Shown here: positions 1 through 64,000 of the stretch, one piece after another | How positions within the stretch are numbered: the first letter of the stretch is position 1 | How the letters are laid out: every line of letters starts with the position of its first letter | NCBI GenBank assembly: GCA_016223085.1 | Contig: JACRPS010000003.1 | Coordinates: 747,666 to 811,665 of the forward strand | Direction: 5' to 3' | DNA length: 64,000 nucleotides | DNA from: Chloroflexota bacterium | GTDB taxonomy: Bacteria > Chloroflexota > Anaerolineae > Aggregatilineales > Phototrophicaceae | Translations under genes and position numbers: made by a program | The notes under the pieces: model-generated | What the model was told of the DNA's origin: nothing | What the model saw: the letters and a program-made list of their open reading frames with translations, nothing else | Database searches by the model: none

Positions 1-193
1 GGGTGAAACCATACATTTTTCACCCTGCCTCACTATTCCAGCCGGTACGGCGCCGGGGTATTATCATCTGGAACTGTCGGTTTATCGTTGGGCTACCGGG
101 GAACGCCTGCCCGTGATGGAGGCTGGCGCGGGCCAGGCGGTCAACTGGGGCGACGTGATGCGGCTGGCGGCAGTGACCGTCGTCGCTGAGTAG
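1..193 (+). CDS. C-terminal fragment of a probable membrane glycosyltransferase (GT39/PMT-like)
   Basis: An open frame enters from the left edge (first full codon at base 2) and ends with TAG at 191-193. It gives about 63 residues, including GTAPGYYHLELSVYRWATGE. This pattern (a Gly-Tyr-His-Leu-x-Leu strand, then 'TGERLP', then a strand ending in VTV) resembles the short beta-sandwich tail that follows the membrane part of many Chloroflexota family-39-like glycosyltransferases. The rest lies outside the window, so the assignment rests on this tail only. The next gene starts 11 bases after the stop, so the two are probably co-transcribed. Confidence 0.45.
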   Translation, partial: GETIHFSPCLTIPAGTAPGYYHLELSVYRWATGERLPVMEAGAGQAVNWGDVMRLAAVTVVAE

Positions 194-204
194 GAGGCAG
201 CTTG

Positions 205-1215
205 ATGATCGAACATCGAACCGACGTGCTGATCGTCGGTGGGGGGATAGCGGGACTGCTGGCGACGCGGGTGCTGCGCGAGCGCGGCGTGCCGGTGATG
301 ATGGCGGACAAGGCGGTGCGGGTCGGCGGACGGCTGGCGACGCGGCGTATCGGGCCGGGGCGCGGCGATCATGGCGCGCAGTTTTTTACGGTGCGCTCGC
401 GGGAATTTGGCGCGCTGGTAGAGGAATGGATCGCCGCCGGCCTGGTTTACGAGTGGGCGCGTGGCTTTAGCGATGGCTCGCTCCGCACCAATTCGTTTGA
501 TGGCTATCCACGTTACGCCGTGCGCGGCGGCATGAACAATCTGGCGCAGCACCTGGCGGAGCAGCTTCAGCCTGGGGTGCGGATTGAGTCCAGTGCCAGG
601 GTGCGGTCGGTGGTGCCGCTGGCGGACGGCTGGCAGACCACCACCGAAGACCAGCAGGTGTTTTTCAGCCGGGCGGTGGGGCTGACGCCGCCGGTGCCGC
701 AGTCGCTGGCGCTGCTGAACCGCGACCTGCTGACCGAGGCCGACCGTGAGATTCTGACGCCGATGGACTACGAGCCATGCCTGACGGGTATCTTTTGGGT
801 GGATGGCCGCGTGGACTTCCCCGAACCGGGCGCGGTGCAGCAGCCGGACGCGCCGGTATCCTGGATTGCCGATAACCAGCGCAAGGGGATTTCGCCGGAA
901 GCAGTTGTGGTCACGGTGCAGGCCTCGCCGGAATTCAGCCGCCAGCTCCGTGACCTGCCGGAAACATCTGCCATTCAGGCGTTAAAACTGGCAATCGAGC
1001 CGTATCTGGTTGGGCAGGCCGTGATTAAGGAAGGTCAGCTCAAGGCGTGGCGCTACGCGCTGCCGAAGCTCATCTATCCCGAACGTTACCTGCTGGCGCA
1101 GGGGCTGCCGCCGCTGGTCTTTGCCGGGGATGCCTTTGGCGGCCCGCGCGTGGAAGGTGCGGCGCTGTCCGGTCTGGCCGCCGGTAACGTGCTGGCCGCC
1201 TGTCTCGGAAAATAA
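205..1215 (+). CDS. FAD-dependent oxidoreductase, renalase/amine-oxidase-like
   Basis: 336 residues. The N-terminus has a Rossmann dinucleotide-binding motif (VLIVGGGIAGLLATRVL, about residues 8-24) followed by a GGRLATRR motif near residue 50, typical of flavin amine-oxidase and renalase-like NAD(P)/FAD proteins. The C-terminal FAD motif VFAGDAFGGPRVEGAALSG is also present, so the protein looks complete at the length usual for bacterial renalase-like proteins (about 330). I start it at the ATG at 205: AGGAGG lies at 192-197, seven bases upstream; an in-frame TTG at 202 is less likely. The substrate cannot be read from sequence. It was probably transcribed with the gene upstream. A perfect 12-bp hairpin follows the stop. 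Confidence 0.85.
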   Translation: MIEHRTDVLIVGGGIAGLLATRVLRERGVPVMMADKAVRVGGRLATRRIGPGRGDHGAQFFTVRSREFGALVEEWIAAGLVYEWARGFSDGSLRTNSFDGYPRYAVRGGMNNLAQHLAEQLQPGVRIESSARVRSVVPLADGWQTTTEDQQVFFSRAVGLTPPVPQSLALLNRDLLTEADREILTPMDYEPCLTGIFWVDGRVDFPEPGAVQQPDAPVSWIADNQRKGISPEAVVVTVQASPEFSRQLRDLPETSAIQALKLAIEPYLVGQAVIKEGQLKAWRYALPKLIYPERYLLAQGLPPLVFAGDAFGGPRVEGAALSGLAAGNVLAACLGK

Positions 1216-1226
1216 TCGGATTATCT

Positions 1227-1269
1227 GCCAGGCACGCCAGGAAAGGAGGTATCTCCCGGCGTGCCTGGC
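1227..1269 (+). terminator. Perfect 12-bp hairpin after the FAD oxidoreductase gene
   Basis: GCCAGGCACGCC at 1227-1238 is the exact reverse complement of 1258-1269, with a 19-base loop. It lies 11 bases after the stop at 1215 and before the kinase start at 1311. There is no T-run after it, so it could be a weak terminator, an mRNA-stabilising hairpin or a decayed repeat. Confidence 0.4.
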
Positions 1270-1310
1270 GACTTGGCGGTTCAAAAAGATTTCATCAAAG
1301 GTCGGTGATT

Positions 1311-2249
1311 ATGAGCGTGGTTTCATTTGGCGAGCTGTTGATTGATTTTGTCGCCCAGCAGCACGGTGTCAGCGTGGGGGAGGCGTTCAGCTTCCAGAAA
1401 GCGCCCGGCGGCGCACCGGCCAATGTGGCGGTCGCGGTGTCGCGCCTGGGGCACGACAGCGCCTTTCTCGGCCAGGTGGGGGATGACCCGTTCGGGCATT
1501 ATCTGGCAGAAGTGCTACAAGCCGAGGGTGTGGATACCGGCGGCCTGCGCTTTTCGACGGTCGCGCGGACGATGCTGGCGTTTGTGTCGCTAACGGCGGA
1601 AGGCGAACGCAGCTTTGTGTTTTACCGCCATCCCAGCGCCGATATGCTGCTGCGCCCGGATGACGTGGCACTGGGCGTGCTGGACGGAAAGCGTATCTTC
1701 CACTACGGCTCGATCACCATGATCTCGGAGCCGAGTCGTTCGGCAACACTCGCCGCGTTACAGGCGGCGCAGGCGCGCGGGCTGCTCATCTCCTACGACC
1801 CGAATCTGCGCCTGTCGCTGTGGCCGGATGCCGACGCCGCCCGCGCCGGGATGCTGGCCGGGCTGGAGTACGCGCACATCCTGAAAATCAGCGACGATGA
1901 ACTGGAATTCCTGACCGGTGGGCGCGATGTCACGCCGTTGTGGCGATCCCAGACGCAGGTGATTACGGTGACGCAGGGCGCGCGTGGCGCGGTGGCCTAC
2001 ACCCGCAGCCGCAGCTTTGAAGCGTCCGGCTTCAGCGTGCGCACGCTCGACACCACCGGTGCCGGCGATGGCTTTGTCGCCGGGCTGCTGGTAGGTATTC
2101 TGGAATATGGCGACGGTTACGCTGCGCATCTGGACCGGATATTGCGCTTCGCCAACGCCGTTGGCGCACTGACCACGACGCAGTATGGCGCAATCCCGGC
2201 GCTGCCCACCCGCGCCGCCGTTGATGCGTTTCTCCAGCCTGTTTCGTAA
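1311..2249 (+). CDS. PfkB-family carbohydrate kinase (fructokinase-like)
   Basis: 312 residues, cytosolic. Both PfkB signatures are visible: GGAPANVAVAVSRLG near residues 37-51, and the C-terminal DTTGAGDGFVAGLL, whose Asp (D253) is the catalytic base of this family. The N-terminal 'GELLIDF' and overall length match bacterial fructokinases, which phosphorylate fructose with ATP; the exact sugar is inference. The ATG at 1311 is chosen because 'AAAGG' lies about nine bases upstream; an in-frame GTG at 1305 is possible. A palindromic repeat (2252-2282) begins three bases after the stop and may serve as its terminator. Confidence 0.88.
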   Translation: MSVVSFGELLIDFVAQQHGVSVGEAFSFQKAPGGAPANVAVAVSRLGHDSAFLGQVGDDPFGHYLAEVLQAEGVDTGGLRFSTVARTMLAFVSLTAEGERSFVFYRHPSADMLLRPDDVALGVLDGKRIFHYGSITMISEPSRSATLAALQAAQARGLLISYDPNLRLSLWPDADAARAGMLAGLEYAHILKISDDELEFLTGGRDVTPLWRSQTQVITVTQGARGAVAYTRSRSFEASGFSVRTLDTTGAGDGFVAGLLVGILEYGDGYAAHLDRILRFANAVGALTTTQYGAIPALPTRAAVDAFLQPVS

Positions 2250-2251
2250 GG

Positions 2252-2282
2252 TGTAGGGGCGAACCGGCGGTTCGCCCCTACA
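2252..2282. repeat. Palindromic element, GGGGCGAACCG class
   Basis: 31-bp near-perfect palindrome with TGTAGGGG/CCCCTACA ends and a GAACCGGCGGTTC centre. One of about 20 related elements in the window (see findings). It sits immediately after the kinase stop codon and could fold into a terminator-like hairpin. Confidence 0.9.
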
Positions 2283-2394
2283 GATTGTTGACCTCCGACA
2301 CAAACAATTTACAAACTTTCATTCTTTTTTATGCTTTTCTGCATTATTCAGCCTTACACTGGGACATAGCGCAGGTTGTCACAGGGAAGCAGCT

Positions 2395-3912
2395 ATGTCG
2401 TCATTTCTTCAGCGGCGGATGAGTGAGCAGAACCAGAAGGCGGTCGAAGAGGTTGCCGAGTCGCCCTCTCGCTTAAAACCTCCCACCCGAAAGGGCACCT
2501 CGACCCTGAAAGCGGACGTAAGACTACCCGAACCCATCAGGCCGGAAGAAACACCGGCTGAAACCAGACCGGAAGTGGTGGAAGACCATCCGCTGCCACC
2601 CAAGCAGCGCAGTACCCCAAAAGTCGCGGCGCTGCGGAAGCAGTTGCGTGGCAAACTTCTGGCAACGCCGGACGAGGCCGACCTGTGGCAGCGCGGCGAC
2701 CGGGAAAAAGAAGCCCTGCTGGTTGGCCGCCTGAAGACGGTGCTGCAAAAGGCCAACCTCCAGCTTTCAGCGCCGGAATTCGAAGAACTGAAGGAAGGTC
2801 TGCTGAACGACCTGATGGGCTTCGGCCCGATTGAACCACTGGTGCAGAACAAAACCATTTCCGAAATCATGGTCACCGGCCCGGACATGATCTTCGCCGA
2901 GCAGAAGGGCAAGCTGCGCGAAAGTGAAATCGTGTTTGACGACGAAGACCATATCCAGTGGACGGCGCAGCGCATCGTGCGTCCCCTCCAGCGCGTGCTG
3001 AACCGCTCCAATCCGATGGTGGACGCCCGTCTGCCGGATGGCTCCCGCGTGCACATCGTCATGCCGCCGTCGGCGCTGAAGGGCACGACCATCACCATCC
3101 GTAAATTTCCGGCCAAGCCGCTGACGGTGGACGACCTGATTCGTTTTGGCTCGTTCCCGCCTGAAGTGGCCGAGTTCCTGAAAGCGTGTATTGTCTCGCG
3201 GCTGAACGTGGTGGTTTCCGGCGGCACGGGTTCCGGCAAAACCACGCTGCTGAACGTGCTCAGTTCCTTCATCCCGGAAGACGAACGCATCGTGACTATC
3301 GAAGACGCCGCCGAATTGCAGCTCACGCAGCGGCACGTCGTCAGTCTGGAAACCGCGCCGCCGATTCCCGGCGGGGACGGCATGGAAGGCCGGCTGACCA
3401 TCCGCGATCTGGTGAAAGGGTCGCTGCGGATGCGCCCTGACCGTATCATCGTCGGTGAATGTCGCAGCGGCGAGGCGCTCGACATGTTACAGGCCATGAA
3501 CACCGGCCACGACGGTTCGCTGACCACCATCCACAGCAACAGCCCGCGCGATTGTCTGGCGCGGCTGGAAACGCTGTGCCTGATGGCCGGTATGGATATG
3601 CCGATAGGTGTCATCCGGCGTCAGATCGCCAGCGCGATCGATCTGATCGTGCAGCAGAGCCGCCTGAAAGACGGCAGCCGCAAGATCGTGCAGATCACCG
3701 AAGTGCAGGGTATGGAAGGCGAGAACATCACCCTGCAGGACATTTTTGTCTACCGCACGCCCGGCCAGACCGGGCAGGGCTATTCTCACGCTGGCGGTGG
3801 CACGCTGGAAGCGACCGGCTTCCGCCCGAACTTTGAAGATCGCCTGAAAGAGCACGGCTTTAAGCTGGGCAGCAGCATCTTTGGCGGCGGCGGGAAGTTT
3901 AATAAAGGCTAG
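2395..3912 (+). CDS. cpaF: CpaF-family secretion/pilus assembly ATPase
   Basis: 505 residues. Residues 1-90 are polar and low-complexity. From about residue 95 it matches the CpaF/TadA branch of type II/IV secretion ATPases: a helical N-domain with 'GFGPIEPLV', then Walker A SGGTGSGKTT with Lys at 282, then 'RMRPDRIIVGECRSGEALDM', the Walker B/Asp-box region, and 'GHDGSLTTIHSNSPRD', the His box. This family powers Flp/Tad pilus assembly as a cytoplasmic hexamer. No tad or flp partners lie nearby, so this is an isolated copy; its machinery may be elsewhere. GGAAG upstream supports the ATG at 2395. The C-terminal 40 residues are Gly-rich. Confidence 0.9.
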   Translation: MSSFLQRRMSEQNQKAVEEVAESPSRLKPPTRKGTSTLKADVRLPEPIRPEETPAETRPEVVEDHPLPPKQRSTPKVAALRKQLRGKLLATPDEADLWQRGDREKEALLVGRLKTVLQKANLQLSAPEFEELKEGLLNDLMGFGPIEPLVQNKTISEIMVTGPDMIFAEQKGKLRESEIVFDDEDHIQWTAQRIVRPLQRVLNRSNPMVDARLPDGSRVHIVMPPSALKGTTITIRKFPAKPLTVDDLIRFGSFPPEVAEFLKACIVSRLNVVVSGGTGSGKTTLLNVLSSFIPEDERIVTIEDAAELQLTQRHVVSLETAPPIPGGDGMEGRLTIRDLVKGSLRMRPDRIIVGECRSGEALDMLQAMNTGHDGSLTTIHSNSPRDCLARLETLCLMAGMDMPIGVIRRQIASAIDLIVQQSRLKDGSRKIVQITEVQGMEGENITLQDIFVYRTPGQTGQGYSHAGGGTLEATGFRPNFEDRLKEHGFKLGSSIFGGGGKFNKG

Positions 3913-3918
3913 AAAAAC

Positions 3919-3973
3919 GTAACACAGAGGCTCAGAGAGACAGAGGCACAGAGAAAGAAGCTGTGCCTTTTTC
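3919..3973 (+). terminator. CACAGAG-type repeat with a terminator-like hairpin after cpaF
   Basis: The region contains several copies of CACAGAG/CAGAG. AGGCACAG at 3944-3951 pairs with CTGTGCCT at 3961-3968 across a nine-base loop and is followed by a T-run, which is the layout of an intrinsic terminator. The CACAGAG motifs recur at 15958-16033, so a mobile repeat may have supplied the terminator. Confidence 0.55.
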
Positions 3974-3983
3974 AGTTGTCACT

Positions 3984-3989
3984 TATAAT
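3984..3989 (+). promoter_or_regulatory. Putative -10 box (TATAAT) for the DUF433/DUF5615 pair
   Basis: A perfect TATAAT lies 33 bases before the ATG at 4023. I see no good -35 at the right distance. The Shine-Dalgarno AAGAGGA follows near 4012. Confidence 0.4.
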
Positions 3990-4022
3990 AGCTGTACTGA
4001 GATGTGTTTAAGAGGATATTCG

Positions 4023-4361
4023 ATGATTGTGCTGCCCGAAACGGTTGTACTGCCACTAAAACAGGACGAAGACGGTACGATTCGTGTCAGTGGGACGCGC
4101 GTTACACTGGATACCTTAATCGGTTTTTACCAGCAGGGTGAAACACCTGAAGAACTGTCTGCCGGTTTTACAACCGTTCCCCTGGCCGATATTTATGCTG
4201 TAATCGCCTATTATCTCTCCCACCGGGCAGAAGTGGATACCTACCTAAAGCAGCGCCAGCAGGAAGCCGAACGTATCCGTCAGGAATGGGAAAGCAGAAA
4301 CCCTCCGGTGACAAAAACGGAACTGCTGGCACGCCTCGACAAAAAACGGCGCGGTGACTAA
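4023..4361 (+). CDS. DUF433 protein, probable antitoxin of a DUF433/DUF5615 pair
   Basis: 112 residues from the ATG at 4023, which has AAGAGGA about seven bases upstream; a longer in-frame start at 3963 lacks this. The core 'IRVSGTRVTLDTLIGFYQQG' followed by 'TPEEL...VPLADIYAVIAYYLSH' is the DUF433 winged-helix fold found in VapB-like antitoxins. A charged C-terminal helix (QQEAERIRQEW) follows and could bind the toxin. The PIN-like DUF5615 gene begins five bases downstream, the usual antitoxin-toxin order. A paralogue without a toxin lies at 7633. Autorepression is expected for such pairs but is not shown here. Confidence 0.8.
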   Translation: MIVLPETVVLPLKQDEDGTIRVSGTRVTLDTLIGFYQQGETPEELSAGFTTVPLADIYAVIAYYLSHRAEVDTYLKQRQQEAERIRQEWESRNPPVTKTELLARLDKKRRGD

Positions 4362-4366
4362 TCCAA

Positions 4367-4717
4367 ATGCGCTTTCTGGCGGACGAGAACTTCAACGGCA
4401 AACTGCTTAATGGCCTTTGCGTCGTCCTACCAGACATAGACGTGGTGCGTGTGCAGGATACAACTATGACTGCATCGTCAGACCCTGAACTGCTGGCGTG
4501 GGCGGCGGAACAGGGGCGTATTCTGCTAACGCACGATATTCAGACCATTGCGGGTTATGCATATGATCGCGTAAGAAATGGCTTGCCGATGCCGGGCATT
4601 ATCGAGGTCAGGATTTCACAGGGTATTGGAGCAACGATTGAAGAACTTGCACTCCTGATTGAAGCCAGCACCCCGGATGAGTTTGACAATCAGGTGCGTT
4701 ACATCCCCCTCCGCTAA
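4367..4717 (+). CDS. DUF5615 PIN-like protein, probable toxin ribonuclease
   Basis: 116 residues. The start 'MRFLADENFNGKLLNGL' and the later 'GRILLTHDIQTI' are hallmarks of the DUF5615 (Mut7-C/PIN-like) fold: acidic residues D6, E7 and D56 would form the metal site of a nuclease. Such proteins are encoded directly after DUF433 genes in many bacteria and are treated as toxins by association. The five-base gap indicates translational coupling. Ribonuclease activity is inferred from the family. It ends 26 bases before the stop of the convergent DUF6285 gene. Confidence 0.75.
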   Translation: MRFLADENFNGKLLNGLCVVLPDIDVVRVQDTTMTASSDPELLAWAAEQGRILLTHDIQTIAGYAYDRVRNGLPMPGIIEVRISQGIGATIEELALLIEASTPDEFDNQVRYIPLR

Positions 4718-4743
4718 AACACATATCAAACCTGCGCTTGTAA

Positions 4744-5178
4744 TTACCGCCGCCGTTCGCGCTCGGCGTCTTCCAGCGCCAGGCCTTGCAGGAAACGCGG
4801 GTTGGCGACCTGAAGCTGCTCGACCGCCGTTTGCAGCAGATGTTCAAACAGGATGGCCCGCTGCGGATTGGCGTCAAACTCTCCCGCGCTGATCTGCATA
4901 CACAGCCGGCGGTTGCGTTCGGCCAGCACCGCCTTTGCCGCTTCCGGGTCGGCGGGCACCGGTACTCCCTCCTGCTGCACAAAGTTGAGCCGCTGCCATT
5001 CGGCCTGCGCGTGTTCGGCGCTCATCGTCAGTTCGCGTTCGGCAATCCGCAGCACGTTAATCGCCACCAGCGTCTGGTAATACCGCTTGCGGTCGTCCTT
5101 CAGCAGCGGCACGATCTGGTGCTCCAGATGCGCCCGCACTGCGTCCAGCAGTTCGATCAGGGTGGGCCGGTCGTACAT
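4744..5178 (-). CDS. DUF6285 protein, LvaB-like partner of the phosphotransferase
   Basis: 144 residues, mostly helical and charged, without membrane segments. It begins 'MYDRPTLIELLDAVRAHLE' and has a central 'YYQTLVAINVLRIAEREL', the pattern of DUF6285. The gene starts two bases after the stop of the APH-fold kinase gene (5183-5181), with AGGGG just upstream, so translation is probably coupled. In the Pseudomonas levulinate pathway, small LvaB acts together with the kinase-like LvaA; position and size fit that role. The equivalence is inference from gene order and family, not from a measured reaction. Confidence 0.7.
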   Translation of the reverse strand: MYDRPTLIELLDAVRAHLEHQIVPLLKDDRKRYYQTLVAINVLRIAERELTMSAEHAQAEWQRLNFVQQEGVPVPADPEAAKAVLAERNRRLCMQISAGEFDANPQRAILFEHLLQTAVEQLQVANPRFLQGLALEDAERERRR

Positions 5179-5180
5179 GC

Positions 5181-6203
5181 TTATAACCCCTGTTCGGCGA
5201 TCAGCCGCAGCACTTCCAACTGCGTTTCGGCGGAACGGCGGCCCAGGCTGGCGAGTTCGACGCTGGTATCCTTGCCGGACAAATGCCGGTGTGCCTGCGC
5301 CAGCGCCGCCACGCCCCAGCGCAGGTTGCCCAAAATCTCCCAGAACCGCACCACGTTCCGGTCAACTGTCCGCCCGCTGGCCTGCTCGTAAGCGCGGAGA
5401 AACGGTTCACGCTGGCCAATGCCGCCCAGCGGCAGCATCCCGTTCCCATAACGCCAGCCGCGCACGCACGGCCACGCCAAATCCTGATATGGGTCGCCAA
5501 GCTGGCCGAATTCCCAGTCCACGATGCCCTTTAACCCCTCTTTGTCCACAATAAAGTTACCGACGCGGAAATCGCCATGCAGCAGCACCACCTCGCCTTC
5601 CGGTGGCAGGTGTTTTTCCGCCCAGCGCAGCGCGAAGGTCAGCGCCGGGTTATGAACGCCCATCTTGACCAGTGCCGCCCGCAGTTGCAGCAGCGCCTCC
5701 TGCGCCGGAGAGTAACCCTCGCGGGGACGGGGCAGGAAGGTCAGTTTGTCGGTATTCATCGCGTGGATGCGCGCCAACTGCTGCCCCATCTGTTCCGGCA
5801 GGGCGCGGCGGGCATCGGCCAGTTCCGGCAGATTGACCACCTGCGAGCCAATCGAAACACCTTCGACGTAATCCATGATGAGGAACGGCGCGCCCAGAAT
5901 GGTCGGTTCGGCGCAGTACCAGCGTGGTCTGGGGACCAGCACACCGGCGGCGTGGACGGCGTTCATCAGTAGAAATTCCTGATCGCGTTCCAGCGCGCGC
6001 TCGTCCAGTTCCGCCATCATATCCCGCCGCAGCACCAGCCGTTCAATGTCGCTACCAACGCGGGCGTGAATCAGCCAGGTATCGCGGGTGACGCCGCCGG
6101 CCAGCGGCTGCAGCAGCTTCACATCTACCGGCGCGCCGGTCATGGCTTCCAGGTATTCAGTTACCCGTTCGCGGAAATCGGGCGGATTCAGGAGGTCAGC
6201 CAT
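5181..6203 (-). CDS. Phosphotransferase-family (APH-fold) kinase, LvaA/ACAD10-11-N-like
   Basis: 340 residues from the ATG at 6203, preceded by AAGGAAG; the open frame extends to 6305 but the upstream part looks unconserved. The kinase fold is clear: LLHGDFRVGNFIVD holds the catalytic Asp and the metal-binding Asn of the aminoglycoside-phosphotransferase Brenner motif, and 'IVDWEFGQLGDPYQDLAW' holds the metal-binding Asp. The N-terminal 'LQPLAGGVTRDTWLI' is the nucleotide loop. Close relatives are fused to or encoded beside acyl-CoA dehydrogenases (ACAD10/11) and, as LvaA, act on 4-hydroxyacyl-CoA. Here an acyl-CoA dehydrogenase is divergent at 6379. Antibiotic resistance is unlikely. Confidence 0.82.
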   Translation of the reverse strand: MADLLNPPDFRERVTEYLEAMTGAPVDVKLLQPLAGGVTRDTWLIHARVGSDIERLVLRRDMMAELDERALERDQEFLLMNAVHAAGVLVPRPRWYCAEPTILGAPFLIMDYVEGVSIGSQVVNLPELADARRALPEQMGQQLARIHAMNTDKLTFLPRPREGYSPAQEALLQLRAALVKMGVHNPALTFALRWAEKHLPPEGEVVLLHGDFRVGNFIVDKEGLKGIVDWEFGQLGDPYQDLAWPCVRGWRYGNGMLPLGGIGQREPFLRAYEQASGRTVDRNVVRFWEILGNLRWGVAALAQAHRHLSGKDTSVELASLGRRSAETQLEVLRLIAEQGL

Positions 6204-6306
6204 CCCTGCTTCCTTGTGCGCGTGTGTGGCCCCCATGTTGATGATCTGATAGTATCGCATCCGGCGCAAGCGCGCTAAACTTGCGGTCAGAGGCGAAGGC
6301 TGCACC

Positions 6307-6336
6307 GTAGGGGAGGGTTTCTAAACCCTCCCCTAC
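6307..6336. repeat. Palindromic element, GGGGAGGGT class
   Basis: Palindrome with GTAGGGGAGGGTTT and its complement around a central CT, between the divergent kinase and acyl-CoA dehydrogenase genes. Same class as 19636-19664. Because it lies between two divergent starts, it occupies promoter space rather than a terminator position. Confidence 0.88.
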
Positions 6337-6378
6337 CGCAAAAGACGTTTATTAAAAAAACCGGCAGGAGAGTAACCA

Positions 6379-7563
6379 ATGGATTTTTCAATCCCTTCCC
6401 ATGTGCAGGACATTGTGCGGCGCGTGCGCGAATTTGTGGATACCGAGGTAATTCCGCTTGAACCGTACATTCACCGCGTCGAACGCGGCGGACTGACGCC
6501 GGAGATGCTCACATCGCTGCGGGCGAAAGCGAAGCTGGCCGGATTGTGGGCACCGCAGCTTCCGCCGCAACTGGGCGGGTTGGGGCTGTCGCTTCAAGAA
6601 ATCGTGCCGGTGTTTGAGACGGCGGGGCGCAGCCTGCTCGGCCCGCTGGCGCTCAATTGCGCCGCGCCGGATGAAGGCAACATGCATCTGCTGCACCTGT
6701 TCGCCAGCGAGGAGCAGACCGAACGCTATCTGAAGCCGCTGGCGGCGGGTGAAATCCGCTCCGCCTTCGCTATGACCGAACCGCCACCAGGGGCGGGGTC
6801 GGACCCGAACATGCTGCAAACCAGCGCCGTGCGGGATGGCGACCACTGGGTGATTAACGGCCACAAGTGGTTTACCAGCGGCGCGGAAGGCGCGGCCTTC
6901 CTCATTATCATGGCGCGCACCAACCCGGACGTGCCAACCCACAAGGGCGCGACCATCTTCCTCGCGCCGTTAGACACCCCCGGAATCGAGATCGTCCGCC
7001 TCGTACCGACAATGGGCGCCGACGACCTGGGCGGCCATCCTGAAGTGAAGTTCCACGATCTGCGCCTGCCGCACAGCGCCATTTTAGGGGAAGAAGGTCA
7101 GGGTTTCATGCTGACACAGGCGCGGCTTGGCCCGGCGCGGCTGACGCACTGTATGCGCTGGACGGGCATCGCGCAGCGGGCGCTGGAAATCGCCACGCAG
7201 TACGCCAGCGAGCGCGAGGCGTTTGGCAACAGGCTGACCGGCCATCAGGCGGTACAGTGGATGCTGGCCGATTCCGCGACCGAACTGCACGCCGGGCGGC
7301 TGATGATTCAGCAGGCGGCCTGGCTGCTGGCGCAGGGGCAGCAGGCGCGGCAGGAAACGTCCATGTGCAAGGTGTTTGTGGCGGAAACGGTCAACCGGGT
7401 GATTGACCGCGCCATCCAGATTTGTGGCGGGAAGGGCATCACCCGCGATCTACCCTTGAGCACCTGGTACGAGGCAGCGCGCGCCTTCCGCATCTACGAT
7501 GGCGCGTCGGAAGTGCACCGTATGGTGATCGCGCGGCAGGTGGTCAAGCAGTACGCGCAGTAG
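6379..7563 (+). CDS. Acyl-CoA dehydrogenase (ACAD10/11 or LvaC-like)
   Basis: 394 residues, the standard length of a flavin acyl-CoA dehydrogenase. Visible blocks: the N-terminal helical domain, 'FAMTEPPPGAGSDPNMLQT' and 'WVINGHKWFTSGA' of the middle beta domain that binds FAD and substrate, and the C-terminal 'QICGGKGITRDLPLSTWYEA' followed by 'RIYDGASEVHRMVIARQV'. The last block matches the ACAD10/11 subgroup, with Asp where many members carry Gly or Glu. The gene is divergent from the APH-fold kinase and DUF6285 genes, a set seen in levulinate and 4-hydroxy-acid catabolism. The exact substrate is inference. Confidence 0.9.
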   Translation: MDFSIPSHVQDIVRRVREFVDTEVIPLEPYIHRVERGGLTPEMLTSLRAKAKLAGLWAPQLPPQLGGLGLSLQEIVPVFETAGRSLLGPLALNCAAPDEGNMHLLHLFASEEQTERYLKPLAAGEIRSAFAMTEPPPGAGSDPNMLQTSAVRDGDHWVINGHKWFTSGAEGAAFLIIMARTNPDVPTHKGATIFLAPLDTPGIEIVRLVPTMGADDLGGHPEVKFHDLRLPHSAILGEEGQGFMLTQARLGPARLTHCMRWTGIAQRALEIATQYASEREAFGNRLTGHQAVQWMLADSATELHAGRLMIQQAAWLLAQGQQARQETSMCKVFVAETVNRVIDRAIQICGGKGITRDLPLSTWYEAARAFRIYDGASEVHRMVIARQVVKQYAQ

Positions 7564-7632
7564 GAGAAGATGGCGCAAAATGCGTTTGTGGTACACTGGT
7601 TACAGCAGATCATGATGTATCGGGATAACCAT

Positions 7633-7983
7633 ATGCCAGATATTCCAACGTTATCTATTCCGCTGGCTACCGATGAGAATGGCGTGATGCGTATTCGGAA
7701 TACACGGGTTACGTTGGATGTCATTGTGGCGCGTTACCAGCAGGGGGATACGCCAGAAGCGATTCACGAAGGCTTTCCCTCGGTTTCGCTCTCAGATGTT
7801 TACGCCGTTATCGCTTATTACCTGGCAAACCGTGAAGACGTAGACGCTTATTTGAGGCAGCGCGATATCGAGGCGGAACGCATCCGGCAGGAAGTTGAAA
7901 CGAATTCTTCACCGGAGACAACGGCGCGAACGGAACATTTCCGCAAGCTGGCAGCGCAGAAACGACGTGAAGCAGCTCACTAA
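7633..7983 (+). CDS. Orphan DUF433 protein
   Basis: 116 residues from the ATG at 7633; the frame is open back to 7570, but that part does not align with the paralogue at 4023. Both proteins share the block around 'IRNTRVTLDVIVARYQQGDT' and the 'SLSDVYAVIAYYLA' helix, plus a charged tail with 'EAERIRQE'. No DUF5615 toxin follows: the next gene, seven bases away, is convergent and encodes a methyltransferase. It may be a free antitoxin or a DNA-binding regulator. A TACACT -10-like box lies near 7592. Confidence 0.75.
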   Translation: MPDIPTLSIPLATDENGVMRIRNTRVTLDVIVARYQQGDTPEAIHEGFPSVSLSDVYAVIAYYLANREDVDAYLRQRDIEAERIRQEVETNSSPETTARTEHFRKLAAQKRREAAH

Positions 7984-7989
7984 CTACCC

Positions 7990-8598
7990 CTACGCCTTAT
8001 CCAGCCGGATGACGCGGTACTGTCCGCCGAACAAATTTGGTTCGTCGTAGCTTAGCGTCAGTCCGGGCAGACCGCGCAGCAGATCGCTCAGGCGGCGGTT
8101 AGGGTCTGTTCCCAAAGAGCGAATCAGGCCGCCGATGAGTTGGCGGGCAGGGGTCAATCGCGCCTGCTCCGGCAGGAACTTGTCGAAGATCACCACGCGC
8201 CCGCCGGGGCGCAGCACGCGCCAGCCTTCCCGCAGCGCCGCCGCGCCGTCCGGCACGACACTCAGCAGCAGCGAAAACAGCGCCGCGTCAAAACTCGCGT
8301 CCGGGAAATCCAGTTTTTGCGCGTCCATCTCACACAGCGTCACGTCGCGCCCGGCGGCTTTGGCGCGCGCTTTCGCCAGCATCGCCGGGCTGAGATCGCC
8401 GCCCACAACCGTGATGGCTGCCGGAAGATACAGCAGATCGAGTCCCGTACCGATGCCGGGAATCAGCAGCTTTTCGCCCGGCTTCAGGTCAAGCAGGGCA
8501 ACGGCGCGCTGCCGGCCCCCATGTGAGATGGCCTTAAACAGCGTGTCGTAGACCGGCGACCACAGCCGGTAAATGCATAAGTTGTGCTGGTTATCCAT
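7990..8598 (-). CDS. Class I SAM-dependent methyltransferase
   Basis: 202 residues from the ATG at 8598, which follows an AAGGGGGG Shine-Dalgarno. Motif I is 'LLIPGIGTGLDLLYLP', with Pro where most methyltransferases have Asp/Glu-x-Gly. The acidic ribose-binding position follows in 'VVGGDLSPAMLAKA', and 'WRVLRPGGRVVIFDKFLPEQ' is the post-motif III region. This resembles UbiE-like and phospholipid N-methyltransferase families; the N-terminal 'IYRLWSPVYDTLF' fits lipid or quinone methyltransferases. The substrate is unknown. It is divergent from the GH2 gene, with 56 bases between starts. Confidence 0.8.
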   Translation of the reverse strand: MDNQHNLCIYRLWSPVYDTLFKAISHGGRQRAVALLDLKPGEKLLIPGIGTGLDLLYLPAAITVVGGDLSPAMLAKARAKAAGRDVTLCEMDAQKLDFPDASFDAALFSLLLSVVPDGAAALREGWRVLRPGGRVVIFDKFLPEQARLTPARQLIGGLIRSLGTDPNRRLSDLLRGLPGLTLSYDEPNLFGGQYRVIRLDKA

Positions 8599-8638
8599 AC
8601 AGCCCCCCTTTGCGGCTATGCCTGTCTCCATCATACGC

Positions 8639-8644
8639 TATAAT
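8639..8644 (+). promoter_or_regulatory. Putative -10 box (TATAAT) of the GH2 gene
   Basis: A perfect TATAAT ends 10 bases before the ATG at 8655, so a transcript from here would begin about four bases before the start codon and be almost leaderless. No clear Shine-Dalgarno precedes that ATG, which fits. There is no strong -35. Confidence 0.4.
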
Positions 8645-8654
8645 TCCGGCCACT

Positions 8655-10958
8655 ATGGATAAAATCACCGTAAGTACACCAACACAGTCCGGAGAAACCT
8701 GCCGCCTGTTGGGCGACTGGCAGGTTTCTCCTGTTCCGCTGGATTATGCTGTTTCTACTGGCGCGCTGCCTGCTGAGGGCTGGCTAACCATTCCCGAAGG
8801 CGCGCACTTGCAGCCGGTTCTGTATCCTGAGCGCCCGTACTGGGGCGACCACCTGCGCGCCATCAACAATCAGGCGTGGCTGTACCGGCGCGACTTCGCT
8901 GTGCCGGAAGGTATTCCGTACCGCCGTGCGCGCCTGCGCTTTGACGGTGTGGATTATTTCGCTGAGGTGTGGCTGAACGGCCAGCCTATCGGCCAGCATG
9001 AAGGCCACTTTGCGCCGTTTGCGTTCGATGTAACGGACGCGCTGCGCCCCGGCGACAATGACCTGCTGGTGCGGGTCACGTCGCCCTGGGACAAGCCAAA
9101 CCCGCACGGCAGCTACCCGATTGACCATGTGATTCGCGGCCTCGTCAAAGGACTGTACGAACACGCCGAAGGGGTGATTCCGCCCGATGTGAACCCCATC
9201 GGCATCTGGCGACCTGTGTTTCTGATGCTGGATGCCGGTATCAGCCTTGACTACGTTCGGATTCGCACCTCGCTGGATGGCACGGTGCATGTTGGCCTGA
9301 CGATGACCAACGCCACCGGCGCGGCCTGGCGCGGCGCTGTTACGCTGGACGCAAGCGCCGACAACCACGATGGCGCGGGCGCAAGCGCAGAACAATCCCT
9401 GAATCTGCCGGCAGGAACGCACGAAGTTGACTGCACATTCACTATTCCTGAGCCGCGCCTGTGGTGGCCCTGGGATCACGGCGACGCGAATCTGTACCGG
9501 CTAACCGCCAGTCTGCGGGATGACACGGGAACGGTGTTCGACCAGCAGGAAACCAGCTTTGGGATTCGCACCGTGCGGCTGGAACGAACGCCGCAGCGAT
9601 TCACCTATTTTATCAATGACCGCCCGGTCGCCATTCGCGGCTCGTCCTATATGCCGGGACTATACCTGTCACAGTTTGACCGGGAGGCGCTGGCGCGGGA
9701 CGTGGCGCTGGCGCGGGATGCCAATCTGAACCTGATGCGCGTCCACGTGCACGTGTCCCCGCCGGAACTGTATGACCTGTGCGACCGCGCCGGGATGCTG
9801 ATATTCCAGGACTTTGAACTGAACTGGGTGCAGGACACCTCGCCCGAATTTGCAGCGCGGGCGATCACGCTCCAGCGCGAGATGATTAACCTGCTCTACA
9901 ACCACCCCTCGGTCATCACCTGGGCCTGCCACAACGAGCCGACGATGGTGTTTGTCCGCCGGCAGAATCTGGAACGCCGGCCCGACCCGGCGCTTTACGC
10001 CGACGCGCTCCGGCAGGACCCGACACGCCCGGTGTTCATCTGCTCCGGGCAGATGGCCGACGACTGGCAGCGGTCGGGCGACGACCACTCGTATTACGGC
10101 GCGATCTGGTCAAAGCGGTACACCGACGTGCGGCGGCGCAGGCCGCGTTTGAATACCGAGTTTGGCTTTGAAGCGCCCGCCGCGCTGGAAACGCTGCGCC
10201 AGCACCCGGACGCGTGGGAACGGCTGAATCACCTCGACGGCGTGATCGAAGAACTGTGGAATTACCAGGCCGAACTGACGCAGTTCCACATCGAACATTT
10301 CCGGCGCTTGCGGGCGGAAACGTGCGCCGGTTACGTCCACTTCTGGCTCAACGATCTCGCGCCGCAGGTGGGCTGCGGCGTGCTGGATGTGGAGCGCCGG
10401 CCCAAAGGCGGTTACGCGGCGCTGCAACGCGCCTCCCAGCCGGTGCTGCCGGTGCTGGAACACGATGGCCGACGACCGATTGCGCTGTGGGTGCTCAACG
10501 ATACGCCTATGGTGTATCCTGATGCTCGGCTATCGTGGCATGTTTACGACGCGGCGGGACAGGTCTTGCTGAAGGTGACGCAGGTGTTGGATGTTGGCGC
10601 GAACGGCGCGCAGCGTGTCGGAACGTGTATATGGCCGCTTCCCCCGGCGCAGTGCGTCCGCATCGAACTGGCGTTGCGCGATGCGGACGGCAAGCTGGTG
10701 AGCGAAAATGTCTATCACCATCCGTTCCAGCCGTCGCCACGCCCACAGGGGTATCCCTGGAAGTTTGACCCCTATCTGGGCTGCAAAACCTTCGACCGCC
10801 CCGGCGCGCCCAGCCTGGCCGATCACAACATCAACCGCCTGTTTAAGCTCGTGCCGGTGCAGATGCGCGAGAACATCGCCGAATGGGCGCTGCGCCAGCG
10901 CCTGCCGGTGTGGCTGCTGTCGGCGGTGTCGCGCGTCGCTGAGTGGGTAATGCCCTAA
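8655..10958 (+). CDS. Glycoside hydrolase family 2 enzyme (beta-mannosidase/glucosaminidase-like)
   Basis: 767 residues. The N-terminal sugar-binding domain has 'WLYRRDFAVPEG' and 'RARLRFDGVDYFAEVWLNG', the usual GH2 jelly-roll. An immunoglobulin-like domain follows, then the TIM barrel with 'NLMRVHVHVSPPELYDLCDR'. The acid/base Glu is E428 in ITWACHNEP and the nucleophile is E502 in 'LNTEFGFEAP'. No signal peptide is visible, so it is probably cytoplasmic and acts on imported oligosaccharides. It resembles beta-mannosidase or exo-beta-glucosaminidase more than beta-galactosidase, but the sugar specificity is not readable. Start ATG at 8655; the open frame reaches back to 8610. Confidence 0.85.
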   Translation: MDKITVSTPTQSGETCRLLGDWQVSPVPLDYAVSTGALPAEGWLTIPEGAHLQPVLYPERPYWGDHLRAINNQAWLYRRDFAVPEGIPYRRARLRFDGVDYFAEVWLNGQPIGQHEGHFAPFAFDVTDALRPGDNDLLVRVTSPWDKPNPHGSYPIDHVIRGLVKGLYEHAEGVIPPDVNPIGIWRPVFLMLDAGISLDYVRIRTSLDGTVHVGLTMTNATGAAWRGAVTLDASADNHDGAGASAEQSLNLPAGTHEVDCTFTIPEPRLWWPWDHGDANLYRLTASLRDDTGTVFDQQETSFGIRTVRLERTPQRFTYFINDRPVAIRGSSYMPGLYLSQFDREALARDVALARDANLNLMRVHVHVSPPELYDLCDRAGMLIFQDFELNWVQDTSPEFAARAITLQREMINLLYNHPSVITWACHNEPTMVFVRRQNLERRPDPALYADALRQDPTRPVFICSGQMADDWQRSGDDHSYYGAIWSKRYTDVRRRRPRLNTEFGFEAPAALETLRQHPDAWERLNHLDGVIEELWNYQAELTQFHIEHFRRLRAETCAGYVHFWLNDLAPQVGCGVLDVERRPKGGYAALQRASQPVLPVLEHDGRRPIALWVLNDTPMVYPDARLSWHVYDAAGQVLLKVTQVLDVGANGAQRVGTCIWPLPPAQCVRIELALRDADGKLVSENVYHHPFQPSPRPQGYPWKFDPYLGCKTFDRPGAPSLADHNINRLFKLVPVQMRENIAEWALRQRLPVWLLSAVSRVAEWVMP

Positions 10959-11034
10959 CCGGAGGCTCAGGCCTCTGACGCTGCGGTATACTATTGCCCA
11001 TTATGGATTGATGCCAGTAGAAGGATTTTTACCC

Positions 11035-12369
11035 ATGTCCTCCCTCCTCATTCGCAACTGCCGCGTGCTGCAAATCCCGCTGGACGAACCCCGCGCCACC
11101 GTCCTCACCGGCCAGGATGTGATCGTGCGCGGCAACCGCATCGAAGCCGTGCAGCCCACCGGCCAGGCTGATATTTCGCACTTCCATGATGTCATCGAGG
11201 CGGACGGGATGCTGGTCATGCCCGGTCTCATCAACACCCACGCTCATGTGCCGATGGTCATCTTTCGCGGGCTGGCCGAGGACGTGTCCATCGAGAAGTG
11301 GTTTAATGATTATATGTGGCCGCTGGAAAGCAACCTCCAGCCGGACGACGTGTACTGGGGGATGCAGCTTGGCCTGGCGGAGATGATTCACGGCGGCGTC
11401 ACCTCCGTCGCCGACCACTATTTCTATATGGACAGAGCCGCGCAGGCGGTCGAAAAGGCCGGGACGCGCGCCCTGCTCGGTTGGGCGATCTTTGGCAGCG
11501 GCGGGATGGATGCCATCAACCAGACCGCGAATTTTGTGCGGACGTACCAGGGCGCGGCGGGCGGGCGCATCCGCACCTGGATGGCCCCTCACGCGCCCTA
11601 TACCTGCGATGATGATTTCCTCCGCGCCTGCGTGCAGAAAGCGGAAGAACTCGGCGTGGGGATTCACATTCACGTGTCGGAAACGATGGGACAGACCGAG
11701 GCCAGTCTGGAAAAACGCGGCCTCACACCGATTCAGGTGCTGGACCAGACCGGCGTGCTGGACGTGCCGACGCTGCTGGCGCACGTCGTCGGCGCCATGC
11801 CCGGCGACATGGCGATTCTGGCGCGCAAGCCAACCGGCATCGCCCATGCGCCCAAGACCTATCTCAAGCTGGCGATGGGCACCGCGCCGGTGCGCGCCTT
11901 CATGGGGCATGGCATCCCGGTCGGGCTGGCGACCGATGGCGCGGTCAGCAACAACACGCTCGACATCTGGGAATCGCTGCGGCTGATGGCGCTGACGCAG
12001 AAGCAGGAAGCCGGTTCGCCGGAGATGATGACCATCCCGCAAAACCTGTTTATCGCCACCCGCATGAGCGCCCGCGTCATCGGGCAGGCGCACGAACTGG
12101 GGTCGGTTGAGCCGGGGTATCTGGCAGATTTAATTCTGGTAGACCTCAGCGGCGTGCATCATCAGCCGCTGCACAGCGTCACCGCCAGTCTGGTGTTTAA
12201 CACCGCCGCCAGCGACGTGAACACGGTCATTTGTGACGGCAGGATCATCATGCAGGAGCGCAAACTGCTGACACTGCACGAGGGTGACATCGTGGCGCAG
12301 GTCAACGCCGGCATGGAACGGCTGGCGCAGCGTGTGCCCAGCCGGCGCATCCAGGTGTACAACCCGTAA
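11035..12369 (+). CDS. Amidohydrolase (SsnA/MtaD/TrzN-like deaminase family)
   Basis: 444 residues from the ATG at 11035, with AAGGA about ten bases upstream; an in-frame ATG at 11011 is possible. A metal-dependent hydrolase of the cytosine-deaminase-like subfamily: 'PGLINTHAHVPMVIFRGLAED' region with metal ligands H69 and H71, then 'IHIHVSETMGQTEAS', 'LLAHVVG', and 'VGLATDGAVSNNTLDIWES' with the metal-binding Asp. The order and 'RGLAEDVSIEKWF' fit methylthioadenosine/S-adenosylhomocysteine deaminases and related s-triazine hydrolases. Purine or thioadenosine deamination is the most likely role; the substrate remains inference. It lies downstream of the GH2 gene but has its own possible -10 (TATACT near 10986). 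Confidence 0.85.
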   Translation: MSSLLIRNCRVLQIPLDEPRATVLTGQDVIVRGNRIEAVQPTGQADISHFHDVIEADGMLVMPGLINTHAHVPMVIFRGLAEDVSIEKWFNDYMWPLESNLQPDDVYWGMQLGLAEMIHGGVTSVADHYFYMDRAAQAVEKAGTRALLGWAIFGSGGMDAINQTANFVRTYQGAAGGRIRTWMAPHAPYTCDDDFLRACVQKAEELGVGIHIHVSETMGQTEASLEKRGLTPIQVLDQTGVLDVPTLLAHVVGAMPGDMAILARKPTGIAHAPKTYLKLAMGTAPVRAFMGHGIPVGLATDGAVSNNTLDIWESLRLMALTQKQEAGSPEMMTIPQNLFIATRMSARVIGQAHELGSVEPGYLADLILVDLSGVHHQPLHSVTASLVFNTAASDVNTVICDGRIIMQERKLLTLHEGDIVAQVNAGMERLAQRVPSRRIQVYNP

Positions 12370-12565
12370 AGCCAGCCCACCCGCCCCGGGGCGACCGGTC
12401 TGGTTGCCCCTGCCGACTGATTGCCGATGTAATCGTCTGTGTCATTGATCGGCATTATGCAGCCCCATTCCTGCATTGACACATCCCTCATCCCTCCCGA
12501 ATGCAACCTTGCCCACTTTGTGTTATGCTAATCGCCGACGATGAGCACCCCTGGATAAGACCGGT

Positions 12566-14104
12566 ATGATCGGACGCAAACTACGGAATCGTTACGAAAT
12601 TCAGGAGCACCTCGGCGACGGCTCAACCGCAACCGTCTACAAGGCGCTGGACACGCGCCTGGGGCGGCAGGTGGCGCTGAAGGTGCTGCTGCCCCACGTG
12701 CGCGACAGCACCCGCAAACGTTTCTTTCAGGAAGCCAATGCTGCCGCGCAGTTGAACCACCCCAACATCATGGCAATCTACGACATTGCCGACGAGGACG
12801 ACCTCAATTTTCTGGTGGTGGAATTTGTTGAAGGCTATCCCCTGTCGCATTACGTGCCGTCGCCGCCGGACGTGGTGGTCAGGCTGGGCGTGCAGATCGC
12901 GCTGGCGCTGCACTATGCCCACCAGCGGTCGGTCATCCACCGCGATATTAAACCGGCCAACATCAAGGTCACGCCGGAAGGCCAGGTGAAGATCATGGAC
13001 CTGGGGCTGGCACTCCCGCGGGAAGCGACGCGCGTCACCGCCGATGGCATGGTGATCGGCACGCCGGCCTATCTCTCGCCGGAACAGGCGCAGGGCTTCC
13101 CGCTCGACAACCGCACCGACATTTATTCGCTCGGCGTGGTGCTGTACGAGATGGCGACCGGCCACCTGCCGTTTGACGCCGAGGAAATCCCGGCGCTGCT
13201 GTTGCAGCAGGTCAAACAGCCCCCGCCCCCGCCGCGCCTGATCGCGCCCGACCTGCCGGTTGAACTGGAACGCGCCATTCTGAAATCGCTGGAGAAAAAC
13301 CCGGCCCGCCGCTTCCAGACCTGCGAGGCGCTGGCGAACGCGCTGGAAGCCGCCATTTCACCGGCGCAGGCGGATGAGAAGGTTGGCCCGCCGACCGGCG
13401 AACATGCCACCACCCGGTCAACCCAGAGCTTCAACCGCCGCAGCAAACCGGCCATCCGCGTGCTGCTGGCGGACGATCACACCATCCTGCGGCGGACGCT
13501 GGCCTCCTTCCTGGAAACGCAGGACGATTTTGTGGTGGTGGGCGAAGCGCCGGAGGGCGATAGCGCCCTCAAACAGACGCTGGCGCAGCTCCCGGACGTG
13601 CTGCTGCTCGATCTGAACATGCCGGGCAAAGGCGGGCTGGACATTCTGCCGACCATCCGCGCCGAGGCGCCGAACGTGAAGGTGCTGATACTGACCGGGC
13701 GCGAGGAAGAATGGTACATCATGCGCGCGCTGCGGGCCGGGGCGCACGGGTATATCCTGAAGTCTGCCGATGAGCAGGAACTGCTGGACGGCATCCAGAA
13801 GGTGACACAGGGTCATATGGTGCTCGGCCAGGGTGTGGCAGAACGCATCGTCGGCGGTTTGGTCGGCGGGGGTGGCAGCGCCGACTCCGCCAAGATCAAC
13901 GAACAGGAGCGCCAGGTACTGCTGCAGGTGGCCGCCGGACTGGAAAATGCCGAGATTGCCCGTGCGCTGCAACTGCCGCTGACGGTGGTGATCGAATCGC
14001 TGGCGCAGGCGATGAACAAGCTGGGCGCGAAGGAGCGCAACGCCGCCGCCCTGCAGGCCCTGCGTGAAGGCTACATCAGCCTGGAAGAACTGCACGACCT
14101 GTAG
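12566..14104 (+). CDS. Fusion of Ser/Thr protein kinase with a NarL-type receiver/HTH region
   Basis: 512 residues. Residues 8-265 are a Hanks-type kinase: glycine loop LGDGSTATVYKALD, 'VALKVL' lysine, catalytic HRDIKPAN (H125-D127), a DLG variant of DFG at D145, and 'GTPAYLSPEQ'. After a polar linker, residues 295-410 are a receiver domain ('IRVLLADDHTILRRTL', phospho-acceptor D349 in 'LLLDLNMPGKGG', then 'LILTGREE' and 'YILKSA'). Residues 440-505 look like a LuxR/NarL helix-turn-helix but the usual 'T.RE.EVL' motif is degenerate ('INEQERQVLLQVAAGLENAE'). No membrane segment is seen, so it is cytosolic. Kinase and response regulator are normally separate; the fusion suggests autophosphorylation cross-talk, which is inference. 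Confidence 0.88.
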   Translation: MIGRKLRNRYEIQEHLGDGSTATVYKALDTRLGRQVALKVLLPHVRDSTRKRFFQEANAAAQLNHPNIMAIYDIADEDDLNFLVVEFVEGYPLSHYVPSPPDVVVRLGVQIALALHYAHQRSVIHRDIKPANIKVTPEGQVKIMDLGLALPREATRVTADGMVIGTPAYLSPEQAQGFPLDNRTDIYSLGVVLYEMATGHLPFDAEEIPALLLQQVKQPPPPPRLIAPDLPVELERAILKSLEKNPARRFQTCEALANALEAAISPAQADEKVGPPTGEHATTRSTQSFNRRSKPAIRVLLADDHTILRRTLASFLETQDDFVVVGEAPEGDSALKQTLAQLPDVLLLDLNMPGKGGLDILPTIRAEAPNVKVLILTGREEEWYIMRALRAGAHGYILKSADEQELLDGIQKVTQGHMVLGQGVAERIVGGLVGGGGSADSAKINEQERQVLLQVAAGLENAEIARALQLPLTVVIESLAQAMNKLGAKERNAAALQALREGYISLEELHDL

Positions 14105-14179
14105 AAACATAGCGCAGAGGCACGAAGGTTTGAACCTTGCCAGTGGCCCGTGTGTGAAACATCTAGCCGTAATCGGGCT

Positions 14180-14205
14180 TAGGGACGAGGCATGCCTCGT
14201 CCCTA
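14180..14205. repeat. Palindromic element, GGGACGAGG class
   Basis: Perfect 26-bp palindrome centred on GCATGC with TAGGGACG/CGTCCCTA ends, between the kinase fusion gene and the M3 peptidase gene. Same class as the element inside the YfhO-type gene at 56981-57008. Confidence 0.9.
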
Positions 14206-14245
14206 CAGTTGTACCAGAATATTTGTCATAGACAGAGGATTCCTC

Positions 14246-15952
14246 ATGCTCAACACCTTACCCCAAACGGCCCAGGAATTTATGAACTGGGACTGGCCGC
14301 AGATCGAACCGCTGTACCGCGACCTCGAAACGCGCGAACTGACCGCCGCGACCGTGAACGACTGGCTGGCGGACTGGTCGCGCCTGAGCGATTTTATCGG
14401 CGAAGCGGTGGCGCGGCTGCACATCGCCACAACCGTAGATACCACCGACACCGCCGCGCAGGAGCGTTTCCACACCTACCTCGAAACGGTGATTGAGCCG
14501 GTGGAGCAGGCGGAACAGAAGCTGCGCGAAAAGCTGCTGGCAACCGGACTCCAGCCGGAAGGTTTTGCCATCCCCCTCCGCAACATGCGCGCCGCCGCCG
14601 AACTGTTCCGCGATGCCAACGTCCCCCTGTTCACCCAGGAGCAAAAACTGAGTAACGAGTACGACAAAATCGTTGCCGCCCAGACGGTCGAATGGGAGGG
14701 GCAGGAAGTCACGCTGCCGCAGCTCAGGCCGGTGTATCAGGACGCCGACCGGGGCAAACGCGAGCGCGCCTGGTGGCTGGCGACCAACCGCTGGCTGCAC
14801 GACCGCGCCGCGCTCAACGATCTGTGGCGGCAGTTTATGGACCTGCGCCGCCGGATTGCCAGAAACGCCGGTTTTGAGAACTTCCGTGACTTCCGCTGGA
14901 AGCAGTTCGGGCGCTTTGATTACACGCCGCAGGACTGTGAAACCTTCCACGCCGCCATCGAACAGGTCGTCGTGCCGGCAGCCGTCCGCATCTACGAGCG
15001 CCGCCGCCGCCAGTTGGCGCTGGATACGTTGCGCCCCTGGGATACCGACGTCGACCCGCTGCACCGCCCGCCGCTGCGCCCGTTTAAGGACGTGGCCGAT
15101 CTGGATGAGAAGGCGGAAGCGATCTTCCGGCAGGTGGACCCCCAGCTTGGCGACTACTTCGGTATCATGCGGCGGGAAAAGCTGCTTGACCTGGACAACC
15201 GCAAGGGCAAAGCACCGGGCGGCTACCAGCAGGATTTGCCCGCCTCCAAACGCCCGTTTATCTTCATGAACGCGGTTGGCCTGCACGACGACGTACAAAC
15301 CCTGCTGCACGAAGGCGGCCACGCCTTCCACTGCTTCGAGAGCGCCGGCCTGCCCTACACCCAGCAGCGCAGCTACAGCCCGGAAATCGCCGAAGTTGCC
15401 AGCATGAGCATGGAACTGCTGGCCGCGCCCTACCTGACGACCGAACACGGCGGTTACTACACCCCGGCGGAAGCCGCCCGCGCCCGCATCGAACATCTGG
15501 AAAGTATGATTCTGTTCTGGCCGTACATGGCGGTGGTGGACGCCTTCCAGCACTGGGTCTACACACACCACGACGAAGCGACCGAACCCGATAACTGTGA
15601 CTGGAAGTGGGATGAGTTATGGGCGCGCTTCATGCAGGGCGTGGACTGGAACGGCCTGGACGATGCCCGCAAAACCGGCTGGCAGCGCAAGCTGCACATC
15701 TTCCAGATTCCGTTTTATTACGTGGACTACGGGCTGGCGCAGGTTGGCGCGGCACAGGTCTGGCGCAACGCCCTACGCGACCAGGCCGGCGCCGTCCGGC
15801 AGTACCGCTACGCCCTGTCGCTGGGCGGCACGCGCACCCTGCCGGAACTCTACGCCGCCGCCGGCGCGAAGTTCGCCTTTGACGCGGCAACGCTGGGCGA
15901 ACTGGTGTCGCTGATCGAAACGACGATAGGCGATCTCGAAACCGTGTCGTAA
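14246..15952 (+). CDS. M3-family oligoendopeptidase
   Basis: 568 residues. The zinc site is TLLHEGGHAFHCFESAG, with H355, E356 and H359 as the HExxH core; the distal Glu ligand follows in 'PEIAEVASMSMELLAAPYL'. These are hallmarks of the M3B oligoendopeptidase F group, cytosolic zinc enzymes that cut peptides of about 5-20 residues. Length agrees (about 560-600). The ATG at 14246 has AGAGGA upstream; the open frame reaches back to 14192, inside the palindromic repeat, which is not a credible start. It stands alone, followed by a CACAGAG repeat. Confidence 0.9.
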   Translation: MLNTLPQTAQEFMNWDWPQIEPLYRDLETRELTAATVNDWLADWSRLSDFIGEAVARLHIATTVDTTDTAAQERFHTYLETVIEPVEQAEQKLREKLLATGLQPEGFAIPLRNMRAAAELFRDANVPLFTQEQKLSNEYDKIVAAQTVEWEGQEVTLPQLRPVYQDADRGKRERAWWLATNRWLHDRAALNDLWRQFMDLRRRIARNAGFENFRDFRWKQFGRFDYTPQDCETFHAAIEQVVVPAAVRIYERRRRQLALDTLRPWDTDVDPLHRPPLRPFKDVADLDEKAEAIFRQVDPQLGDYFGIMRREKLLDLDNRKGKAPGGYQQDLPASKRPFIFMNAVGLHDDVQTLLHEGGHAFHCFESAGLPYTQQRSYSPEIAEVASMSMELLAAPYLTTEHGGYYTPAEAARARIEHLESMILFWPYMAVVDAFQHWVYTHHDEATEPDNCDWKWDELWARFMQGVDWNGLDDARKTGWQRKLHIFQIPFYYVDYGLAQVGAAQVWRNALRDQAGAVRQYRYALSLGGTRTLPELYAAAGAKFAFDAATLGELVSLIETTIGDLETVS

Positions 15953-15957
15953 AAACC

Positions 15958-16033
15958 AACACAGAGATTCAGAGGTACAGAGGCACAGAGATAAGTACGG
16001 CTCTGTGCCTCTGTGTCTTTGTGGCTCTGTGTT
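15958..16033. repeat. CACAGAG-rich inverted repeat
   Basis: About 76 bp with AACACAGAG at 15958-15966 and CTCTGTGTT at 16025-16033; the inner arms AGAGGCACAGAG and CTCTGTGCCTCTGTG also pair. Related to 3919-3968. It follows the stop of the M3 peptidase gene and may act as a terminator. Confidence 0.75.
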
Positions 16034-16047
16034 CTGCTTTTTCCCTC

Positions 16048-16075
16048 TTGAAATTCTCAAATATGAGAATATAAT
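16048..16075 (+). promoter_or_regulatory. Promoter with an embedded palindromic operator before the regulator-ABC operon
   Basis: TTGAAA at 16048-16053 and TATAAT at 16070-16075 are separated by 16 bases, a near-consensus housekeeping promoter. The spacer is filled by a perfect inverted repeat, ATTCTC at 16053-16058 and GAGAAT at 16065-16070, six bases apart. A repressor bound here would block RNA polymerase, and the first gene downstream encodes a winged-helix regulator, so autoregulation is the simplest reading. Confidence 0.7.
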
Positions 16076-16100
16076 CAATAACGGTAATGAGGGATAAACC

Positions 16101-16673
16101 ATGCGTACCCCAAAAGCCGATTTAATTCTCCATCCGGTGAGAATGCGCGTGCTGATGGCGCTGGCCGGACGGCAGATGACCGCCCGCCAGATCGCCGCGC
16201 TCCTGCCGGACGTGCCACCGGCCACGCTCTACCGCCATCTGAATACGATGACCGAAGGCGGCATTCTGGCCGTCGTGGAGGAAAATCGGGTGCGCGGCAC
16301 GGTCGAGAAGGTATACGCGCTGGCGAGTCCACACGCCGCCTATCTGTCACCGGCAGACGTCAGCGGCATGACCAAAGATGACTATATGCACCTGTTTACG
16401 ACCTTCGCTGTCTCGCTGCTGGGGGATTTCGCCCGCTACCTGAACAGCCGCGATGAGATTGACCCGGTGAAAGATAACGTCGGCTTTCAGAAGTTGCCCA
16501 TGCATCTCAGCGACGAGGAGATGCGCGAGTTCGGGCAGGGGTTAAACGACCTGTTCAGCCGCTTCGCCGCCAACCCGCCTGCTCCCGACCGCCAGCGCCG
16601 TCTGTTCAGCCTGATTTTTATGCCCGACCCTGATCCGCCGGACAGCACCGAACAACCGCAACAAAATTCTTAA
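16101..16673 (+). CDS. Winged-helix (ArsR-like) transcriptional regulator
   Basis: 190 residues. The N-terminal 75 residues form a winged helix: 'LILHPVRMRVLMALAGRQMT' then 'RQIAALLPDVPPATLYRHLN' as the recognition helix and 'VEKVYALA' as the wing. The C-terminal 110 residues are a helical domain without recognisable motifs that probably binds ligand or dimerises. The gene heads an operon with an ABC-type export ATPase and permease (16746 and 17681). A promoter with an embedded palindrome lies 25 bases upstream, so it is probably an autorepressor controlling the transporter. The inducer is unknown. Confidence 0.8.
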   Translation: MRTPKADLILHPVRMRVLMALAGRQMTARQIAALLPDVPPATLYRHLNTMTEGGILAVVEENRVRGTVEKVYALASPHAAYLSPADVSGMTKDDYMHLFTTFAVSLLGDFARYLNSRDEIDPVKDNVGFQKLPMHLSDEEMREFGQGLNDLFSRFAANPPAPDRQRRLFSLIFMPDPDPPDSTEQPQQNS

Positions 16674-16745
16674 AAATGCGTATTAAAAGAAGGCTGACAG
16701 CCAGTAGCGTGTTGACGGCTGGCCGTTCGCCAGAAGGGGGACAAC

Positions 16746-17684
16746 ATGACCTACGCCATCCAGGCGAACAACCTGGCGCGGCAGTTTGGCAGCGTCCGCG
16801 CCGTCAACGATGTCTCGTTGGCTGTCGAACCCGGCGAAGTGTTCGGACTGCTCGGCCCGAACGGCGCCGGCAAAACCACGCTGGTGCGCCTGCTCAACGG
16901 CGTGATCGAACCGTCGTCCGGTACGGCGCGCGTGCTGGGCTTTGACCCCGCCGCGCAGGGCGGCGACGTGCGCCGCAACACCGGCGTCCTCACCGAAACA
17001 CCCGCCTTGTACGAACGCCTGACCGCCCGCGCTAACCTGACCTTCTTCGGCACGCTGTACGGCGTGCCAGAGGCGGAACTGCCGCGCCGCGTGGCCGAAC
17101 TGCTGGAACGCTTCGGGCTGGCGGAACGCGCTGACGACCGCGCCGGCGGCTTCAGCAAGGGCATGAAGCAGCGTCTGGCGCTGGCGCGGACGCTCATCCA
17201 CCAGCCGAAGGTGCTGTTTTTTGACGAACCGACCGCCGGGCTTGACCCGGAAGCGGCTTTGCAGGTGACAACGCTGATCGAAGACCTCAGCCGACAGGAT
17301 GGGCGCACCGTCTTTTTATGTACGCACAATCTGGAAGAAGCGCAGCGGCTGTGCGACCGCGTGGCCGTTATTAATCAGGGGCGGCTGCTGGCGGTAGGCA
17401 CGGCGCAGCAGCTTGCGCGCGGGCTGTGGCACGGGCTGTGGGTGGACGTGACCCTTTACGCCGACCCCGGCGCCGCGTTTATCCCGCACCTGCGCACCAT
17501 CCCCGGCGTGCTGGACGTGACCGGTGACGGTTTAACGTTCGCGGTGCAGGTACAGGCCCAGGCGGACGTGCCGCAGTTGGTCGCCGGCATCGTAACGGCG
17601 GGCGGGTTGATCGTGCGCGTCAGCCCGCGCGAACATTCGCTGCAGGAAATCTATTTCAGGCTGCAACAGGAGGCGCGCTCATGA
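16746..17684 (+). CDS. ABC transporter ATP-binding protein (ABC-2 export type)
   Basis: 312 residues. Walker A is GLLGPNGAGKTTLVRLL (residues 35-51), the signature is 'GGFSKGMKQRLALARTLI', Walker B is 'VLFFDEPTAGLDPE' and the switch His is in 'VFLCTHNLEEAQRL'. The 80-residue C-terminal extension is typical of DrrA/CcmA-like subunits of drug, lipid or polysaccharide exporters. It pairs with the permease gene that overlaps its stop by four bases (ATGA), so the two subunits are translationally coupled. GGGGG about eight bases before the ATG is the ribosome site. Confidence 0.93.
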   Translation: MTYAIQANNLARQFGSVRAVNDVSLAVEPGEVFGLLGPNGAGKTTLVRLLNGVIEPSSGTARVLGFDPAAQGGDVRRNTGVLTETPALYERLTARANLTFFGTLYGVPEAELPRRVAELLERFGLAERADDRAGGFSKGMKQRLALARTLIHQPKVLFFDEPTAGLDPEAALQVTTLIEDLSRQDGRTVFLCTHNLEEAQRLCDRVAVINQGRLLAVGTAQQLARGLWHGLWVDVTLYADPGAAFIPHLRTIPGVLDVTGDGLTFAVQVQAQADVPQLVAGIVTAGGLIVRVSPREHSLQEIYFRLQQEARS

Positions 17685-18508
17685 ACTGGCGTATCATCCG
17701 GGCGATTGTCCGCAAGGATTTGCTGGAAGTGCGGCAGAACGGCATGGCCTGGAAGCCGATGGTGATTCTGCCGCTGATCTTCGTCGTGGTGCTGCCGCTG
17801 ATCGTCATCCTGGGGCCAAAGCTGTTTAACTTCCCGGCGGATGCCCTGACCAGCGACCCCGACCTTCAGGGCTTTCTGAACAACATGCCGCCGGCCATGA
17901 AGGCCCAGCTCGACGGACTGGACAGCCACCAGATGGCAATTGTTATGCTGCTAGGCTTCATGTTCGCGCCGATGCTGCTCATCATCCCGGTGATGGTCGC
18001 CAGCGTGGTTGGCACGGAGAGTTTTGTTGGCGAAAAAGAGCGCCGCACCATCGAACCGCTGCTGTATACCCCCGCGACCGAACGCGAACTGTTCGTTGGC
18101 AAGATGCTGGCGGCGCTGCTGCCCGCGCTGGGGTTAACGTGGCTGTCCTTCCTGGCGTACACGTTTATCCTTAACGTGGTCGGCGCGCCGGTGATGGGGC
18201 GCTTCTGGTTTCCGTCGCTGGTATGGCTGCCGATGATGCTGTGGGTGGCACCCGCGATTGCCTTCATGGGCATGACCGCCGCCGTGCTGGTTTCGGCGCG
18301 CACCAACACCTTTATGGAAGCCTACCAGACCACCGGCATGCTGGTGCTGCCGGTGATTCTGCTGGTGATCGGGCAGGCGACCGGCGTCATTTACCTGAAT
18401 GTCACCGGCGCGCTGGTGATCGGCCTGGTTCTTTGGCTGGTTGACGCCGAGCTGCTGTGGTTCGCGCTCAGGATTTTCTCCCGCGCCCGGCTCATGGCGC
18501 GGGTGTAA
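17681..18508 (+). CDS. ABC-2 type permease
   Basis: 275 residues with about six hydrophobic segments: near residues 23-47 (MVILPLIFVVVLPLIVILG), 90-112, 143-168, 182-205, 215-238 and 245-262. The motif 'GTESFVGEKERRTIEPLLYT' after the second segment is the conserved cytoplasmic coupling region of ABC-2 permeases. It starts inside the stop of the ATP-binding gene and completes a two-gene exporter under the regulator at 16101. The substrate is unknown. Confidence 0.88.
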   Translation: MNWRIIRAIVRKDLLEVRQNGMAWKPMVILPLIFVVVLPLIVILGPKLFNFPADALTSDPDLQGFLNNMPPAMKAQLDGLDSHQMAIVMLLGFMFAPMLLIIPVMVASVVGTESFVGEKERRTIEPLLYTPATERELFVGKMLAALLPALGLTWLSFLAYTFILNVVGAPVMGRFWFPSLVWLPMMLWVAPAIAFMGMTAAVLVSARTNTFMEAYQTTGMLVLPVILLVIGQATGVIYLNVTGALVIGLVLWLVDAELLWFALRIFSRARLMARV

Positions 18509-18532
18509 ATACCGTTAACCCCCTCACCCCAA

Positions 18533-18562
18533 CCCCTCTCCCCCGAATTCAAGGGAGAGGGG
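18533..18562 (+). terminator. Hairpin CCCCTCTCCC / GGGAGAGGGG after the ABC operon
   Basis: Perfect 10-bp stem (18533-18542 with 18553-18562) around a loop that contains GAATTC, 25 bases after the permease stop. A related element with CCCGAATTCGGG at its centre follows at 18586-18619. Both look like members of a repeat family and may end the operon transcript. Confidence 0.6.
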
Positions 18563-18585
18563 CTAAACGGCCTCCCCTGTCTTGT

Positions 18586-18619
18586 TCCCTCCCCGAATTC
18601 GGGAAGGGCTAGGGAGGGA
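18586..18619. repeat. Second GAATTC-centred inverted repeat
   Basis: CCCGAATTCGGG (18592-18603) is a perfect 12-bp palindrome flanked by TCCCTCC on one side and an interrupted GGGAGGGA on the other. It shares its centre and CCCTC/GAGGG arms with 18533-18562. A decayed GCGAAC-type palindrome follows at 18649-18665. Confidence 0.6.
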
Positions 18620-18687
18620 TCAAAACTGGCTTAACTTAATGCCTGTGAGCGAACTGGCGGTTCGCCCCTGCCCTATAGGGGAACTGC

Positions 18688-19629
18688 ATGGCTTCAAAAA
18701 CCGAACCCACTACTGTACGCCCCTACCGCAATGACGATGATTTCCGCCGGGCGCGTGCGCTGCTCACCGCAACCTACCCGATCACCCCGCTGGGCTGGAA
18801 CTGGGACTTCCGGCGCTGGGACGGCTGGCGTTATTACAACGCCGACCTGAACTGGAATCCCGCGTGGGAGCAACAGGTCTGCCTGTGGCAAACCACCGCT
18901 GGCAGAGTTGTTGGCATCGCACACACAGAATACAACCGGGGCGATGCTTATCTGGACCTGCATCCCGATTACCGCCACCTGGAAGCGGAGATGATCGCCT
19001 GGGCGGAGGACAACCTGACTGCGCCTGACGAATCCCGGCGCCGCCTGCTCGACTGGTACGTGCTGGAATATGACGACGCGCGCCAGCGGCTGCTGGCCGA
19101 GCGCGGTTACAGCCTTGTGGAGCAGTCCGGCGTTGTCCGCCGCCTGCGTTTAGGCGACAGGCCGCTGCCGGACGTGAAACTCGCGCCGGGGTATACGCTG
19201 CGGTCGCTGCGGCCCGGCGATTGGGACGACTGCCAGCGCATTGCCGATGTGCTCAACGCCAGCTTCAATCGCACCATCCATAACGCGCAGGAGTTTTACC
19301 ATTTCTCCATGCTGTCGCCGTCGTTCCGCTTTGATCTGCATCTGGTGGCGGAAGCGCCGGATGGCTCGTTCGCCGCGCACGTCGGCGTGAACTACGACGA
19401 GGCGACCCGGAACGGCATCTTCGAGCCGGTCTGCACCCATCCCGACCACCGCCGAAAAGGGCTGGCGCAGGCACTGATGTTGGAAGGGCTGCGCCGGCTG
19501 GCGGTGCTGGGCGCGGCGGACGTGACCGTAGACACCGGCACCGCTGTCCCCGCCAACGCCCTGTACGAGTCCATCGGCTTCACTGAAGCGTACCGGGGTT
19601 TCATCTGGCGCAAGGTATGGTCTGTGTAA
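18688..19629 (+). CDS. GNAT-family N-acetyltransferase with two GNAT-like halves
   Basis: 313 residues. The C-terminal half has the acetyl-CoA loop in 'PVCTHPDHRRKGLAQALMLE' and 'VDTGTAVPANALYESIGF', classic GNAT motifs A and B. The N-terminal half (residues 10-150) begins 'VRPYRNDDDFRRARALLTAT' and looks like a second, degenerate GNAT fold without a clear pyrophosphate loop, as in mycothiol-synthase-like double GNATs. The substrate is unknown. AGGGGA precedes the ATG at 18688. The gene is monocistronic, ending in a palindromic element. Confidence 0.82.
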   Translation: MASKTEPTTVRPYRNDDDFRRARALLTATYPITPLGWNWDFRRWDGWRYYNADLNWNPAWEQQVCLWQTTAGRVVGIAHTEYNRGDAYLDLHPDYRHLEAEMIAWAEDNLTAPDESRRRLLDWYVLEYDDARQRLLAERGYSLVEQSGVVRRLRLGDRPLPDVKLAPGYTLRSLRPGDWDDCQRIADVLNASFNRTIHNAQEFYHFSMLSPSFRFDLHLVAEAPDGSFAAHVGVNYDEATRNGIFEPVCTHPDHRRKGLAQALMLEGLRRLAVLGAADVTVDTGTAVPANALYESIGFTEAYRGFIWRKVWSV

Positions 19630-19635
19630 TAAACC

Positions 19636-19664
19636 GTAGGGGAGGGTCTGAGACCCTCCCCTAC
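19636..19664. repeat. Palindromic element, GGGGAGGGT class, between convergent genes
   Basis: Palindrome GTAGGGGAGGGTCT/AGACCCTCCCCTAC about a central G, seven bases after the GNAT stop and before the convergent gene that ends at 19695. It could act as a two-way terminator. Same class as 6307-6336. Confidence 0.88.
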
Positions 19665-19694
19665 GCCGTTACTGATAAAATTGGGCTTTCAGGC

Positions 19695-20117
19695 TTATCG
19701 AAGGGCCACCGGCACGCGGGCCCGCACCTCCGGGTGCAGCATCCCGGCGATGGCCTCCTGCGCCGCCGTGATGGTTGGCGAGTGGCCGGAGGCGCACGGA
19801 CTCGCCTCGAAGTAGGCGCAGCTTGCGATCAGATGGTTGACCTCGCGCGCCAGTTCGCCGGCGGTTGCCATGTCCATCGTGTTTTGCCAGCGCCACCATT
19901 CCGACGCCTTCTTCATCGGGTTTTCCAGCGCCGCATCGTCCAGCAGTTCGGCGATCTCCGCCTGCTTGGCGCAGATGGCGCGGTGCAGCTCATAGGCTTC
20001 TGCCGGGCTGTCGGGGGTAAACTGGTACCGTCTGCCAAACTTGGCCTGGAACGTCGTGCAGAGTCCGGTCAGTTGCGCAACACTGGCCGCGATCTTCAGA
20101 GCTGTGGTTGTATTCAT
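19695..20117 (-). CDS. Uncharacterised helical protein, paralogue A
   Basis: 140 residues, not recognised. It aligns along its length with the protein at 21047-21499: both start 'MNT(T/S)TA', share 'FQA' near residue 24, 'RAI..KQ..IA.LLD' near residues 45-60, 'EVNHLIA.CAY.E' near residues 90-105 and 'AIAGM(L/V)HP' near the end. No signal peptide or membrane segment; it is probably all-alpha. GGAGG lies eight bases before the ATG. It is divergent from the nucleotidyltransferase gene at 20263, with an inverted repeat in the shared upstream region. Confidence 0.7.
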   Translation of the reverse strand: MNTTTALKIAASVAQLTGLCTTFQAKFGRRYQFTPDSPAEAYELHRAICAKQAEIAELLDDAALENPMKKASEWWRWQNTMDMATAGELAREVNHLIASCAYFEASPCASGHSPTITAAQEAIAGMLHPEVRARVPVALR

Positions 20118-20153
20118 GGCAGCGCACCTCCGTTCACCAAAAACCCGGTATTC

Positions 20154-20178
20154 TTAAACTGGATTTAACACAGTTTAA
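20154..20178. promoter_or_regulatory. Inverted repeat TTAAACTG-N9-CAGTTTAA in a divergent promoter region
   Basis: Perfect 8-bp arms (20154-20161 and 20171-20178) spaced by nine bases in the 145-base region between paralogue A (reverse) and the nucleotidyltransferase gene (forward). AT-rich and well placed for an operator serving both genes. Binding is inference. Confidence 0.5.
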
Positions 20179-20262
20179 CGGATCTTAAAGAAGAATTCAA
20201 TACGGGAAATGTTAAGACTCCCGCGCGACTTTCGTCCGCGTCGGTTATGAGAGGCAACCGTG

Positions 20263-21054
20263 ATGCCAAACCGCTTCCCCACGCCTTACCCTGAAGTGAA
20301 CGCCCTCCTTGACGTTTTACGTTCCGGCGTGACCGCCATCCTGGGCGATCAACTGGTGGGCATGTACCTGTATGGCTCGCTGGCGCTGGACGCTTTTAAC
20401 GCCAGCAGCGACGTGGATTTTCTGGTGGTCACGACGAGCGATCTGGATGCGGCAACGGTTGCGGCGCTGGCCGCCCTGCACCAGCAGATCGCTGCCAGCG
20501 GCCTTCCCTGGGCCACCGAACTGGAAGGCTCGTACATCCCGCAGGCGGCGCTCCGGCGCTATGACCCGCCGCACACCCTTCACCCCCACCTTGACCGGGG
20601 CGCGGGCGAACGTCTGGTTGTGGCACAGCATGACACCGACTGGGTGATTCAGCGGTACGTGTTGCGCGAACACGGCATCACGCTCGTTGGGCCGGCCCCG
20701 TCAACGCTGATTGAGCCGGTTTCCCCGGCTGACCTGCGCCGGGCGATTGTAACGTTTATGCGGGAATGGTGGGCGCTGATGCTCGATCAACCCGCGCCGC
20801 TGCTGCGGCCCGGTTACGCCGGTTACGCGGTGCTGACCATGTGCCGGGTGTTGTATACACTGGAACGTGGGGACGTGGTTTCCAAGCCGGTCGCCGCGCG
20901 CTGGGCGCTGACGGCACTGGCTGATGACTGGCGGGCGTTAATTGAACGCGTGCTGGCGGGTTCGGTTAACCGGGACGACGTAGGCGCGGTACAGGACTTC
21001 ATCCGGTACACCCTGTGCCGCAGCCAGTCGCAGGCAGCAGACGGATCTAATTGA
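20263..21054 (+). CDS. Nucleotidyltransferase with DUF4111-like tail (ANT(3'')-like fold)
   Basis: 263 residues. The nucleotidyltransferase motif is 'MYLYGSLALDAFNASSDVDF', with G38-S39 and metal-binding D50 and D52. The C-terminal half has 'REWWALML' and 'GYAGYAVLTMCRVLYTLERG', the DUF4111 helical tail of aminoglycoside adenylyltransferases. It resembles AadA-type enzymes in architecture but is distant, and no mobile element is near, so a resistance role should not be assumed. GAGAGG lies eight bases before the ATG at 20263; a GTG at 20260 is also in frame. Its 3' end overlaps the convergent paralogue B by eight bases. Confidence 0.8.
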   Translation: MPNRFPTPYPEVNALLDVLRSGVTAILGDQLVGMYLYGSLALDAFNASSDVDFLVVTTSDLDAATVAALAALHQQIAASGLPWATELEGSYIPQAALRRYDPPHTLHPHLDRGAGERLVVAQHDTDWVIQRYVLREHGITLVGPAPSTLIEPVSPADLRRAIVTFMREWWALMLDQPAPLLRPGYAGYAVLTMCRVLYTLERGDVVSKPVAARWALTALADDWRALIERVLAGSVNRDDVGAVQDFIRYTLCRSQSQAADGSN

Positions 21055-21499
21055 GCGACAGCAGGTTATCGAGCGCGTACCCTTGGCGCAGCCGCTTCAG
21101 CGCCGCTTCCCGCGCGTCAGGATGCACCATGCCGGCAATAGCCGCCTGCGAACTGTGAATCGCGGGGATCAGTTCGCTGTCCGGGTCCACTTCATAATAG
21201 GCGCAGCAGGCAATCAGGTGATTCACTTCCTGCGACAGGTCGCCCACCGTCGTTACATCCAGAGTCGCCTGATGTTTCCACCAGGGCCAGCGCGGCGTTG
21301 GCTCGGCCAGCACATCGGCGTCCAGCAGTTGGGCAATCGCGCGCTGCTTGATAAAAATGGCGCGGTTCAGCCGGTGCGCATCCACCGGGGACGCGGCGGT
21401 GAGACGGGTCAGTTTGCCGTACTGGGCCTGGAAGCGGGTGGTGAGGTCGGTCAATTCAGCGACGAGGGCGGCAATCGCAATAGCCGTACTGGTATTCAC
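21047..21499 (-). CDS. Uncharacterised helical protein, paralogue B
   Basis: 150 residues, not recognised. It is the paralogue of 19695-20117, sharing the 'EVNHLIACCAYYE' and 'AAIAGMVHP' blocks, with an extra 10-residue tail. Its last codons overlap the end of the nucleotidyltransferase gene on the other strand by eight bases. GAGGAG precedes the ATG. The two paralogues bracket the nucleotidyltransferase, which suggests either a duplication or functional linkage. Confidence 0.7.
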   Translation of the reverse strand: MNTSTAIAIAALVAELTDLTTRFQAQYGKLTRLTAASPVDAHRLNRAIFIKQRAIAQLLDADVLAEPTPRWPWWKHQATLDVTTVGDLSQEVNHLIACCAYYEVDPDSELIPAIHSSQAAIAGMVHPDAREAALKRLRQGYALDNLLSLN

Positions 21500-21645
21500 A
21501 CGAACTCCTCAATCTAGCCTGTCAGCATCCCGCGACAGCACAGGTGGTGTGTTCGCGGCGGTATACTGTCACCAGTGTATCATGCTGACGGTGCAGACTC
21601 AATTGCCGAATCTTTAAGAGACTGTTTAAACTGGCGCTTGCCGGC

Positions 21646-22515
21646 CTACGGGACGATGTTGGCCGCGAAGTCCTCCATAAAATGGGCCGGGATGCGTATC
21701 GGGCGCATGGTTTGCACATCCACCCACACCCACAGTGTGCTGGCTTGTGCCACCAGCTCACCCGTGCCGGCGTGGTGGATGGTGTAGTGCCGGATGGCGG
21801 TGGAGCGCCGCCCGTCGGAAACCCAGGTGGTCAGTTCCAGTTCGTCGTCCAGCCGCGCCTGTGTCCGGTATTCGATATGATGCTTGCGGGCAATAATGGC
21901 GAACCCTTCCTGATGAATCCGCGCCAGCGGCCACCCAAACGCATTCGCCACCTGGATACCGCAGTCCTCGATGTAGTTGAGATAGGCGGCGTTGTTGACG
22001 TGCTGCGCCGTGTCAATGTCGCGCCACTCCACGCGCCGCCGCATGATGAACGCGCCGGGCGGGGGTGGCGGCGGGGTGGGAAAATGCGAGCGCGGCGTAG
22101 GATTATCCGGCATCCCTTCCGGCGCGAACGCCCGTACCATCTCCGGCGGCACGCTCAACGGGCGCATGGTGTGGCGGTCGAGGTACACCCAGTCGGTGCT
22201 GGCCTTTGCCACCAGGTCGCCCTGCCGGTAAAACTCATACCGCCGCCGCGACCGCACCCGCCGGAAATCGTCTACCCAGGTTTTGACCATCACCTCGTCG
22301 CGGTAGCGCAGCGGCAGCAGGTATTCGATCTCGGTTTCCCGCGCCAGCCACAGCGTTCCTATCTCCTCGTAGCGCGGCTGGTCATAGCCGACCGCTGCCG
22401 AGGCTTCAAACGCGGCTTCTTCCATATAGCGGGCATAGTTGGCGTTGTTCAGATGGCCGTAGGCGTCGCACTCGTAGTGCCGGACGCGGAACGTAGCAGA
22501 ATGAATCGCAGGCAT
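21646..22515 (-). CDS. Acyl-CoA thioesterase with two hotdog domains
   Basis: 289 residues from the ATG at 22515 (GGAG about eight bases upstream). Two 4-hydroxybenzoyl-CoA-thioesterase-like hotdog domains are joined by a Pro-rich linker ('FPTPPPPPPGAF', about residues 145-156). The first has 'RHYECDAYGHLNNANYARYM' and the second 'WRDIDTAQHVNNAAYLNYIE'; in each, the Asp in Asp-x-x-x-His-x-Asn is at the active site. Fused double hotdogs occur in FatA/B-like and 1,4-dihydroxy-2-naphthoyl-CoA thioesterases. The cellular substrate is unknown. It is the first gene on the reverse strand here and stands alone. Confidence 0.87.
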   Translation of the reverse strand: MPAIHSATFRVRHYECDAYGHLNNANYARYMEEAAFEASAAVGYDQPRYEEIGTLWLARETEIEYLLPLRYRDEVMVKTWVDDFRRVRSRRRYEFYRQGDLVAKASTDWVYLDRHTMRPLSVPPEMVRAFAPEGMPDNPTPRSHFPTPPPPPPGAFIMRRRVEWRDIDTAQHVNNAAYLNYIEDCGIQVANAFGWPLARIHQEGFAIIARKHHIEYRTQARLDDELELTTWVSDGRRSTAIRHYTIHHAGTGELVAQASTLWVWVDVQTMRPIRIPAHFMEDFAANIVP

Positions 22516-22632
22516 GATACACTCCAACAGCCACCAGACACACGTATGTCTGGTGGCGAAAGACAAATCCCATTTTAGCATCTGTTCGGCACTGGCAGGC
22601 GGTGGTAGTTCGAACCGCCTGACCAGATGAAG

Positions 22633-23442
22633 CTACACCGAATCAGCCTTTATCCCCTTGACAGCCCACGCGCGGGCCATCAGTGGAATTCCCCCATCAT
22701 CCGTCGTTGGCAGTTGCCGGTGAAGCTGGTCACGCAGCGCGGTTCGCCGTTCATCATTTAACCCGCGCAGGTATTTGGAAACTGAGCCTTGCGCCCCAAG
22801 AAATGGTTGCCAGTAGTCCTCAAAGTCTCTGAACCGGGTTTGAACGTCAATGGCAATCACATCAACCGCTTCCAAACCTACCGATTGAAACAGGGCGCGC
22901 AGGTTATCCGGGTGGCAGATCGTAAACCGTTGACCGGCGTCCATTTCATGGGCCGCCGGATCAACCTGCATTGCAGCATCCCAGAAGTGGCGCATCATTT
23001 CCATCTGGCCGCCGTAGTCCCACACATAGCCAGCGACCATACCCCCACCCCTGACGGCCTCCACCATGCTGGTGACGGCCCGCTGGGGCGCCGGCACGAA
23101 GTTAAGGAACAGACCGGCAACCACGACATCAAATGAAGGTGCTTCAAAGGCGATTGTTGCAGCATCACCGACGATGAATGCAACCCGGTCATCCTGAATC
23201 TGTCGGCGGGCGAATTCGATGTAATCGGGTGACAGGTCAAACCCTACGAGTTTTGCCGGGGACGCTTCCTCTAGAATCACCTGGGACAGAATACCGGTCC
23301 CCGCCCCAACATCCAGCCAGGCTCGGTCAGCAGCCATCTCCAGCCAGGCAATAAACGGTTGGGCCACCAGCCGGCTCCACCGGCCAACGTAGGCTTCGTA
23401 GGCATTTGCATTACTAAACCGGTCTCCCGCATCGGATTCCAT
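22633..23442 (-). CDS. Class I SAM-dependent methyltransferase
   Basis: 269 residues. Motif I is 'WLDVGAGTGILSQVIL', the ribose-binding acidic residue is in 'LVGFDLSPDYIEFARRQI', and 'IVGDAATIAFEAPSFDVVVA' is motif II. This is the UbiE/Methyltransf_11 pattern. The start 'MESDAGDRFSNANAYEAYVGRWSRL' region (first 25 residues) is typical of small-molecule methyltransferases of unknown target. A GGAGG lies before the ATG. It is convergent with nothing and separated from the thioesterase by 117 bases, so it may be its own unit. Confidence 0.85.
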   Translation of the reverse strand: MESDAGDRFSNANAYEAYVGRWSRLVAQPFIAWLEMAADRAWLDVGAGTGILSQVILEEASPAKLVGFDLSPDYIEFARRQIQDDRVAFIVGDAATIAFEAPSFDVVVAGLFLNFVPAPQRAVTSMVEAVRGGGMVAGYVWDYGGQMEMMRHFWDAAMQVDPAAHEMDAGQRFTICHPDNLRALFQSVGLEAVDVIAIDVQTRFRDFEDYWQPFLGAQGSVSKYLRGLNDERRTALRDQLHRQLPTTDDGGIPLMARAWAVKGIKADSV

Positions 23443-23624
23443 CAGGTGTCGTTGCCTCCTCTGGTTGCCACTGCTTTAGCTATTGGCTGTTATTGCTGCG
23501 CTCCAGCAGCTTCCATTCTGTTCACGGAGTTTAACCGATTCGGTTATGTCTTTTGACCATTATCTTGTGATATTTTTCACATAAAATTCCGTTTGTATAT
23601 ACTTTTGTTTTCTAATAATTCAGG

Positions 23625-23630
23625 TATACT
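23625..23630 (+). promoter_or_regulatory. Putative -10 box (TATACT) in an AT-rich stretch
   Basis: TATACT lies 33 bases before the ATG at 23663. The 100 bases upstream are far more AT-rich than the surroundings (several TTTT and TATA runs), as expected for a promoter. TTGTTT at 23605 is only 14 bases away, so the -35 is unclear. Confidence 0.35.
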
Positions 23631-23662
23631 GGAAGTAATGCTCAGTGTTTCAGGGGGCGAGC

Positions 23663-23872
23663 ATGAGCGCATCCTGTCCTAATCTCGAAAAGTGTCCGAT
23701 CTTCCGGCATTTTAAGGAGTACGCCCAGGAAGTCTACCAGGAAATCTACTGCCTGGGCGATCACCGCCAGTGTGTGCGTTACCAGCTTCGGCAGGCCGGC
23801 CTGCCGGTGCCAGAAAATCTGCTGCCGCACGGCGGTACGCTGTGGGATAACCCACCGGCCAGACCGGATTGA
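23663..23872 (+). CDS. Small four-cysteine protein
   Basis: 69 residues. Four Cys at positions 5, 11, 30 and 37 (C-x5-C and C-x6-C pairs) in 'CPNLEKCPIFRHF' and 'IYCLGDHRQCVRYQL' suggest a metal or disulphide site. Short proteins with 'C..LEKCPIF' followed by 'YC.GD...C.RY' occur in several bacterial phyla without known function. GGGGG lies before the ATG at 23663; the first in-frame start at 23645 lacks a good site. No membrane segment. It may be a small zinc-binding regulator, which is inference. Confidence 0.65.
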   Translation: MSASCPNLEKCPIFRHFKEYAQEVYQEIYCLGDHRQCVRYQLRQAGLPVPENLLPHGGTLWDNPPARPD

Positions 23873-23920
23873 TCGGCGGACACGCCGCAGCGTGCCCGCG
23901 CTTCAGGCACTGGAACGGCC

Positions 23921-25000
23921 CTAATCCGCCGGTTCAGACACGATCAGCGGCGTCTGGTCGCGGATGGGCCGGTATGCCTCAATCCACTCCTGATCGTACA
24001 GGCGGATGTACTCCTCCGCCTTCTCCACCAGATCACGGTTGCCGATGAACAGTGGCACGCGCTGGTGCAGCGAATGGGGCCGGATGTCCAGAATCGGCCC
24101 GATGCCGTCCGAGGCATACCCGCCGGCCTGCTCCGCCAGAAACGCCAGCGCCTGCGCTTCGAACATCAGCCGCATCTTGCCATAGGGTTCGTTCGGCTTT
24201 TGCAGGTCGCCGGGGTACAGGAACACCCCGCCGCGCAGCAGATTGCGGTGAAAATCCGCCACCAGCGACCCAATGTAGCGGTGGCCCAGCGGCTTGCGGC
24301 CTTCGCCTTCGATGCCTTGCAGCCACTTGGTATAGCGCCGCACCCCCGGCGTCCAGTATTTTTCGTTGCCCTGGTTGGCGCTGTAATACAGGGCTTTGTT
24401 CGGCACGCGAATGTCCGGGTGACTCAGCAAAAACTCTCCCACTCCGGGGTCGAGCGTGAAGCCGTGAACGCCATTGCCGGTGCTGTAGACCATCATCGTG
24501 CTGCTACCGTAGATGACGTAGCCGGCAGCGGCCAGCCGCCGCCCCGGTTGGAGCAGGTCTTCCAGCGTGCCACGCTCGCTGCTGGACACTTTCCGGTGAA
24601 TCGAAAAAATCGTGCCAATAGACACGTTCACGTCAATGTTGGACGAGCCGTCGAGCGGGTCGTACAGCAGGATATATTTGCCACTGTCGAAGCGCGGCGG
24701 GATGGGGATGATGTCCTCGTGTTCTTCGGACGCCATCGCACACAGCCGCCCGGTGTGATCGTTAATCTTATAAATCATCTGGTCGGCAAATACGTCCAGC
24801 TTTTGCTGCTGCTCACCGTAGACGTTGTGGTTTTCCGCGGCGCCCAGGATTTCCGCCAGCCCGGCGCGTGTCGTCTCGTGGGCAATGATTTTTGCCGCCA
24901 GCGCCATGTCGTACAGCAGCGACGTGAACGCGCCGGTCGCCTCTGGATACTGTTTTTGCGTCTCTAAAATGTGCCGTTCGATGGTAACAATTTTTGCCAT
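23921..25000 (-). CDS. fbp: Fructose-1,6-bisphosphatase class 1
   Basis: 359 residues from the ATG at 25000, with GGGAGG 11 bases upstream; the open frame runs on to 25117 without conservation. The metal/active-site motif is '[20 protein letters not shown]' (D114, D117), with 'MASEEHEDI' (E92, E93) upstream and '[20 protein letters not shown]' and '[19 protein letters not shown]' downstream, all diagnostic of class 1 enzymes. It hydrolyses fructose 1,6-bisphosphate to fructose 6-phosphate in gluconeogenesis or carbon fixation. It is a single gene with a palindromic operator-like site 68 bases upstream. Confidence 0.95.
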
Positions 25001-25067
25001 ATCGGTTCTACCTCCCGCGTCAACCAGGACCGCGAACTGTTGCTCTAGCGTTACTCTACAGTCCGCT

Positions 25068-25089
25068 GAATTAAAACGACGTTTAATTC
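25068..25089. promoter_or_regulatory. Palindrome GAATTAAA-N6-TTTAATTC upstream of fbp
   Basis: Perfect 8-bp inverted repeat (25068-25075 with 25082-25089), AT-rich, 68 bases before the fbp start on the reverse strand. The position suits a transcription-factor site for fbp control. The factor is unknown. Confidence 0.45.
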
Positions 25090-25122
25090 CATCGTAGTTG
25101 ATTTGGCCGGATGGCACAACCG

Positions 25123-25151
25123 GTAGGGGCTTATCGGCGATAGGCCCCTAC
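25123..25151. repeat. Palindromic element that supplies the stop codon of a Uma2 gene
   Basis: GTAGGGGC...GCCCCTAC element with a distinct inner part (TTATCGGCGATAG). The reverse-strand Uma2 gene enters it and ends on its TAG (bases 25150-25148), giving the C-terminus 'MFNV'. The element therefore probably truncated or reset the end of that gene. Confidence 0.8.
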
Positions 25152-25699
25152 ACGTTAAACATCTCGCTCACGGCCAGCGTAAAACCGGGCAGCACATCGC
25201 CGCCGTCGAAGGTGTCGCCGTCCATCAGCAGTTGGCGGTCATCCGGCGTTCGCACTTCCACCAGCCGCTTTTCCGGGTACAGCAGCACGACCATCCGCAC
25301 GCCGTGCGCCAGGTAATAATCCGCCTTGTCGTGCATCGCCTTGTAGCTGTCGTCCGGAGATTTGATCTCCACCACCAGATCAGGCAGACGCGGCACAGCG
25401 CCTCGTGTCACGATAGGCGTTGCTACATCGGCATAAAACGAGATGTCCGGCAAAAGCGCGTTGTGTGGATCGTCCGGCAGTTGGTGGCGAATTTCAACGC
25501 CCACCCGTCCCAGTTTGTTCTGCTCGACAAACAGCAGCAGGCGCGAGCCAAACTTGAGTGCTAAGAGACCGTGCTCCTGTGTTGGCACTTTTTCCACCAT
25601 CTCCCCGTTGATGAGTTCAAACCGCCGGTCGCGGTTTTCCGGCAGCGCGGCGAAGGCTTCCAGGTCCTCCACCGTGTGCAGCTTACGCTCGACAACCAT
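25148..25699 (-). CDS. Uma2-family (DUF820) PD-(D/E)xK protein
   Basis: 183 residues. The Uma2 core 'DISFYADVATP' and 'LPDLVVEIKSPDDSYKAMHD' supplies the acidic residue and the ExK of a PD-(D/E)xK nuclease fold; 'KADYYLAHGVRMVVLLYPEK' and 'FTLAVSEMF' complete it. Function is not settled for this family, which is abundant in Cyanobacteria and Chloroflexota and often near mobile elements. AGGA precedes the ATG at 25699. The last codons lie in a palindromic element. A second member is at 57832-58386. Confidence 0.85.
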   Translation of the reverse strand: MVVERKLHTVEDLEAFAALPENRDRRFELINGEMVEKVPTQEHGLLALKFGSRLLLFVEQNKLGRVGVEIRHQLPDDPHNALLPDISFYADVATPIVTRGAVPRLPDLVVEIKSPDDSYKAMHDKADYYLAHGVRMVVLLYPEKRLVEVRTPDDRQLLMDGDTFDGGDVLPGFTLAVSEMFNV

Positions 25700-25724
25700 C
25701 GCCCAATCCTCACTCGTTTTGCCT

Positions 25725-25754
25725 CGTAGGGACAGGCGGCACCATGTCCCTACG
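25725..25754. repeat. Palindromic element, GGGACA class, imperfect
   Basis: CGTAGGGACA and its complement TGTCCCTACG flank a mismatched centre (GGCGGCACCA). It lies between the Uma2 gene and the HerA-like ATPase gene. Confidence 0.7.
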
Positions 25755-25771
25755 AGTGTTATAACGTATCA

Positions 25772-25799
25772 TGTAGGGGCGAACGGACGGTTCGCCCTT
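25772..25799. repeat. Palindromic element, GGGGCGAACG class, imperfect
   Basis: TGTAGGGGCGAACG with CGGTTCGCCC, one end decayed (CCCTT instead of CCCTA). It lies just beyond the stop of the HerA-like ATPase gene and could act as its terminator. Confidence 0.75.
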
Positions 25800-25812
25800 C
25801 GCAAACATTCAG

Positions 25813-28542
25813 TCATGACGCCGGCAGCAGCAGCGGCTGGCCGTTGATCTGCACGAAGTAATACGGTGTCCAGCCGATGCCAAACAGTTCGATCTGGATG
25901 TCCTTCTTGTACGGTGTGATCGTGTATTCCTGCGCTTCCACCGCTGCCCTGGCCCACTTCTCGTTGACGGCCTTGATCTCCTGCTCGAACTTCTGCTCCG
26001 TTTCGGCCATCTCCTGTTCGATCTGCGCCAGTGTTTCCTGGCTTTCCTGCAAATCCTCTTTCGTCTGGCGGCTGAAGCGGTGGGCGCGGCTGGTGCGCGA
26101 CAGCGTGTAAGTGGTGCGCCCGCGCAGCAGGCTCAGCACCGCTTCGCCGCGTGTGAACAACTCCTCGCGGCGGCGGTCGGCCAGTTCTTTCTTTTCGGCG
26201 CTCAACTCGCGTGATTTGCGCTGGTGCTGGTCTTCCAGCTTATCCATGAGCTTCTCATACCGCGCCGCCACTTCGTCAATCTCGGCGTCACGTTTTTCCC
26301 GCGCGACCTGCTGTGCCTGCGCCTGGAACTCGCTGAAGTCGGCGTCCGGCCTGCCGTACACGTTTAAAACCGGGTTGTACGGAATCCGCAGCACGGCGGT
26401 AGTGTACAGCATGTCGGTCAGTTCGCTCCGCAGGCTGGTCAGCCGCTTGGAATCGGTCAGCCCCGGCGGCAGGTCGCCATAGATCGCCTCGCCCAGTGGC
26501 GACTGTGACAGGCGGCGGGCATCCACCGGCGGCGTCTGGTATTCCTCCCAGTGCACCAGCCCGGCCTTTTGCAGATTGGGTATCTGGTACGAGAAGATGC
26601 GGGCGGTGTAAAGCTGCGTCTTTTTATCCTGATAGCGCACGATGGCCTGCGCCAGCAGCACCGGTGAATACGCCAGCAGCGGCGTCCCCATCTGCTGGAT
26701 GGCGAAGCGCGTCTGCTGCTCCCAGGCGGCGATAGCCTGCTGCGCCGACAGTCCGGCGGGCAGGAAATACTGCGCGATGCTGGACGTGACTGCCGGCGCA
26801 TTGGATGAGTAGCCTGGCGGCAGCCCGGCGGTGCTGCGAGTGGTCAGGTTGGTAGCCGGTACCGGTTGGGTGTAGCCGGGTGTCGCCTGCGGCGCGAACG
26901 CGCCGGTTTCCGGCGGCAGCGGCGGCATGGGCGCGGTCGGCGACTCGGTGAAGCCCGGCGGGTTTGGCGGCGCAGCCTGTGCCCCAAAGTCGGGCGCAAC
27001 CGGTGGCAGCGGCAGGTTGTTATGCCCGCCTCCCCCGCCCACGTACTGCGGCGTGTAACCCGTCACCGGCTGCGACACACCCGCGCCAGCCGGGGCCGCC
27101 GCGCCCAGCCGCGCCATCAATTCCTGCTTCTGCGGTGCCATCAGTATGGCGATCTGCTGGCGTGTCAGCGGCCCGCGCAGGTAGCTCATCGCCCAGCGCG
27201 TATGTACCAGTACCGGCCCGCCGGTATCGTGGATGTTATGCATCAGGAACACGCGCGGCTCGATGTCTGCGATCAGCCGTTCGATGTCTTTAAGGTTCAA
27301 CTGGTTCTGCGCGCTTGCCAGCGACTCCAGCCCGGTCATCACCCGGCGGCGGTCGTTCTCCGATTGCAGCCGCCCGATGAACCACGTCCCGGCGTTCGAC
27401 AGCCCCTTGTAATCCAGATCGCCGGGGTTCTGCGTCGCCAGAATCAACCCCAGGCCGAAGGCGCGCGCCTGTTTAAGCAGCCGCAGAATCGGCTCTTTGG
27501 TCGGCGGATTCAGCGGATAGGGCGGGAAGTAGCCGAACATCTCATCAATGTACAGCAGCGCCCGCAGGCTGGTCGTACCGCTGAGGCCGCGCATCCACGT
27601 CAGCATGTTTTCCAGCAGCAGCGTGATGATAAACTGCCGTTCGGCTTCGGTCAGGTGCGCCAGGTAAAAAATGGAGACGTGCGCCCGGCCATTCGGCTGA
27701 TACAGCAAACTCTGGATGTTCAGCGGTTCGCCGCGAATCCACGACTGGAACGACGGTGCGGCGATGATGTTGTTCAGGCTCATCGCCAGCTTCACGCGGG
27801 CTTTCTCCGACATGTATTCGTCAATTGGCAGCACACCCAGCTTGGTGAACGGCGGCTTCTGCACCTGCAAGATAATATCTTCCAGCGTCAGGTTCTGGCC
27901 GCGCTGCCAGGCGTATTCGAAGATATTGGCGATCAGCACGTGTTCCTTGTCGCGCACCGGCTGCGCATCCATGCCGATCAGCGCCAGCAGCGCCGTGACG
28001 ATGCCGTTGATCTTCTCGCGCAGAAATTCCTCGTTGCCGTTCCAGCCTTCCCGTGGCGCGGCCAGCGACGCCAGGATACTGACCGGCAGACCGGCATCCG
28101 ACCCCGGCGTATAGATGCTGTACTTGGCGATGCCCTTCAGCCAGCGCACCCGGTCGGGAACGATACCCCAACTGGTCAGGCCGTCGCGCCACTGCTGCGC
28201 CACGTCAGCGGCATAAGCTGCCGTATCCAGCCCGGCGCGCAGCGCATCGTCCGGGTTCACCCAGGGCACAAAATCTTCCGCGCGCATGTCCGGGAAGGTC
28301 AGCAGCAGATTGGTGATGTCGCCTTTGGGATCAATGATGATCGCCGGGATGTTGTCAAGGATGGCTTCTTCCAACAGCGTAATACATAGGCCCGTCTTGC
28401 CGCTGCCGGTCATGCCAACCACAACCGCATGGGTTGTCAGATCGCGGGCGTCGTAATAAACCACATCGTTGGTCAGCCGGTGCGTTTCCGGATCGTAGCG
28501 GCGTCCGAGGTAAAACGTGGTGGGCGCTTCAATAAAGGGCAT
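25813..28542 (-). CDS. HerA/VirB4-like ATPase with a C-terminal coiled coil
   Basis: 909 residues. Walker A is 'VVVGMTGSGKTGLCITLLEE' with K49; Walker B is 'LLYIDEMFGYFPPYP' near residue 331, followed by 'LGLILATQNPGDLDYKGLSN' near residue 365, the sensor region of FtsK-HerA ATPases. Residues 480-590 are Pro/Gly-rich, and residues 735-870 form a long charged coiled coil ('QRKSRELSAEKKELADRRRE'). It is the kind of ATP-binding protein found in Chloroflexota and Actinomycetota without an assigned role, perhaps a DNA- or protein-pumping motor. The ATG at 28542 has GGGAG upstream. Confidence 0.85.
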   Translation of the reverse strand: MPFIEAPTTFYLGRRYDPETHRLTNDVVYYDARDLTTHAVVVGMTGSGKTGLCITLLEEAILDNIPAIIIDPKGDITNLLLTFPDMRAEDFVPWVNPDDALRAGLDTAAYAADVAQQWRDGLTSWGIVPDRVRWLKGIAKYSIYTPGSDAGLPVSILASLAAPREGWNGNEEFLREKINGIVTALLALIGMDAQPVRDKEHVLIANIFEYAWQRGQNLTLEDIILQVQKPPFTKLGVLPIDEYMSEKARVKLAMSLNNIIAAPSFQSWIRGEPLNIQSLLYQPNGRAHVSIFYLAHLTEAERQFIITLLLENMLTWMRGLSGTTSLRALLYIDEMFGYFPPYPLNPPTKEPILRLLKQARAFGLGLILATQNPGDLDYKGLSNAGTWFIGRLQSENDRRRVMTGLESLASAQNQLNLKDIERLIADIEPRVFLMHNIHDTGGPVLVHTRWAMSYLRGPLTRQQIAILMAPQKQELMARLGAAAPAGAGVSQPVTGYTPQYVGGGGGHNNLPLPPVAPDFGAQAAPPNPPGFTESPTAPMPPLPPETGAFAPQATPGYTQPVPATNLTTRSTAGLPPGYSSNAPAVTSSIAQYFLPAGLSAQQAIAAWEQQTRFAIQQMGTPLLAYSPVLLAQAIVRYQDKKTQLYTARIFSYQIPNLQKAGLVHWEEYQTPPVDARRLSQSPLGEAIYGDLPPGLTDSKRLTSLRSELTDMLYTTAVLRIPYNPVLNVYGRPDADFSEFQAQAQQVAREKRDAEIDEVAARYEKLMDKLEDQHQRKSRELSAEKKELADRRREELFTRGEAVLSLLRGRTTYTLSRTSRAHRFSRQTKEDLQESQETLAQIEQEMAETEQKFEQEIKAVNEKWARAAVEAQEYTITPYKKDIQIELFGIGWTPYYFVQINGQPLLLPAS

Positions 28543-28604
28543 GGGGTGTCTCCCTGTTACAGACTAAACAGTAGAAGCACGGGCTATTCGATTATCGGTC
28601 AAAA

Positions 28605-28660
28605 AGGTATGAGGTATGAGTGAATAAACTCTCCCACCTCGCACCTCATCCCTCGCCACT
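28605..28660. repeat. Heptanucleotide-type tandem and inverted repeat
   Basis: GGTATGA twice, then CACCTCG-CACCTCA-TCCCTCG-CCACTCA: seven-base units varying at two or three positions. Same kind as 35626-35652, 57624-57752 and 61777-61808. It lies upstream of the HerA-like ATPase gene. Confidence 0.55.
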
Positions 28661-28685
28661 CAATTATAGCACATATGCTCTAGCG

Positions 28686-29924
28686 TCAGTTGCACGTGAT
28701 TCCGCCCGGCGCGCGCGACTCCGCCCAGCGGCGGTTAAACTCCGCCACGTACTGCGCCGCCAGATCGGGGTCCGGGATAATCAGCAGGTTTTCGTCGTTG
28801 GACTCAGTGGCGTTGCTGGAAATGTTAAACGAGCCGGTAATCACAATCGCGTCGTCCACGATAAACAGCTTGTGATGCAGGATGGACTTGCCGCTGTCCT
28901 GGCGCGCGTCCAGCCCGGCGCAGCGCAGCGTCCGCAGTTCGCTGGCCTGGGTTTCGCTGCCGGTGGTTTCAAAGATGCCTTGCACGAGGATATTAGGGTT
29001 CGCCGCCGCCCGGTCCATGATCGCTTTGGCTACGTCGAAGTCAGTGAACGAGAATGTCAGAAACCGGACCGATTTTTGCGCGCTGCCGATGGTGGCGACG
29101 ATGGCTTGCAGCACCCTGTCTTCCGGCGCGAAGTACAGTTGAATTGGCACGCCGTCCTGGGTGAAGGTTGTCGTGGCGCTGGGGGTTTTGTTCGGGCCAA
29201 AGCGCCGGTTATTAAACATCTGGTCAAATTCGGCCTGGTAGCGTTCCGCCAGCCGCCGCGACCGCAGCGCCAGCGCGTTGTTATTGTTGCGGTAGGTGTC
29301 GTTGATGGTGAAATTCCATGACCCCGTCCAGACCGTCGCGCCGTTCAGAATCATAAACTTGTTGTGCATGAAAGCCGTGCGTTTGTCGTCCACCACCGGA
29401 ATCCCCGCCGCCACGAGTTGCGGCACGGTCGAGTCGTCGTCCTCCAGGCCGTGCTGCGTGTCGGTCACCATGCGAATACGGACGCCGCGCCGGTGCGCAT
29501 CCAGAACCGCTTTCGTTAACGCAGGCAGGTTAAACTCATACGCGGCAATGTCCAGCGTATCGCCGCTTTTAAGCTGGTCAATCGCGGCGGCAAGCTGCAT
29601 CTCAATCCCGTTCACGTAGGTTGAGGTGTCCCGGCTGCCGGTCGGCGCGGTGAAAAACACCTGCCAGAACCCTTTTTGCGCCCCAAACCCCTGGCCGACG
29701 TTGAGCGTCGTCACGTTGCCGGGCACGTTTGCTACTTCCGTACCGGGCGGCGCGACGGTCACAACGGCTGTAGCAACCGGGGTGGTCAGCCCCAGCAGGC
29801 TGAGGACATCCACGCCGGTGATGCCGCCAATGGCGACGGCGATCACCAGCACGATGGCCGTTATCAGCGTGGCAATGATCGAACGCGGGGCGGAACTGTC
29901 GGTATTACGGCTGCGTTTCGCCAT
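28686..29924 (-). CDS. Membrane-anchored phospholipase D-fold protein
   Basis: 412 residues from the ATG at 29924 (GGAG upstream). One hydrophobic segment at residues 18-37 (ATLITAIVLVIAVAIGGIT) anchors it, with the catalytic part outside. Two HKD motifs are visible: 'FMHNKFMILNGATVWTGSWN' near residue 185 and 'ILHHKLFIVDDAIVITGSFN' near residue 348, so both halves of the active site are present. PLD-fold enzymes act on phosphodiesters, either lipids or nucleic acids; an anchored extracytoplasmic enzyme of this size resembles bacterial phospholipases or nucleases. Its start overlaps the upstream gene by 20 bases. Confidence 0.88.
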   Translation of the reverse strand: MAKRSRNTDSSAPRSIIATLITAIVLVIAVAIGGITGVDVLSLLGLTTPVATAVVTVAPPGTEVANVPGNVTTLNVGQGFGAQKGFWQVFFTAPTGSRDTSTYVNGIEMQLAAAIDQLKSGDTLDIAAYEFNLPALTKAVLDAHRRGVRIRMVTDTQHGLEDDDSTVPQLVAAGIPVVDDKRTAFMHNKFMILNGATVWTGSWNFTINDTYRNNNNALALRSRRLAERYQAEFDQMFNNRRFGPNKTPSATTTFTQDGVPIQLYFAPEDRVLQAIVATIGSAQKSVRFLTFSFTDFDVAKAIMDRAAANPNILVQGIFETTGSETQASELRTLRCAGLDARQDSGKSILHHKLFIVDDAIVITGSFNISSNATESNDENLLIIPDPDLAAQYVAEFNRRWAESRAPGGITCN

Positions 29925-30447
29925 TGTGGTCTCCTGTGGTGGGTGGCGCGGGCAGCGCCGGTTGATCGGTCGAAAGGGGTGGTGCGTTAGAAACCGAAGG
30001 AGAAGCAGGTTCGCCCTCGTTCGGTGGAGTTCCAGGGGCAACCGGCGCGACCAGCGCGGTCAGGGCACGGATGTTGGCGATGTTATCCAGCGTTTCCTGC
30101 TGCTGGAGGTAACCTGCAAACGATGGGGGCGTGACCGCCTGTGCCGACGGTACAAAGCCCGCGACTGCCTGCGCCGAGGCCGCGATCTTATCCAGCGATT
30201 CCTGCCGTTCCTCCGGCAGCAGATCGGCGCGGCGCGAAGTGAAGCGGTTCACGCGCGTCAGCAGCTTCAGCAGGTGCTGGAGCGCCTCCTCAAACTGCGC
30301 GTCGTCCAGATTTTGCGCCGCCAGCGCGCGAATCTGGTCTTCACCCCACTTCAGCAGTACCAGCGCCTCATCATCGGTCAGTTCATCGCGGACGCTGGCG
30401 TCGCCGTAAAGCTGCTCGATAGCCCGGTCAGCCTGTTCCTGGGACAT
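29905..30447 (-). CDS. Uncharacterised protein coupled to the PLD gene
   Basis: 180 residues, not recognised. Residues 1-100 are helical and acidic ('LTDDEALVLLKWGEDQIRAL'), and the last 60 are Pro/Thr-rich and probably disordered. No signal peptide or membrane segment is apparent. Its 3' end overlaps the start of the anchored phospholipase D gene by 20 bases, so the two are co-translated and it may be a cytosolic partner. Confidence 0.7.
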   Translation of the reverse strand: MSQEQADRAIEQLYGDASVRDELTDDEALVLLKWGEDQIRALAAQNLDDAQFEEALQHLLKLLTRVNRFTSRRADLLPEERQESLDKIAASAQAVAGFVPSAQAVTPPSFAGYLQQQETLDNIANIRALTALVAPVAPGTPPNEGEPASPSVSNAPPLSTDQPALPAPPTTGDHNGETQP

Positions 30448-30571
30448 GGGAGGGAACTCCTTTTACGTTGATGATAGCACACAACCACGCCGCCGGCAGA
30501 CCGCGCCCGACAATACTGCGCTTACAGAACTGTGTTACAATAGCGCATGGGTTTTTACAGGAGCGAACGTG

Positions 30572-31279
30572 ATGCGGCAGTTGATTGTGGGTGATATTCA
30601 CGGCTGTTACGACGAATTTCAGGAATTATTGGACAAAGCCGCGCCCGCCAGCGATGATGAAATCATCGCCATTGGTGATCTGGTAGATCGCGGGCCGGAG
30701 TCGGCCAAGGTGCTGAACTTCTTCCGTACCACGCCCAACGCCCGTTCCATCATGGGCAACCACGAGCGCAAACACGTGCGTGCCTTCCGGGGCGAACTGG
30801 AACCCGCCGCTTCACAGATCATCACCCGCTATCAGATCGGCCCGTCGGATTATCCCGCCGCCATCGTTTACATGGACGGCCTGCCGCGTTACCTGGAGTT
30901 GCCGGACGCGCTGCTGGTTCATGGCTTCTGGGAGCCGGGCGTCCCGCTGGCGGAGCAGAAAGAAACGGTCATCGTCGGCACGCTGTCCGGCGAACAGTAT
31001 CTGCGCGACAACGGCCTATGGCCCTGGTACGAACGCTACGACGGCGACAAACCCCTAATCGTCGGCCACCGCGATTACAGCGGCGGGCAAAAAAAGCCCT
31101 GTGTCTACCGGGAGCGGGTCTACGGCCTGGACACCCGCTGCGTCTACGGCGGCTCGCTAACCGCGCTGTGGCTGCCGGACTTCACGCTCATTTCCGTCCC
31201 CAGCCGGGCGGACTACTGGCCACAGGTGCAGCGCCGCTACGCCGACATTCTGCCAGTGGAGAATGGCGACGAGGAGTGA
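30572..31279 (+). CDS. Metallophosphoesterase (bacterial Ser/Thr phosphatase or Ap4A hydrolase-like)
   Basis: 235 residues. The calcineurin-like metal motifs are all present: 'VGDIHGCYDEF' (G7, D8, H10), 'GDLVDRGP' (35-42), 'GNHERKH' (62-68) and a later 'LVHGFW' and 'VGHRDYSG'. This matches the PrpE/PPP bacterial group that dephosphorylates Ser/Thr or symmetric dinucleoside polyphosphates. As Hanks-type kinases are also encoded in this window, a phosphatase partner is plausible but not shown. GGAG precedes the ATG at 30572; the frame is open upstream to 30446. Confidence 0.88.
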   Translation: MRQLIVGDIHGCYDEFQELLDKAAPASDDEIIAIGDLVDRGPESAKVLNFFRTTPNARSIMGNHERKHVRAFRGELEPAASQIITRYQIGPSDYPAAIVYMDGLPRYLELPDALLVHGFWEPGVPLAEQKETVIVGTLSGEQYLRDNGLWPWYERYDGDKPLIVGHRDYSGGQKKPCVYRERVYGLDTRCVYGGSLTALWLPDFTLISVPSRADYWPQVQRRYADILPVENGDEE

Positions 31280-31320
31280 TAGCATCGCCCTGGGTTCAAA
31301 CCCGGGGCTACCGGAAAACC

Positions 31321-31431
31321 AAGCCCACTGAAGGGGCTAATAAAGGCACAACAATAACCCTAACAGCCCCTTTAGTGGGCTTACAGCAGCCTTCAGGCTG
31401 CCGGGTTCAGCCAGATGGCTTTAGCCTCTGG
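31321..31431. repeat. Compound inverted repeat between convergent genes
   Basis: AAGCCCACTGAAGGGGCT at 31321-31338 pairs with AGCCCCTTTAGTGGGCTT at 31365-31382 (one mismatch), a strong hairpin. A second hairpin, GCAGCC/GGCTGC, follows at 31387-31400, then GTTCAGCCAGATGGCTTTAG at 31405-31424. The last part matches 61917-61936 with two differences, so this is a dispersed repeat. It may also end transcription between the phosphatase and esterase genes. Confidence 0.75.
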
Positions 31432-31443
31432 CGTAGGTCGCCC

Positions 31444-32643
31444 TTACTCGCTGTCCACCTTGCCGGGGAAGACCCAGGCTAGCGCTTCCGGCGTGATGCT
31501 GCGGAAACCCACCAGCCCGTGCCCGCTGCCGATTTCAACAAATTTATACACCACGTCGCGCCGGGTTTTTAACACCTCGCGCAGCGCCTCCGCCGGTTTG
31601 ACGAAGCGCGGGCGCGCCTCGTAGCGCCCAACCGATTGGAAAATCTGTTTGGGCAGCAAATGCGACTCTTCGAAGCGCGACACATACTGCTCCAGCAGCC
31701 GCTCGCCCTCCCCCTTGCCCATCGGTGGGGAAATCATGATGAGGCCGTTAAACACCGCCGGATTACGCAGCGCCGCGTGCGCCGCCGCAATCGCGCCGAC
31801 GGCCACGCCGCCCACCCCCAGGTTAGTCGAATCAATCCGGTAATGGGTCTGCACAAACGGCAGCAGTTCGGTCAGCAGCGAAGCGTACTGGCGGTCATTG
31901 CTGATGTATTCGCGCATCCGCTCCTGATGGTTGCCGCTTTGCAGCATGGCGATCACCACCGGCATCATCCGCTGGTGTTTGACGAGTGCGTCGGCGATAA
32001 ACGGCACCTGCAGTGGACCGACCGCCCACTGGCCGTCCATCAGGATGAGCAGTGGATACACCATGCCCGACCCTTCGTAGCCGGGTGGCGTATAGACCCA
32101 CAGCTTGCGCGACCGGAAGCCAAGCTGGGCGCTGTCGAAACTGTGTTCGTAGATGCGCCCGCGCGGCACGCCCTTCATCGCCTGCCAGTTGGGGAACGGG
32201 CGCGCCTCCGGCATCCGCAGCACGGACACCATCTGCTGCGCGGTTTCCATCCGTAACGGATTGCGGGGATCGAAGCGCCAGTAGTTCGACACGCGCCCCA
32301 CGATATCCGGCTCGGTGGCGAGAGGAGTCATCGGGTCGTCCACCGCCAGCAGGTAATCCAGCAGGTCGTCGCCCGCAAACTCCCGCGTTACATACCACAT
32401 GCTGGTGCCGTCCAGCCGGGTCATCGGAATGAAGGGGGGGTCGGCCTTCACCGTGTCCAGGTTGAGCGCCACGCTGCGGCGGCTGCCCAGGCTGGTGAAA
32501 ATAAACGTGGCCGTGTTGCCCTGCACCCAGGGCCACTCCGGGCGTTCCAGCAGCAGTTGGTCCACCAACTCCTGTCGTTCTTCATCGCTGGCGGCCTGGC
32601 GCGCGTCTTCGAGGAAACGTTCGAACGAATTCCACCGGGGCAT
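31444..32643 (-). CDS. Alpha/beta-hydrolase (esterase D-like) protein lacking the nucleophile Ser
   Basis: 399 residues. Residues 1-165 are an N-terminal domain seen in enterochelin-esterase-like proteins, and residues 175-399 are the hydrolase fold ('RKLWVYTPPGYEGSGMVYPL', 'LLILMDGQWAVGP'). Where the family has Gly-x-Ser-x-Gly, this protein has 'LGVGGVAVGAIAAAHAALR', so residue 281 is Ala. The C-terminal 'EIGSGHGLVGFRSITPEALA' keeps the His. Without the Ser, normal esterase chemistry is unlikely; it may be a binding protein or use another mechanism. Codons around 281 (GTG GCC GTC GGC) show no frameshift. Confidence 0.8.
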   Translation of the reverse strand: MPRWNSFERFLEDARQAASDEERQELVDQLLLERPEWPWVQGNTATFIFTSLGSRRSVALNLDTVKADPPFIPMTRLDGTSMWYVTREFAGDDLLDYLLAVDDPMTPLATEPDIVGRVSNYWRFDPRNPLRMETAQQMVSVLRMPEARPFPNWQAMKGVPRGRIYEHSFDSAQLGFRSRKLWVYTPPGYEGSGMVYPLLILMDGQWAVGPLQVPFIADALVKHQRMMPVVIAMLQSGNHQERMREYISNDRQYASLLTELLPFVQTHYRIDSTNLGVGGVAVGAIAAAHAALRNPAVFNGLIMISPPMGKGEGERLLEQYVSRFEESHLLPKQIFQSVGRYEARPRFVKPAEALREVLKTRRDVVYKFVEIGSGHGLVGFRSITPEALAWVFPGKVDSE

Positions 32644-32808
32644 GAACGCTGCTCCTCTGTCGTTATGGATGAGTCACCTCCCTGATTGTAACATTCCCTG
32701 TCTGTAAAGCATAATCCACTTGCCCCAATTCCAGCCTGATTGCATAATAAGACGTGGCGGGCGTGTTCCCGCCATCACAATTCTGTATTTCAACTATGAG
32801 GCAATTCC

Positions 32809-33705
32809 GTGTTTTCTGAACTGAAATCGCTCCGCATCCCGGTCGTTCTGCTCCTGCTGCTCACCGCCTGCGCCGGGAGCGTGTCATCCAATAGCACCAG
32901 CCCGGCCCCGGTCGCACAGGTTCCCACCCCACAGCTTCCGGTCAACGCGCAGGGCGTGGCGCTGGTTGCCAAGGTCAACGAGCAGGAAATCACGCTGCCG
33001 GAATTCCAGCGGGCGCTGGAACGGCGGCAGGTAGAAGGTAACGCTGCCGACCCCACCGCGCTGGAAGCCGACGTGCTGGAACAGTTGATTGACCAGGTGT
33101 TGATCGAACAGGGTGCCGCCGCCCAGCAGATCGCCGTCACTGATGAGGACGTTAACGCCGAACTCCAGATCAACGTCGAACTGGCGGGCAGCCAGGAAGC
33201 CTGGGACGACTGGCTGGCGACCAACGGCTACACGGCAGACGAATTTACGCAGACGCTGCGCGAAACATTAGTGACCAACCAGCTCCGTGACGCCATGACC
33301 GAAGACCTGTCGGGTGATGTAGCGCAGGTCCATGCCCGGCACATCCTGCTCACCAGCGAACAGGACGCCACTACCGTGCTGTCCCGGCTGACGGCGGGTG
33401 AGGATTTTGCGGCGCTGGCACAGCAGTTCTCGCTGGACGAAACCACCCGCGCCCAGGGCGGCGACCTCGGTTGGTTCACGCGGGAAGAACTGCTGGTGCC
33501 GGAACTGGCGGAAGTGGCCTTCGCGCTGCAACCGGGGCAGATCGGTGGCCCCATCGCCACGTCGCTGGGGTATCATGTGGTGCAGACGCTGGAAAGCGGC
33601 AGCCGCCCGGTTGACCCGGAACGCCGCTTTTACATCGCGCAGGCGCGGTTTGAAAAGTGGCTGGACGAGATGCGGCAGGCGGCCACCATCGAACGGTATC
33701 GGTAA
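32809..33705 (+). CDS. Peptidyl-prolyl isomerase lipoprotein (PrsA/SurA-like parvulin)
   Basis: 298 residues, starting with GTG at 32809. The signal peptide ends in a lipobox ('LLLLTAC', Cys near residue 21), so it is an outer-face lipoprotein. Residues 55-165 form the SurA N-terminal helical region ('VNEQEITLPEFQRALERRQV'). The parvulin domain spans about residues 170-270: 'VHARHILLTSEQDATTVL', 'GEDFAALAQQFSLDETTRAQ', 'GGDLGWFTREELLVPELA' and 'GYHVVQTLESG'. It helps fold secreted proteins. The three surface-protein genes downstream are plausible clients. Confidence 0.9.
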   Translation: MFSELKSLRIPVVLLLLLTACAGSVSSNSTSPAPVAQVPTPQLPVNAQGVALVAKVNEQEITLPEFQRALERRQVEGNAADPTALEADVLEQLIDQVLIEQGAAAQQIAVTDEDVNAELQINVELAGSQEAWDDWLATNGYTADEFTQTLRETLVTNQLRDAMTEDLSGDVAQVHARHILLTSEQDATTVLSRLTAGEDFAALAQQFSLDETTRAQGGDLGWFTREELLVPELAEVAFALQPGQIGGPIATSLGYHVVQTLESGSRPVDPERRFYIAQARFEKWLDEMRQAATIERYR

Positions 33706-33717
33706 CGTTGTGTTGTG

Positions 33718-33745
33718 GTAGGGGCACGGTATGCCGTGCCCCTAC
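33718..33745. repeat. Palindromic element, GGGGCACGG class
   Basis: Perfect 28-bp palindrome GTAGGGGCACGGTA with its complement, between the parvulin and the 35-residue gene. Same class as the element at 55130-55157 inside the YfhO-type gene. Confidence 0.92.
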
Positions 33746-33789
33746 AATGGCGACATGAGATTGGTTTTTAGCAACCAGAGGCGGCTATC

Positions 33790-33897
33790 ATGGGACAGGG
33801 GCGCAATCGCTTGTATAACCTCATCAGCCTGCTGTTCCTGCTGCTGGCGCTGATCGTGGTACTGCTGGTGATGGTACGTTTCCTCAGCCCGGCGTAA
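33790..33897 (+). CDS. 35-residue single-helix membrane protein
   Basis: A short gene of 35 codons plus TAA, beginning MGQGRNRLYNLISLLFLLL. One hydrophobic helix (residues 9-31) follows a short positive N-terminus. It is nearly identical in pattern to the first 35 residues of the next protein (MGQGSSRIYNLISLVFLVL), and the third gene has a related YNLLTLVFLLLT helix, so it is a paralogue without the extracellular part. GAGGCGG precedes the ATG; the next gene starts 14 bases after its stop. It may associate with the larger proteins in the membrane; this is inference. Confidence 0.75.
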   Translation: MGQGRNRLYNLISLLFLLLALIVVLLVMVRFLSPA

Positions 33898-33911
33898 AGA
33901 GAGGGGCAAGC

Positions 33912-34682
33912 ATGGGTCAGGGTTCATCTCGGATTTACAATCTGATCAGTCTGGTTTTCCTGGTGCTGACGATTGTCGTTATCGTGCTGGTCATCATGCG
34001 CTTTCTCGGCCCGCCCGCGACCGCGCCCCAGGCAGCCGCCATCGTGCCGACCGCGTTTGAACTGCCCTCGCTGACGCCATCCAACACGCCGACGGTCACG
34101 CTGCCGCCGACCTTCACCCTCACGCCAACCGATACACCCACGCCAACCGAAACACTGCCGCCAACGGCCACCCTCGCGCCGTCGGCCACCATCACCGACA
34201 CCCCCGGCCCGACCGACACGCCCAGCGTGACGCCGACCCCGTCCACCAGCCCCACGCCGTCACCAACCGCCACGCCGACCGGCCCGACCAACACCCCGTC
34301 GCCCACGCTGTCGCCGTTCCTGTACGATCTGCGCGACCAGCAGGTGATTTTTACGCAGAACTTCGCCAACACCGCCGGCTGCGCCTGGCAGGGGTTAGGC
34401 GGGCAGGTATTTGACATCAACAGCACGGCGGTCAATGGAATGCAAATTCACGTTTTCGGCCCGACGATTGGCGACCGCTTTGTCACCAGCGGCTCGAATT
34501 CGCTCTACGGCGCGGGCGGCTGGGAGCAGCCGGTGGATAACAAGATCAACGGCAACACGTATTATGTGGAACTGCTCAGCCCCGGCGGCACGGCGATTTC
34601 GCCGCGTATCCAGGTCACGTTCCCGACCGACTGCACCAAAAACCTGGCGCTGGTGAACTTCGTCCAGGTGCGGCCACAGTAA
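33912..34682 (+). CDS. Membrane-anchored surface protein with Thr/Pro linker
   Basis: 256 residues. Residues 8-32 form a single membrane helix after a short cytosolic tail, then residues 50-135 are a Thr/Pro-rich linker ('TLPPTFTLTPTDTPTPTETL'). The last 115 residues form an extracellular beta domain starting 'VIFTQNFANTAGCAWQGLGG' with paired Cys near 153 and 242 (GCAW and TDCTK). It resembles the C-terminal domain of the next protein ('GCAWASIAGSV' and 'RADCD'). The next gene overlaps by one base (TAATG), so the three form an operon. Confidence 0.75.
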   Translation: MGQGSSRIYNLISLVFLVLTIVVIVLVIMRFLGPPATAPQAAAIVPTAFELPSLTPSNTPTVTLPPTFTLTPTDTPTPTETLPPTATLAPSATITDTPGPTDTPSVTPTPSTSPTPSPTATPTGPTNTPSPTLSPFLYDLRDQQVIFTQNFANTAGCAWQGLGGQVFDINSTAVNGMQIHVFGPTIGDRFVTSGSNSLYGAGGWEQPVDNKINGNTYYVELLSPGGTAISPRIQVTFPTDCTKNLALVNFVQVRPQ

Positions 34683-35620
34683 TGAGCGAGCAGCAGCCCG
34701 GCGGCATTCGGCGCGTGACGCGCAAGGACCGCAAACGCAAAATCGAAACCGGCAAACTGGAATTCCCGCCGGATGATCTGCGCTATGCGCCGCAGGACGC
34801 GGTTGAGCCGGCAGCAGACGCCGCGCCGGTTGAACCGGCTGCCCCGCCGCCAGGCGAACCGGACGTGGAAGCCAGCATCGAAGAAGCGGCGGTGGAAACC
34901 GCGCCGGTAACGCCCGCGCCGCCCGCCGAACGCTTCCCGCCGCTGGAGTATCCGCCCGAAGCTGCGCCGCCAGCCCGCCAGCGCCCGGCAGCCACCGCGC
35001 CGCCGCGCCGGAATCCGTGCCTGTATAATCTGCTGACGCTGGTGTTTTTGCTGTTAACGGTCGCCGTGATTGGCTGGATTGCGCTGGTGTGGACGAACCC
35101 CTACACGCCGCTGAATCCGCTGGCGCCGTTCACGCCGCTGCCGGTCATCATCACCACCACGCCGCTGCCGGCCACGCCGACGCTTTCCCCCACGCCCTCG
35201 CCGACTGATACGCTCGAACCGACGCCGACCTTCACACCGCTGGCGCTCGCGGCGACACGCTCACCGTTCCCGTTTGTGCTGGTGGATACGGGCATGGTCT
35301 ACGCTCCCAACGGCAACGGCCAGGGCTGCGCCTGGGCCAGCATCGCCGGTTCGGTGACGGATGCCAACGGCGCGCCGCTGAACGATTACCAGATTCGCGT
35401 CGAGGGCGACGATTTTACGCCGCAGCTGGTACGCAGCGGGGCGGCGCTGACTTACGGCGCGGGCGGCTTCGAGATGCCGCTGGGCGACGCGCCGCGCGAT
35501 GACGAATACCGCGTGCAACTGCTCGACCCTGACGGCAGCCCCGTGTCCGACACCTACACCGTCACCACCCGCGCCGACTGTGACGCCAACGTGGCAATTG
35601 TGAGTTTCGTGGGGCAGTAA
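34682..35620 (+). CDS. Membrane-anchored surface protein, paralogue with a long cytosolic part
   Basis: 312 residues. Residues 1-110 are charged and Ala/Pro/Glu-rich, residues 117-138 are the membrane helix ('YNLLTLVFLLLTVAVIGWIA'), residues 150-195 a Thr/Pro linker, and residues 197-312 the extracellular beta domain ('GCAWASIAGSVTDANGAPLN'), which is carboxypeptidase-regulatory-like. It aligns with the upstream protein in helix and outer domain but has a large N-terminal cytosolic addition. The one-base overlap means coupled translation. Function unknown; attachment or adhesion at the surface is a guess. Confidence 0.75.
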   Translation: MSEQQPGGIRRVTRKDRKRKIETGKLEFPPDDLRYAPQDAVEPAADAAPVEPAAPPPGEPDVEASIEEAAVETAPVTPAPPAERFPPLEYPPEAAPPARQRPAATAPPRRNPCLYNLLTLVFLLLTVAVIGWIALVWTNPYTPLNPLAPFTPLPVIITTTPLPATPTLSPTPSPTDTLEPTPTFTPLALAATRSPFPFVLVDTGMVYAPNGNGQGCAWASIAGSVTDANGAPLNDYQIRVEGDDFTPQLVRSGAALTYGAGGFEMPLGDAPRDDEYRVQLLDPDGSPVSDTYTVTTRADCDANVAIVSFVGQ

Positions 35621-35625
35621 CGGGA

Positions 35626-35652
35626 TAGTTGTCAGTTGCCAGTTGTCAGTCA
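35626..35652. repeat. Heptanucleotide-type tandem repeat
   Basis: AGTTGTC-AGTTGCC-AGTTGTC-AGTC: four seven-base units with one varying position, six bases after the stop at 35620. Same kind as 61777-61808 and the longer array at 57624-57752. Confidence 0.7.
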
Positions 35653-35689
35653 AAACAGAAAAAACCGGATGTAGGCATGTTAGCCTGTC

Positions 35690-35817
35690 GATAAGCGATT
35701 GTTGATTGACCAGATTGGCGGCGACGAAACGCACCGCTGGCGTCGTTGATGGAAGTCATCGGCGTACTGATCGAACGCTACGAAGACGAACACGTTCCTG
35801 AACTGGATGAGCTATAA
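35690..35817 (+). pseudogene. Remnant of a HigA-type antitoxin or XRE-family regulator
   Basis: The frame 'RLLIDQIGGDETH' (35696-35734) continues, after one missing base near 35735, as 'PLASLMEVIGVLIERYEDEH' then 'VPELDEL' and TAA at 35815-35817. This matches the N-terminal helical part of HigA-type antitoxins that precedes the helix-turn-helix domain ('LIERYEDEHVPEL'). The helix-turn-helix itself is absent and no toxin is near. It is a decayed fragment, not an active gene. Confidence 0.5.
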
Positions 35818-35830
35818 CGAAAAATGCGAA

Positions 35831-35855
35831 GGGACACGATATATCGTGTCTCTAC
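35831..35855. repeat. Palindromic element, GGGACACGAT class, one end decayed
   Basis: GGGACACGATATATCGTGTC followed by TCTAC; one mismatch in the arm compared with 56267-56294. It lies just after the antitoxin remnant and before the stop of the convergent secreted-protein gene. Confidence 0.8.
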
Positions 35856-35879
35856 GGAGGCCATCGCCAACCGCTATCC

Positions 35880-36830
35880 CTACTGCGCGGGGGCGTACTC
35901 GCCATCCTGCCACTGGAACAGCACTTCGTTCGTTCTGCCGCAGTGCAGCGGCGAACCTGCTTCGTTGCCGTTGCTCGGCACAAACACGCTGCCATCATCG
36001 CGGATTTCCCAGTCCAGCGTCTGCCCCGGATAGCACCAGTCATCGAAGGCGACGCGTAGCTCCACGTAGGGCGCGCGCCCGTCCCAGGTCAGAGCATCCA
36101 GTTCCTTCGCCTCGTCGGTGCCAGTCGCATAGTGCTGCGTGATAAACGTCAGCGGCCCGCCATCCACGTCCAGCACCTGCACCTCCGGCGCGGGGAAAAT
36201 GCTCAATGCTTCCGGCGCGGCGGCGCTTATCAGATGGTTTTCCGACTGGGCATAGGTCAGGCGCTCCAGGCTGTCGCTGGTCACAAAGCTGCTGACAGGC
36301 GCGATCACCTGCCCCTGCCAGTTGTCCTCGGTGTCGAAGAAGGCGATGCTCAACCCGCCGCGAATCGCGTATACCGTTTTCTCCGAGAAGTACGGCACCT
36401 GCGTATGCAGCAGCAGTTCGTCCACGCCGTCGCCGTTCAGATCAAGGAATTCCGTCGTCGGTTCAAAATCAGTCGCCAGCGGCACCGCGCCGAAGTCGCC
36501 ACCCACGTCCACCGCTTCAACCGGCGGCTTGATCTGGCTCAGTTCCGCCAACTGCGCCACCACCTCCGGCTGTTCCGCCAGCGGCTGGTCAGGGTCAGCG
36601 CAGTTGTTGAGGAAAAACTCACTCGTGCCGACCACCCGCCGCACGATGTTCTCCCATTCGGTCGCATCCCAGGGGATGACACCGTTTTCGACGTTGGGCA
36701 GCGTCTTCTCAAACACCTCCGCTGCGAAGGCGTTTACGTCGTCGAAGGCCGCTTCACACCCCGTTTGCGCGCTGGCCGCCCCGGTGACCAGTAAACTCAG
36801 CAGCAGGGCAGCCCATACCAGTCGCTTCAT
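35880..36830 (-). CDS. Secreted protein with an FG-GAP-like Ca-binding loop
   Basis: 316 residues. The N-terminal 'RLVWAALLLSLLVTGAASAQ' is a signal peptide with cleavage after about residue 21 (AxA). The only recognisable motif is 'EFLDLNGDGVDELLL' near residues 127-141, a Ca-binding D-x-N-G-D-G-x-x-E loop as in FG-GAP/VCBS repeats. Six Cys could form disulphides outside. Function unknown. A GAGGAGG upstream supports the ATG at 36830. It is monocistronic. Confidence 0.78.
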   Translation of the reverse strand: MKRLVWAALLLSLLVTGAASAQTGCEAAFDDVNAFAAEVFEKTLPNVENGVIPWDATEWENIVRRVVGTSEFFLNNCADPDQPLAEQPEVVAQLAELSQIKPPVEAVDVGGDFGAVPLATDFEPTTEFLDLNGDGVDELLLHTQVPYFSEKTVYAIRGGLSIAFFDTEDNWQGQVIAPVSSFVTSDSLERLTYAQSENHLISAAAPEALSIFPAPEVQVLDVDGGPLTFITQHYATGTDEAKELDALTWDGRAPYVELRVAFDDWCYPGQTLDWEIRDDGSVFVPSNGNEAGSPLHCGRTNEVLFQWQDGEYAPAQ

Positions 36831-36975
36831 CTCGTTCTCCTCCTCGTTCCGTTGTGCCGCGTCCCTACATATTGACCGGACTCAGCTAAAATTACAAACG
36901 AGATTATAGGGGTAAAGCGAGATCATCATCTGGATGGCCACCCGACTGCCAGCCCACGACTCGGCAACGGAACTT

Positions 36976-37803
36976 CTACCGCACACCCGATTGGAAATAC
37001 AGGAAGATAAAAAAGGCCGTCAGCGCGCCGAGCAAATGCCACAGGCCGTGCCCTTGCAGCCAGCTATCCGGCTTGCACAGTGGCCCGCCGGTTTTCGATA
37101 ACTGCCAGACGACAAAGGCGCTGCCAAACGACACCACCGCCAGGATAAAAAAGGTCCAGCCGCGCCCGGTGCCGCCCGCTCCGCCCAGCAGGATGATGAA
37201 TTGCAGAACCACCCACAGGATGGCAAACGAGCCAAACGCAAACGAGCCAGGGGTTAAGCCCAGAATTTTTGAACCGCGATGGTTTTTATCCATCCACCAC
37301 GTCCAGTAACCGAGCGCGACGTTGGCGATCAGCCACAGGACGAGAAACACGGCGCTGCCGGCGTTAAACAGCGTGTGGATGAGATCGTACAGAAACAGGA
37401 AGCTGGTGAAAATCACCATCGAGAAGGTGTCCAGCCAGCCGCCCCATTGTTTCATCGAAGCGTGGAAAAACATGCTGCCAGGGCCGAGGAAGATCACCAC
37501 CGCGCCATAGAGAATCGCCAGCAGCGACGGCGCTTTCATCGGGTTCGGCTCGGTAGCGGGGTTTAGGCCGCTGCCACCGACCATGATGAGGATCACCAGC
37601 CCAGCCAGCATAAAGCCGAGGTTTGACCAGGTATTGATTGGCTGCTTAATCATGCCGGGATGCAGCCTCTCGCAGTAACAATCGTTAGCCGCGATGCAGT
37701 CGTCATCCTCCGACGACGGAATCCAGCCGGTCAGCCCCAGGATAAAGAAGATTGCCATCAGGACGCCAGATTCGATCAGCCCAACCGCCAGTGCCGTGCC
37801 CAT
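36976..37803 (-). CDS. Ceramidase-like (CREST superfamily) membrane protein
   Basis: 275 residues with seven hydrophobic segments. The alkaline ceramidase pattern is visible: an early 'CYCERLHPGMIKQPINTWSN', then 'GPGSMFFHASMKQWGGWLD' and 'LDTFSM' with the metal-binding Ser/His/Asp, and 'LQGHGLWHLLGALTAFF' near the end with two His. These three elements form the zinc site in the family. It may hydrolyse an amide bond in sphingolipid-like lipids or act as a related membrane hydrolase; the substrate is inference. A small palindrome (TACCG-ATA-CGGTA) sits 33 bases upstream of its start. Confidence 0.8.
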   Translation of the reverse strand: MGTALAVGLIESGVLMAIFFILGLTGWIPSSEDDDCIAANDCYCERLHPGMIKQPINTWSNLGFMLAGLVILIMVGGSGLNPATEPNPMKAPSLLAILYGAVVIFLGPGSMFFHASMKQWGGWLDTFSMVIFTSFLFLYDLIHTLFNAGSAVFLVLWLIANVALGYWTWWMDKNHRGSKILGLTPGSFAFGSFAILWVVLQFIILLGGAGGTGRGWTFFILAVVSFGSAFVVWQLSKTGGPLCKPDSWLQGHGLWHLLGALTAFFIFLYFQSGVR

Positions 37804-37907
37804 TCCATCCTCCCCCGCTATTCAATTGTGGTCTATACCGATACGGTAGTTATAGGCTGATTTAGGAAACAGCGTCAAGCGGAGCAAAAGTCCGGGTAGA
37901 TGACGGT

Positions 37908-38594
37908 TTACACGTAAGCCGCATCCTTGAAGCTGCGCGGGCCGGTCTGCACTACGCCGATCTGCGGGCACAGGTCGCGCACCAGACAGGTGGCGCACTG
38001 GGGATAGGTCGGCTTGCACACCTCGCGCCCGAACTGCACCATCAGTCCGTTCCAGTGCGGCCAGTATTCGCGCGGTAGCTTCTGTTTCAGTTCTTCGTTG
38101 ATTTTCGGCGGCTGCTTCGTATCCGGGTTGACCAGCCCCAGCCGCTTGCCAATGCGACCGACGTGGACATCAACCGTGATGTCCTCGGTGCGTCCGTAGC
38201 CAACGGCCAGCGTCAGCACCGCCACTTTCCAGCCGACACCCTTGTATTCCATCAGCTCGTCAACCGTCTGCGGCACAACGCCGCCATTGGCCGCCACGCG
38301 CTGCGCAATATCACGGACGTATTTGACTTTGTTTTCCCAGTACATGACCGGGCGGATCGCTTCGGTAATCTGTTCATCGGTCAGCTTGAGCATGTCGTCG
38401 GGGTTGTCCGCCAGCGCGAACAGGTTGTTCATCGCCAGGAAGGTCTGCTCCTCGCGGGTCTGCGCGCTCAACATGGCGGCGATCAGCGCCTTAAACGGCT
38501 GGCCCTTATAGTAGCTGAGGGTGGTCGGCGGCCAGTTTTTCGCGGCCTCGCTGATGCGCTCGTAAATCTCGCGGATGCGGGCGGAGTCGTCCAT
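37908..38594 (-). CDS. nth: Endonuclease III (DNA glycosylase/AP lyase)
   Basis: 228 residues. The helix-hairpin-helix 'LMEYKGVGWKVAVLTLAVGY' holds the catalytic Lys (K123), 'ITVDVHVGRIGKRLG' holds the catalytic Asp (D142), and C193, C200, C203 and C209 form the C-x6-C-x2-C-x5-C [4Fe-4S] site. It removes oxidised pyrimidines and cuts the abasic site. Trp replaces Arg in 'GVGWK' compared with the usual GVGRK. The gene starts one base after the stop of the HNH gene, so base excision repair is co-transcribed with it. Confidence 0.93.
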   Translation of the reverse strand: MDDSARIREIYERISEAAKNWPPTTLSYYKGQPFKALIAAMLSAQTREEQTFLAMNNLFALADNPDDMLKLTDEQITEAIRPVMYWENKVKYVRDIAQRVAANGGVVPQTVDELMEYKGVGWKVAVLTLAVGYGRTEDITVDVHVGRIGKRLGLVNPDTKQPPKINEELKQKLPREYWPHWNGLMVQFGREVCKPTYPQCATCLVRDLCPQIGVVQTGPRSFKDAAYV

Positions 38595-39002
38595 TTACCA
38601 CAGTCCTTTTTCAATCAATTCGCGACGGGCTTTAAGCCGGCTGGTTTCGTTCATTTGCAACAGGCGAGCCGTAACCCGCCCAACCGGAGTCTTTCCAATA
38701 ATAACTGCATCGCTTATTCCAAAGTGTTCATTCCAGGACTGCCTCCGAGGATTAAACAACGGTGTGAGTTCTCCAGTCAGTTCATCATAGCCGGATATAT
38801 CATCGCTCTTGTTGGTATTGCAATCGAAACATGCCCAGGCCAGATTTTCCAAACCCAGTGAACCGCCATGCCGCTTTACGGGAATAATATGATCTACATG
38901 AAAACTGTAGGGACTGAAACGTTCCTGCTTGCCGCAATATTCGCAGCGTCCTTCGGCACGCCGGCGCACCGTATCGCGTATAGATGAAGGAACTCGGCTC
39001 AC
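38595..39002 (-). CDS. HNH endonuclease
   Basis: 135 residues. The HNH core is 'CEYCGKQERFSPYSFHVDHI' continuing 'IPVKRHGG', then 'LENLAWACFDCNTNKSD'. C20/C23 and C58/C61 form a structural zinc site, H38 is the general base and N53 and N62 are the core Asn residues. The start overlaps the stop of the 83-residue gene upstream by four bases (ATGA). Such HNH proteins with a small helical partner are common in Cyanobacteria and Chloroflexota; the target is unknown. Confidence 0.9.
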   Translation of the reverse strand: MSRVPSSIRDTVRRRAEGRCEYCGKQERFSPYSFHVDHIIPVKRHGGSLGLENLAWACFDCNTNKSDDISGYDELTGELTPLFNPRRQSWNEHFGISDAVIIGKTPVGRVTARLLQMNETSRLKARRELIEKGLW

Positions 39003-39250
39003 GATTGTTTCAGCATACCGGCTGCCTGAGCCTTCAGGAGAGACACCATCCGCTCAAACTGGAGCATTTGCTGGAGTTCTATCGTTTCTTCCGGCGTGAG
39101 TTCGCCCTCATTGTTTTTGTCCAGAAGTTCATCAGCCCGCCGCTGCATCGTAGCTGAGACTTTAAACGCCAGAATTTGTTCTGGCGTGGCGGACTGTGCC
39201 AGGTATTCGACTAATTCCTGATACACCGGGGAAACTGCATTTGCTGCCAT
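38999..39250 (-). CDS. Small helical protein encoded before an HNH gene
   Basis: 83 residues, from the ATG at 39250 with GGAGGG upstream. No characterised domain; 'SATPEQILAFKVSATMQRRA' and 'ELTPEETIELQQMLQFERMV' are patterns seen in short proteins found upstream of HNH endonuclease genes. It overlaps that gene by four bases, so they are co-translated, and it may be an inhibitor or chaperone of the nuclease; this is inference. Confidence 0.75.
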   Translation of the reverse strand: MAANAVSPVYQELVEYLAQSATPEQILAFKVSATMQRRADELLDKNNEGELTPEETIELQQMLQFERMVSLLKAQAAGMLKQS

Positions 39251-39286
39251 ACCAACCCTCCGCACTAATTCACGTTATATTATATC

Positions 39287-40837
39287 CTACTCCACATACC
39301 CCAACGCCCGCAGATGATCGAGCACCGACTCATCCATTTCCCCGGATGTGCCCGCCCCCGCCCGGAGGCGTTCGGCTTCAGCCACAAACGCGGCGGCCTG
39401 CTGCTGCAAGGCGGCAGCGCGGCGGCTGTCCTGTGCGGCAAGATTGGCGGTCTCGGCGGGGTCGGCGGCCACGTCGTACAGCCCTTCCACCTGATCGCCA
39501 ACCAGCGCCAGCTTGTGCTCGCCGTCATACACGCCCCGGCGCACCAGTGACAGGCGCAGCCGTTGAATCAGCGCCGGGTTGCGGTGCTGGATGAATCCCA
39601 GAAACGTCTGCGGCGGAAACGCTTCAGCAAAGGCGACGTTGCCCTCAGTATCAGGGTGGCCGTTGGTGACGTTTGCCAGCGTCAGCGCGCCGATATTGGC
39701 GTTCGGGTCGGCCTCGTCCAATGGAGGCGGCACGCCCGCCGCGTCGAGTATCGTATGGAACACCCGCCGCGTCGAGACTGTGGCGCTGATGCACTTGCCT
39801 GCCGGGAAGCGGTCGGGATAACGAATGACCAGCGGTACATGCACCAGTTCCTGATACACAACGAAGCCGTGCCCGAAGAAATCATGGTCGCCGTGCCCTT
39901 CGCCGTGATCGGCCAGAATGATGACCAGCGTGTTATCGAGCGCACCGGACTGCCGCAGGTAGCGCAGCAAGCGCCCCAACTGCGCGTCCTGATAGGCAAT
40001 TTCAGCGTCGTAGAAATCCAGCAGCGCCGCGCGCTGCCAGTCCGCCAGCGCCGGGTCAGGCGGCGACGCCCAGCGCCCGGCGTCGGCGTTAAAGCGCCGC
40101 ACGAAGTTGTAGGCGCGGCGGTCACGGCGCAGTTCTGGCGCCACCCGGTCTACATAATCCTGTGGCGGTCTGTACGGCAGGTGCGCGCCCATCAGATTCA
40201 CAAACGCGAACAGCGGACGTTCCGCGCCGCCGGCGTGATGCTGCCCCCAGTAGGCGATCATGTCATCTATCGTACTGGCGGTGTGACCCTTGAAGTTAAT
40301 CAGCCGCGACCAGACCGGCACGACCAGCGGACTCATGGACAACCGGAACAGCGTGTCGGAATTGGCGAAACGATTTTCAATCGGGCGGGCGACATGGCGG
40401 CGGAAACGGGTCTTAAACGCTTTCACCAGCGCGGGTTCGCCGGTGTCAAACGGGCGGTTCGGCACGGTGCCGGCGTAGTTGTAAAACCGCTCGAAGCCGC
40501 GCCGCAGGCCGTTATTCAGCACGCCAAGCAGCGGATTGTTGCAAAAGCCGACGGTGTGATAGCCCGCGCCGCGCAGGATTTCCACCAGCGTCGGGAACAG
40601 GCCGGATAGCCGGGCATTGGCTTCAGTTAGTTGGTGCGTGCTGGGATACACCCCTGTGAACAGGGAAGCGTGCGCTGGAATCGTCCACTGCGCAGGTGAC
40701 ACAGCGCGATCAAACACGGTTGCTTTTGCCGCGAAGGCATCCAGTTCCGGCGAGGTGTCACGGCTGTGGCCGTAGCCGGAGAGACGGTCACGGCGCAGGG
40801 TATCCAGCACGATCAACAGGACGTCAGGTTTTTGCAT
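39287..40837 (-). CDS. Sulfatase/alkaline-phosphatase superfamily hydrolase with a Thr nucleophile
   Basis: 516 residues. The start 'PDVLLIVLDTLRRDRLSGYG' has the metal-binding Asp pair. In sulfatases the next motif is C/S-x-P-x-R; here it is 'SPAQWTIPAHASLFTGVYPS', so Thr52 sits where Cys or Ser would become formylglycine and Arg is replaced by His. Thr at this place is normal in phosphoglycerol transferases and phosphonoesterases of the superfamily. 'TLVIILADHGEGHGDHDFFG' supplies the later Asp-His metal ligands. It is therefore likely a phosphohydrolase or phosphotransferase rather than a sulfatase. No signal peptide or membrane segment is obvious. Confidence 0.82.
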   Translation of the reverse strand: MQKPDVLLIVLDTLRRDRLSGYGHSRDTSPELDAFAAKATVFDRAVSPAQWTIPAHASLFTGVYPSTHQLTEANARLSGLFPTLVEILRGAGYHTVGFCNNPLLGVLNNGLRRGFERFYNYAGTVPNRPFDTGEPALVKAFKTRFRRHVARPIENRFANSDTLFRLSMSPLVVPVWSRLINFKGHTASTIDDMIAYWGQHHAGGAERPLFAFVNLMGAHLPYRPPQDYVDRVAPELRRDRRAYNFVRRFNADAGRWASPPDPALADWQRAALLDFYDAEIAYQDAQLGRLLRYLRQSGALDNTLVIILADHGEGHGDHDFFGHGFVVYQELVHVPLVIRYPDRFPAGKCISATVSTRRVFHTILDAAGVPPPLDEADPNANIGALTLANVTNGHPDTEGNVAFAEAFPPQTFLGFIQHRNPALIQRLRLSLVRRGVYDGEHKLALVGDQVEGLYDVAADPAETANLAAQDSRRAAALQQQAAAFVAEAERLRAGAGTSGEMDESVLDHLRALGYVE

Positions 40838-40878
40838 AGCGGTTAACCGTTAGCGTTTGGCGCGCGATACAAACATCG

Positions 40879-40906
40879 GTAGGGGTGCACGGTCGCGCGC
40901 CCCTAC
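40879..40906. repeat. Palindromic element, GGGG(T)GCACGG class, imperfect
   Basis: GTAGGGGTGCACGG and CGCGCGCCCCTAC pair with mismatches. It lies upstream of the sulfatase-superfamily gene, 41 bases before its start, and 57 bases after the stop of the membrane-protein gene. Confidence 0.7.
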
Positions 40907-40963
40907 AGAAACGGCGCTGGCACAATCATACCGGCGCCGGATTAGAATTGATTTAGAATGGGG

Positions 40964-41848
40964 TTATGCCGCCGCGAACGCCTCGCGTGCCAGTGCCGTG
41001 TCAATGAATGGGCCGGCGTCGCCGGTGGTGGCGTATTTGTAGAGCGACGCCTGAAAGATGCCGTTGACCGCGCCCTGGAGCAGCCCCAGCATCACAATCG
41101 CCAGGATGACCAGCGCCACCGCGCCGATAATCAGCGCCGCCGATTCGGTCGCAATAGCGGCAAACACAATCAGCCCGCCGATGATAAACACCGCCACATA
41201 CGCCAGGCAGGTGATACCGCCGATGGCCGTGCTGCCGGTGAAGTGTTCGCCCCAGGTGCGTTTGAACAGGTCAAAGCTGCGCCGGAGCGAGTCCACCACG
41301 CCGCAGTCCTCCACCACCAGCACCGGAATCGCAAAAAAGACCAGCAAATTCCACGCGCCCTGCAGCAGCCCGCCGATGATGGCCGCCAGGATAGCAATAA
41401 TCGGATTTTTAGAGTCACGTCCCGCGTCCCGGATGCCGCGTGCGATCATCCCGACCGTCGCCGAAATGATGGCGTAAACGATGATCTTGCCCAGCCGCGC
41501 CGAGGCGATTTGAATCCCGTCGTTGACCGTCGCCGGTTCGCCGTGAATGATCTTCATGGCCGCGCCGACCAGCGCCGTGTTCGAGAAAATGACGACGGTA
41601 TAGGCGACGACGTAATACAGAAACAGCACGATGGTGGCGATCACCCCGGCGATGTCATTTGTTACCGTACCTTCCTGCGTCAGCGCCTGGAAGATGCCGG
41701 TCGCCGAAATGGGAATCAGAAACAGGATGGTGACGATAATCATGCCGATCATCGAAATCACCGGAAACATGAGTAACTGCGGATTGGCGCGCAGCGCGCC
41801 CCAGCTTTGTTTCGACAGTTCCCAACCGTTGCGGATTTTGCTCCCCAC
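40964..41848 (-). CDS. DUF6159-like integral membrane protein
   Basis: 294 residues with about six hydrophobic stretches: residues 25-50, 65-92, 115-134, 145-170, 205-230 and 235-258. The start 'GSKIRNGWELSKQSWGALRA' and central 'ALVGAAMKIIHGEPATVNDG' match a family of multi-pass proteins with no defined function. It is upstream of, and on the same strand as, the sulfatase-superfamily gene but separated by a palindromic element. A role in the membrane, perhaps cell envelope homeostasis, is a guess. Confidence 0.75.
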   Translation of the reverse strand: MGSKIRNGWELSKQSWGALRANPQLLMFPVISMIGMIIVTILFLIPISATGIFQALTQEGTVTNDIAGVIATIVLFLYYVVAYTVVIFSNTALVGAAMKIIHGEPATVNDGIQIASARLGKIIVYAIISATVGMIARGIRDAGRDSKNPIIAILAAIIGGLLQGAWNLLVFFAIPVLVVEDCGVVDSLRRSFDLFKRTWGEHFTGSTAIGGITCLAYVAVFIIGGLIVFAAIATESAALIIGAVALVILAIVMLGLLQGAVNGIFQASLYKYATTGDAGPFIDTALAREAFAAA

Positions 41849-41915
41849 GTGTCCACTCCTCCTGCTTGTTGTGCTATCATCGTCAGCATAGTCCCGTTCA
41901 GGCAGGTTGGCAACT

Positions 41916-43490
41916 ATGCGTTCTTTTGGCTACCGTTTTTTCATAACGTTGTCGGCGCTGTTGATCGCGGTCGCGCCGGTTCGCGCACAGGGACAGTGCG
42001 GCACAGTGACAAGCATCGGCTTCCCGGTGGATGTGACGCAGTTCCGGCTCGTGCAGGATTATGGTGTGCCCAGCCCGCGCCACCAGGGGCGCTACCACAC
42101 CGGCGAGGATTATTACGGCGGGCGCGGCAGCAGCTACGGCCAACCGGTGCGCGCCATTGCCGCTGGACGCGTAACCTATTCCGCGCCGCTGGGCTGGGGA
42201 CGCGATGGCGGCGTGGTCATCATCGAGCACACGTTCCCGGACGGCAGCATCGCCTACAGCCAGTATGGTCATATGGAAGAACGCCCGGAGACGCCGTTCC
42301 CGGCGCGCTATGGCTGTGTCAAAATGGGCGATGTAGTAGGCAGCGTCGGCAATGCGCGCCCGGCCCCGCACCTGCATTTTGAAATCCGCACCAACCAGCC
42401 GGACGTGCCTGGCCCCGGCTATACCTGGGATTTTCCCGATCAACTCGGCTGGGTGAAGCCAACGCCGTTTGTCACCAACTGGAGCGCCTGGCTGCAAGCG
42501 TCGCACCGCTGGCATACGTCCTTAAGCGCCGACTGGCGTATCCCGCCCGTCGAACTGGACGACCACAGCCTGGTTTACCTGGACAGCAACCGCCTGCGGC
42601 GGCTGACGCCGGATGGCCGGTTGCTGTGGCGTGTCAACTTTGACCGGCAGGCGGTCGGCGTGTTCGCTTACGAAAACGCGGCGGCGGTCGCCTTTGCCGA
42701 TGGCACGATGCAGCCGTTTGGACTGGATGGCACGCCCGGCGAAGCGTGGACGACGAACGTTCCGCTTCAGCAGCAGGTGTTAGTAACAGGCGATACGCTG
42801 ATGTTCCAGACGCCGGACAACGTGCTGGTCGCTTTTGGCGCCGACCGCACGACTCCCGCATGGCGTCTGGATGGCATGCCGCCCATCGTAGACGCTTTCG
42901 CCGCGCCAAAGGTGTGGGCGTTCCTGTCCGCCGGCCACCGCCTGTTCAGCGTATCGCCGGACGGCAGACTGCTGGACACGGCCACGCTGCGCGCCCCCGC
43001 CAGTTTCGCTGCCGCGCGGGATGGCGCGCTGCTGGCGTACTCGCAGGGCGGGCTGTGGCGCGTCGGCGCAGATGGCGTGTGGTCGCTGGTGAAAGACGAT
43101 GCGCCGCCGGGCGGTGCGGACAGCGGTGTGCTGGTGGCGGACGATGGCACTTTATACGTGGTCAGTAGGGACAGGCCATGTCGTGTCCCTACCTGTCCCT
43201 CCACGCTCACCGCCTATGACCACAACGGCGGTCTGCGCTGGCAGGCGGACCTGCCGGGTATGAGTGGGCAGGCGCAGGTGCAGAAAATGGACGATAAGCT
43301 GCTGCTCGTCAGCACCGGCGGGAATATCCTCACGCTAAAGGACACCGACGGTGCGACGTGTAATGCCATGCGCATCTATGGCGGCGTGCGTGTGTGGGAT
43401 AGTTTGGGCGCGGACGGCGTGCTGCGGCTGGCTATCGGCACGCAGATGATGGGGCTGGACTGGCAAACCCTGTCTGGCGATTGTGGCTAA
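41916..43490 (+). CDS. Secreted M23 peptidase with a beta-propeller domain and an in-frame palindromic element
   Basis: 524 residues. 'YRFFITLSALLIAVAPVRAQ' (residues 6-25) is a signal peptide. The LytM domain (residues 45-175) has H61 and D65 in 'RYHTGEDYYGGRG' and H152/H154 in 'APHLHFEIRTN', the M23 zinc ligands, so it may cut peptidoglycan cross-links. Residues 200-524 form a PQQ-like propeller ('LTAYDHNGGLRWQADLPG'). A 28-bp palindromic element (43165-43192) is read through as about ten residues (RDRPCRVPTC) in a loop after 'LYVVS'. The ATG at 41916 follows a TTG at 41907 that is also in frame. Confidence 0.85.
   Translation: MRSFGYRFFITLSALLIAVAPVRAQGQCGTVTSIGFPVDVTQFRLVQDYGVPSPRHQGRYHTGEDYYGGRGSSYGQPVRAIAAGRVTYSAPLGWGRDGGVVIIEHTFPDGSIAYSQYGHMEERPETPFPARYGCVKMGDVVGSVGNARPAPHLHFEIRTNQPDVPGPGYTWDFPDQLGWVKPTPFVTNWSAWLQASHRWHTSLSADWRIPPVELDDHSLVYLDSNRLRRLTPDGRLLWRVNFDRQAVGVFAYENAAAVAFADGTMQPFGLDGTPGEAWTTNVPLQQQVLVTGDTLMFQTPDNVLVAFGADRTTPAWRLDGMPPIVDAFAAPKVWAFLSAGHRLFSVSPDGRLLDTATLRAPASFAAARDGALLAYSQGGLWRVGADGVWSLVKDDAPPGGADSGVLVADDGTLYVVSRDRPCRVPTCPSTLTAYDHNGGLRWQADLPGMSGQAQVQKMDDKLLLVSTGGNILTLKDTDGATCNAMRIYGGVRVWDSLGADGVLRLAIGTQMMGLDWQTLSGDCG
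43165..43192. repeat. Palindromic element inside the M23-propeller gene
   Basis: GTAGGGACAGGCCATGTCGT with TGTCCCTAC, an imperfect member of the GGGACACGA class. It is read in the frame AGT-AGG-GAC, which avoids the TAG stop of the third frame, and adds about residues 417-426 between 'LYVVS' and 'STLTAYDHNG'. Confidence 0.85.
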
Positions 43491-43506
43491 TAGCAAACTG
43501 GCCCGC

Positions 43507-43974
43507 TTACCGTTTCCCCCACTCCCACAGCCCGTAACCGACGGCATCCGGCAGGGGATAGCCCACCTGCGCCAGCGTCATCCCGATTTCCCCGATGTGA
43601 TACCATTCGTGCGCCAGAAAATATCCAAACCCTCCTGCCGCGTGTGGTTTCATATTTTTGATTTTGCCTGTCTCAAACCCGCGCCGGAACAACATTTCCA
43701 TGACCTGCGCTGACGCTTCCAGCGCGGCGCGCAGCGTATCCTTCTCAAACGTGTCTTTCTTTTTTGCCGGGATTTTGGATAACCCTTGCAGTAAATCCGG
43801 CGCGGCGGCTTCCAGCCACGTCAACCGGTTGTTATGCAGGTGCGCCAGCATCTGCCCCACACTGCGGCCTTTGTCGGGCGCGGCGTTCAGCGCCTCCGGG
43901 GTAATCGCGTCCAGCAGATACAGCGTTATCCGGTGGTGAATGGTCCATGTGTCCAGCAGTTGTTCATCCAGCAT
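43507..43974 (-). CDS. DinB-family four-helix protein
   Basis: 155 residues. The DinB metal-binding His residues are visible in 'GQMLAHLHNNRLTWLEAAAP' and 'GYFLAHEWYHIGEIGMTLAQ' near residues 48 and 126-130. The family is a four-helix bundle often using mycothiol or bacillithiol. Target unknown. The ATG at 43974 is chosen; a GTG at 43983 is in frame and lies close to AAGGGG, so the start is uncertain. It is convergent with the M23 gene, 16 bases away. Confidence 0.85.
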   Translation of the reverse strand: MLDEQLLDTWTIHHRITLYLLDAITPEALNAAPDKGRSVGQMLAHLHNNRLTWLEAAAPDLLQGLSKIPAKKKDTFEKDTLRAALEASAQVMEMLFRRGFETGKIKNMKPHAAGGFGYFLAHEWYHIGEIGMTLAQVGYPLPDAVGYGLWEWGKR

Positions 43975-44013
43975 GATGTCCACACCCCTTGCTAACCGTT
44001 TAACCTCTTTCCA

Positions 44014-44718
44014 CTACTCATAAAACGCTGGCGCTTTTTTCAGCGTTTCCCACTGCTCCCCGTCATGACCGAAAATCACCAGCGCGACATGCTCCCGTTC
44101 AACCAGATCAAGCAGTTTGATCGTGCTGGCGCGGATGGCTTCGGCGTCCGGGTTAGTTCCATCGTCCTGCTTGTCACGGGTAAAGCCCTCGCCGAAGGGC
44201 ACAGCGTCAATCGGCAGCAGAACCGCGCCCGTGTTGGGTAGCCGCACCAGCACCGATTGATGCCCCGGCACATGCCCGCTCGTTTCGATCAACTCCAGCC
44301 CCGGCAGCAGTTCCGTGTCCCCGTCTACCAGCCGAATCCGTTCCATCGGCTGATCCCACTGGGGTCGAGTGGCAGCAAAACGTGGGTTGCTCGCCGCGTC
44401 CAAATGATGCACGCGCTGAACAACATATTGCGCCTTTGTGAATGCTGCGTGTCTTCCGGCATGATCCAGATCATAGTGCGTCGAAATGACGGTATCAATA
44501 TCGTCCGGTTTTAAGCCCATGCTCGCCAACTGCTCGATAACGTCCTGCCCATTCTCGAACTCCGATTCTCCTTCAGGCATAATCTCCGGTAGACCACTGT
44601 CAATCAGGATATTCCTGCCGTCACCCGTTTGCACCAGATAACACACAATCGGAATCTGGTATTCCGGCATAATCCCGACCTGCATCAGATAAAGACGCTG
44701 TACAGCATTCTGGCTCAT
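44014..44718 (-). CDS. Metallo-beta-lactamase-fold hydrolase, AHL-lactonase-like
   Basis: 234 residues from the third of three consecutive ATGs (44724, 44721, 44718), which has the best spacing from AGGTGAGG. The zinc motif is 'STHYDLDHAGRH' (H81, D85, H86), with Asp83 where lactonases have a second His. Later ligands are 'ETSGHVPGHQSVLV' and 'VIFGHDGEQW'. The architecture is that of N-acyl homoserine lactonase-like MBL proteins, but the missing His makes quorum-quenching activity uncertain; a related lactone or ester is as likely. Confidence 0.83.
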   Translation of the reverse strand: MSQNAVQRLYLMQVGIMPEYQIPIVCYLVQTGDGRNILIDSGLPEIMPEGESEFENGQDVIEQLASMGLKPDDIDTVISTHYDLDHAGRHAAFTKAQYVVQRVHHLDAASNPRFAATRPQWDQPMERIRLVDGDTELLPGLELIETSGHVPGHQSVLVRLPNTGAVLLPIDAVPFGEGFTRDKQDDGTNPDAEAIRASTIKLLDLVEREHVALVIFGHDGEQWETLKKAPAFYE

Positions 44719-44782
44719 CATCATTTCCTCACCTGTATTCGAACATAAATTCTAACACGGCCTTGATGGGCTGTAAAGCAGG

Positions 44783-44811
44783 TTGTCAAAGCGGGCGATC
44801 ACAGCGACAAT
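44783..44811 (+). promoter_or_regulatory. Putative promoter of the SH3b/M23 gene
   Basis: TTGTCA at 44783-44788 and GACAAT at 44806-44811 are 17 bases apart, 31 bases before the ATG at 44843, which is preceded by GAGGAGAG. Confidence 0.5.
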
Positions 44812-44842
44812 GAGCAGTGGCAAGAGTTAGAGGAGAGGTGTA

Positions 44843-46282
44843 ATGGCCGGAGAGCGACGCTATAAAGTGATTGATGGGCCAGTGGGCATCCGCGCCGAAC
44901 CCGATGGGCAACGGTTGGGCGAGCAGTTAACGCAGGGTGCTGAGATTACCGTGCTGGGCGAACCGGTCGAAAAAGGCGGCTACGTCTGGGTGCAGCATGG
45001 CCGGGGCTGGTCGGCGGCACGCAACAGCGAGGGTGACGACGTGTTTATGCTCGACATCACTGACCGCCCGGCGAACGCGCCGCGCATCTTCCGTGTCTGG
45101 GCGCAGAATATCAGCGTGCGGAACGCGCCCAATGGGTTACGTACCGGGCAAAAGTTGTTCCGTCCGGCGGAAATCAAAGTTGACCCAACCTCACGCACCG
45201 AAGCCGGCGGTTACGTCTGGTGGAAACACGACCTGGGCTGGTCGGCAGAGTGCAGCACCAATGGCCGCGAAATCTTCATGAAAGAGGTGTTTGACGTGTC
45301 CCCGGCGGCGCTGGGCATCGCTCCGCCGCAGCGCGTTGAGCTGCCGGCACACTACAAAAGCAAGCTGCTGATGCAGTGCGCGCAGCCGACCAAAGTCCGC
45401 GCGCAGCCATCCACTGATCCACGCGGCTTCATCATCATCCAGTTGAAGCGCGGCAAAGTGCTGGAAGTGGATATGGACACAGTGCGCGAGGCCGATGGGT
45501 ATTACTGGGCCCGGCACGATCTGGGCTGGTCGGCCATCCAGAGTCTTGACGGCAAAACCGTGTTCCTGGCCGAACCGGGCACGATTCCCGGCCTGCCGTA
45601 CATCGGCCCGAACGGCCCGCGCGTCGAAGACCTACCGGGGCGCGGCGTGCTGGTCACGCGGCTGCCGGTAGACTTAAATGATATTCAGTGGTTCCAGTAT
45701 TACGGCAACAATATGTGGGCTTACACGCAGGGTCGCGCTTACGGTTACGACCGCTATTCGCAGGGTTTGCACGGTGGGCTGGACTTCGGCAACAACCAGC
45801 GCCCCGGCATCCGCGTCTACGCCGGTATTGCCGGCGAGTACGTCAAAACCGAGTATCCGAGCAAAAACAACACCCGCGTCGTCCTGAAAAACGGCCCATA
45901 CACCTTCATCTACCAGCACATCACCAGTGCGCGCCCGTTCAGCAAGGGACAGGCGATCACGCCGGATACGGTCGTTGCGGAGGTCGAACACGAGTCTATC
46001 AACGGCGGCTGGAATCACCTGCATTTTGAAGTGCGCTTTGGCGACGACTGGATTATCAATCCGCTGCTGCTGATGACCGATGCGCTGAAACAGCAGCTTT
46101 TCGCTCGTTTCCTGCCAGACAAGCCCAACCAGAATTATAAGCAGACCGATTCAACGCTGAACTTCTTTTACAAATCCGCGCGCTGGTCGCGCTGGTGCGC
46201 GCCGCTGGACCAGCCGATGATTAAGCTGGCCGGGCCATGTGTTGGCCCGCGTTATGAACTGGGCGAGGAAGCGGGGGCGTAA
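44843..46282 (+). CDS. M23 peptidase-like protein with three SH3b-like repeats, no signal peptide
   Basis: 479 residues. Three repeats of about 85 residues (near 5-75, 85-155 and 170-250) each end in 'Y.W..H..GWSA' ('YVWVQHGRGWSAARN', 'YVWWKHDLGWSAECS', 'YYWARHDLGWSAIQS'), resembling SH3b wall-binding modules. The LytM domain has 'GLHGGLDFGNN' (H310, D314) and 'WNHLHFEVRFGDDW' (H392, H394). No N-terminal hydrophobic segment is seen, so export is unexplained; it may be released by lysis or by another pathway. The ATG has a strong GAGGAGAG Shine-Dalgarno. Confidence 0.83.
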   Translation: MAGERRYKVIDGPVGIRAEPDGQRLGEQLTQGAEITVLGEPVEKGGYVWVQHGRGWSAARNSEGDDVFMLDITDRPANAPRIFRVWAQNISVRNAPNGLRTGQKLFRPAEIKVDPTSRTEAGGYVWWKHDLGWSAECSTNGREIFMKEVFDVSPAALGIAPPQRVELPAHYKSKLLMQCAQPTKVRAQPSTDPRGFIIIQLKRGKVLEVDMDTVREADGYYWARHDLGWSAIQSLDGKTVFLAEPGTIPGLPYIGPNGPRVEDLPGRGVLVTRLPVDLNDIQWFQYYGNNMWAYTQGRAYGYDRYSQGLHGGLDFGNNQRPGIRVYAGIAGEYVKTEYPSKNNTRVVLKNGPYTFIYQHITSARPFSKGQAITPDTVVAEVEHESINGGWNHLHFEVRFGDDWIINPLLLMTDALKQQLFARFLPDKPNQNYKQTDSTLNFFYKSARWSRWCAPLDQPMIKLAGPCVGPRYELGEEAGA

Positions 46283-46303
46283 AGGAAAATTTGGCGGTTT
46301 TTC

Positions 46304-46334
46304 GTAGGGGCGAACCGCCCCGGTTCGCCCCTAC
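46304..46334. repeat. Palindromic element, GGGGCGAACCG class
   Basis: GTAGGGGCGAACCG and CGGTTCGCCCCTAC with a three-base centre, 22 bases after the M23 stop. It pairs with the element at 46373-46402; the two flank a TATAAT box. Confidence 0.9.
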
Positions 46335-46350
46335 AAGGGTTTCGATAGGG

Positions 46351-46356
46351 TATAAT
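46351..46356 (+). promoter_or_regulatory. Putative -10 box (TATAAT) of the CgeB-like gene, between two palindromes
   Basis: Perfect TATAAT 67 bases before the ATG at 46424. The -35 would fall at or next to the palindrome 46304-46334, and the transcript would pass through the palindrome 46373-46402. Confidence 0.4.
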
Positions 46357-46372
46357 CATCCCCATATTTCCC

Positions 46373-46402
46373 GTAGGGTCACGGCGCGCCGTGACCCTAT
46401 AC
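46373..46402. repeat. Palindromic element, GGGTCACGG class
   Basis: TAGGGTCACGGCG with its complement CGCCGTGACCCTA (26-bp perfect core at 46374-46399), 22 bases before the ATG of the CgeB-like gene. It would fold in the mRNA leader. Confidence 0.88.
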
Positions 46403-46423
46403 AGTTGCATAATGTAAAACCCT

Positions 46424-47560
46424 ATGCGCATCCTGTTTGTTGCCTCGCTCCACCATCCCGAAGCCCTGCAAGCGGCTATCGCCGCCACCCCGCCGGGACA
46501 GCCGCCACCGCTGTTTCCGCCCAGCATGGGTCAGCACCTGTGGGATAAGGCGCTGCGCAAACGCGGCCACATTACCGATGTGTTTTACCGCAATATCCCG
46601 TTCTTCGGTGGCGTCCATTCACTTCGGCACACGCAGGGCATCACGCCCGGCAAGCTGATCGCCGCGCTTGCCAGCCGCGTGCCGCCGGAGGTTAACCCCG
46701 ATTACCGCCTGCGCAACCGCAGGCTGATCGAACAAGCGCGCGAGTTTGCGCCGGATGTGCTGTGGCTGGTGGGCGATAACAGCGTGATCGTCCCGGACAC
46801 GCTGGCGGCCATCAAACGCGAAACCGGCTGCAAGCTGGTGTATTCCACCGGCGTATCGCCCATCGTGTTCGCCCGCCCCATCGAAAAACGTGCCGCGCGG
46901 CTCTACGATCTGGTGCTGGTCAACGACTATTATCACGGCATCCAATGGCTGGAACTGGGTGCGAGCCGGATGGAATGTCTGCCAATTTCCGCCTGCGACC
47001 CGGACTTTCACCATCCCTACGATCTGTCGCCAGAGGAACGCGCCGCCTATGCCTGTGATGTGGGCTTCGTCGGCACGCTTGTGCCGGACAACCTGTACCG
47101 CCGCCGCGTGCAGGCGTTGGAGGCGCTGCGCGACTTTGACCTGGGCATCTGGAGCGTACACGAAGTCCCGCCGAGCCTGCGCCCGTTCGTGCGCGGCAGG
47201 GCGCTGGGCGAGTCCATGCTGCGGGTGCTGTCGGCAGCTAAAATCACGATCAACACGCACGGCGATTTTATGCGCTATGGCGGCAACATGCGCACGTTCG
47301 AGGCCGCCGGAGTCGGTGTGTTTCAGATCGCCGACGATCTGCCGGGGACGTGCCAGTGGTTTACCCCCGGCGAAACGATTGTGACCTACAGTGATGAGGA
47401 CGATCTGCAGACGAAGGTGGCCTATTATCTGGCGCACGACGCCGAGCGCGAGGCCCTTGCCCGCCGCGCCCGCGACCACGCCTATGCCCACCACACCTAT
47501 GACCAGCGCATGGCGCGGGTCGAGGAGCTTGTTAGTTCACTGCAACTTATGGCTGGATAA
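46424..47560 (+). CDS. CgeB-like glycosyltransferase
   Basis: 378 residues, cytosolic. The C-terminal block 'GDFMRYGGNMRTFEAAGVGV' with 'PGETIVTYSDEDDLQTKVAY' is the nucleotide-sugar-binding end of CgeB/GT4-like enzymes (Glyco_trans_1_2). The N-terminal Rossmann start is 'MRILFVASLHHPEALQAAIA', and 'PDVLWLVGDNSVIVPDTL' is typical. It may modify a cell-surface glycan; donor and acceptor are unknown. The ATG at 46424 has no strong Shine-Dalgarno. The kinase-TIR gene follows 46 bases later and could be in the same transcript or use the TATAAT at 47566. Confidence 0.83.
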   Translation: MRILFVASLHHPEALQAAIAATPPGQPPPLFPPSMGQHLWDKALRKRGHITDVFYRNIPFFGGVHSLRHTQGITPGKLIAALASRVPPEVNPDYRLRNRRLIEQAREFAPDVLWLVGDNSVIVPDTLAAIKRETGCKLVYSTGVSPIVFARPIEKRAARLYDLVLVNDYYHGIQWLELGASRMECLPISACDPDFHHPYDLSPEERAAYACDVGFVGTLVPDNLYRRRVQALEALRDFDLGIWSVHEVPPSLRPFVRGRALGESMLRVLSAAKITINTHGDFMRYGGNMRTFEAAGVGVFQIADDLPGTCQWFTPGETIVTYSDEDDLQTKVAYYLAHDAEREALARRARDHAYAHHTYDQRMARVEELVSSLQLMAG

Positions 47561-47565
47561 TCTTA

Positions 47566-47571
47566 TATAAT
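47566..47571 (+). promoter_or_regulatory. Putative -10 box (TATAAT) of the kinase-TIR gene
   Basis: Perfect TATAAT 35 bases before the ATG at 47607, in the only AT-rich stretch between the two genes. No convincing -35. Confidence 0.4.
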
Positions 47572-47606
47572 GTAAAAACCGTTAGCATGTCGAACCAGGC
47601 GGCCAT

Positions 47607-50600
47607 ATGTCCAACTACGGAGTTGATAATCTGGTCGGGCAGCGGATCGGCCAGTATGAAATCCGCGATCTCCTCGGTAAAGGCGGCATGGGTGCGGTTT
47701 ACCGCGCTTACCAGCCCACGTTACAGCGCCACGTTGCGATCAAGGTGCTTCAGCCATCGCTGGCAGATGACCCGACTTTTTTTGAACGTTTCAGCCGCGA
47801 AGCCCAAACCGCCGCCCTGCTGGAACATCCCAATATCATCCCCATCTACGACTATGGCTCACAGGAAAACCGGACTTATGTGGTAATGCGGTTGTTAAAC
47901 GGCGGTTCGCTGGCCGAGCAGTTGCGAAGAAGTTTGATGTCGCCGGCGCAGGCGGCGCGAATCATCAGTGAAATTGCCAACGCGCTGTACGCCGCCCATT
48001 CGCAGGGGATTGTTCACCGGGACATCAAACCAAGCAACATTATGTTTGATGAGCTTGGGCACGCTTACCTGGGTGATTTCGGCATTGCCCACATTCTTAC
48101 GTCGTCTACCAGTTTAACCGGCAGTGGCGTGATGATTGGCACGCCGGCGTTTATGTCGCCGGAACAGTGGCGCGGTGAGGCAGTGTCCCCGGCTTCCGAT
48201 CAGTACTCGCTGGCGGTGATGGCTTACGAAATGCTGGCAGGCCGTCCCATGTTTGAGGCCGATACGCCCTTTGGCCTGCTCCAGAAACACGTTTACGAGC
48301 CACCACCCCGCATCCAGACCGCGCGCCCGGATTTGCCGGATGTAGTTCAGTCCATTCTGGAACGGGCGCTGGCAAAAGACCCGGTGAACCGCTTTCCCAA
48401 CGTGCTGGAGTTTGCGCGGGCGCTGGAAATAGCCATTGGCGGCGCGGGGGAAGCCGGCAGCGTTTTTTCGACCCTGCCGCCCAGAGCGATTCCATTGGAT
48501 CAGGCGACGATGGCGGAGGCACCATCTCCGCGCGCCGGCGGTGATCGCTATGGCCCTCCGCCTACCCCACCCCCGACTTCCCCTCCCTCGGGTTTTGGCA
48601 CAGCCTACCCCGTTCCTGCTGCACCGGCTGCTAAACGCCCGCCATCCCGCGCGCAAGGTGCGTTTCCCTGGCGCCCCACGCTGGTGATAATCGTGGTGCT
48701 AACGCTGGCGCTGCTGGCCGTTCAGGCGATGGCGGTTTTGCTCAGTTCCGAGCAGGGCCGGCTGACGCTGGGTATTCCCGCATTGGCCGTTTTGCTGATC
48801 GCCGGGGCGCTGCTGGCGTGGCGGGAACTATCCCGGCGTGAACGTCCGCCTGCGGCGGTTAAGGAAAAACCGGCTGTAAAGCCAGCCGTAACGATACCGG
48901 AGCCAAAACCAGAGCCGCCCGTCTCAGAGGCCGTCCTACCGACCGCGCCAGAAATTCCGGTGCTGACACCGCCGCCCGCGCCGGACATGATGCGATCCGC
49001 GCTGATTGAACTGGACTCGCTGCGCGAGGGCGGCTTCCTGACGGAAGACGTGCAAATCCGCAAGAGCCTGGGTATTCAGCTCACTGTGATGCAGTCCGGA
49101 CAAAGCGCCCTGATCGGCAGAACGGTTAAAATCATCCATACCCCGTTTATGATTGGCCGCCAGACTGCCGACCTGAACCTGGACGATGACCTCACCGTAT
49201 CACGCCAGCATGCCCGAATCGAAAAAGTTGGTGATGAGTACCAGATCACCGATTTGAGCAGCGGCGGGACGGAAGTTGATGGACGGCAGCTTCGCCCAAA
49301 CGAACCCGTGAAGTTGTATTTCGATTCGATCATCAAAGTGGGCACGACAACGTTTAAGTTCGTCAGCGAAACGCCCCTGACCGTACCGAATCTCGAAGGG
49401 CAGGAAATAAATGAGCGTTACCAGGTGGGCAAGCGGCTGAACCGCACCGGCAAGAGCGCCATTTACCAGGCGTATGACCGCACCATGAACCGCGAAGTTG
49501 CTCTCAAAGTGCTGTCACCTGATCTGGCAACCTACCCCGGCTACATCGAACAGTTCACCCGCGAGGCGCAGACGGCGGCCAACCTGCGCCACCCAAATAT
49601 CGTCAGCGTGTATGAATACGGCACGATTGAAAACACCAGCTATATCGTGATGCAGCTTTTAAGCGGCGACTCGATCACCAAACGCCTGGCAGCGCCGTTG
49701 TCGCTGTCCGAAAGCGCCGATATTGTGGTCAAACTGGCCGGGGCGCTCCACTACGCCCACAGCCGGGATGTGGTTCACAGCGGCCTCAAACCGAGCGCCA
49801 TCGTCTTTGATGATGCCGGTGAGCCGTATATCACCGATTTTGCCATCGCCCAGACTGCCGGGAAATCGGTGAACGTGGTCGGCGCGCCAGCCTTCATGGC
49901 GCCGGAACAGTGGCGCAGCGAAGCCGCGACCCCTCGAACTGACCAGTACGCGCTGGCGACGCTGGCGTATTTGATGGTCACGGGGGAGACGCCTTTCTCC
50001 GGGGCCGACCCATCGGAATTCCGCGAGAAACATCTGAACCGGTCGGTTCCGAGCGCGCACCGGGTGGCCGCTGACAACGGACGCGCTGATGTGCCGGAAG
50101 CGGTTTCCGACGTGCTGCGAAAGGCGCTGGCAAAAAACCCGGATGAGCGTTATACAACGGTGAATGAGTTTGCCCAGGCATTTGCGGCGGCTCTCCAACC
50201 GGCACGCAAACGCGCGCAGCCGCAGGTATTCATCAGCTACCGCCGCGCACCCAGCGCCATGCTGGCGACCCTGTTAGCCGTAAAACTGAATTCTGCCGGC
50301 ATCGAGGCCTATGTGGATACCCGCAAGCAGGACGGCGGCGGGCCATTCCCTACCCGACTGCTGCACGCCATCGAGGACAGTGATGTGTTTGTCTGTCTGC
50401 TGGCGGATAACACGTTCGAGTCGGACTGGGTGCAGCGCGAGGTGGAACACGCGCATCAGTTGAACAAACCGATGATTCCGGTGTTTCAGGAGAGTTACGT
50501 TGCTCCGACAGATATAACCGCGCCGCACATCGCGTCTCTGTTGCAGCATGATGGCGTGCATATTCTGGACATTAGAAATTTATACGTTGACCAGGCAATT

Positions 50601-50645
50601 GCCGACCTGGCGCAGATGGTGAAAGCCACCGTGCAATCCAGATGA
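47607..50645 (+). CDS. Kinase-TM-FHA-pseudokinase-TIR signalling protein
   Basis: 1012 residues. Residues 18-275 are an active-looking Hanks kinase (LLGKGGMGAVYRAY loop, 'VAIKVL', HRDIKPSN at 137-144, DFG). A Pro-rich linker leads to two membrane helices (about 357-378 and 387-403). An FHA domain spans about 508-590 ('MIGRQTADLNLDDDLTVSRQ'). Residues 600-865 repeat the kinase fold but have HSG at 724-726 where HRD should be, DFA for DFG, and a broken glycine loop, so it is a pseudokinase. Residues 872-1008 are a TIR domain ('VFISYRRAPSAMLATLLA') with E945 in 'DWVQREVEH' at the catalytic NADase position. Both ends face the cytosol. Self-phosphorylation could recruit FHA partners and switch the TIR, which is inference. 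Confidence 0.9.
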   Translation: MSNYGVDNLVGQRIGQYEIRDLLGKGGMGAVYRAYQPTLQRHVAIKVLQPSLADDPTFFERFSREAQTAALLEHPNIIPIYDYGSQENRTYVVMRLLNGGSLAEQLRRSLMSPAQAARIISEIANALYAAHSQGIVHRDIKPSNIMFDELGHAYLGDFGIAHILTSSTSLTGSGVMIGTPAFMSPEQWRGEAVSPASDQYSLAVMAYEMLAGRPMFEADTPFGLLQKHVYEPPPRIQTARPDLPDVVQSILERALAKDPVNRFPNVLEFARALEIAIGGAGEAGSVFSTLPPRAIPLDQATMAEAPSPRAGGDRYGPPPTPPPTSPPSGFGTAYPVPAAPAAKRPPSRAQGAFPWRPTLVIIVVLTLALLAVQAMAVLLSSEQGRLTLGIPALAVLLIAGALLAWRELSRRERPPAAVKEKPAVKPAVTIPEPKPEPPVSEAVLPTAPEIPVLTPPPAPDMMRSALIELDSLREGGFLTEDVQIRKSLGIQLTVMQSGQSALIGRTVKIIHTPFMIGRQTADLNLDDDLTVSRQHARIEKVGDEYQITDLSSGGTEVDGRQLRPNEPVKLYFDSIIKVGTTTFKFVSETPLTVPNLEGQEINERYQVGKRLNRTGKSAIYQAYDRTMNREVALKVLSPDLATYPGYIEQFTREAQTAANLRHPNIVSVYEYGTIENTSYIVMQLLSGDSITKRLAAPLSLSESADIVVKLAGALHYAHSRDVVHSGLKPSAIVFDDAGEPYITDFAIAQTAGKSVNVVGAPAFMAPEQWRSEAATPRTDQYALATLAYLMVTGETPFSGADPSEFREKHLNRSVPSAHRVAADNGRADVPEAVSDVLRKALAKNPDERYTTVNEFAQAFAAALQPARKRAQPQVFISYRRAPSAMLATLLAVKLNSAGIEAYVDTRKQDGGGPFPTRLLHAIEDSDVFVCLLADNTFESDWVQREVEHAHQLNKPMIPVFQESYVAPTDITAPHIASLLQHDGVHILDIRNLYVDQAIADLAQMVKATVQSR

Positions 50646-50672
50646 GGGACACCCGCCCCTGCGTCCGGGCGG

Positions 50673-51176
50673 TTATTCCAGCCGCCGTCCGCGCAGTTCC
50701 AGCCGTAGGAACAGCACCGCCTCCTTGCCCTGCCCCACGTTCAGCATCAGGGTGTGGCTGTCCTCGAAGCCGAGCCGCCGATATAGCGCCAGCGCGCGGG
50801 GGTTCGACAGCGCCGCGCCGATTTCGATAGCGGGCGCTTGCAGCCGCGCCGCTTCGCGCGCAAGGTGCTGAATGAGCGCCGTGCCAAAACCCCGCCCCCG
50901 GTAGGCCTCCGTCACTACCAGATCGCTGATTTCGGCACAGGTCGGCCACAGCGCCGTTTGCCCGTAGCCCTGCACCTCCCCTTCGTCATCCAGCACCACC
51001 AGACCCAGCCCGCGCCCATCGGCGGCGTTCCGAATCGTGCGAGACAACAGGTTGTACACCGCCGCAAATGGGCGCGATGGCCAGCAGCGGGCGTGCAGTG
51101 GTTCGGCGTCGGTCAGGCGCACCGGGCGAACCATGACGGCAGGGTCAGGGGAATGCAGCGCCAGTAGCGTTTTCAT
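50673..51176 (-). CDS. GNAT-family N-acetyltransferase
   Basis: 167 residues. Motif A is 'AEISDLVVTEAYRGRGFGTA', with RGRGFG as the acetyl-CoA pyrophosphate loop, and 'AALSNPRALALYRRLGFEDS' is motif B. Substrate unknown. It starts 21 bases after the stop of the TIR-WD40 gene on the same strand, so the two are probably co-transcribed, and it is convergent with the kinase-TIR gene, 27 bases apart. Confidence 0.87.
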   Translation of the reverse strand: MKTLLALHSPDPAVMVRPVRLTDAEPLHARCWPSRPFAAVYNLLSRTIRNAADGRGLGLVVLDDEGEVQGYGQTALWPTCAEISDLVVTEAYRGRGFGTALIQHLAREAARLQAPAIEIGAALSNPRALALYRRLGFEDSHTLMLNVGQGKEAVLFLRLELRGRRLE

Positions 51177-51197
51177 GGCAGCAACTATAGCACGCGC

Positions 51198-54100
51198 CTA
51201 GCTTTCCCGCAGTGCCGCCAGCGTCGCTTCATCAAAGGGATTGCGTCCGGCTTCGAGTTCGTCAATCCAGCCCTGGATGTCCGGCGCAAGCGCATCGTAA
51301 GCCCCTTGCAGCGAGACGGGGAAACCGGCGTCCCATTCTTTCAGCCAGTCCAGCATCACCCGGAAATCTTCGGCTGCTCCGGCATAATTGCCGGTCAAAG
51401 CACGGGCGATACCACGCCGATGATAAGGCGCGCCGCGTTCCGGCAAGAGCTGCACCCCATAATCGCAGGCGGGCATCACGACGGCGGCGAAACCGTTCAG
51501 CGCGCCTTGATAGCAGGTTTCCACTACATAGCGACTATCGTTTGTTTGTGTGGCCCACTCCACTGCCGTTTTAAAGACTGTTGCCGCCTGGGGATTGCCG
51601 TCCTGTGCCAGTGCCCCCGCGCGGCTGATGAACTCTGGCAGTCCCGCGACGTTGTTTGGGCAGACCGGACGGTATGGCTGTCCCGGCAAAAAACGCTCCC
51701 ATTCCGCCAGGGTAAAGTTCAGACGTGCCCGGCGGCAGGCAGCTTCCCGCCAACCGTCTACGCCCATATCCCACAGGATCACCCGGTAGCCGTCGGTAGA
51801 GGCCATCCATCGGCCATCCGGGCTGAACACGAGGTTATGAACCGCAAACATATGCCCGGTTAATGGCGTACCAAACGGCTGCCCGGTTGCCACATCCCAC
51901 AGGATGATGTGTTGATCTCGACTACCTGATGCCAGAAACTGCCCGTCCGGGCTGAAAGCGAGTGTGTTAATGCCGTTCGTATGCCCCAGAAGTGGCTGCC
52001 CCACGCGCTGTTGGGTCTGCGTATCCCAAAGCACAATCGAGAAATCCCAACCGCCAGATGCCAGCAGCCGGCTGTCCGGGCTAAAAGCAATCGCTTGCAC
52101 GACGGAGAAGTTATGCGCATCGTATTCGGCCAGCAGTTCGCGACTGGCGACATCCCAGACGCGAATATACCCATCCCCACCGCCGGCGGCCAGCAGCGTC
52201 CCATCCGGGCTGAAGGTTAAGCTCCAGAATGTGGAAGCTGGAATACCGGAATCACCCGGCGATAGAGTGCCGCGCGGTTCTCCGGTATTTGCGTCCCACA
52301 GCCGCACGACGCTGTCCAACCCAGCAGACGCCAGCACCGTTCCATCGGGGCTGAAAGCGAAAGCAACCGGCGAGTCGGTATGGCCGCGTATTGGCTCACC
52401 GATTTGCCCACCTGTCGCCAGATCAACGGGAATAACCGTGTTATCGAGACCGCCGGAAACCATACGCGTCCCATCCGGGCTGAACACCATTTGGAAATTC
52501 TCAAACTGGTCGCTGGAAAACGCCACTGGGTCGCCTTCAAGCTGGCCGGTTGCCACATCTAACCGTGTAAACTCGCGCTGTTTGCAGTCGCCCGCACACT
52601 GGAGAATGCTTAAGGTTTGGCTGTCTGGGCTGAAGGCTAACTGGCGTAAACCGGCGGTATCCGGCTGGCCGAGGAGTTCGTGCCCCAGCGCCGAACGCCC
52701 CACCATATCCCAGATAATCACAGTGCCGTCCACGCTGCCCGAAATCAGGGTGTTGTCGTCGGGGGTTAACGCCAGGGCGGTCACTTCGCCGGTGTGACCT
52801 CTTAGGGAGACACCAGTTGGTTCGAGGGTGGAGGCGTCCAACTGCACAATCGTCCCGGTGTTCAAACCGGCAAGAAGGGTTTTGCCGTCAAGCGCAAAAA
52901 TCAACTTATAAATCGTTTCAGGTGAGTCGATGTTGACATCCCGCCGCACGATTTCCTCGTGTTTTTCAACATCCCACAGCACCAGGCCATAACCGAGATA
53001 GGCCACAGCCAGGATTTGGCTATCAGGACTCCAGGCGAGGTCGGTTGCCCATTCGGCTTCGGGACCTTGTAAGGGGTCGCCGATTAGCTGTCCGGTCTGC
53101 ACGTCCCACAGCCGCAGCGTTCGGTCTTCACTGATGGAAGCCAGTAGACGACCGTCCGGGCTAAAGGCGAGGCCCTCCAGATACCCGGTATGGCCCGTCA
53201 ACGGTTGGCCGATGTGCTGCCCGGTTTCAGTGTTCCAAAAAACAATCTGGTCTTGAAGAATCGTACTGGAAGCCTTTATAGACCGATCAGGGCTGAACGC
53301 GGCGGCCAGCGTACCATCAAGTTCTTCACCCACATGCGGCCAGGTTAAACGCTGGCCGCTGGCAACATCCCAGATGATCAGATTTTCTCTCATATCGGTT
53401 GAAAAGAGCCGTTTTCCGTCGTTGCTAAAAGCCAACGCCACGACCCGTATGCTATGGTCAACCAGACGCGGATGCAGGCGCTCGCCGGTGGTTATATCCC
53501 ACAGGATGATGATGCCAGTTTCGTCGCCAGAAGCCAGCGTATGACCATCAGGGCTGACAGCCAGAGCTGTTACGCTTCCATCGGGTGAGTGTTCGCGCAG
53601 GTACGTGACAAGCTGAGGCCGGTCAGTGAGCGTCGTCAGCAGGCTACGGCGGGCTTCAAAGGTATCGTGGATGCGGTACGCCTCGGCGCTGAGCAGCATG
53701 GCAAGATCGGGATGCTCTTCCAGTTCGTTGAGCGCCTGCGCCGCCAGTTGGCCGCTCAGTGCAACTTCTGCGTTGGCCTGTGCCGTCGCCCTGACGTTTG
53801 CCAGCGATACAGCCGTTGCCTCGGCAGCGCGCGCAGTCGCCGCGCTATTGACCGCAATTCGTTCCTGCGTGGCGCGGCTTTCGGCCTCCGCGACAGCGAT
53901 GGCCTGGGCAGTGGCGCGGCTTTCCGCTTCGGCAACGGCAGTGCTGCCGGCAGATTGGGCGGTGGCTGCATTCTGCTGCGCAATCCGGGCATTGTCTTCT
54001 GCCAACCGCTGCTGTGTTGCCCGGCTCAACGACTCAGCAACCGCCGTCGCCCGCGCTTCAACCGCGTTGTTCCACTGCACCAGGGCGAAGCCGGCCAGCA

Positions 54101-54743
54101 CCAGTGCCAGCACCAGGCCGCCCGCCAGCGCCCCAACCGTCACCCGCTGCCGGGCATTGGCGGCCTGCCGGCTGCGAATGATGTAGCGCGTATGCAGTTC
54201 CGAGGGCGCGGGCTGCTTGCCACCGCTTTGGGATAACCAGGCTTCCGCCTCGCCCAGGTCATCACCGCGCAACAGATAGCTGGTGTTTAAACCCTTGTTT
54301 TCCCACTCGACGGCGCGCACCAGCAGCCGGGTGTGAGCGCGCACGTAGTCCAGGTCAGTGTCCAGGGCTGTCGTCAGCAGATTGAAGCTATCCTGGAACG
54401 AGTCGCTGTCCCGGAAGTAAATCCAGTTATGGGCCGAAATGGCTTCGGGCACGGGCATATCCGGGGCATGACGGTATAGCAGGGGAACAAAACGTTTATT
54501 GAGCTGAGCAGCATGTTCGATTTCCTGGCGGCACACCTTTGACGCCAGCGAATCCGGGCTGATGACAAAGATGAACGTATCGGCGGCTTCGATGGCGCCG
54601 TAGATTTCCGCCAACCACTGCGCTGTCGGCGGGATGTCCTCCCAATCCACCCAGCAGTTACGTCCCGCCTCCGTCAGGCGGCTGTGCAGCCGCCGCACAA
54701 ACTCAGCATCCCGCCGCGAATAGGAAATAAATACGTCTGCCAT
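51198..54743 (-). CDS. TIR-TM-coiled-coil-WD40 protein (14 WD40 repeats)
   Basis: 1181 residues from the ATG at 54743 (GAGGGAG upstream). Residues 1-130 are a TIR domain (MADVFISYSRRDAEFVRRL) with E74 in 'SKVCRQEIEH' at the catalytic position. Residues 201-224 are one membrane helix, 225-345 an Ala-rich coiled coil, then 14 WD40 repeats (about 385-985), each ending in 'W/D-Asp'-type closures such as 'LASGSRDQHIILWDVATG'. Fourteen repeats make two seven-bladed propellers. A TPR-like tail follows ('RGIARALTGNYAGAAEDF'). Such fusions fit sensors in which the propeller detects a ligand and the TIR signals or degrades NAD+. The mechanism here is inferred. Confidence 0.9.
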   Translation of the reverse strand: MADVFISYSRRDAEFVRRLHSRLTEAGRNCWVDWEDIPPTAQWLAEIYGAIEAADTFIFVISPDSLASKVCRQEIEHAAQLNKRFVPLLYRHAPDMPVPEAISAHNWIYFRDSDSFQDSFNLLTTALDTDLDYVRAHTRLLVRAVEWENKGLNTSYLLRGDDLGEAEAWLSQSGGKQPAPSELHTRYIIRSRQAANARQRVTVGALAGGLVLALVLAGFALVQWNNAVEARATAVAESLSRATQQRLAEDNARIAQQNAATAQSAGSTAVAEAESRATAQAIAVAEAESRATQERIAVNSAATARAAEATAVSLANVRATAQANAEVALSGQLAAQALNELEEHPDLAMLLSAEAYRIHDTFEARRSLLTTLTDRPQLVTYLREHSPDGSVTALAVSPDGHTLASGDETGIIILWDITTGERLHPRLVDHSIRVVALAFSNDGKRLFSTDMRENLIIWDVASGQRLTWPHVGEELDGTLAAAFSPDRSIKASSTILQDQIVFWNTETGQHIGQPLTGHTGYLEGLAFSPDGRLLASISEDRTLRLWDVQTGQLIGDPLQGPEAEWATDLAWSPDSQILAVAYLGYGLVLWDVEKHEEIVRRDVNIDSPETIYKLIFALDGKTLLAGLNTGTIVQLDASTLEPTGVSLRGHTGEVTALALTPDDNTLISGSVDGTVIIWDMVGRSALGHELLGQPDTAGLRQLAFSPDSQTLSILQCAGDCKQREFTRLDVATGQLEGDPVAFSSDQFENFQMVFSPDGTRMVSGGLDNTVIPVDLATGGQIGEPIRGHTDSPVAFAFSPDGTVLASAGLDSVVRLWDANTGEPRGTLSPGDSGIPASTFWSLTFSPDGTLLAAGGGDGYIRVWDVASRELLAEYDAHNFSVVQAIAFSPDSRLLASGGWDFSIVLWDTQTQQRVGQPLLGHTNGINTLAFSPDGQFLASGSRDQHIILWDVATGQPFGTPLTGHMFAVHNLVFSPDGRWMASTDGYRVILWDMGVDGWREAACRRARLNFTLAEWERFLPGQPYRPVCPNNVAGLPEFISRAGALAQDGNPQAATVFKTAVEWATQTNDSRYVVETCYQGALNGFAAVVMPACDYGVQLLPERGAPYHRRGIARALTGNYAGAAEDFRVMLDWLKEWDAGFPVSLQGAYDALAPDIQGWIDELEAGRNPFDEATLAALRES

Positions 54744-54779
54744 AGACGCTCCCTCAACCCGCTTTCTGGGTGAATCATT

Positions 54780-54801
54780 GGGACACGATATGTCGTGTCC
54801 C
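54780..54801. repeat. Palindromic element, GGGACACGAT class
   Basis: GGGACACGATATGTCGTGTC with outer bases TGGGACA...TGTCCCA, 36 bases upstream of the TIR-WD40 start and 29 bases past the stop of the YfhO-type gene. The TAG/CTA ends seen in other copies are absent. Confidence 0.8.
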
Positions 54802-54830
54802 ACATAAATTTCTTTTTCAGGATACCGAAT

Positions 54831-57767
54831 TTATTTTTTCCACGCTACCACAAGCCAGACTGTGACAAGCAGCCAGGCCGCGCCACCGATCAGCAGCGCC
54901 CAGGGATGCCAGCCGGGACGGTACTCGAAAACAACGCTGCTTTCACCTGCCGTAATCGGCACGGCACGGAACATGACGTCCGCCCGCAGCACGTTGGTCG
55001 GCTGGCCGTTCACCGTCGCCGTCCAACCGGGGAAATAAGCATCGGTGAGAATGAGATAGGCATCCTGGTCACTGCTGACTGTGATTTCAACGCGGGTGGG
55101 GGTGTAGGATGTGATTTCTGTAGTCGCCTGTAGGGGCACGGCATGCCGTGCCCCTACGTTATTATCGGTCGCGATCACTGCTGTCTGCGTCGGGTCAAAG
55201 GCCGGGTCACGCATGAGAGCCAGCGTATCCTCGCTGCCCTGCCACATGTCCGGCACGGCCAGCACGTCGCCGACCACAAACGCGCGCGGCAGCACGTCCC
55301 GGTTCTCGTACAGCTTCACGTCGCTGGACAGCACCCGCCGCCAGGGGCCGAGTGTTAGCGGCTGGAAATCGCCAGTGCGGGTATCCACCAGCGTCACGGC
55401 GGTCAGTTCCAACGGGGAATTGGCGCGAATGTTCACGGCGCGGGCGATCAGAGGCGTGGGCAGGGGCAGCCGCGCCAGCCGGAAGGTATCAACCGCGCTT
55501 TCATCACCCCCGAATGTTAACGCCTGTGCTTCACCGTTCACATCTGTAACCGTCACGGTCGGCACACGGCAGGCGGCATTGCGGCAGCAGTCAGTGTCCC
55601 CGCAGCGGTACAATAGGTCTATCGCGGTCGCTTCAAACGTCGGCAGCTCATCCAATATCGTGTTACCGCCGGTTTCCAGCTTCACGACAAACTGTGTATC
55701 GTAAGCCACATCCTCGTGCCATAGGTCGTAAATTTTATCGGTGATGAGATAGCGCGTATTGGTCAGATTCAGCCAGCGCTGGTCAGGGATACACGCGCCC
55801 CAGCAGGCTTCTTTCGCCAGAATTTCGCGCAGACGCCCGTCCACCGTGCGCAGTTCGCCCGCCGGCAGCAGCAGCGAGGTGAACTGGGTATACCAGCCGG
55901 TCGGCAACACGCCGCCGTCAAAGCCATCTACGCTTGGCACGCCCCACACCAGCGGCAGGTTAGCGGCCAGCGTTTCGCGCATTTTGGTATCCACCAGCGC
56001 GATTCGTATCGCCAGATCAGACATGCCCAGCACGCGATAGCGGGCAATCAGCGCGTCGGCATCGCCGGGGTCGAACTGCAACCCGCTGATACTGAGGATG
56101 CGCCCTGGCGGCGTCTGTTCCATCGCGTAAGCGCGCAGTTGGCTGATGGTAAACCGCTGTGCCGTGAACGTGTCCGGCGGCGTGACCTCGTTGTAGGCCA
56201 GCACCCGCGACGCGAAAAACAGTTCCACAATAGCTGCCGCGCACAGGACAGGCACAGCAAAACGGTGTAGGGACACGATATATCGTGTCCCTACAGTCGC
56301 CCCCACCAGCGCCGCCAGCGCGACCACCCACGCAATCATGCTGCGCGCCGTCGGCACTGCCGGGCCGATTACGTCCACCGCCATCTGCTCGGTAAACCGG
56401 GTGCTGAAGGCCAAACCGCCGACGATCAGCACGACCAGCGCCAGCACCCAGGCGCGTGGGCGCGTCCCGGCTTGCAGCGATTGCAGCCCGATGCCGGCCA
56501 GTATTGCCAGCGCCAGCGCGAACAGCGCCAGCCAGCGCGCCGGCACGCGAAAAAAGCTGAAGCCCGGCAGGTACGCCAGCGTCCAGTACAGCGGGTTATA
56601 CAGTCCCAACGCCAACCCGAAGCCGATAATGGCGAGCAGAACCCAGGGCAGACGGCGCGGGGTATCGGTAGGGGCGAACCGGCGGTTCGCCCCTACGCCG
56701 TTAACGATCCCAATGATCGCCAGCCCCAGGCCAATCACGCCGACATAAACCACATATTCGCCAAACAGCAGGCTGTCGTAGCTGGGTAGCAGGCCGCGCC
56801 CGATCACAAACGGGTTGAGCGAAAACGCCATCGCCTGCTGCGGATTAAGGCCGCTGCTGCGGTTCGAGCCGCCCATCAGTTCCAGCATCGGCACCAGTTG
56901 TGGCGACGCCAGCAGCAGCGCAATTAGCCCCGCTCCGGCCAGCACCAGCAGCGGACGCAACGCATTACCAAGTCGCGCCTGTAGGGACGAGGCATGCTTC
57001 GTCCCTACGGTCATGCCGTAAACCACTAGCCCCACCGTCGTAATAAAGACAGTCTGCGGATGCCCGGGCAGCGTTTGCAGCGCCAGAGCAATGCCGAGCA
57101 GCAAGATGGAACGAAGGTTGTAGGGGCGAACCGGCGGTTCGCTCCTACAGATGGCGTGGTGAAATATGCCAAATATCCAGGGCATCCAGGCCAGCGCCTG
57201 TAGCTGGTTGATGTTTTCTGCCTTCGCCCCCAGGTAGCCGCCCAGCCCGAACAGAGCCGCTGCCAGCAGCGCCGGCAGCGTGTCCAAGCGAACGACTCGC
57301 CGCGCCAGCCAGTACGCCCCTAGCAGCGCCCAGACCACATGCGCCAGCAGACTGATGGTGATGCCGGTGGGCGGGTCAAACGGCACCAGCGGCCAGTTCG
57401 GCGGGTAAAACGTACCAACCTGGCTGTTCGCCAGCAGCGGCACACCCATGAAGATGTCCGGCGACCACAGCGGAAGCTGTCCATTCATCAGCGCCGCATT
57501 GCGAACGTGCCAGTACGGGTAAAAGTAGGCGTACACATCGCCGCGCGCCAGTATCAGGCCGGAAAACGCGAGCCGGTGGAAAAACAGCAGCGTCAGCGCC
57601 AGGAGAAGAATAGGGATGAGGGGAGAGTTCCGAGTTCCGAGTTCCGAATTGGAAGTACTGAGTGCTGAGTGCTGAGTACTGAGTTCTGAGTTCCGACTGC
57701 TGAGTGCTGAGTTTTCAGAACTGGCAACTTCTTTTGACTGCTGACCGCTAACTGCTGACTGCTTCAT
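54831..57767 (-). CDS. YfhO-type membrane glycosyltransferase-like protein with five in-frame palindromic elements
   Basis: 978 residues. About 12 membrane helices in the first 560 residues (for example 'PLIPILLLALTLLFFHRLAF' near 49-68) and an extracytoplasmic C-terminal part (600-950) ending in one more helix ('HPWALLIGGAAWLLVTVWLV'). This matches the YfhO family, which acts in cell-envelope glycosylation in some bacteria. Five palindromic elements (57119, 56981, 56668, 56267, 55130) are translated as short inserts near residues 207-217, 254-263, 358-367, 492-501 and 871-880, all in loops. The first 48 residues are Ser-rich and come from a heptanucleotide repeat, so the real start is uncertain. 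Confidence 0.83.
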   Translation of the reverse strand: MKQSAVSGQQSKEVASSENSALSSRNSELSTQHSALSTSNSELGTRNSPLIPILLLALTLLFFHRLAFSGLILARGDVYAYFYPYWHVRNAALMNGQLPLWSPDIFMGVPLLANSQVGTFYPPNWPLVPFDPPTGITISLLAHVVWALLGAYWLARRVVRLDTLPALLAAALFGLGGYLGAKAENINQLQALAWMPWIFGIFHHAICRSEPPVRPYNLRSILLLGIALALQTLPGHPQTVFITTVGLVVYGMTVGTKHASSLQARLGNALRPLLVLAGAGLIALLLASPQLVPMLELMGGSNRSSGLNPQQAMAFSLNPFVIGRGLLPSYDSLLFGEYVVYVGVIGLGLAIIGIVNGVGANRRFAPTDTPRRLPWVLLAIIGFGLALGLYNPLYWTLAYLPGFSFFRVPARWLALFALALAILAGIGLQSLQAGTRPRAWVLALVVLIVGGLAFSTRFTEQMAVDVIGPAVPTARSMIAWVVALAALVGATVGTRYIVSLHRFAVPVLCAAAIVELFFASRVLAYNEVTPPDTFTAQRFTISQLRAYAMEQTPPGRILSISGLQFDPGDADALIARYRVLGMSDLAIRIALVDTKMRETLAANLPLVWGVPSVDGFDGGVLPTGWYTQFTSLLLPAGELRTVDGRLREILAKEACWGACIPDQRWLNLTNTRYLITDKIYDLWHEDVAYDTQFVVKLETGGNTILDELPTFEATAIDLLYRCGDTDCCRNAACRVPTVTVTDVNGEAQALTFGGDESAVDTFRLARLPLPTPLIARAVNIRANSPLELTAVTLVDTRTGDFQPLTLGPWRRVLSSDVKLYENRDVLPRAFVVGDVLAVPDMWQGSEDTLALMRDPAFDPTQTAVIATDNNVGARHAVPLQATTEITSYTPTRVEITVSSDQDAYLILTDAYFPGWTATVNGQPTNVLRADVMFRAVPITAGESSVVFEYRPGWHPWALLIGGAAWLLVTVWLVVAWKK
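55130..55157. repeat. Palindromic element inside the YfhO-type gene (1 of 5), GGGGCACGG class
   Basis: Perfect 28-bp palindrome, GTAGGGGCACGGCA and complement. Read on the reverse strand in frame GTA-GGG it gives VGARHAVPLQ (about residues 871-880), between 'ATDN' and 'ATTEITSYTP' in the extracytoplasmic part. Confidence 0.9.
56267..56294. repeat. Palindromic element inside the YfhO-type gene (2 of 5), GGGACACGAT class
   Basis: Perfect 28-bp palindrome, GTAGGGACACGATA and complement. In frame GTA-GGG it gives VGTRYIVSLH (about residues 492-501) between two membrane helices. Confidence 0.9.
56668..56696. repeat. Palindromic element inside the YfhO-type gene (3 of 5), GGGGCGAACCG class
   Basis: GTAGGGGCGAACCG and CGGTTCGCCCCTAC around one base (29 bp). 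In frame GTA-GGG it gives VGANRRFAPT (about residues 358-367) in a loop between membrane helices. Confidence 0.9.
56981..57008. repeat. Palindromic element inside the YfhO-type gene (4 of 5), GGGACGAGG class
   Basis: GTAGGGACGAGGCATGCTTC with GTCCCTAC, one mismatch to the copy at 14180. In frame GTA-GGG it gives VGTKHASSLQ (about residues 254-263). Confidence 0.88.
57119..57149. repeat. Palindromic element inside the YfhO-type gene (5 of 5), GGGGCGAACCG class
   Basis: 31-bp element TGTAGGGGCGAACCGG with one decayed base (CTCCTACA). It is read in the other open frame, TGT-AGG, giving CRSEPPVRPYN (about residues 207-217), just before a membrane helix. Confidence 0.88.
57624..57752. repeat. Heptanucleotide tandem repeat encoding the N-terminus of the YfhO-type protein
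   Basis: Seven-base units of the type GAGTTCC, GAGTGCT and GAGTACT (about 12-15 copies, with drift). Three units make 21 bases, so the translation is a seven-residue repeat: NSELSTQ-HSALSTS-NSELGTR. The same kind of unit is found untranslated at 28605, 35626 and 61777. Confidence 0.75.
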
Positions 57768-57831
57768 AAATACCCCGCCGGCATGGGTGCAAATGTGACA
57801 GAGTGTAGCGGGAGTAGCTCAAGCAGAACAG

Positions 57832-58386
57832 TCAATCGCGGAAAATGTCTTTCACAGCCAGCTTGAAGCCCGGCAGAATATCACCACCATCGAGAATGCC
57901 GTCAATCCCGACTACCCTCACCGGTTGGCCGGGCACATAGACTTCAACATTACGCGCGACCGGGTTAAAGACCCATACTACCGTACCCGCTGCAAGATAG
58001 TTGGCGATTTTGATCCGAAGCGACTCCGGCGAATCAGACGGCGAAATAACCTCAACTGCCAGTTCTGGCGGATTGGGATTGCATTGCTGATCGTAAGGCA
58101 GTTCTGGCTGCCGCGCATATGAGATAAACGCTACGTCCGGTGCGTATCGTTCACCGAAAACGTGATAGCCTCCCGCTTCGCCAGTTACATGGCCGATATC
58201 GTTGTGCTTAAGATAGATTCGGATTTCAGTCCCGACAAGCATGGCAATTTCAGACGAAAGCGGATTGGAAGGCACTTCGATAATCTCTCCAGCAACATAT
58301 TCAAAAATCTTATCTGCATTTTCTGGCAGGTTGATGAACTGCTCAAACTCGGCAAGCGTGACGTAAATCCGTTCCTGTGCAGCCAT
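57832..58386 (-). CDS. Uma2-family (DUF820) PD-(D/E)xK-like protein
   Basis: 184 residues. Uma2 blocks: 'YAPDVAFISYARQPEL', 'NPPELAVEVISPSDSPESLR' and 'GTVVWVFNPVARNVEVYVPG'. The ExK position of the fold reads Glu-Val-Ile here, so the Lys seen in the copy at 25148 is missing; the nuclease activity is uncertain. GAGAGG precedes the ATG. It is 65 bases upstream of the YfhO-type gene on the same strand. Often found near mobile elements. Confidence 0.83.
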   Translation of the reverse strand: MAAQERIYVTLAEFEQFINLPENADKIFEYVAGEIIEVPSNPLSSEIAMLVGTEIRIYLKHNDIGHVTGEAGGYHVFGERYAPDVAFISYARQPELPYDQQCNPNPPELAVEVISPSDSPESLRIKIANYLAAGTVVWVFNPVARNVEVYVPGQPVRVVGIDGILDGGDILPGFKLAVKDIFRD

Positions 58387-58503
58387 AAATGACCTCTCAA
58401 GCGACTTGTCACGAGTATATCACAGAAGTGGGATGCACCTCTTGACTCCCCGCGTCCCCCGCGCCATAGTCATGGCACAACTACTACATGACCGGGAGAA
58501 ATA

Positions 58504-59538
58504 ATGTTTATGGAGACCCCCTTAAAAGCAGTCCTCGTCGGCTGCGGCAGCATGAGCCGCGCCTGGATGAACGGCAGCCGGACCGTCCCCGGCCTGGAAC
58601 TGGTCGGCTTCGTGGACATCAACCTGGATGCCGCCCGGCAGCGCGCGCAGGAATACGGCAATCCTGCCGCACTCGCCAGCGACGATCTGGAAGCGACACT
58701 CGACCAGACGAACCCGGACATCGTGTTTGACTGCACCGTGCCGGAAGCGCACATGCCGGTCACGCTGACGGCGCTGTGGCACGGCTGTCATGTGCTGGGC
58801 GAAAAGCCGATGGCCGACACGCTGGAAAACGCGCGCAAGATGGTAGCAGCGGCACAGCAGGCCGAAAGGCTGTATGCCGTTGTGCAGAACCGCCGTTACG
58901 ATACCAACATCCGCCGCCTGAAAGCGTTTCTCGATTCCGGCGTGCTGGGGCCGGTTACGACCATCAACAGCGATTTTTACATCGGCGCGCATTTCGGCGG
59001 TTTCCGCGACCACATGGAACACGTGCTGCTGCTGGACATGGCGATCCATACCTTCGACGCCGCGCGGCTGCTGTCCGGCGCCGACCCGGTGTCAGTGTAC
59101 TGTAAGGAATGGAATCCGCCCGGCTCGTGGTACGATCACGACGCTTCTGCCGTTGCCGTGTTTGAGATGACCGGCGGCATCGTTTACACCTATCGCGGCA
59201 GTTGGTGCGCCGACGGCCTGCCAACGACGTGGGAAAGCGAGTGGCGGATAATCGGCCAGCAGGGCAGCGCGCGCTGGCTGGGCGACGACCGCATGGTGGC
59301 GCAGACGGTGGCGGAAACCGGCGGTTTTATGTCGGCTTATCGGGATGTCGTCATCCCGCCCGCGCCAGCGGAGGCCAAAGTGGACGGCCACGCGGGGATT
59401 ATCCGCGATTTTGTGGACTGTCTGCGCGCCGGCACCACACCGGAAACGGTTTGCACCGACAATATCAAGTCGCTGGCGATGGTCTTTGGCGCGATCAGCA
59501 GCGCCGAAACCGGCGTGCCGGTGATGATTACGCTGTAA
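58504..59538 (+). CDS. Gfo/Idh/MocA-family oxidoreductase
   Basis: 344 residues. The NAD-binding start 'KAVLVGCGSMSRAWMNGSRT' is a Rossmann loop, followed by 'LVGFVDINLDAARQRAQEYG' and 'HVLGEKPMADTLENARKMV', where the Lys of EKP is conserved in the family. 'HMEHVLLLDMAIHTFDAARL' holds the catalytic His region. It oxidises or isomerises a sugar or inositol-like compound; the substrate cannot be read. GGGAG lies about seven bases before the ATG at 58504; an ATG at 58510 is also possible. It stands alone. Confidence 0.9.
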   Translation: MFMETPLKAVLVGCGSMSRAWMNGSRTVPGLELVGFVDINLDAARQRAQEYGNPAALASDDLEATLDQTNPDIVFDCTVPEAHMPVTLTALWHGCHVLGEKPMADTLENARKMVAAAQQAERLYAVVQNRRYDTNIRRLKAFLDSGVLGPVTTINSDFYIGAHFGGFRDHMEHVLLLDMAIHTFDAARLLSGADPVSVYCKEWNPPGSWYDHDASAVAVFEMTGGIVYTYRGSWCADGLPTTWESEWRIIGQQGSARWLGDDRMVAQTVAETGGFMSAYRDVVIPPAPAEAKVDGHAGIIRDFVDCLRAGTTPETVCTDNIKSLAMVFGAISSAETGVPVMITL

Positions 59539-59539
59539 A

Positions 59540-59561
59540 GGGCGACCCGGTGTGGTCGCCC
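59540..59561 (+). terminator. Hairpin GGGCGACC / GGTCGCCC after the oxidoreductase gene
   Basis: Perfect 8-bp stem with a six-base loop, beginning one base after the stop at 59538. A decayed element with GCCCCTAC follows at 59590-59612. No T-run. Confidence 0.5.
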
Positions 59562-59650
59562 CGAGGAGGGATTGAGGAATATTGAGGTGATGCACGGGCG
59601 TGTGCCCCTACGCTATGTGCCCTGACCGCCATTCCCCATATGAGCCAGGC

Positions 59651-59680
59651 TTGAGCCGCCGGCGCTGCACCTGTTACAAT
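59651..59680 (+). promoter_or_regulatory. Putative promoter of the thioredoxin-NHL gene
   Basis: TTGAGC (59651-59656) and TACAAT (59675-59680) are 18 bases apart, 28 bases before the ATG at 59709. Confidence 0.5.
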
Positions 59681-59708
59681 GGCCGCAAATGAGATTAAGG
59701 CTGCAACG

Positions 59709-61775
59709 ATGAACCGAACGCGCGTTTTACTGGTAGTCGCCATCCTGCTGCTGGTTGTATTCCCGGCGCTGGCGCAGGAGGGCACGGGAGGTGAGGACGT
59801 GGATGCTCCCTTCGCGGGCGACCCCCGCTATCCTGCCCCGGATTTCCCAGCCGATGTCACGTGGCTGAACGTCGCCGCCCCACTGACGCTGAATGCCCTG
59901 CGCGGCAAGGCGGTGCTGCTCGACTTCTGGACGTATGGCTGCATCAACTGCATCCACATGATTCCGGTGCTGCACCGGCTGGAAGAAAAATACGGCGACG
60001 CGCTGGCCGTCATCGGCGTGCATTCTGCCAAGTTCGAGAACGAAGGCCAGACTGACAACATCCGCCAGATCGTCCGGCGCTATGGTCTGGAACACCCGGT
60101 CATCAACGACAGCGGCTTCACGGTCTGGAACGCCTACCGCCGCTACGGCGTCAACGCCTGGCCGACGTTTGTGCTGATAGACCCGCGCGGCAATCTGTTT
60201 GCGGTGCAGGCCGGGGAAATCCCGTTCGAGGCGTTTGACCGCGTCATCGGCGGCATGATTGACTATTTCGATAGCCTCGGCGAAATCAACCGCGAACCGA
60301 TCAAACTCGCACCCGAAGCCGAAACCACGCCCAACACGGCCCTGTCGTTCCCCGGCAAGGTACTGGCGGATACAGCCGGCGGACGGCTGTTTATCGCTGA
60401 CAGCAGCCACAACCGCATCGTGATCGCCGACCTGAATACGTTTGAAGTCCTGGACGTGATCGGCACGGGCGCGAACAGCCTGACCGACGGCGCTTACGAC
60501 GCGGCGACGTTCGACAAGCCGCAGGGCATGGCGCTGTCTGGCAGCACGCTCTACGTGGCCGACACCAATAACCACGTGATTCGCGCCGTGAACCTGGTAG
60601 ACCGCAGTGTCAGCACCGTCGCCGGTACCGGCAAGCAGGGTTACGAACGCAGCGTTTCCGGCCCGGCGACCGCCATTCCCCTCAGCAGTCCGTGGGACGT
60701 GGAACTGGGGGATAATAATATCCTGTACATGGCGATGGCCGGGACACATCAAATCTGGCAGATGAAGCTGGACGAGGGCACGGTGCAATCGCTGGTCGGC
60801 AGCGGTATCGAAGGGCTGCTGGACGGCGCTTTTGCCGACGCGCAGCTTGCCCAGCCCAGCGGCCTGTTCTACCGTGACGGCGTGCTGTACTTCGCCGACA
60901 GCGAATCGAGCAGTATCCGCGCCGCCGATGTCAACAGTCAGACCGTTTCGACGCTGGCCGGGTCGGTGGTCAACAACCTGTTTGCCTTTGGCGATGAGGA
61001 TGGCCGCGTCGGCATCTCACGCTTGCAGCATCCGCTGGCAGTAACGGGTGGCAGCGATGGCCGGCTGTACGTGGCCGACACCTACAACAGCAGAATCAAG
61101 CTGCTGGACCCGCAGCAGCGTGAGATCAAAACGCTGTTTGGATTGGGCGGCGCGGGCGGCTTCCGCGATGGCGGCGCGGCTGAGGCGCAATTTGACGAAC
61201 CGGGCGGGCTGGACTACGCCGACGGCAGGCTGTACGTGGCTGATACCAATAACCACGCCATCCGTGTAATTGACCTGGCGGCGAACACCGTCAGTACCGT
61301 GACCTTCCCGAACCCGGAAGCCCTGCAAATTGGCGGGCAGGTGACGGTTGTCGGCGGCAACGCGGCACAGGGCGAGCAGATCACCCTGCCGGAGCAGACC
61401 GTCAAAAGCGGCGCGGGCGAGATCGTGCTGAACATCGTCCTGCCGGAAGGCTACAAACTGAATGCGCTGGCACCGTTTACGGCGGAATGGACGGCCTCCG
61501 GTGAGGCGATCACAATTGACGAGGCCAACCGGCAGCAGCGCATTGCTGCGCCAGAACTGCCGCTGCGCGTGCCGGTGACACTTACCGAAGGCGACGACCT
61601 GCTGCATGGCGACCTGACCATTTATTACTGTGAGGCCGTCCGGCAGGAGCTGTGTTTTATTGACCAGGTGGGGATTGATGTTCCGGTATCGGTCAGTCCG
61701 ACCGGCACAGCCGTCGAAATCCACATCGAACGCACGGTGACGCCGCCGGCGTTGACGGCAGGCGGCCTGGAGTAG
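59709..61775 (+). CDS. Secreted thioredoxin-NHL repeat protein (NHLRC2-like)
   Basis: 688 residues from the ATG at 59709 (open frame back to 59679). 'RTRVLLVVAILLLVVFPALA' is a signal peptide (residues 3-22). The thioredoxin domain (about 35-195) has CINC at C78-C81 in 'DFWTYGCINCIHMIPVLHRL'. Residues 205-540 are NHL repeats making a six-bladed propeller ('LYVADTNNHVIRAVNL', 'LYVADTYNSRIKLLDPQ'). The last 120 residues resemble the DsbD-alpha fold ('LPEGYKLNALAPFTAEW', 'GDLTIYYCEAVRQELCFIDQ'). The order Trx-NHL-DsbD-like matches NHLRC2 and related bacterial proteins, probably redox-active outside the cell. Confidence 0.87.
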   Translation: MNRTRVLLVVAILLLVVFPALAQEGTGGEDVDAPFAGDPRYPAPDFPADVTWLNVAAPLTLNALRGKAVLLDFWTYGCINCIHMIPVLHRLEEKYGDALAVIGVHSAKFENEGQTDNIRQIVRRYGLEHPVINDSGFTVWNAYRRYGVNAWPTFVLIDPRGNLFAVQAGEIPFEAFDRVIGGMIDYFDSLGEINREPIKLAPEAETTPNTALSFPGKVLADTAGGRLFIADSSHNRIVIADLNTFEVLDVIGTGANSLTDGAYDAATFDKPQGMALSGSTLYVADTNNHVIRAVNLVDRSVSTVAGTGKQGYERSVSGPATAIPLSSPWDVELGDNNILYMAMAGTHQIWQMKLDEGTVQSLVGSGIEGLLDGAFADAQLAQPSGLFYRDGVLYFADSESSSIRAADVNSQTVSTLAGSVVNNLFAFGDEDGRVGISRLQHPLAVTGGSDGRLYVADTYNSRIKLLDPQQREIKTLFGLGGAGGFRDGGAAEAQFDEPGGLDYADGRLYVADTNNHAIRVIDLAANTVSTVTFPNPEALQIGGQVTVVGGNAAQGEQITLPEQTVKSGAGEIVLNIVLPEGYKLNALAPFTAEWTASGEAITIDEANRQQRIAAPELPLRVPVTLTEGDDLLHGDLTIYYCEAVRQELCFIDQVGIDVPVSVSPTGTAVEIHIERTVTPPALTAGGLE

Positions 61776-61776
61776 A

Positions 61777-61808
61777 TCAGTTACCAGTTACCGGTTTCCA
61801 GTTGCCGG
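61777..61808. repeat. Heptanucleotide-type tandem repeat
   Basis: CAGTTAC-CAGTTAC-CGGTTTC-CAGTTGC-CGG, four to five seven-base units directly after the stop at 61775. Same kind as 35626-35652. Confidence 0.7.
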
Positions 61809-61860
61809 TAAAGACAGGGGTTGATTTGCCGTTATAACCTGCTGATCGTTCATCAACCGT

Positions 61861-61944
61861 TAATGCTAAAAGAGGCCAGAGGGGTCTTTCCAGCCACCTT
61901 CCAGGTGGCTTTGGTCGTTCAGCCGGATGGCTTTCAGCATCCTG
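61861..61944. repeat. Second copy of the compound AGCC-type repeat
   Basis: AGCCACCTTCCAGGTGGCT (61892-61910) is a hairpin; GTTCAGCCGGATGGCTTTCA at 61917-61936 matches 31405-31424 with two differences. It lies in the 290-base gap before 62066, which otherwise shows no gene. Confidence 0.6.
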
Positions 61945-62065
61945 CGGCACTCGTCAGGTAGTCCATCAGTACCATTGTTCCGCCTTGCAAACCGTTATGA
62001 TTGGTTCATTTTAGGTTAAGGGGATATAACGGGCAGCATTGGAAGCGGTTCTGGCGAGGACGATC

Positions 62066-62596
62066 ATGCTGCACGAAGAAACCCGCGCCCAGTGGGAGCA
62101 GTACACCCCGCAGAGTTTTGTTGACCGCGTGCTGAACGGCGCGCTGCGGGACAAGATCAGGCTCACGTCCACCGTGATTCACGTGTATACCCAGATCATG
62201 TTCCGTATCCCGGAGGCAGACAGTACGCTGCTGACGGCGACGCTGCCCGGCGATCTGCCGGGTACCAGCATACGCGACGCTTTTATCACCATGCGCTGGA
62301 ACGCCGCCGAAATGGTGGATGTGATCGAGTGTGGCAGCGTGACGCTGCCGGCGCGGTACACCCCGGCGATGTACATCAGCAGCGTGATTCGCGGGCTGAA
62401 GCAGTACGTTGTCACCATTCACCAGTGCGCCAGCGCCCTGCACGCTGACCCGGCGGTACAGTCATTGGGGCGCACCATGCCGAATGGCCGGACGACCCGC
62501 GAGGTAGCGGCGGAAATTCTCGACCACACGGCGGAGATCATGCGTTATTTAAACTTCGCCCAGTATTACGTGGACAGGCTTAAGTCCTGCGTGTGA
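62066..62596 (+). CDS. Uncharacterised helical protein
   Basis: 176 residues from the ATG at 62066, with GAGGA about eight bases upstream; the open frame starts at a TTG at 62039. Not recognised. Mixed helices, no signal peptide or membrane segment; 'DAFITMRWNAAEMVDVIECG' and 'AAEILDHTAEIMRYLNFAQY' are the most regular parts. Its 3' end overlaps the convergent degenerate transposase-like gene by 31 bases. A 290-base gap with repeats precedes it. Confidence 0.6.
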   Translation: MLHEETRAQWEQYTPQSFVDRVLNGALRDKIRLTSTVIHVYTQIMFRIPEADSTLLTATLPGDLPGTSIRDAFITMRWNAAEMVDVIECGSVTLPARYTPAMYISSVIRGLKQYVVTIHQCASALHADPAVQSLGRTMPNGRTTREVAAEILDHTAEIMRYLNFAQYYVDRLKSCV

Positions 62597-63072
62597 GCTG
62601 TGCTGCGGGGAACATCCACCGGCAGAATATCGAAGCCGGTATAAGTGACAACCGCCGCCGTATAACGCGGATTGGCGGAACTGTACGGGTAGGATGCTGC
62701 CATCTCCACAATGCCGCTGGCAACCGGTGCCAACAGCAGCATTGCCAGCCGCGCGTCCAGCGCGCGCTGCGTATTCAGCGTGATCTGCATAAACCGCTTT
62801 TCCCAGATGTAAGCCGCGCCCGGCAGCAGAATCGCCAGCAGTGGAATGGTCTCCGACTGCAAATGCGCCACCAGCCCCGACACCCCCTGTTTGGTCGGCG
62901 TTGCCACCAGTTCCAACGCTTCTGGTAGCACGACGAAGCCGTGAAGCTGCATCCAGTCATCCTTTTGCGCGTCCATAACCGCGCCGATCACGGCTTCGGC
63001 GCAGCTTCGGTTCCTGAAGTACGGCGCTTCGTTTTCAGTTGGCATCCGAATGTAGACAGGCTGGTTTGACAT
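62566..63072 (-). CDS. Degenerate REP-associated tyrosine transposase-like protein (inactive)
   Basis: 168 residues. The order of blocks follows the Y1/IS200-like RAYT domain: 'YFRNRSCAEAVIGAVMDAQK', 'LHGFVVLPEALELVATPTKQ', 'YIWEKRFMQITLN', then 'ASGIVEMAASYPYSSANPRY', where RAYTs have 'vMPNHvHLl', 'lWq.rf.d' and 'aGlv....dYpwSSa'. The HUH pair (His-x-His) reads Ala-Leu-Glu here and no Tyr is seen in the helix where the catalytic Tyr is expected, so it cannot be an active nicking transposase. It may be a domesticated DNA-binding protein. No cognate end is next to it, but palindromes of REP size are common in the window. Confidence 0.55.
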   Translation of the reverse strand: MSNQPVYIRMPTENEAPYFRNRSCAEAVIGAVMDAQKDDWMQLHGFVVLPEALELVATPTKQGVSGLVAHLQSETIPLLAILLPGAAYIWEKRFMQITLNTQRALDARLAMLLLAPVASGIVEMAASYPYSSANPRYTAAVVTYTGFDILPVDVPRSTAHTQDLSLST

Positions 63073-63186
63073 AGGTTTTGGCTTCCGACGGTTGCTCCCC
63101 TGCCACTATTATAAAGGCGCAAGTCAAAATCGTGGCTTAATGGTTGTCGTGGATGAGGGTTTTAATTCCCCATTCGCAGGCAGATT

Positions 63187-64000
63187 TCATACACTTTTCA
63201 CGAAAGCCGCTATATGCGCTTCGGCCTCATCCACGCTGATGCCGTCACGCGACCAGTCCCAATCGTCCGGCACGCCGCCCACCACGCCTGCGGGCACAAC
63301 TCGCGCTGGCTTCCACAGCGTGAGGGCGTTATCGGCAAACGGGGCATACCGCGCCGGGTCGCTGGGGCCGAGGATCATCGCGGTCGGCGCGCCCGCCGCT
63401 GCCGCCAGGTGCGTCAGCCCGGTATCGTTGCCCACGTACAGCCGCGCCAGTGACGCGAGCGCCGCAATCTGCCTGAACGAGAGCGTGCCTGCCAGCTTCA
63501 GCGCCGGTGTCTGCATCCGGTTCGCGACCTCATCCAGCAACCCCCTATCTTCCGGCCCACCGACCAGCACCACCTGTGCGCCGAACCGGGCTGCCAGCCG
63601 GTCGGCCAGCGCGGCGAAGTTCGCCGGCGGCCAGCGTTTGGCGTCCAGCGCCATGCCGGGATTGCGCCCGCCTGCCGGATTGATGACTACAAACGGGTGA
63701 TGAACGCCCTGCTGTGCCAGCAGCGCCTGCACCGAAGCGCGGTCGGCGTCACGCACGGGCGCGTTAGCGCGGCAGCTGGTCACGTCCAGCCCCAGCGCCC
63801 GCGTCACATCGAGATAAATCTCTGCTTCGTGACGCGGCTGGCGCGGATCAACCGGCGCGCGCACCGTGTAGCCAAAGCCGCGCCCGCCACTGTCCAGCCC
63901 GGCCCGGTGCGGGATGCCGGACAGCCACACGGCGGCACTCATCAGCGGCGACCGCACCAGCGATACGGCCAGATCGAAGCGCCCGGCGCGTAGCTGGCGC
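63187..64000 (-). CDS. GT9-family glycosyltransferase (ADP-heptose:LPS heptosyltransferase-like), partial
   Basis: C-terminal 270 residues; the start lies beyond the right edge. 'PFVVINPAGGRNPGMALDAK', 'VVLVGGPEDRGLLDEVANRM' and 'YVGNDTGLTHLAAAAGAPTA' with 'ILGPSDPARYAPF' are the GT9 donor-binding blocks. It transfers a sugar (heptose in Gram-negatives) to a lipid or envelope glycan; whether this organism makes LPS is unknown. The upstream codons read 'RAGRFDLAVSLVRSPLMSAA' to the window edge, with no stop, confirming truncation. Confidence 0.9.
   Translation of the reverse strand, partial: RQLRAGRFDLAVSLVRSPLMSAAVWLSGIPHRAGLDSGGRGFGYTVRAPVDPRQPRHEAEIYLDVTRALGLDVTSCRANAPVRDADRASVQALLAQQGVHHPFVVINPAGGRNPGMALDAKRWPPANFAALADRLAARFGAQVVLVGGPEDRGLLDEVANRMQTPALKLAGTLSFRQIAALASLARLYVGNDTGLTHLAAAAGAPTAMILGPSDPARYAPFADNALTLWKPARVVPAGVVGGVPDDWDWSRDGISVDEAEAHIAAFVKSV

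What the first reader, a model, noticed from the sequence alone, without database searches (positions are those of the whole stretch)
55130..57149. Five palindromic elements inserted in one open reading frame and translated
The YfhO-type gene carries elements at 55130, 56267, 56668, 56981 and 57119 within its coding frame. In reverse-strand reading four use GTA-GGG (VGARHAVPLQ, VGTRYIVSLH, VGANRRFAPT, VGTKHASSLQ) and one uses TGT-AGG (CRSEPPVRPYN). The third frame would read TAG; none uses it. The inserts lie in loops between helices or outside the membrane. This parallels the Rickettsia palindromic elements, which also insert in coding sequence, and is a clear sign of selection on the inserted frame.
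Basis: partly seen in the sequence, partly recalled or inferred. Interest (0 to 1): 0.85.

Follow-up and report, generated by a model that had tools for sequence, protein, structure and literature searches.

The report
Swappable palindromic repeats inside translated genes
A bacterial genome is peppered with hundreds of 28-30-letter DNA palindromes, some of them read as protein inside working genes, and comparison with a sister species suggests that many of the spots stay put while the palindrome sitting in them is exchanged for a different one.

Summary
Observation confirmed: the 978-residue YfhO-type gene holds five palindromes, four read GTA-GGG, one TGT-AGG. They belong to a 744-copy family with constant ends GTAGGG...CCCTAC and several arm classes. 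In a 27% sample of the genome 25 of 259 copies are translated in frame (21 GTA phase, 4 TGT-AGG phase), one in the genome's only methionyl-tRNA synthetase gene over cut-off. 'Inserted' is only partly supported: homologues are shorter at three of the five sites (Y3, Y5, mostly Y2), not at Y1, mixed at Y4. The unexpected result is comparative. Sister species G013 has a palindrome at the same aligned place at 10 of 30 gene-edge sites (control 2.0%) and 5 of 23 coding sites. Over 16 sites readable in both, ends agree 89%, arms 55%; leaving out three same-class sites, arms are no more alike than in permuted pairs (0.48 v 0.45). Coding pairs kept length 4 of 4, others 3 of 12. Best reading: REP-like palindromes whose sites persist while their arms are overwritten in place. 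Repeated insertion at favoured spots is the main rival. The enzyme is unknown: no RAYT passes its cut-off. Rickettsia RPE-4/6/7 exchange is the closest printed precedent.

The parts
54831..57767 (-). YfhO-type membrane protein gene, 978 aa, host of five elements
   Evidence: ORF and Pfam YfhO
55130..55157 (-). Element Y1, arm class GCACGGCA, read VGARHAVPLQ
56267..56294 (-). Element Y2, arm class ACACGATA, read VGTRYIVSLH; G013 has a palindrome with other arms here
56668..56696 (-). Element Y3, 29 nt, arm class GCGAACCG, read VGANRRFAPT
56981..57008 (-). Element Y4, arm class ACGARGCA, read VGTKHASSLQ; same codon occupied in MAG J064
57120..57148 (-). Element Y5, 29 nt, one end GTAGGA, read in TGT-AGG phase as CRSEPPVRPYN
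43165..43192 (+). Another translated copy in the window (TGT-AGG type phase, SRDRPCRVPT), C12:790830
2253..46334 (.). Range holding the other eight exact-ended copies of the window, starting at 2253, 6307, 19636, 25123, 25726, 33718, 40879 and 46304

Best explanation
The five stretches belong to a high-copy, REP-like family of short DNA palindromes (mostly 28-30 nt) with constant ends GTAGGG/CCCTAC and exchangeable arm classes. About a tenth of the sampled copies lie in genes, in turns and linkers, in an open phase, and are translated as 9-11 residues. Some sites are older than the split of G000 and G013. Once a site is occupied, its arms can be replaced in place by those of another class while ends and position stay; inside genes only same-length replacements were seen. 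Shown: the family, open in-frame reading in 25 of 259 sampled copies, site sharing above control, arm turnover with pairing kept. Inferred: that sharing means common descent of the site, and that exchange runs through the single-stranded hairpin, the ends serving as 6-8 nt of microhomology for template switching or as the tag of an IS200/TnpA-like enzyme.
For: 744 copies v 7 control. 25 of 259 translated, including the only MetRS gene over cut-off. G013 has a palindrome at the aligned place at 10 of 30 gene-edge sites v 2.0% of 4785 control windows and at 5 of 23 coding sites with no control window as high. Ends 170/192, arms 124/224, flanks 627/934 identical; 37 of 112 arm pairs paired in both species with both bases changed. 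Without three same-class sites arm identity 0.478 v 0.453 permuted. C8:66785 has three arm sets in three species. Same length in 4 of 4 coding v 3 of 12 other pairs, P 0.019. G000 classes at switched sites are often multi-copy classes of G000, so transfer between sites is needed.
Against: 18 of 23 coding and 20 of 30 gene-edge sites show no palindrome above control in G013. With the three same-class sites kept, orthologous arms are somewhat more alike than permuted pairs (0.554 v 0.466, P 0.03), and L251 and GlyS still agree at 11 of 14 arm positions. The 16 sites were chosen for having a palindrome in G013, element borders in G013 were set by hand, and the same-class set was named afterwards. 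Five of 91 rows from other relatives reach 9-10 pairs with no control as high, so the coding test has false positives. Y4 in J064 (27 of 28 bases, near relatives without it) fits repeated use of a spot. No enzyme identified.
Confidence: 0.5

Rival explanations
1. Recurrent insertion: mobile palindromes insert again and again at the same few tolerated or preferred spots and are lost in between, so sister species carry different classes by independent events.
For: J064 has a 27/28 identical element at the same codon as Y4 while G013, G005, G006 and G007 have none, and MAG-262 has one in the same loop about 30 nt further. GlyS in G001 is shifted by two codons. The base before GTAG is A in only 4%, a weak target preference.
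Against: Base-exact agreement of the site at many places with conserved flanks, e.g. L146, L235, L239, L145. No target duplication.
Confidence: 0.3
2. Arms drift by point mutation and are re-paired, either by selection for the hairpin or by copying one arm onto the other; no transfer between sites is needed.
For: Among 28-mers that differ from a master by two bases, 6 of 17 are Watson-Crick compensated pairs. In 55 matches from eight other genomes of the class 340 of 369 inner pairs match although arms are very diverse.
Against: Tens of identical copies of three classes in one genome; arms at 13 switched sites are as unlike as random pairs while flanks are still alignable. The six compensated cases are not independent (two are identical, and some lie between two master classes).
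Confidence: 0.12
3. Plain RPE-like insertion: each element inserted once, is kept or decays, and is never exchanged; apparent exchange is alignment chance or loss of one of two neighbouring copies.
For: Net gain of residues at C12:247407 (10), a methyltransferase-like gene (8 against G013) and the C8:57160/57208 pair (32); 22 of 259 copies have a neighbour within 100 bp.
Against: Site sharing far above control with different arms at the same base.
Confidence: 0.08

Closest known systems
GTAG-tagged REPs (Di Nocera et al. 2013, PMC3733652; abstract, passages and sections 5, 12, 13, 15 read)
   Same: Short high-copy palindromes with a GTAG end, mostly between genes, some inside ORFs, TAG of the end used as a stop codon; families with complementary stem changes.
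   Different: There the GTAG is an unpaired tag at one end and many units form dimers; here GTAG pairs with CTAC at both ends and 237 of 259 copies have no exact-ended neighbour within 100 bp. No family with these ends was named in the sections I read.
Rickettsia palindromic elements RPE-4, RPE-6, RPE-7 (PMC3767692, section 12 and passages read)
   Same: Palindromes inside ORFs; inserts modelled as solvent exposed; different RPE groups listed for orthologous genes, with hotspot or common origin left open.
   Different: RPE regions there are 68-192 bp by its Table 1, CGTC-tagged according to PMC3733652; the Chloroflexota family is 26-31 nt, GTAG-ended, and mostly outside genes.
REP/TnpA-REP (RAYT) systems (PMC8266576, passages read)
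   Same: GTAG recognition of single-stranded hairpins; group 3 REPs are generally perfect palindromes. Two Y1 transposase genes of G000 each lie within about 35 bp of a 75-90 bp unit carrying a GCACGGCA palindrome.
   Different: Both proteins pass the IS200 model and fall below the RAYT model cut-off (25.7 and 34.6 v 80 bits); the protein is not found in palindrome-rich G013 and G036.

Membership tests
GTAG REP (PMC3733652) | short high-copy palindrome with GTAG terminus | tested here: met
   744 copies; 26-31 nt in the first 1.25 Mb
GTAG REP (PMC3733652) | GTAG unpaired, at one end only | tested here: not met
   GTAG pairs with CTAC, both ends alike
GTAG REP (PMC3733652) | RAYT gene in the genome, flanked by the repeat | tested here: not met
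   no RAYT model over cut-off among the two separate Y1_Tnp genes; a third PF01797 match is a domain of a 1043-aa protein
Rickettsia palindromic element | in-frame, translated inside ORFs | tested here: met
   25 of 259 sampled copies; MetG single over cut-off; expression itself not tested
Rickettsia palindromic element | rickettsial sequence, CGTC tag, longer units | tested here: not met
   ends GTAGGG/CCCTAC, mostly 28-30 nt
MITE | target-site duplication | tested here: not met
   direct repeats of 1-5 flanking bases at chance level in 259 copies
IS200/IS605 mobilised element | cognate TnpA cleaves at the element | not testable with these tools
   needs biochemistry; copy number and TnpA presence only loosely related

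The most novel reading that the evidence does not exclude
A genome-wide set of long-lived palindrome sites whose contents are overwritten in place by the currently abundant arm class, also inside essential translated genes, so that orthologous proteins carry exchangeable same-length peptides (MetG VGTRHAVSLQ v VGTRYASSLQ; C12:993306 VGARHAVPLQ v VGAHSRASLQ; C8:66785 VGTRYIVSLR v VGAYGRKPLQ).
Probability: 0.45. Interest if true: 0.82.

Novelty: new variant of a known kind. Interest (0 to 1): 0.62.

Why it matters
PMC3767692 leaves open whether different RPE groups at one site mean a hotspot or one diverged insert. A family whose sites persist while the arms turn over, in coding and non-coding DNA alike, separates founding of a site from exchange of its content and makes both measurable by strain comparison. 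It would also be a way for proteins to gain and swap short loop peptides without a frameshift.

Tried and rejected
Empty sites in the own genome by joining flanks: 7 matches, to related repeat units or weak, no clean footprint. Protein homologues give no clean footprint because the loops vary in length: net change from none (MetG v G005, GlyS v G013, C12:993306) to +10 residues (C12:247407). G013 stretches in DnaG, OppDF, C12:747019 and C8:67574 look like decayed elements by eye but score 8-9 of 14 pairs, not above control; not counted. RAYT as mover: none over cut-off. TnpA presence against copy number over 98 genomes: 24 with a close TnpA (E<1e-30) have median 19 copies v 5 (Mann-Whitney P 2.7e-5), but kinship is not controlled and G036 and G013 (285 and 180 copies) have none; inconclusive. 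'Copies prefer gene starts' (58 away v 15 toward): a product of how flanks were scored. Literature searches (open-licence PMC only) listed no paper on this family or on in-place arm replacement that I recognised; most hits were seen as listings only, and the original RPE papers were not read. One query was mis-aimed and found nothing.

Full report
What was checked. The window lies on contig C12 of a 6.03 Mb genome in 37 contigs (G000, unnamed). Named homologues of the gene come from Chloroflexi/Anaerolineae records, one of them Aggregatilineales, so I take it to be a Chloroflexota bacterium.

The family. GTAGGG-N(12-24)-CCCTAC occurs 744 times in G000 against 7 for the reversed control. A 1.65 Mb sample holds 259 copies, 121 perfect palindromes and 228 with at most two mismatched pairs; lengths 28 (144), 29 (75), 30 (23) and 17 others. 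Three classes have 26, 24 and 27 perfect copies. In 98 genomes of the family 88 have a match; many counts are no higher than their control, the richest after G000 being G036 (285), G013 (180), G084 (152) and G021 (123). In 121 genomes drawn from the phylum, own included, 73 have a match, again often at control level. I re-scored 55 of the listed matches, from eight genomes of the same class and other families (the listed ones of G164 and G126 were left out): 39 have perfectly paired inner arms and 340 of 369 inner pairs match, with many different arms.

Inside genes. Coding flanks were called on each side separately with a codon model, the element left out, so that a frame-breaking copy could have been seen. 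Of 259 copies, 32 have both flanks coding on one strand: 21 in frame in GTA phase, 4 in frame in TGT-AGG phase, 1 in frame in TAG phase (it ends the upstream gene), and 6 in TAG phase with shifted frames (flank 240, threshold 15; over the five settings tried the four numbers range 16-21, 3-4, 1-3 and 3-6). So 25 of 259 are open and in frame, 4 of them in YfhO. Hosts named from sequence by eye (recalled, not searched except MetG) include MetG, a fused GlyS, DnaG, a two-ATPase transporter protein, a biotin-carboxylase-like protein and many membrane proteins. MetG is the only one of 8 matches over the curated cut-off, so that copy is very probably translated in a needed gene. In 15 ORFs with one coding flank that run into a copy, 13 meet its TAG.

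YfhO sites. Among 12 homologues (44-73% identical) the stretch has 2-9 residues at Y3, 3-8 at Y5, 4-15 at Y2, 2-15 at Y4 and 9-15 at Y1, against 10 or 11. G013 has a palindrome with other arms at Y2 and none above control at the other four. At Y4 the 53%-identical homologue of MAG J064 has an element at the same codon, 27 of 28 bases identical, while nearer relatives have none; this counts against one-time insertion with simple descent. The predicted model puts all five at turns, Y2 with only 4 of 10 residues in coil.

Sister species, coding. For 24 of 26 coding sites (25 exact-ended plus Y5; the C8:57160/57208 pair, absent from G013 and G005, was left out) the relatives' DNA was scored for self-pairing near the aligned centre against other windows of the same stretch. 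G013 was available at 23: MetG 13 of 14 pairs, GlyS 12, C12:993306 12, C8:66785 14 and Y2 11, with no control window as high; the other 18 score 5-9 and are not above control. GlyS in G001 (12, shifted two codons) and C8:66785 in G005 (11) add third species. Five of 91 rows from other relatives reach 9-10 pairs with no control as high; I treat these as chance.

Sister species, gene edges. Of 73 copies with one coding flank, 62 gave segments, 43 were searched and 30 gave a fetched G013 locus. At 10 of 30 the aligned place in G013 has at least 9 of 11 pairs, against 2.0% of 4785 control windows in the same loci; the same ten have shuffle p of 0.025 or less. From the other side 15 G013 loci were fetched; 4 could be placed on both flanks in my G000 sample, 2 share the site and 2 do not.

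Arms. Over 16 sites with a readable palindrome in both species (10 gene-edge, 2 from the G013 side, 4 coding) ends agree at 170 of 192 positions, arms at 124 of 224, and flanks at 627 of 934 for the 12 non-coding pairs; 37 of 112 arm pairs are paired in both with both bases changed. Three sites (L239, L241, L255) keep their class; two more (L251, GlyS) agree at 11 of 14. Without the three, arm identity is 0.478 against 0.453 permuted (P 0.31); with them 0.554 against 0.466 (P 0.03). Lengths agree in 4 of 4 coding and 3 of 12 other pairs (one-sided Fisher P 0.019). The sets are small, chosen for a palindrome in G013, with borders set by hand.

Mechanism. Identical multi-copy classes need transfer between sites; constant ends with exchanged arms suggest that the ends are what is matched. 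Compensated pairs (6 of 17 double changes in 28-mers, not independent) suggest that one arm is sometimes also copied onto the other. I infer hairpin-mediated template switching or a Y1-nuclease reaction; neither is shown. The two IS200-type TnpA genes each lie within about 35 bp of a 75-90 bp unit carrying the GCACGGCA palindrome, but the protein is not found in G013 or G036, and 230 of 259 copies lie outside such units.

Relation to known kinds. The family works like a REP and, in genes, like an RPE, but lacks the one-ended unpaired GTAG of GTAG REPs and the tag and length of RPEs. Exchange has a precedent in Table 1 of PMC3767692, where different RPE groups (4, 6, 7) are listed for orthologous genes of Rickettsia species and the authors weigh hotspot against divergence.

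Noticed in passing
57612-57767: A second dispersed repeat (AGTRCTGAGT units; 74 motifs in 19 loci of the 1.65 Mb sample) forms the N-terminus of the YfhO ORF and is also open in frame (NSELSTQHSALS...).
   Followed up: partly
L001:1388-1462, L002:1911-1985 and other places of the G000 sample: A 75-90 bp unit with inverted ends TATCCRTAAACC nearly always carries a GCACGGCA-type palindrome inside, another unit (GGATTTTTC...GGTCATCCAT) a GCGAACCG one; both IS200-type TnpA genes abut the first kind.
   Followed up: partly
L064:13119-16247: A 1043-aa protein joins a response-regulator receiver domain to a C-terminal Y1_Tnp-like domain (Pfam), a possible domesticated transposase fold.
   Followed up: partly
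51198-54803: Downstream neighbour of the YfhO gene is a TIR_2 plus WD40-repeat protein; a palindrome without the GTAG ends (GGGACACGATATGTCGTGTCCC) lies at 54780-54801 near its start.
   Followed up: no
57832-58386: Uma2-family gene upstream of the YfhO gene (Pfam).
   Followed up: no
L131:1583-1610 and L139:1584-1611: Two distant YfhO homologues carry palindromes in the loop of Y4, one at the same codon and nearly identical, one about 30 nt further in another phase.
   Followed up: partly
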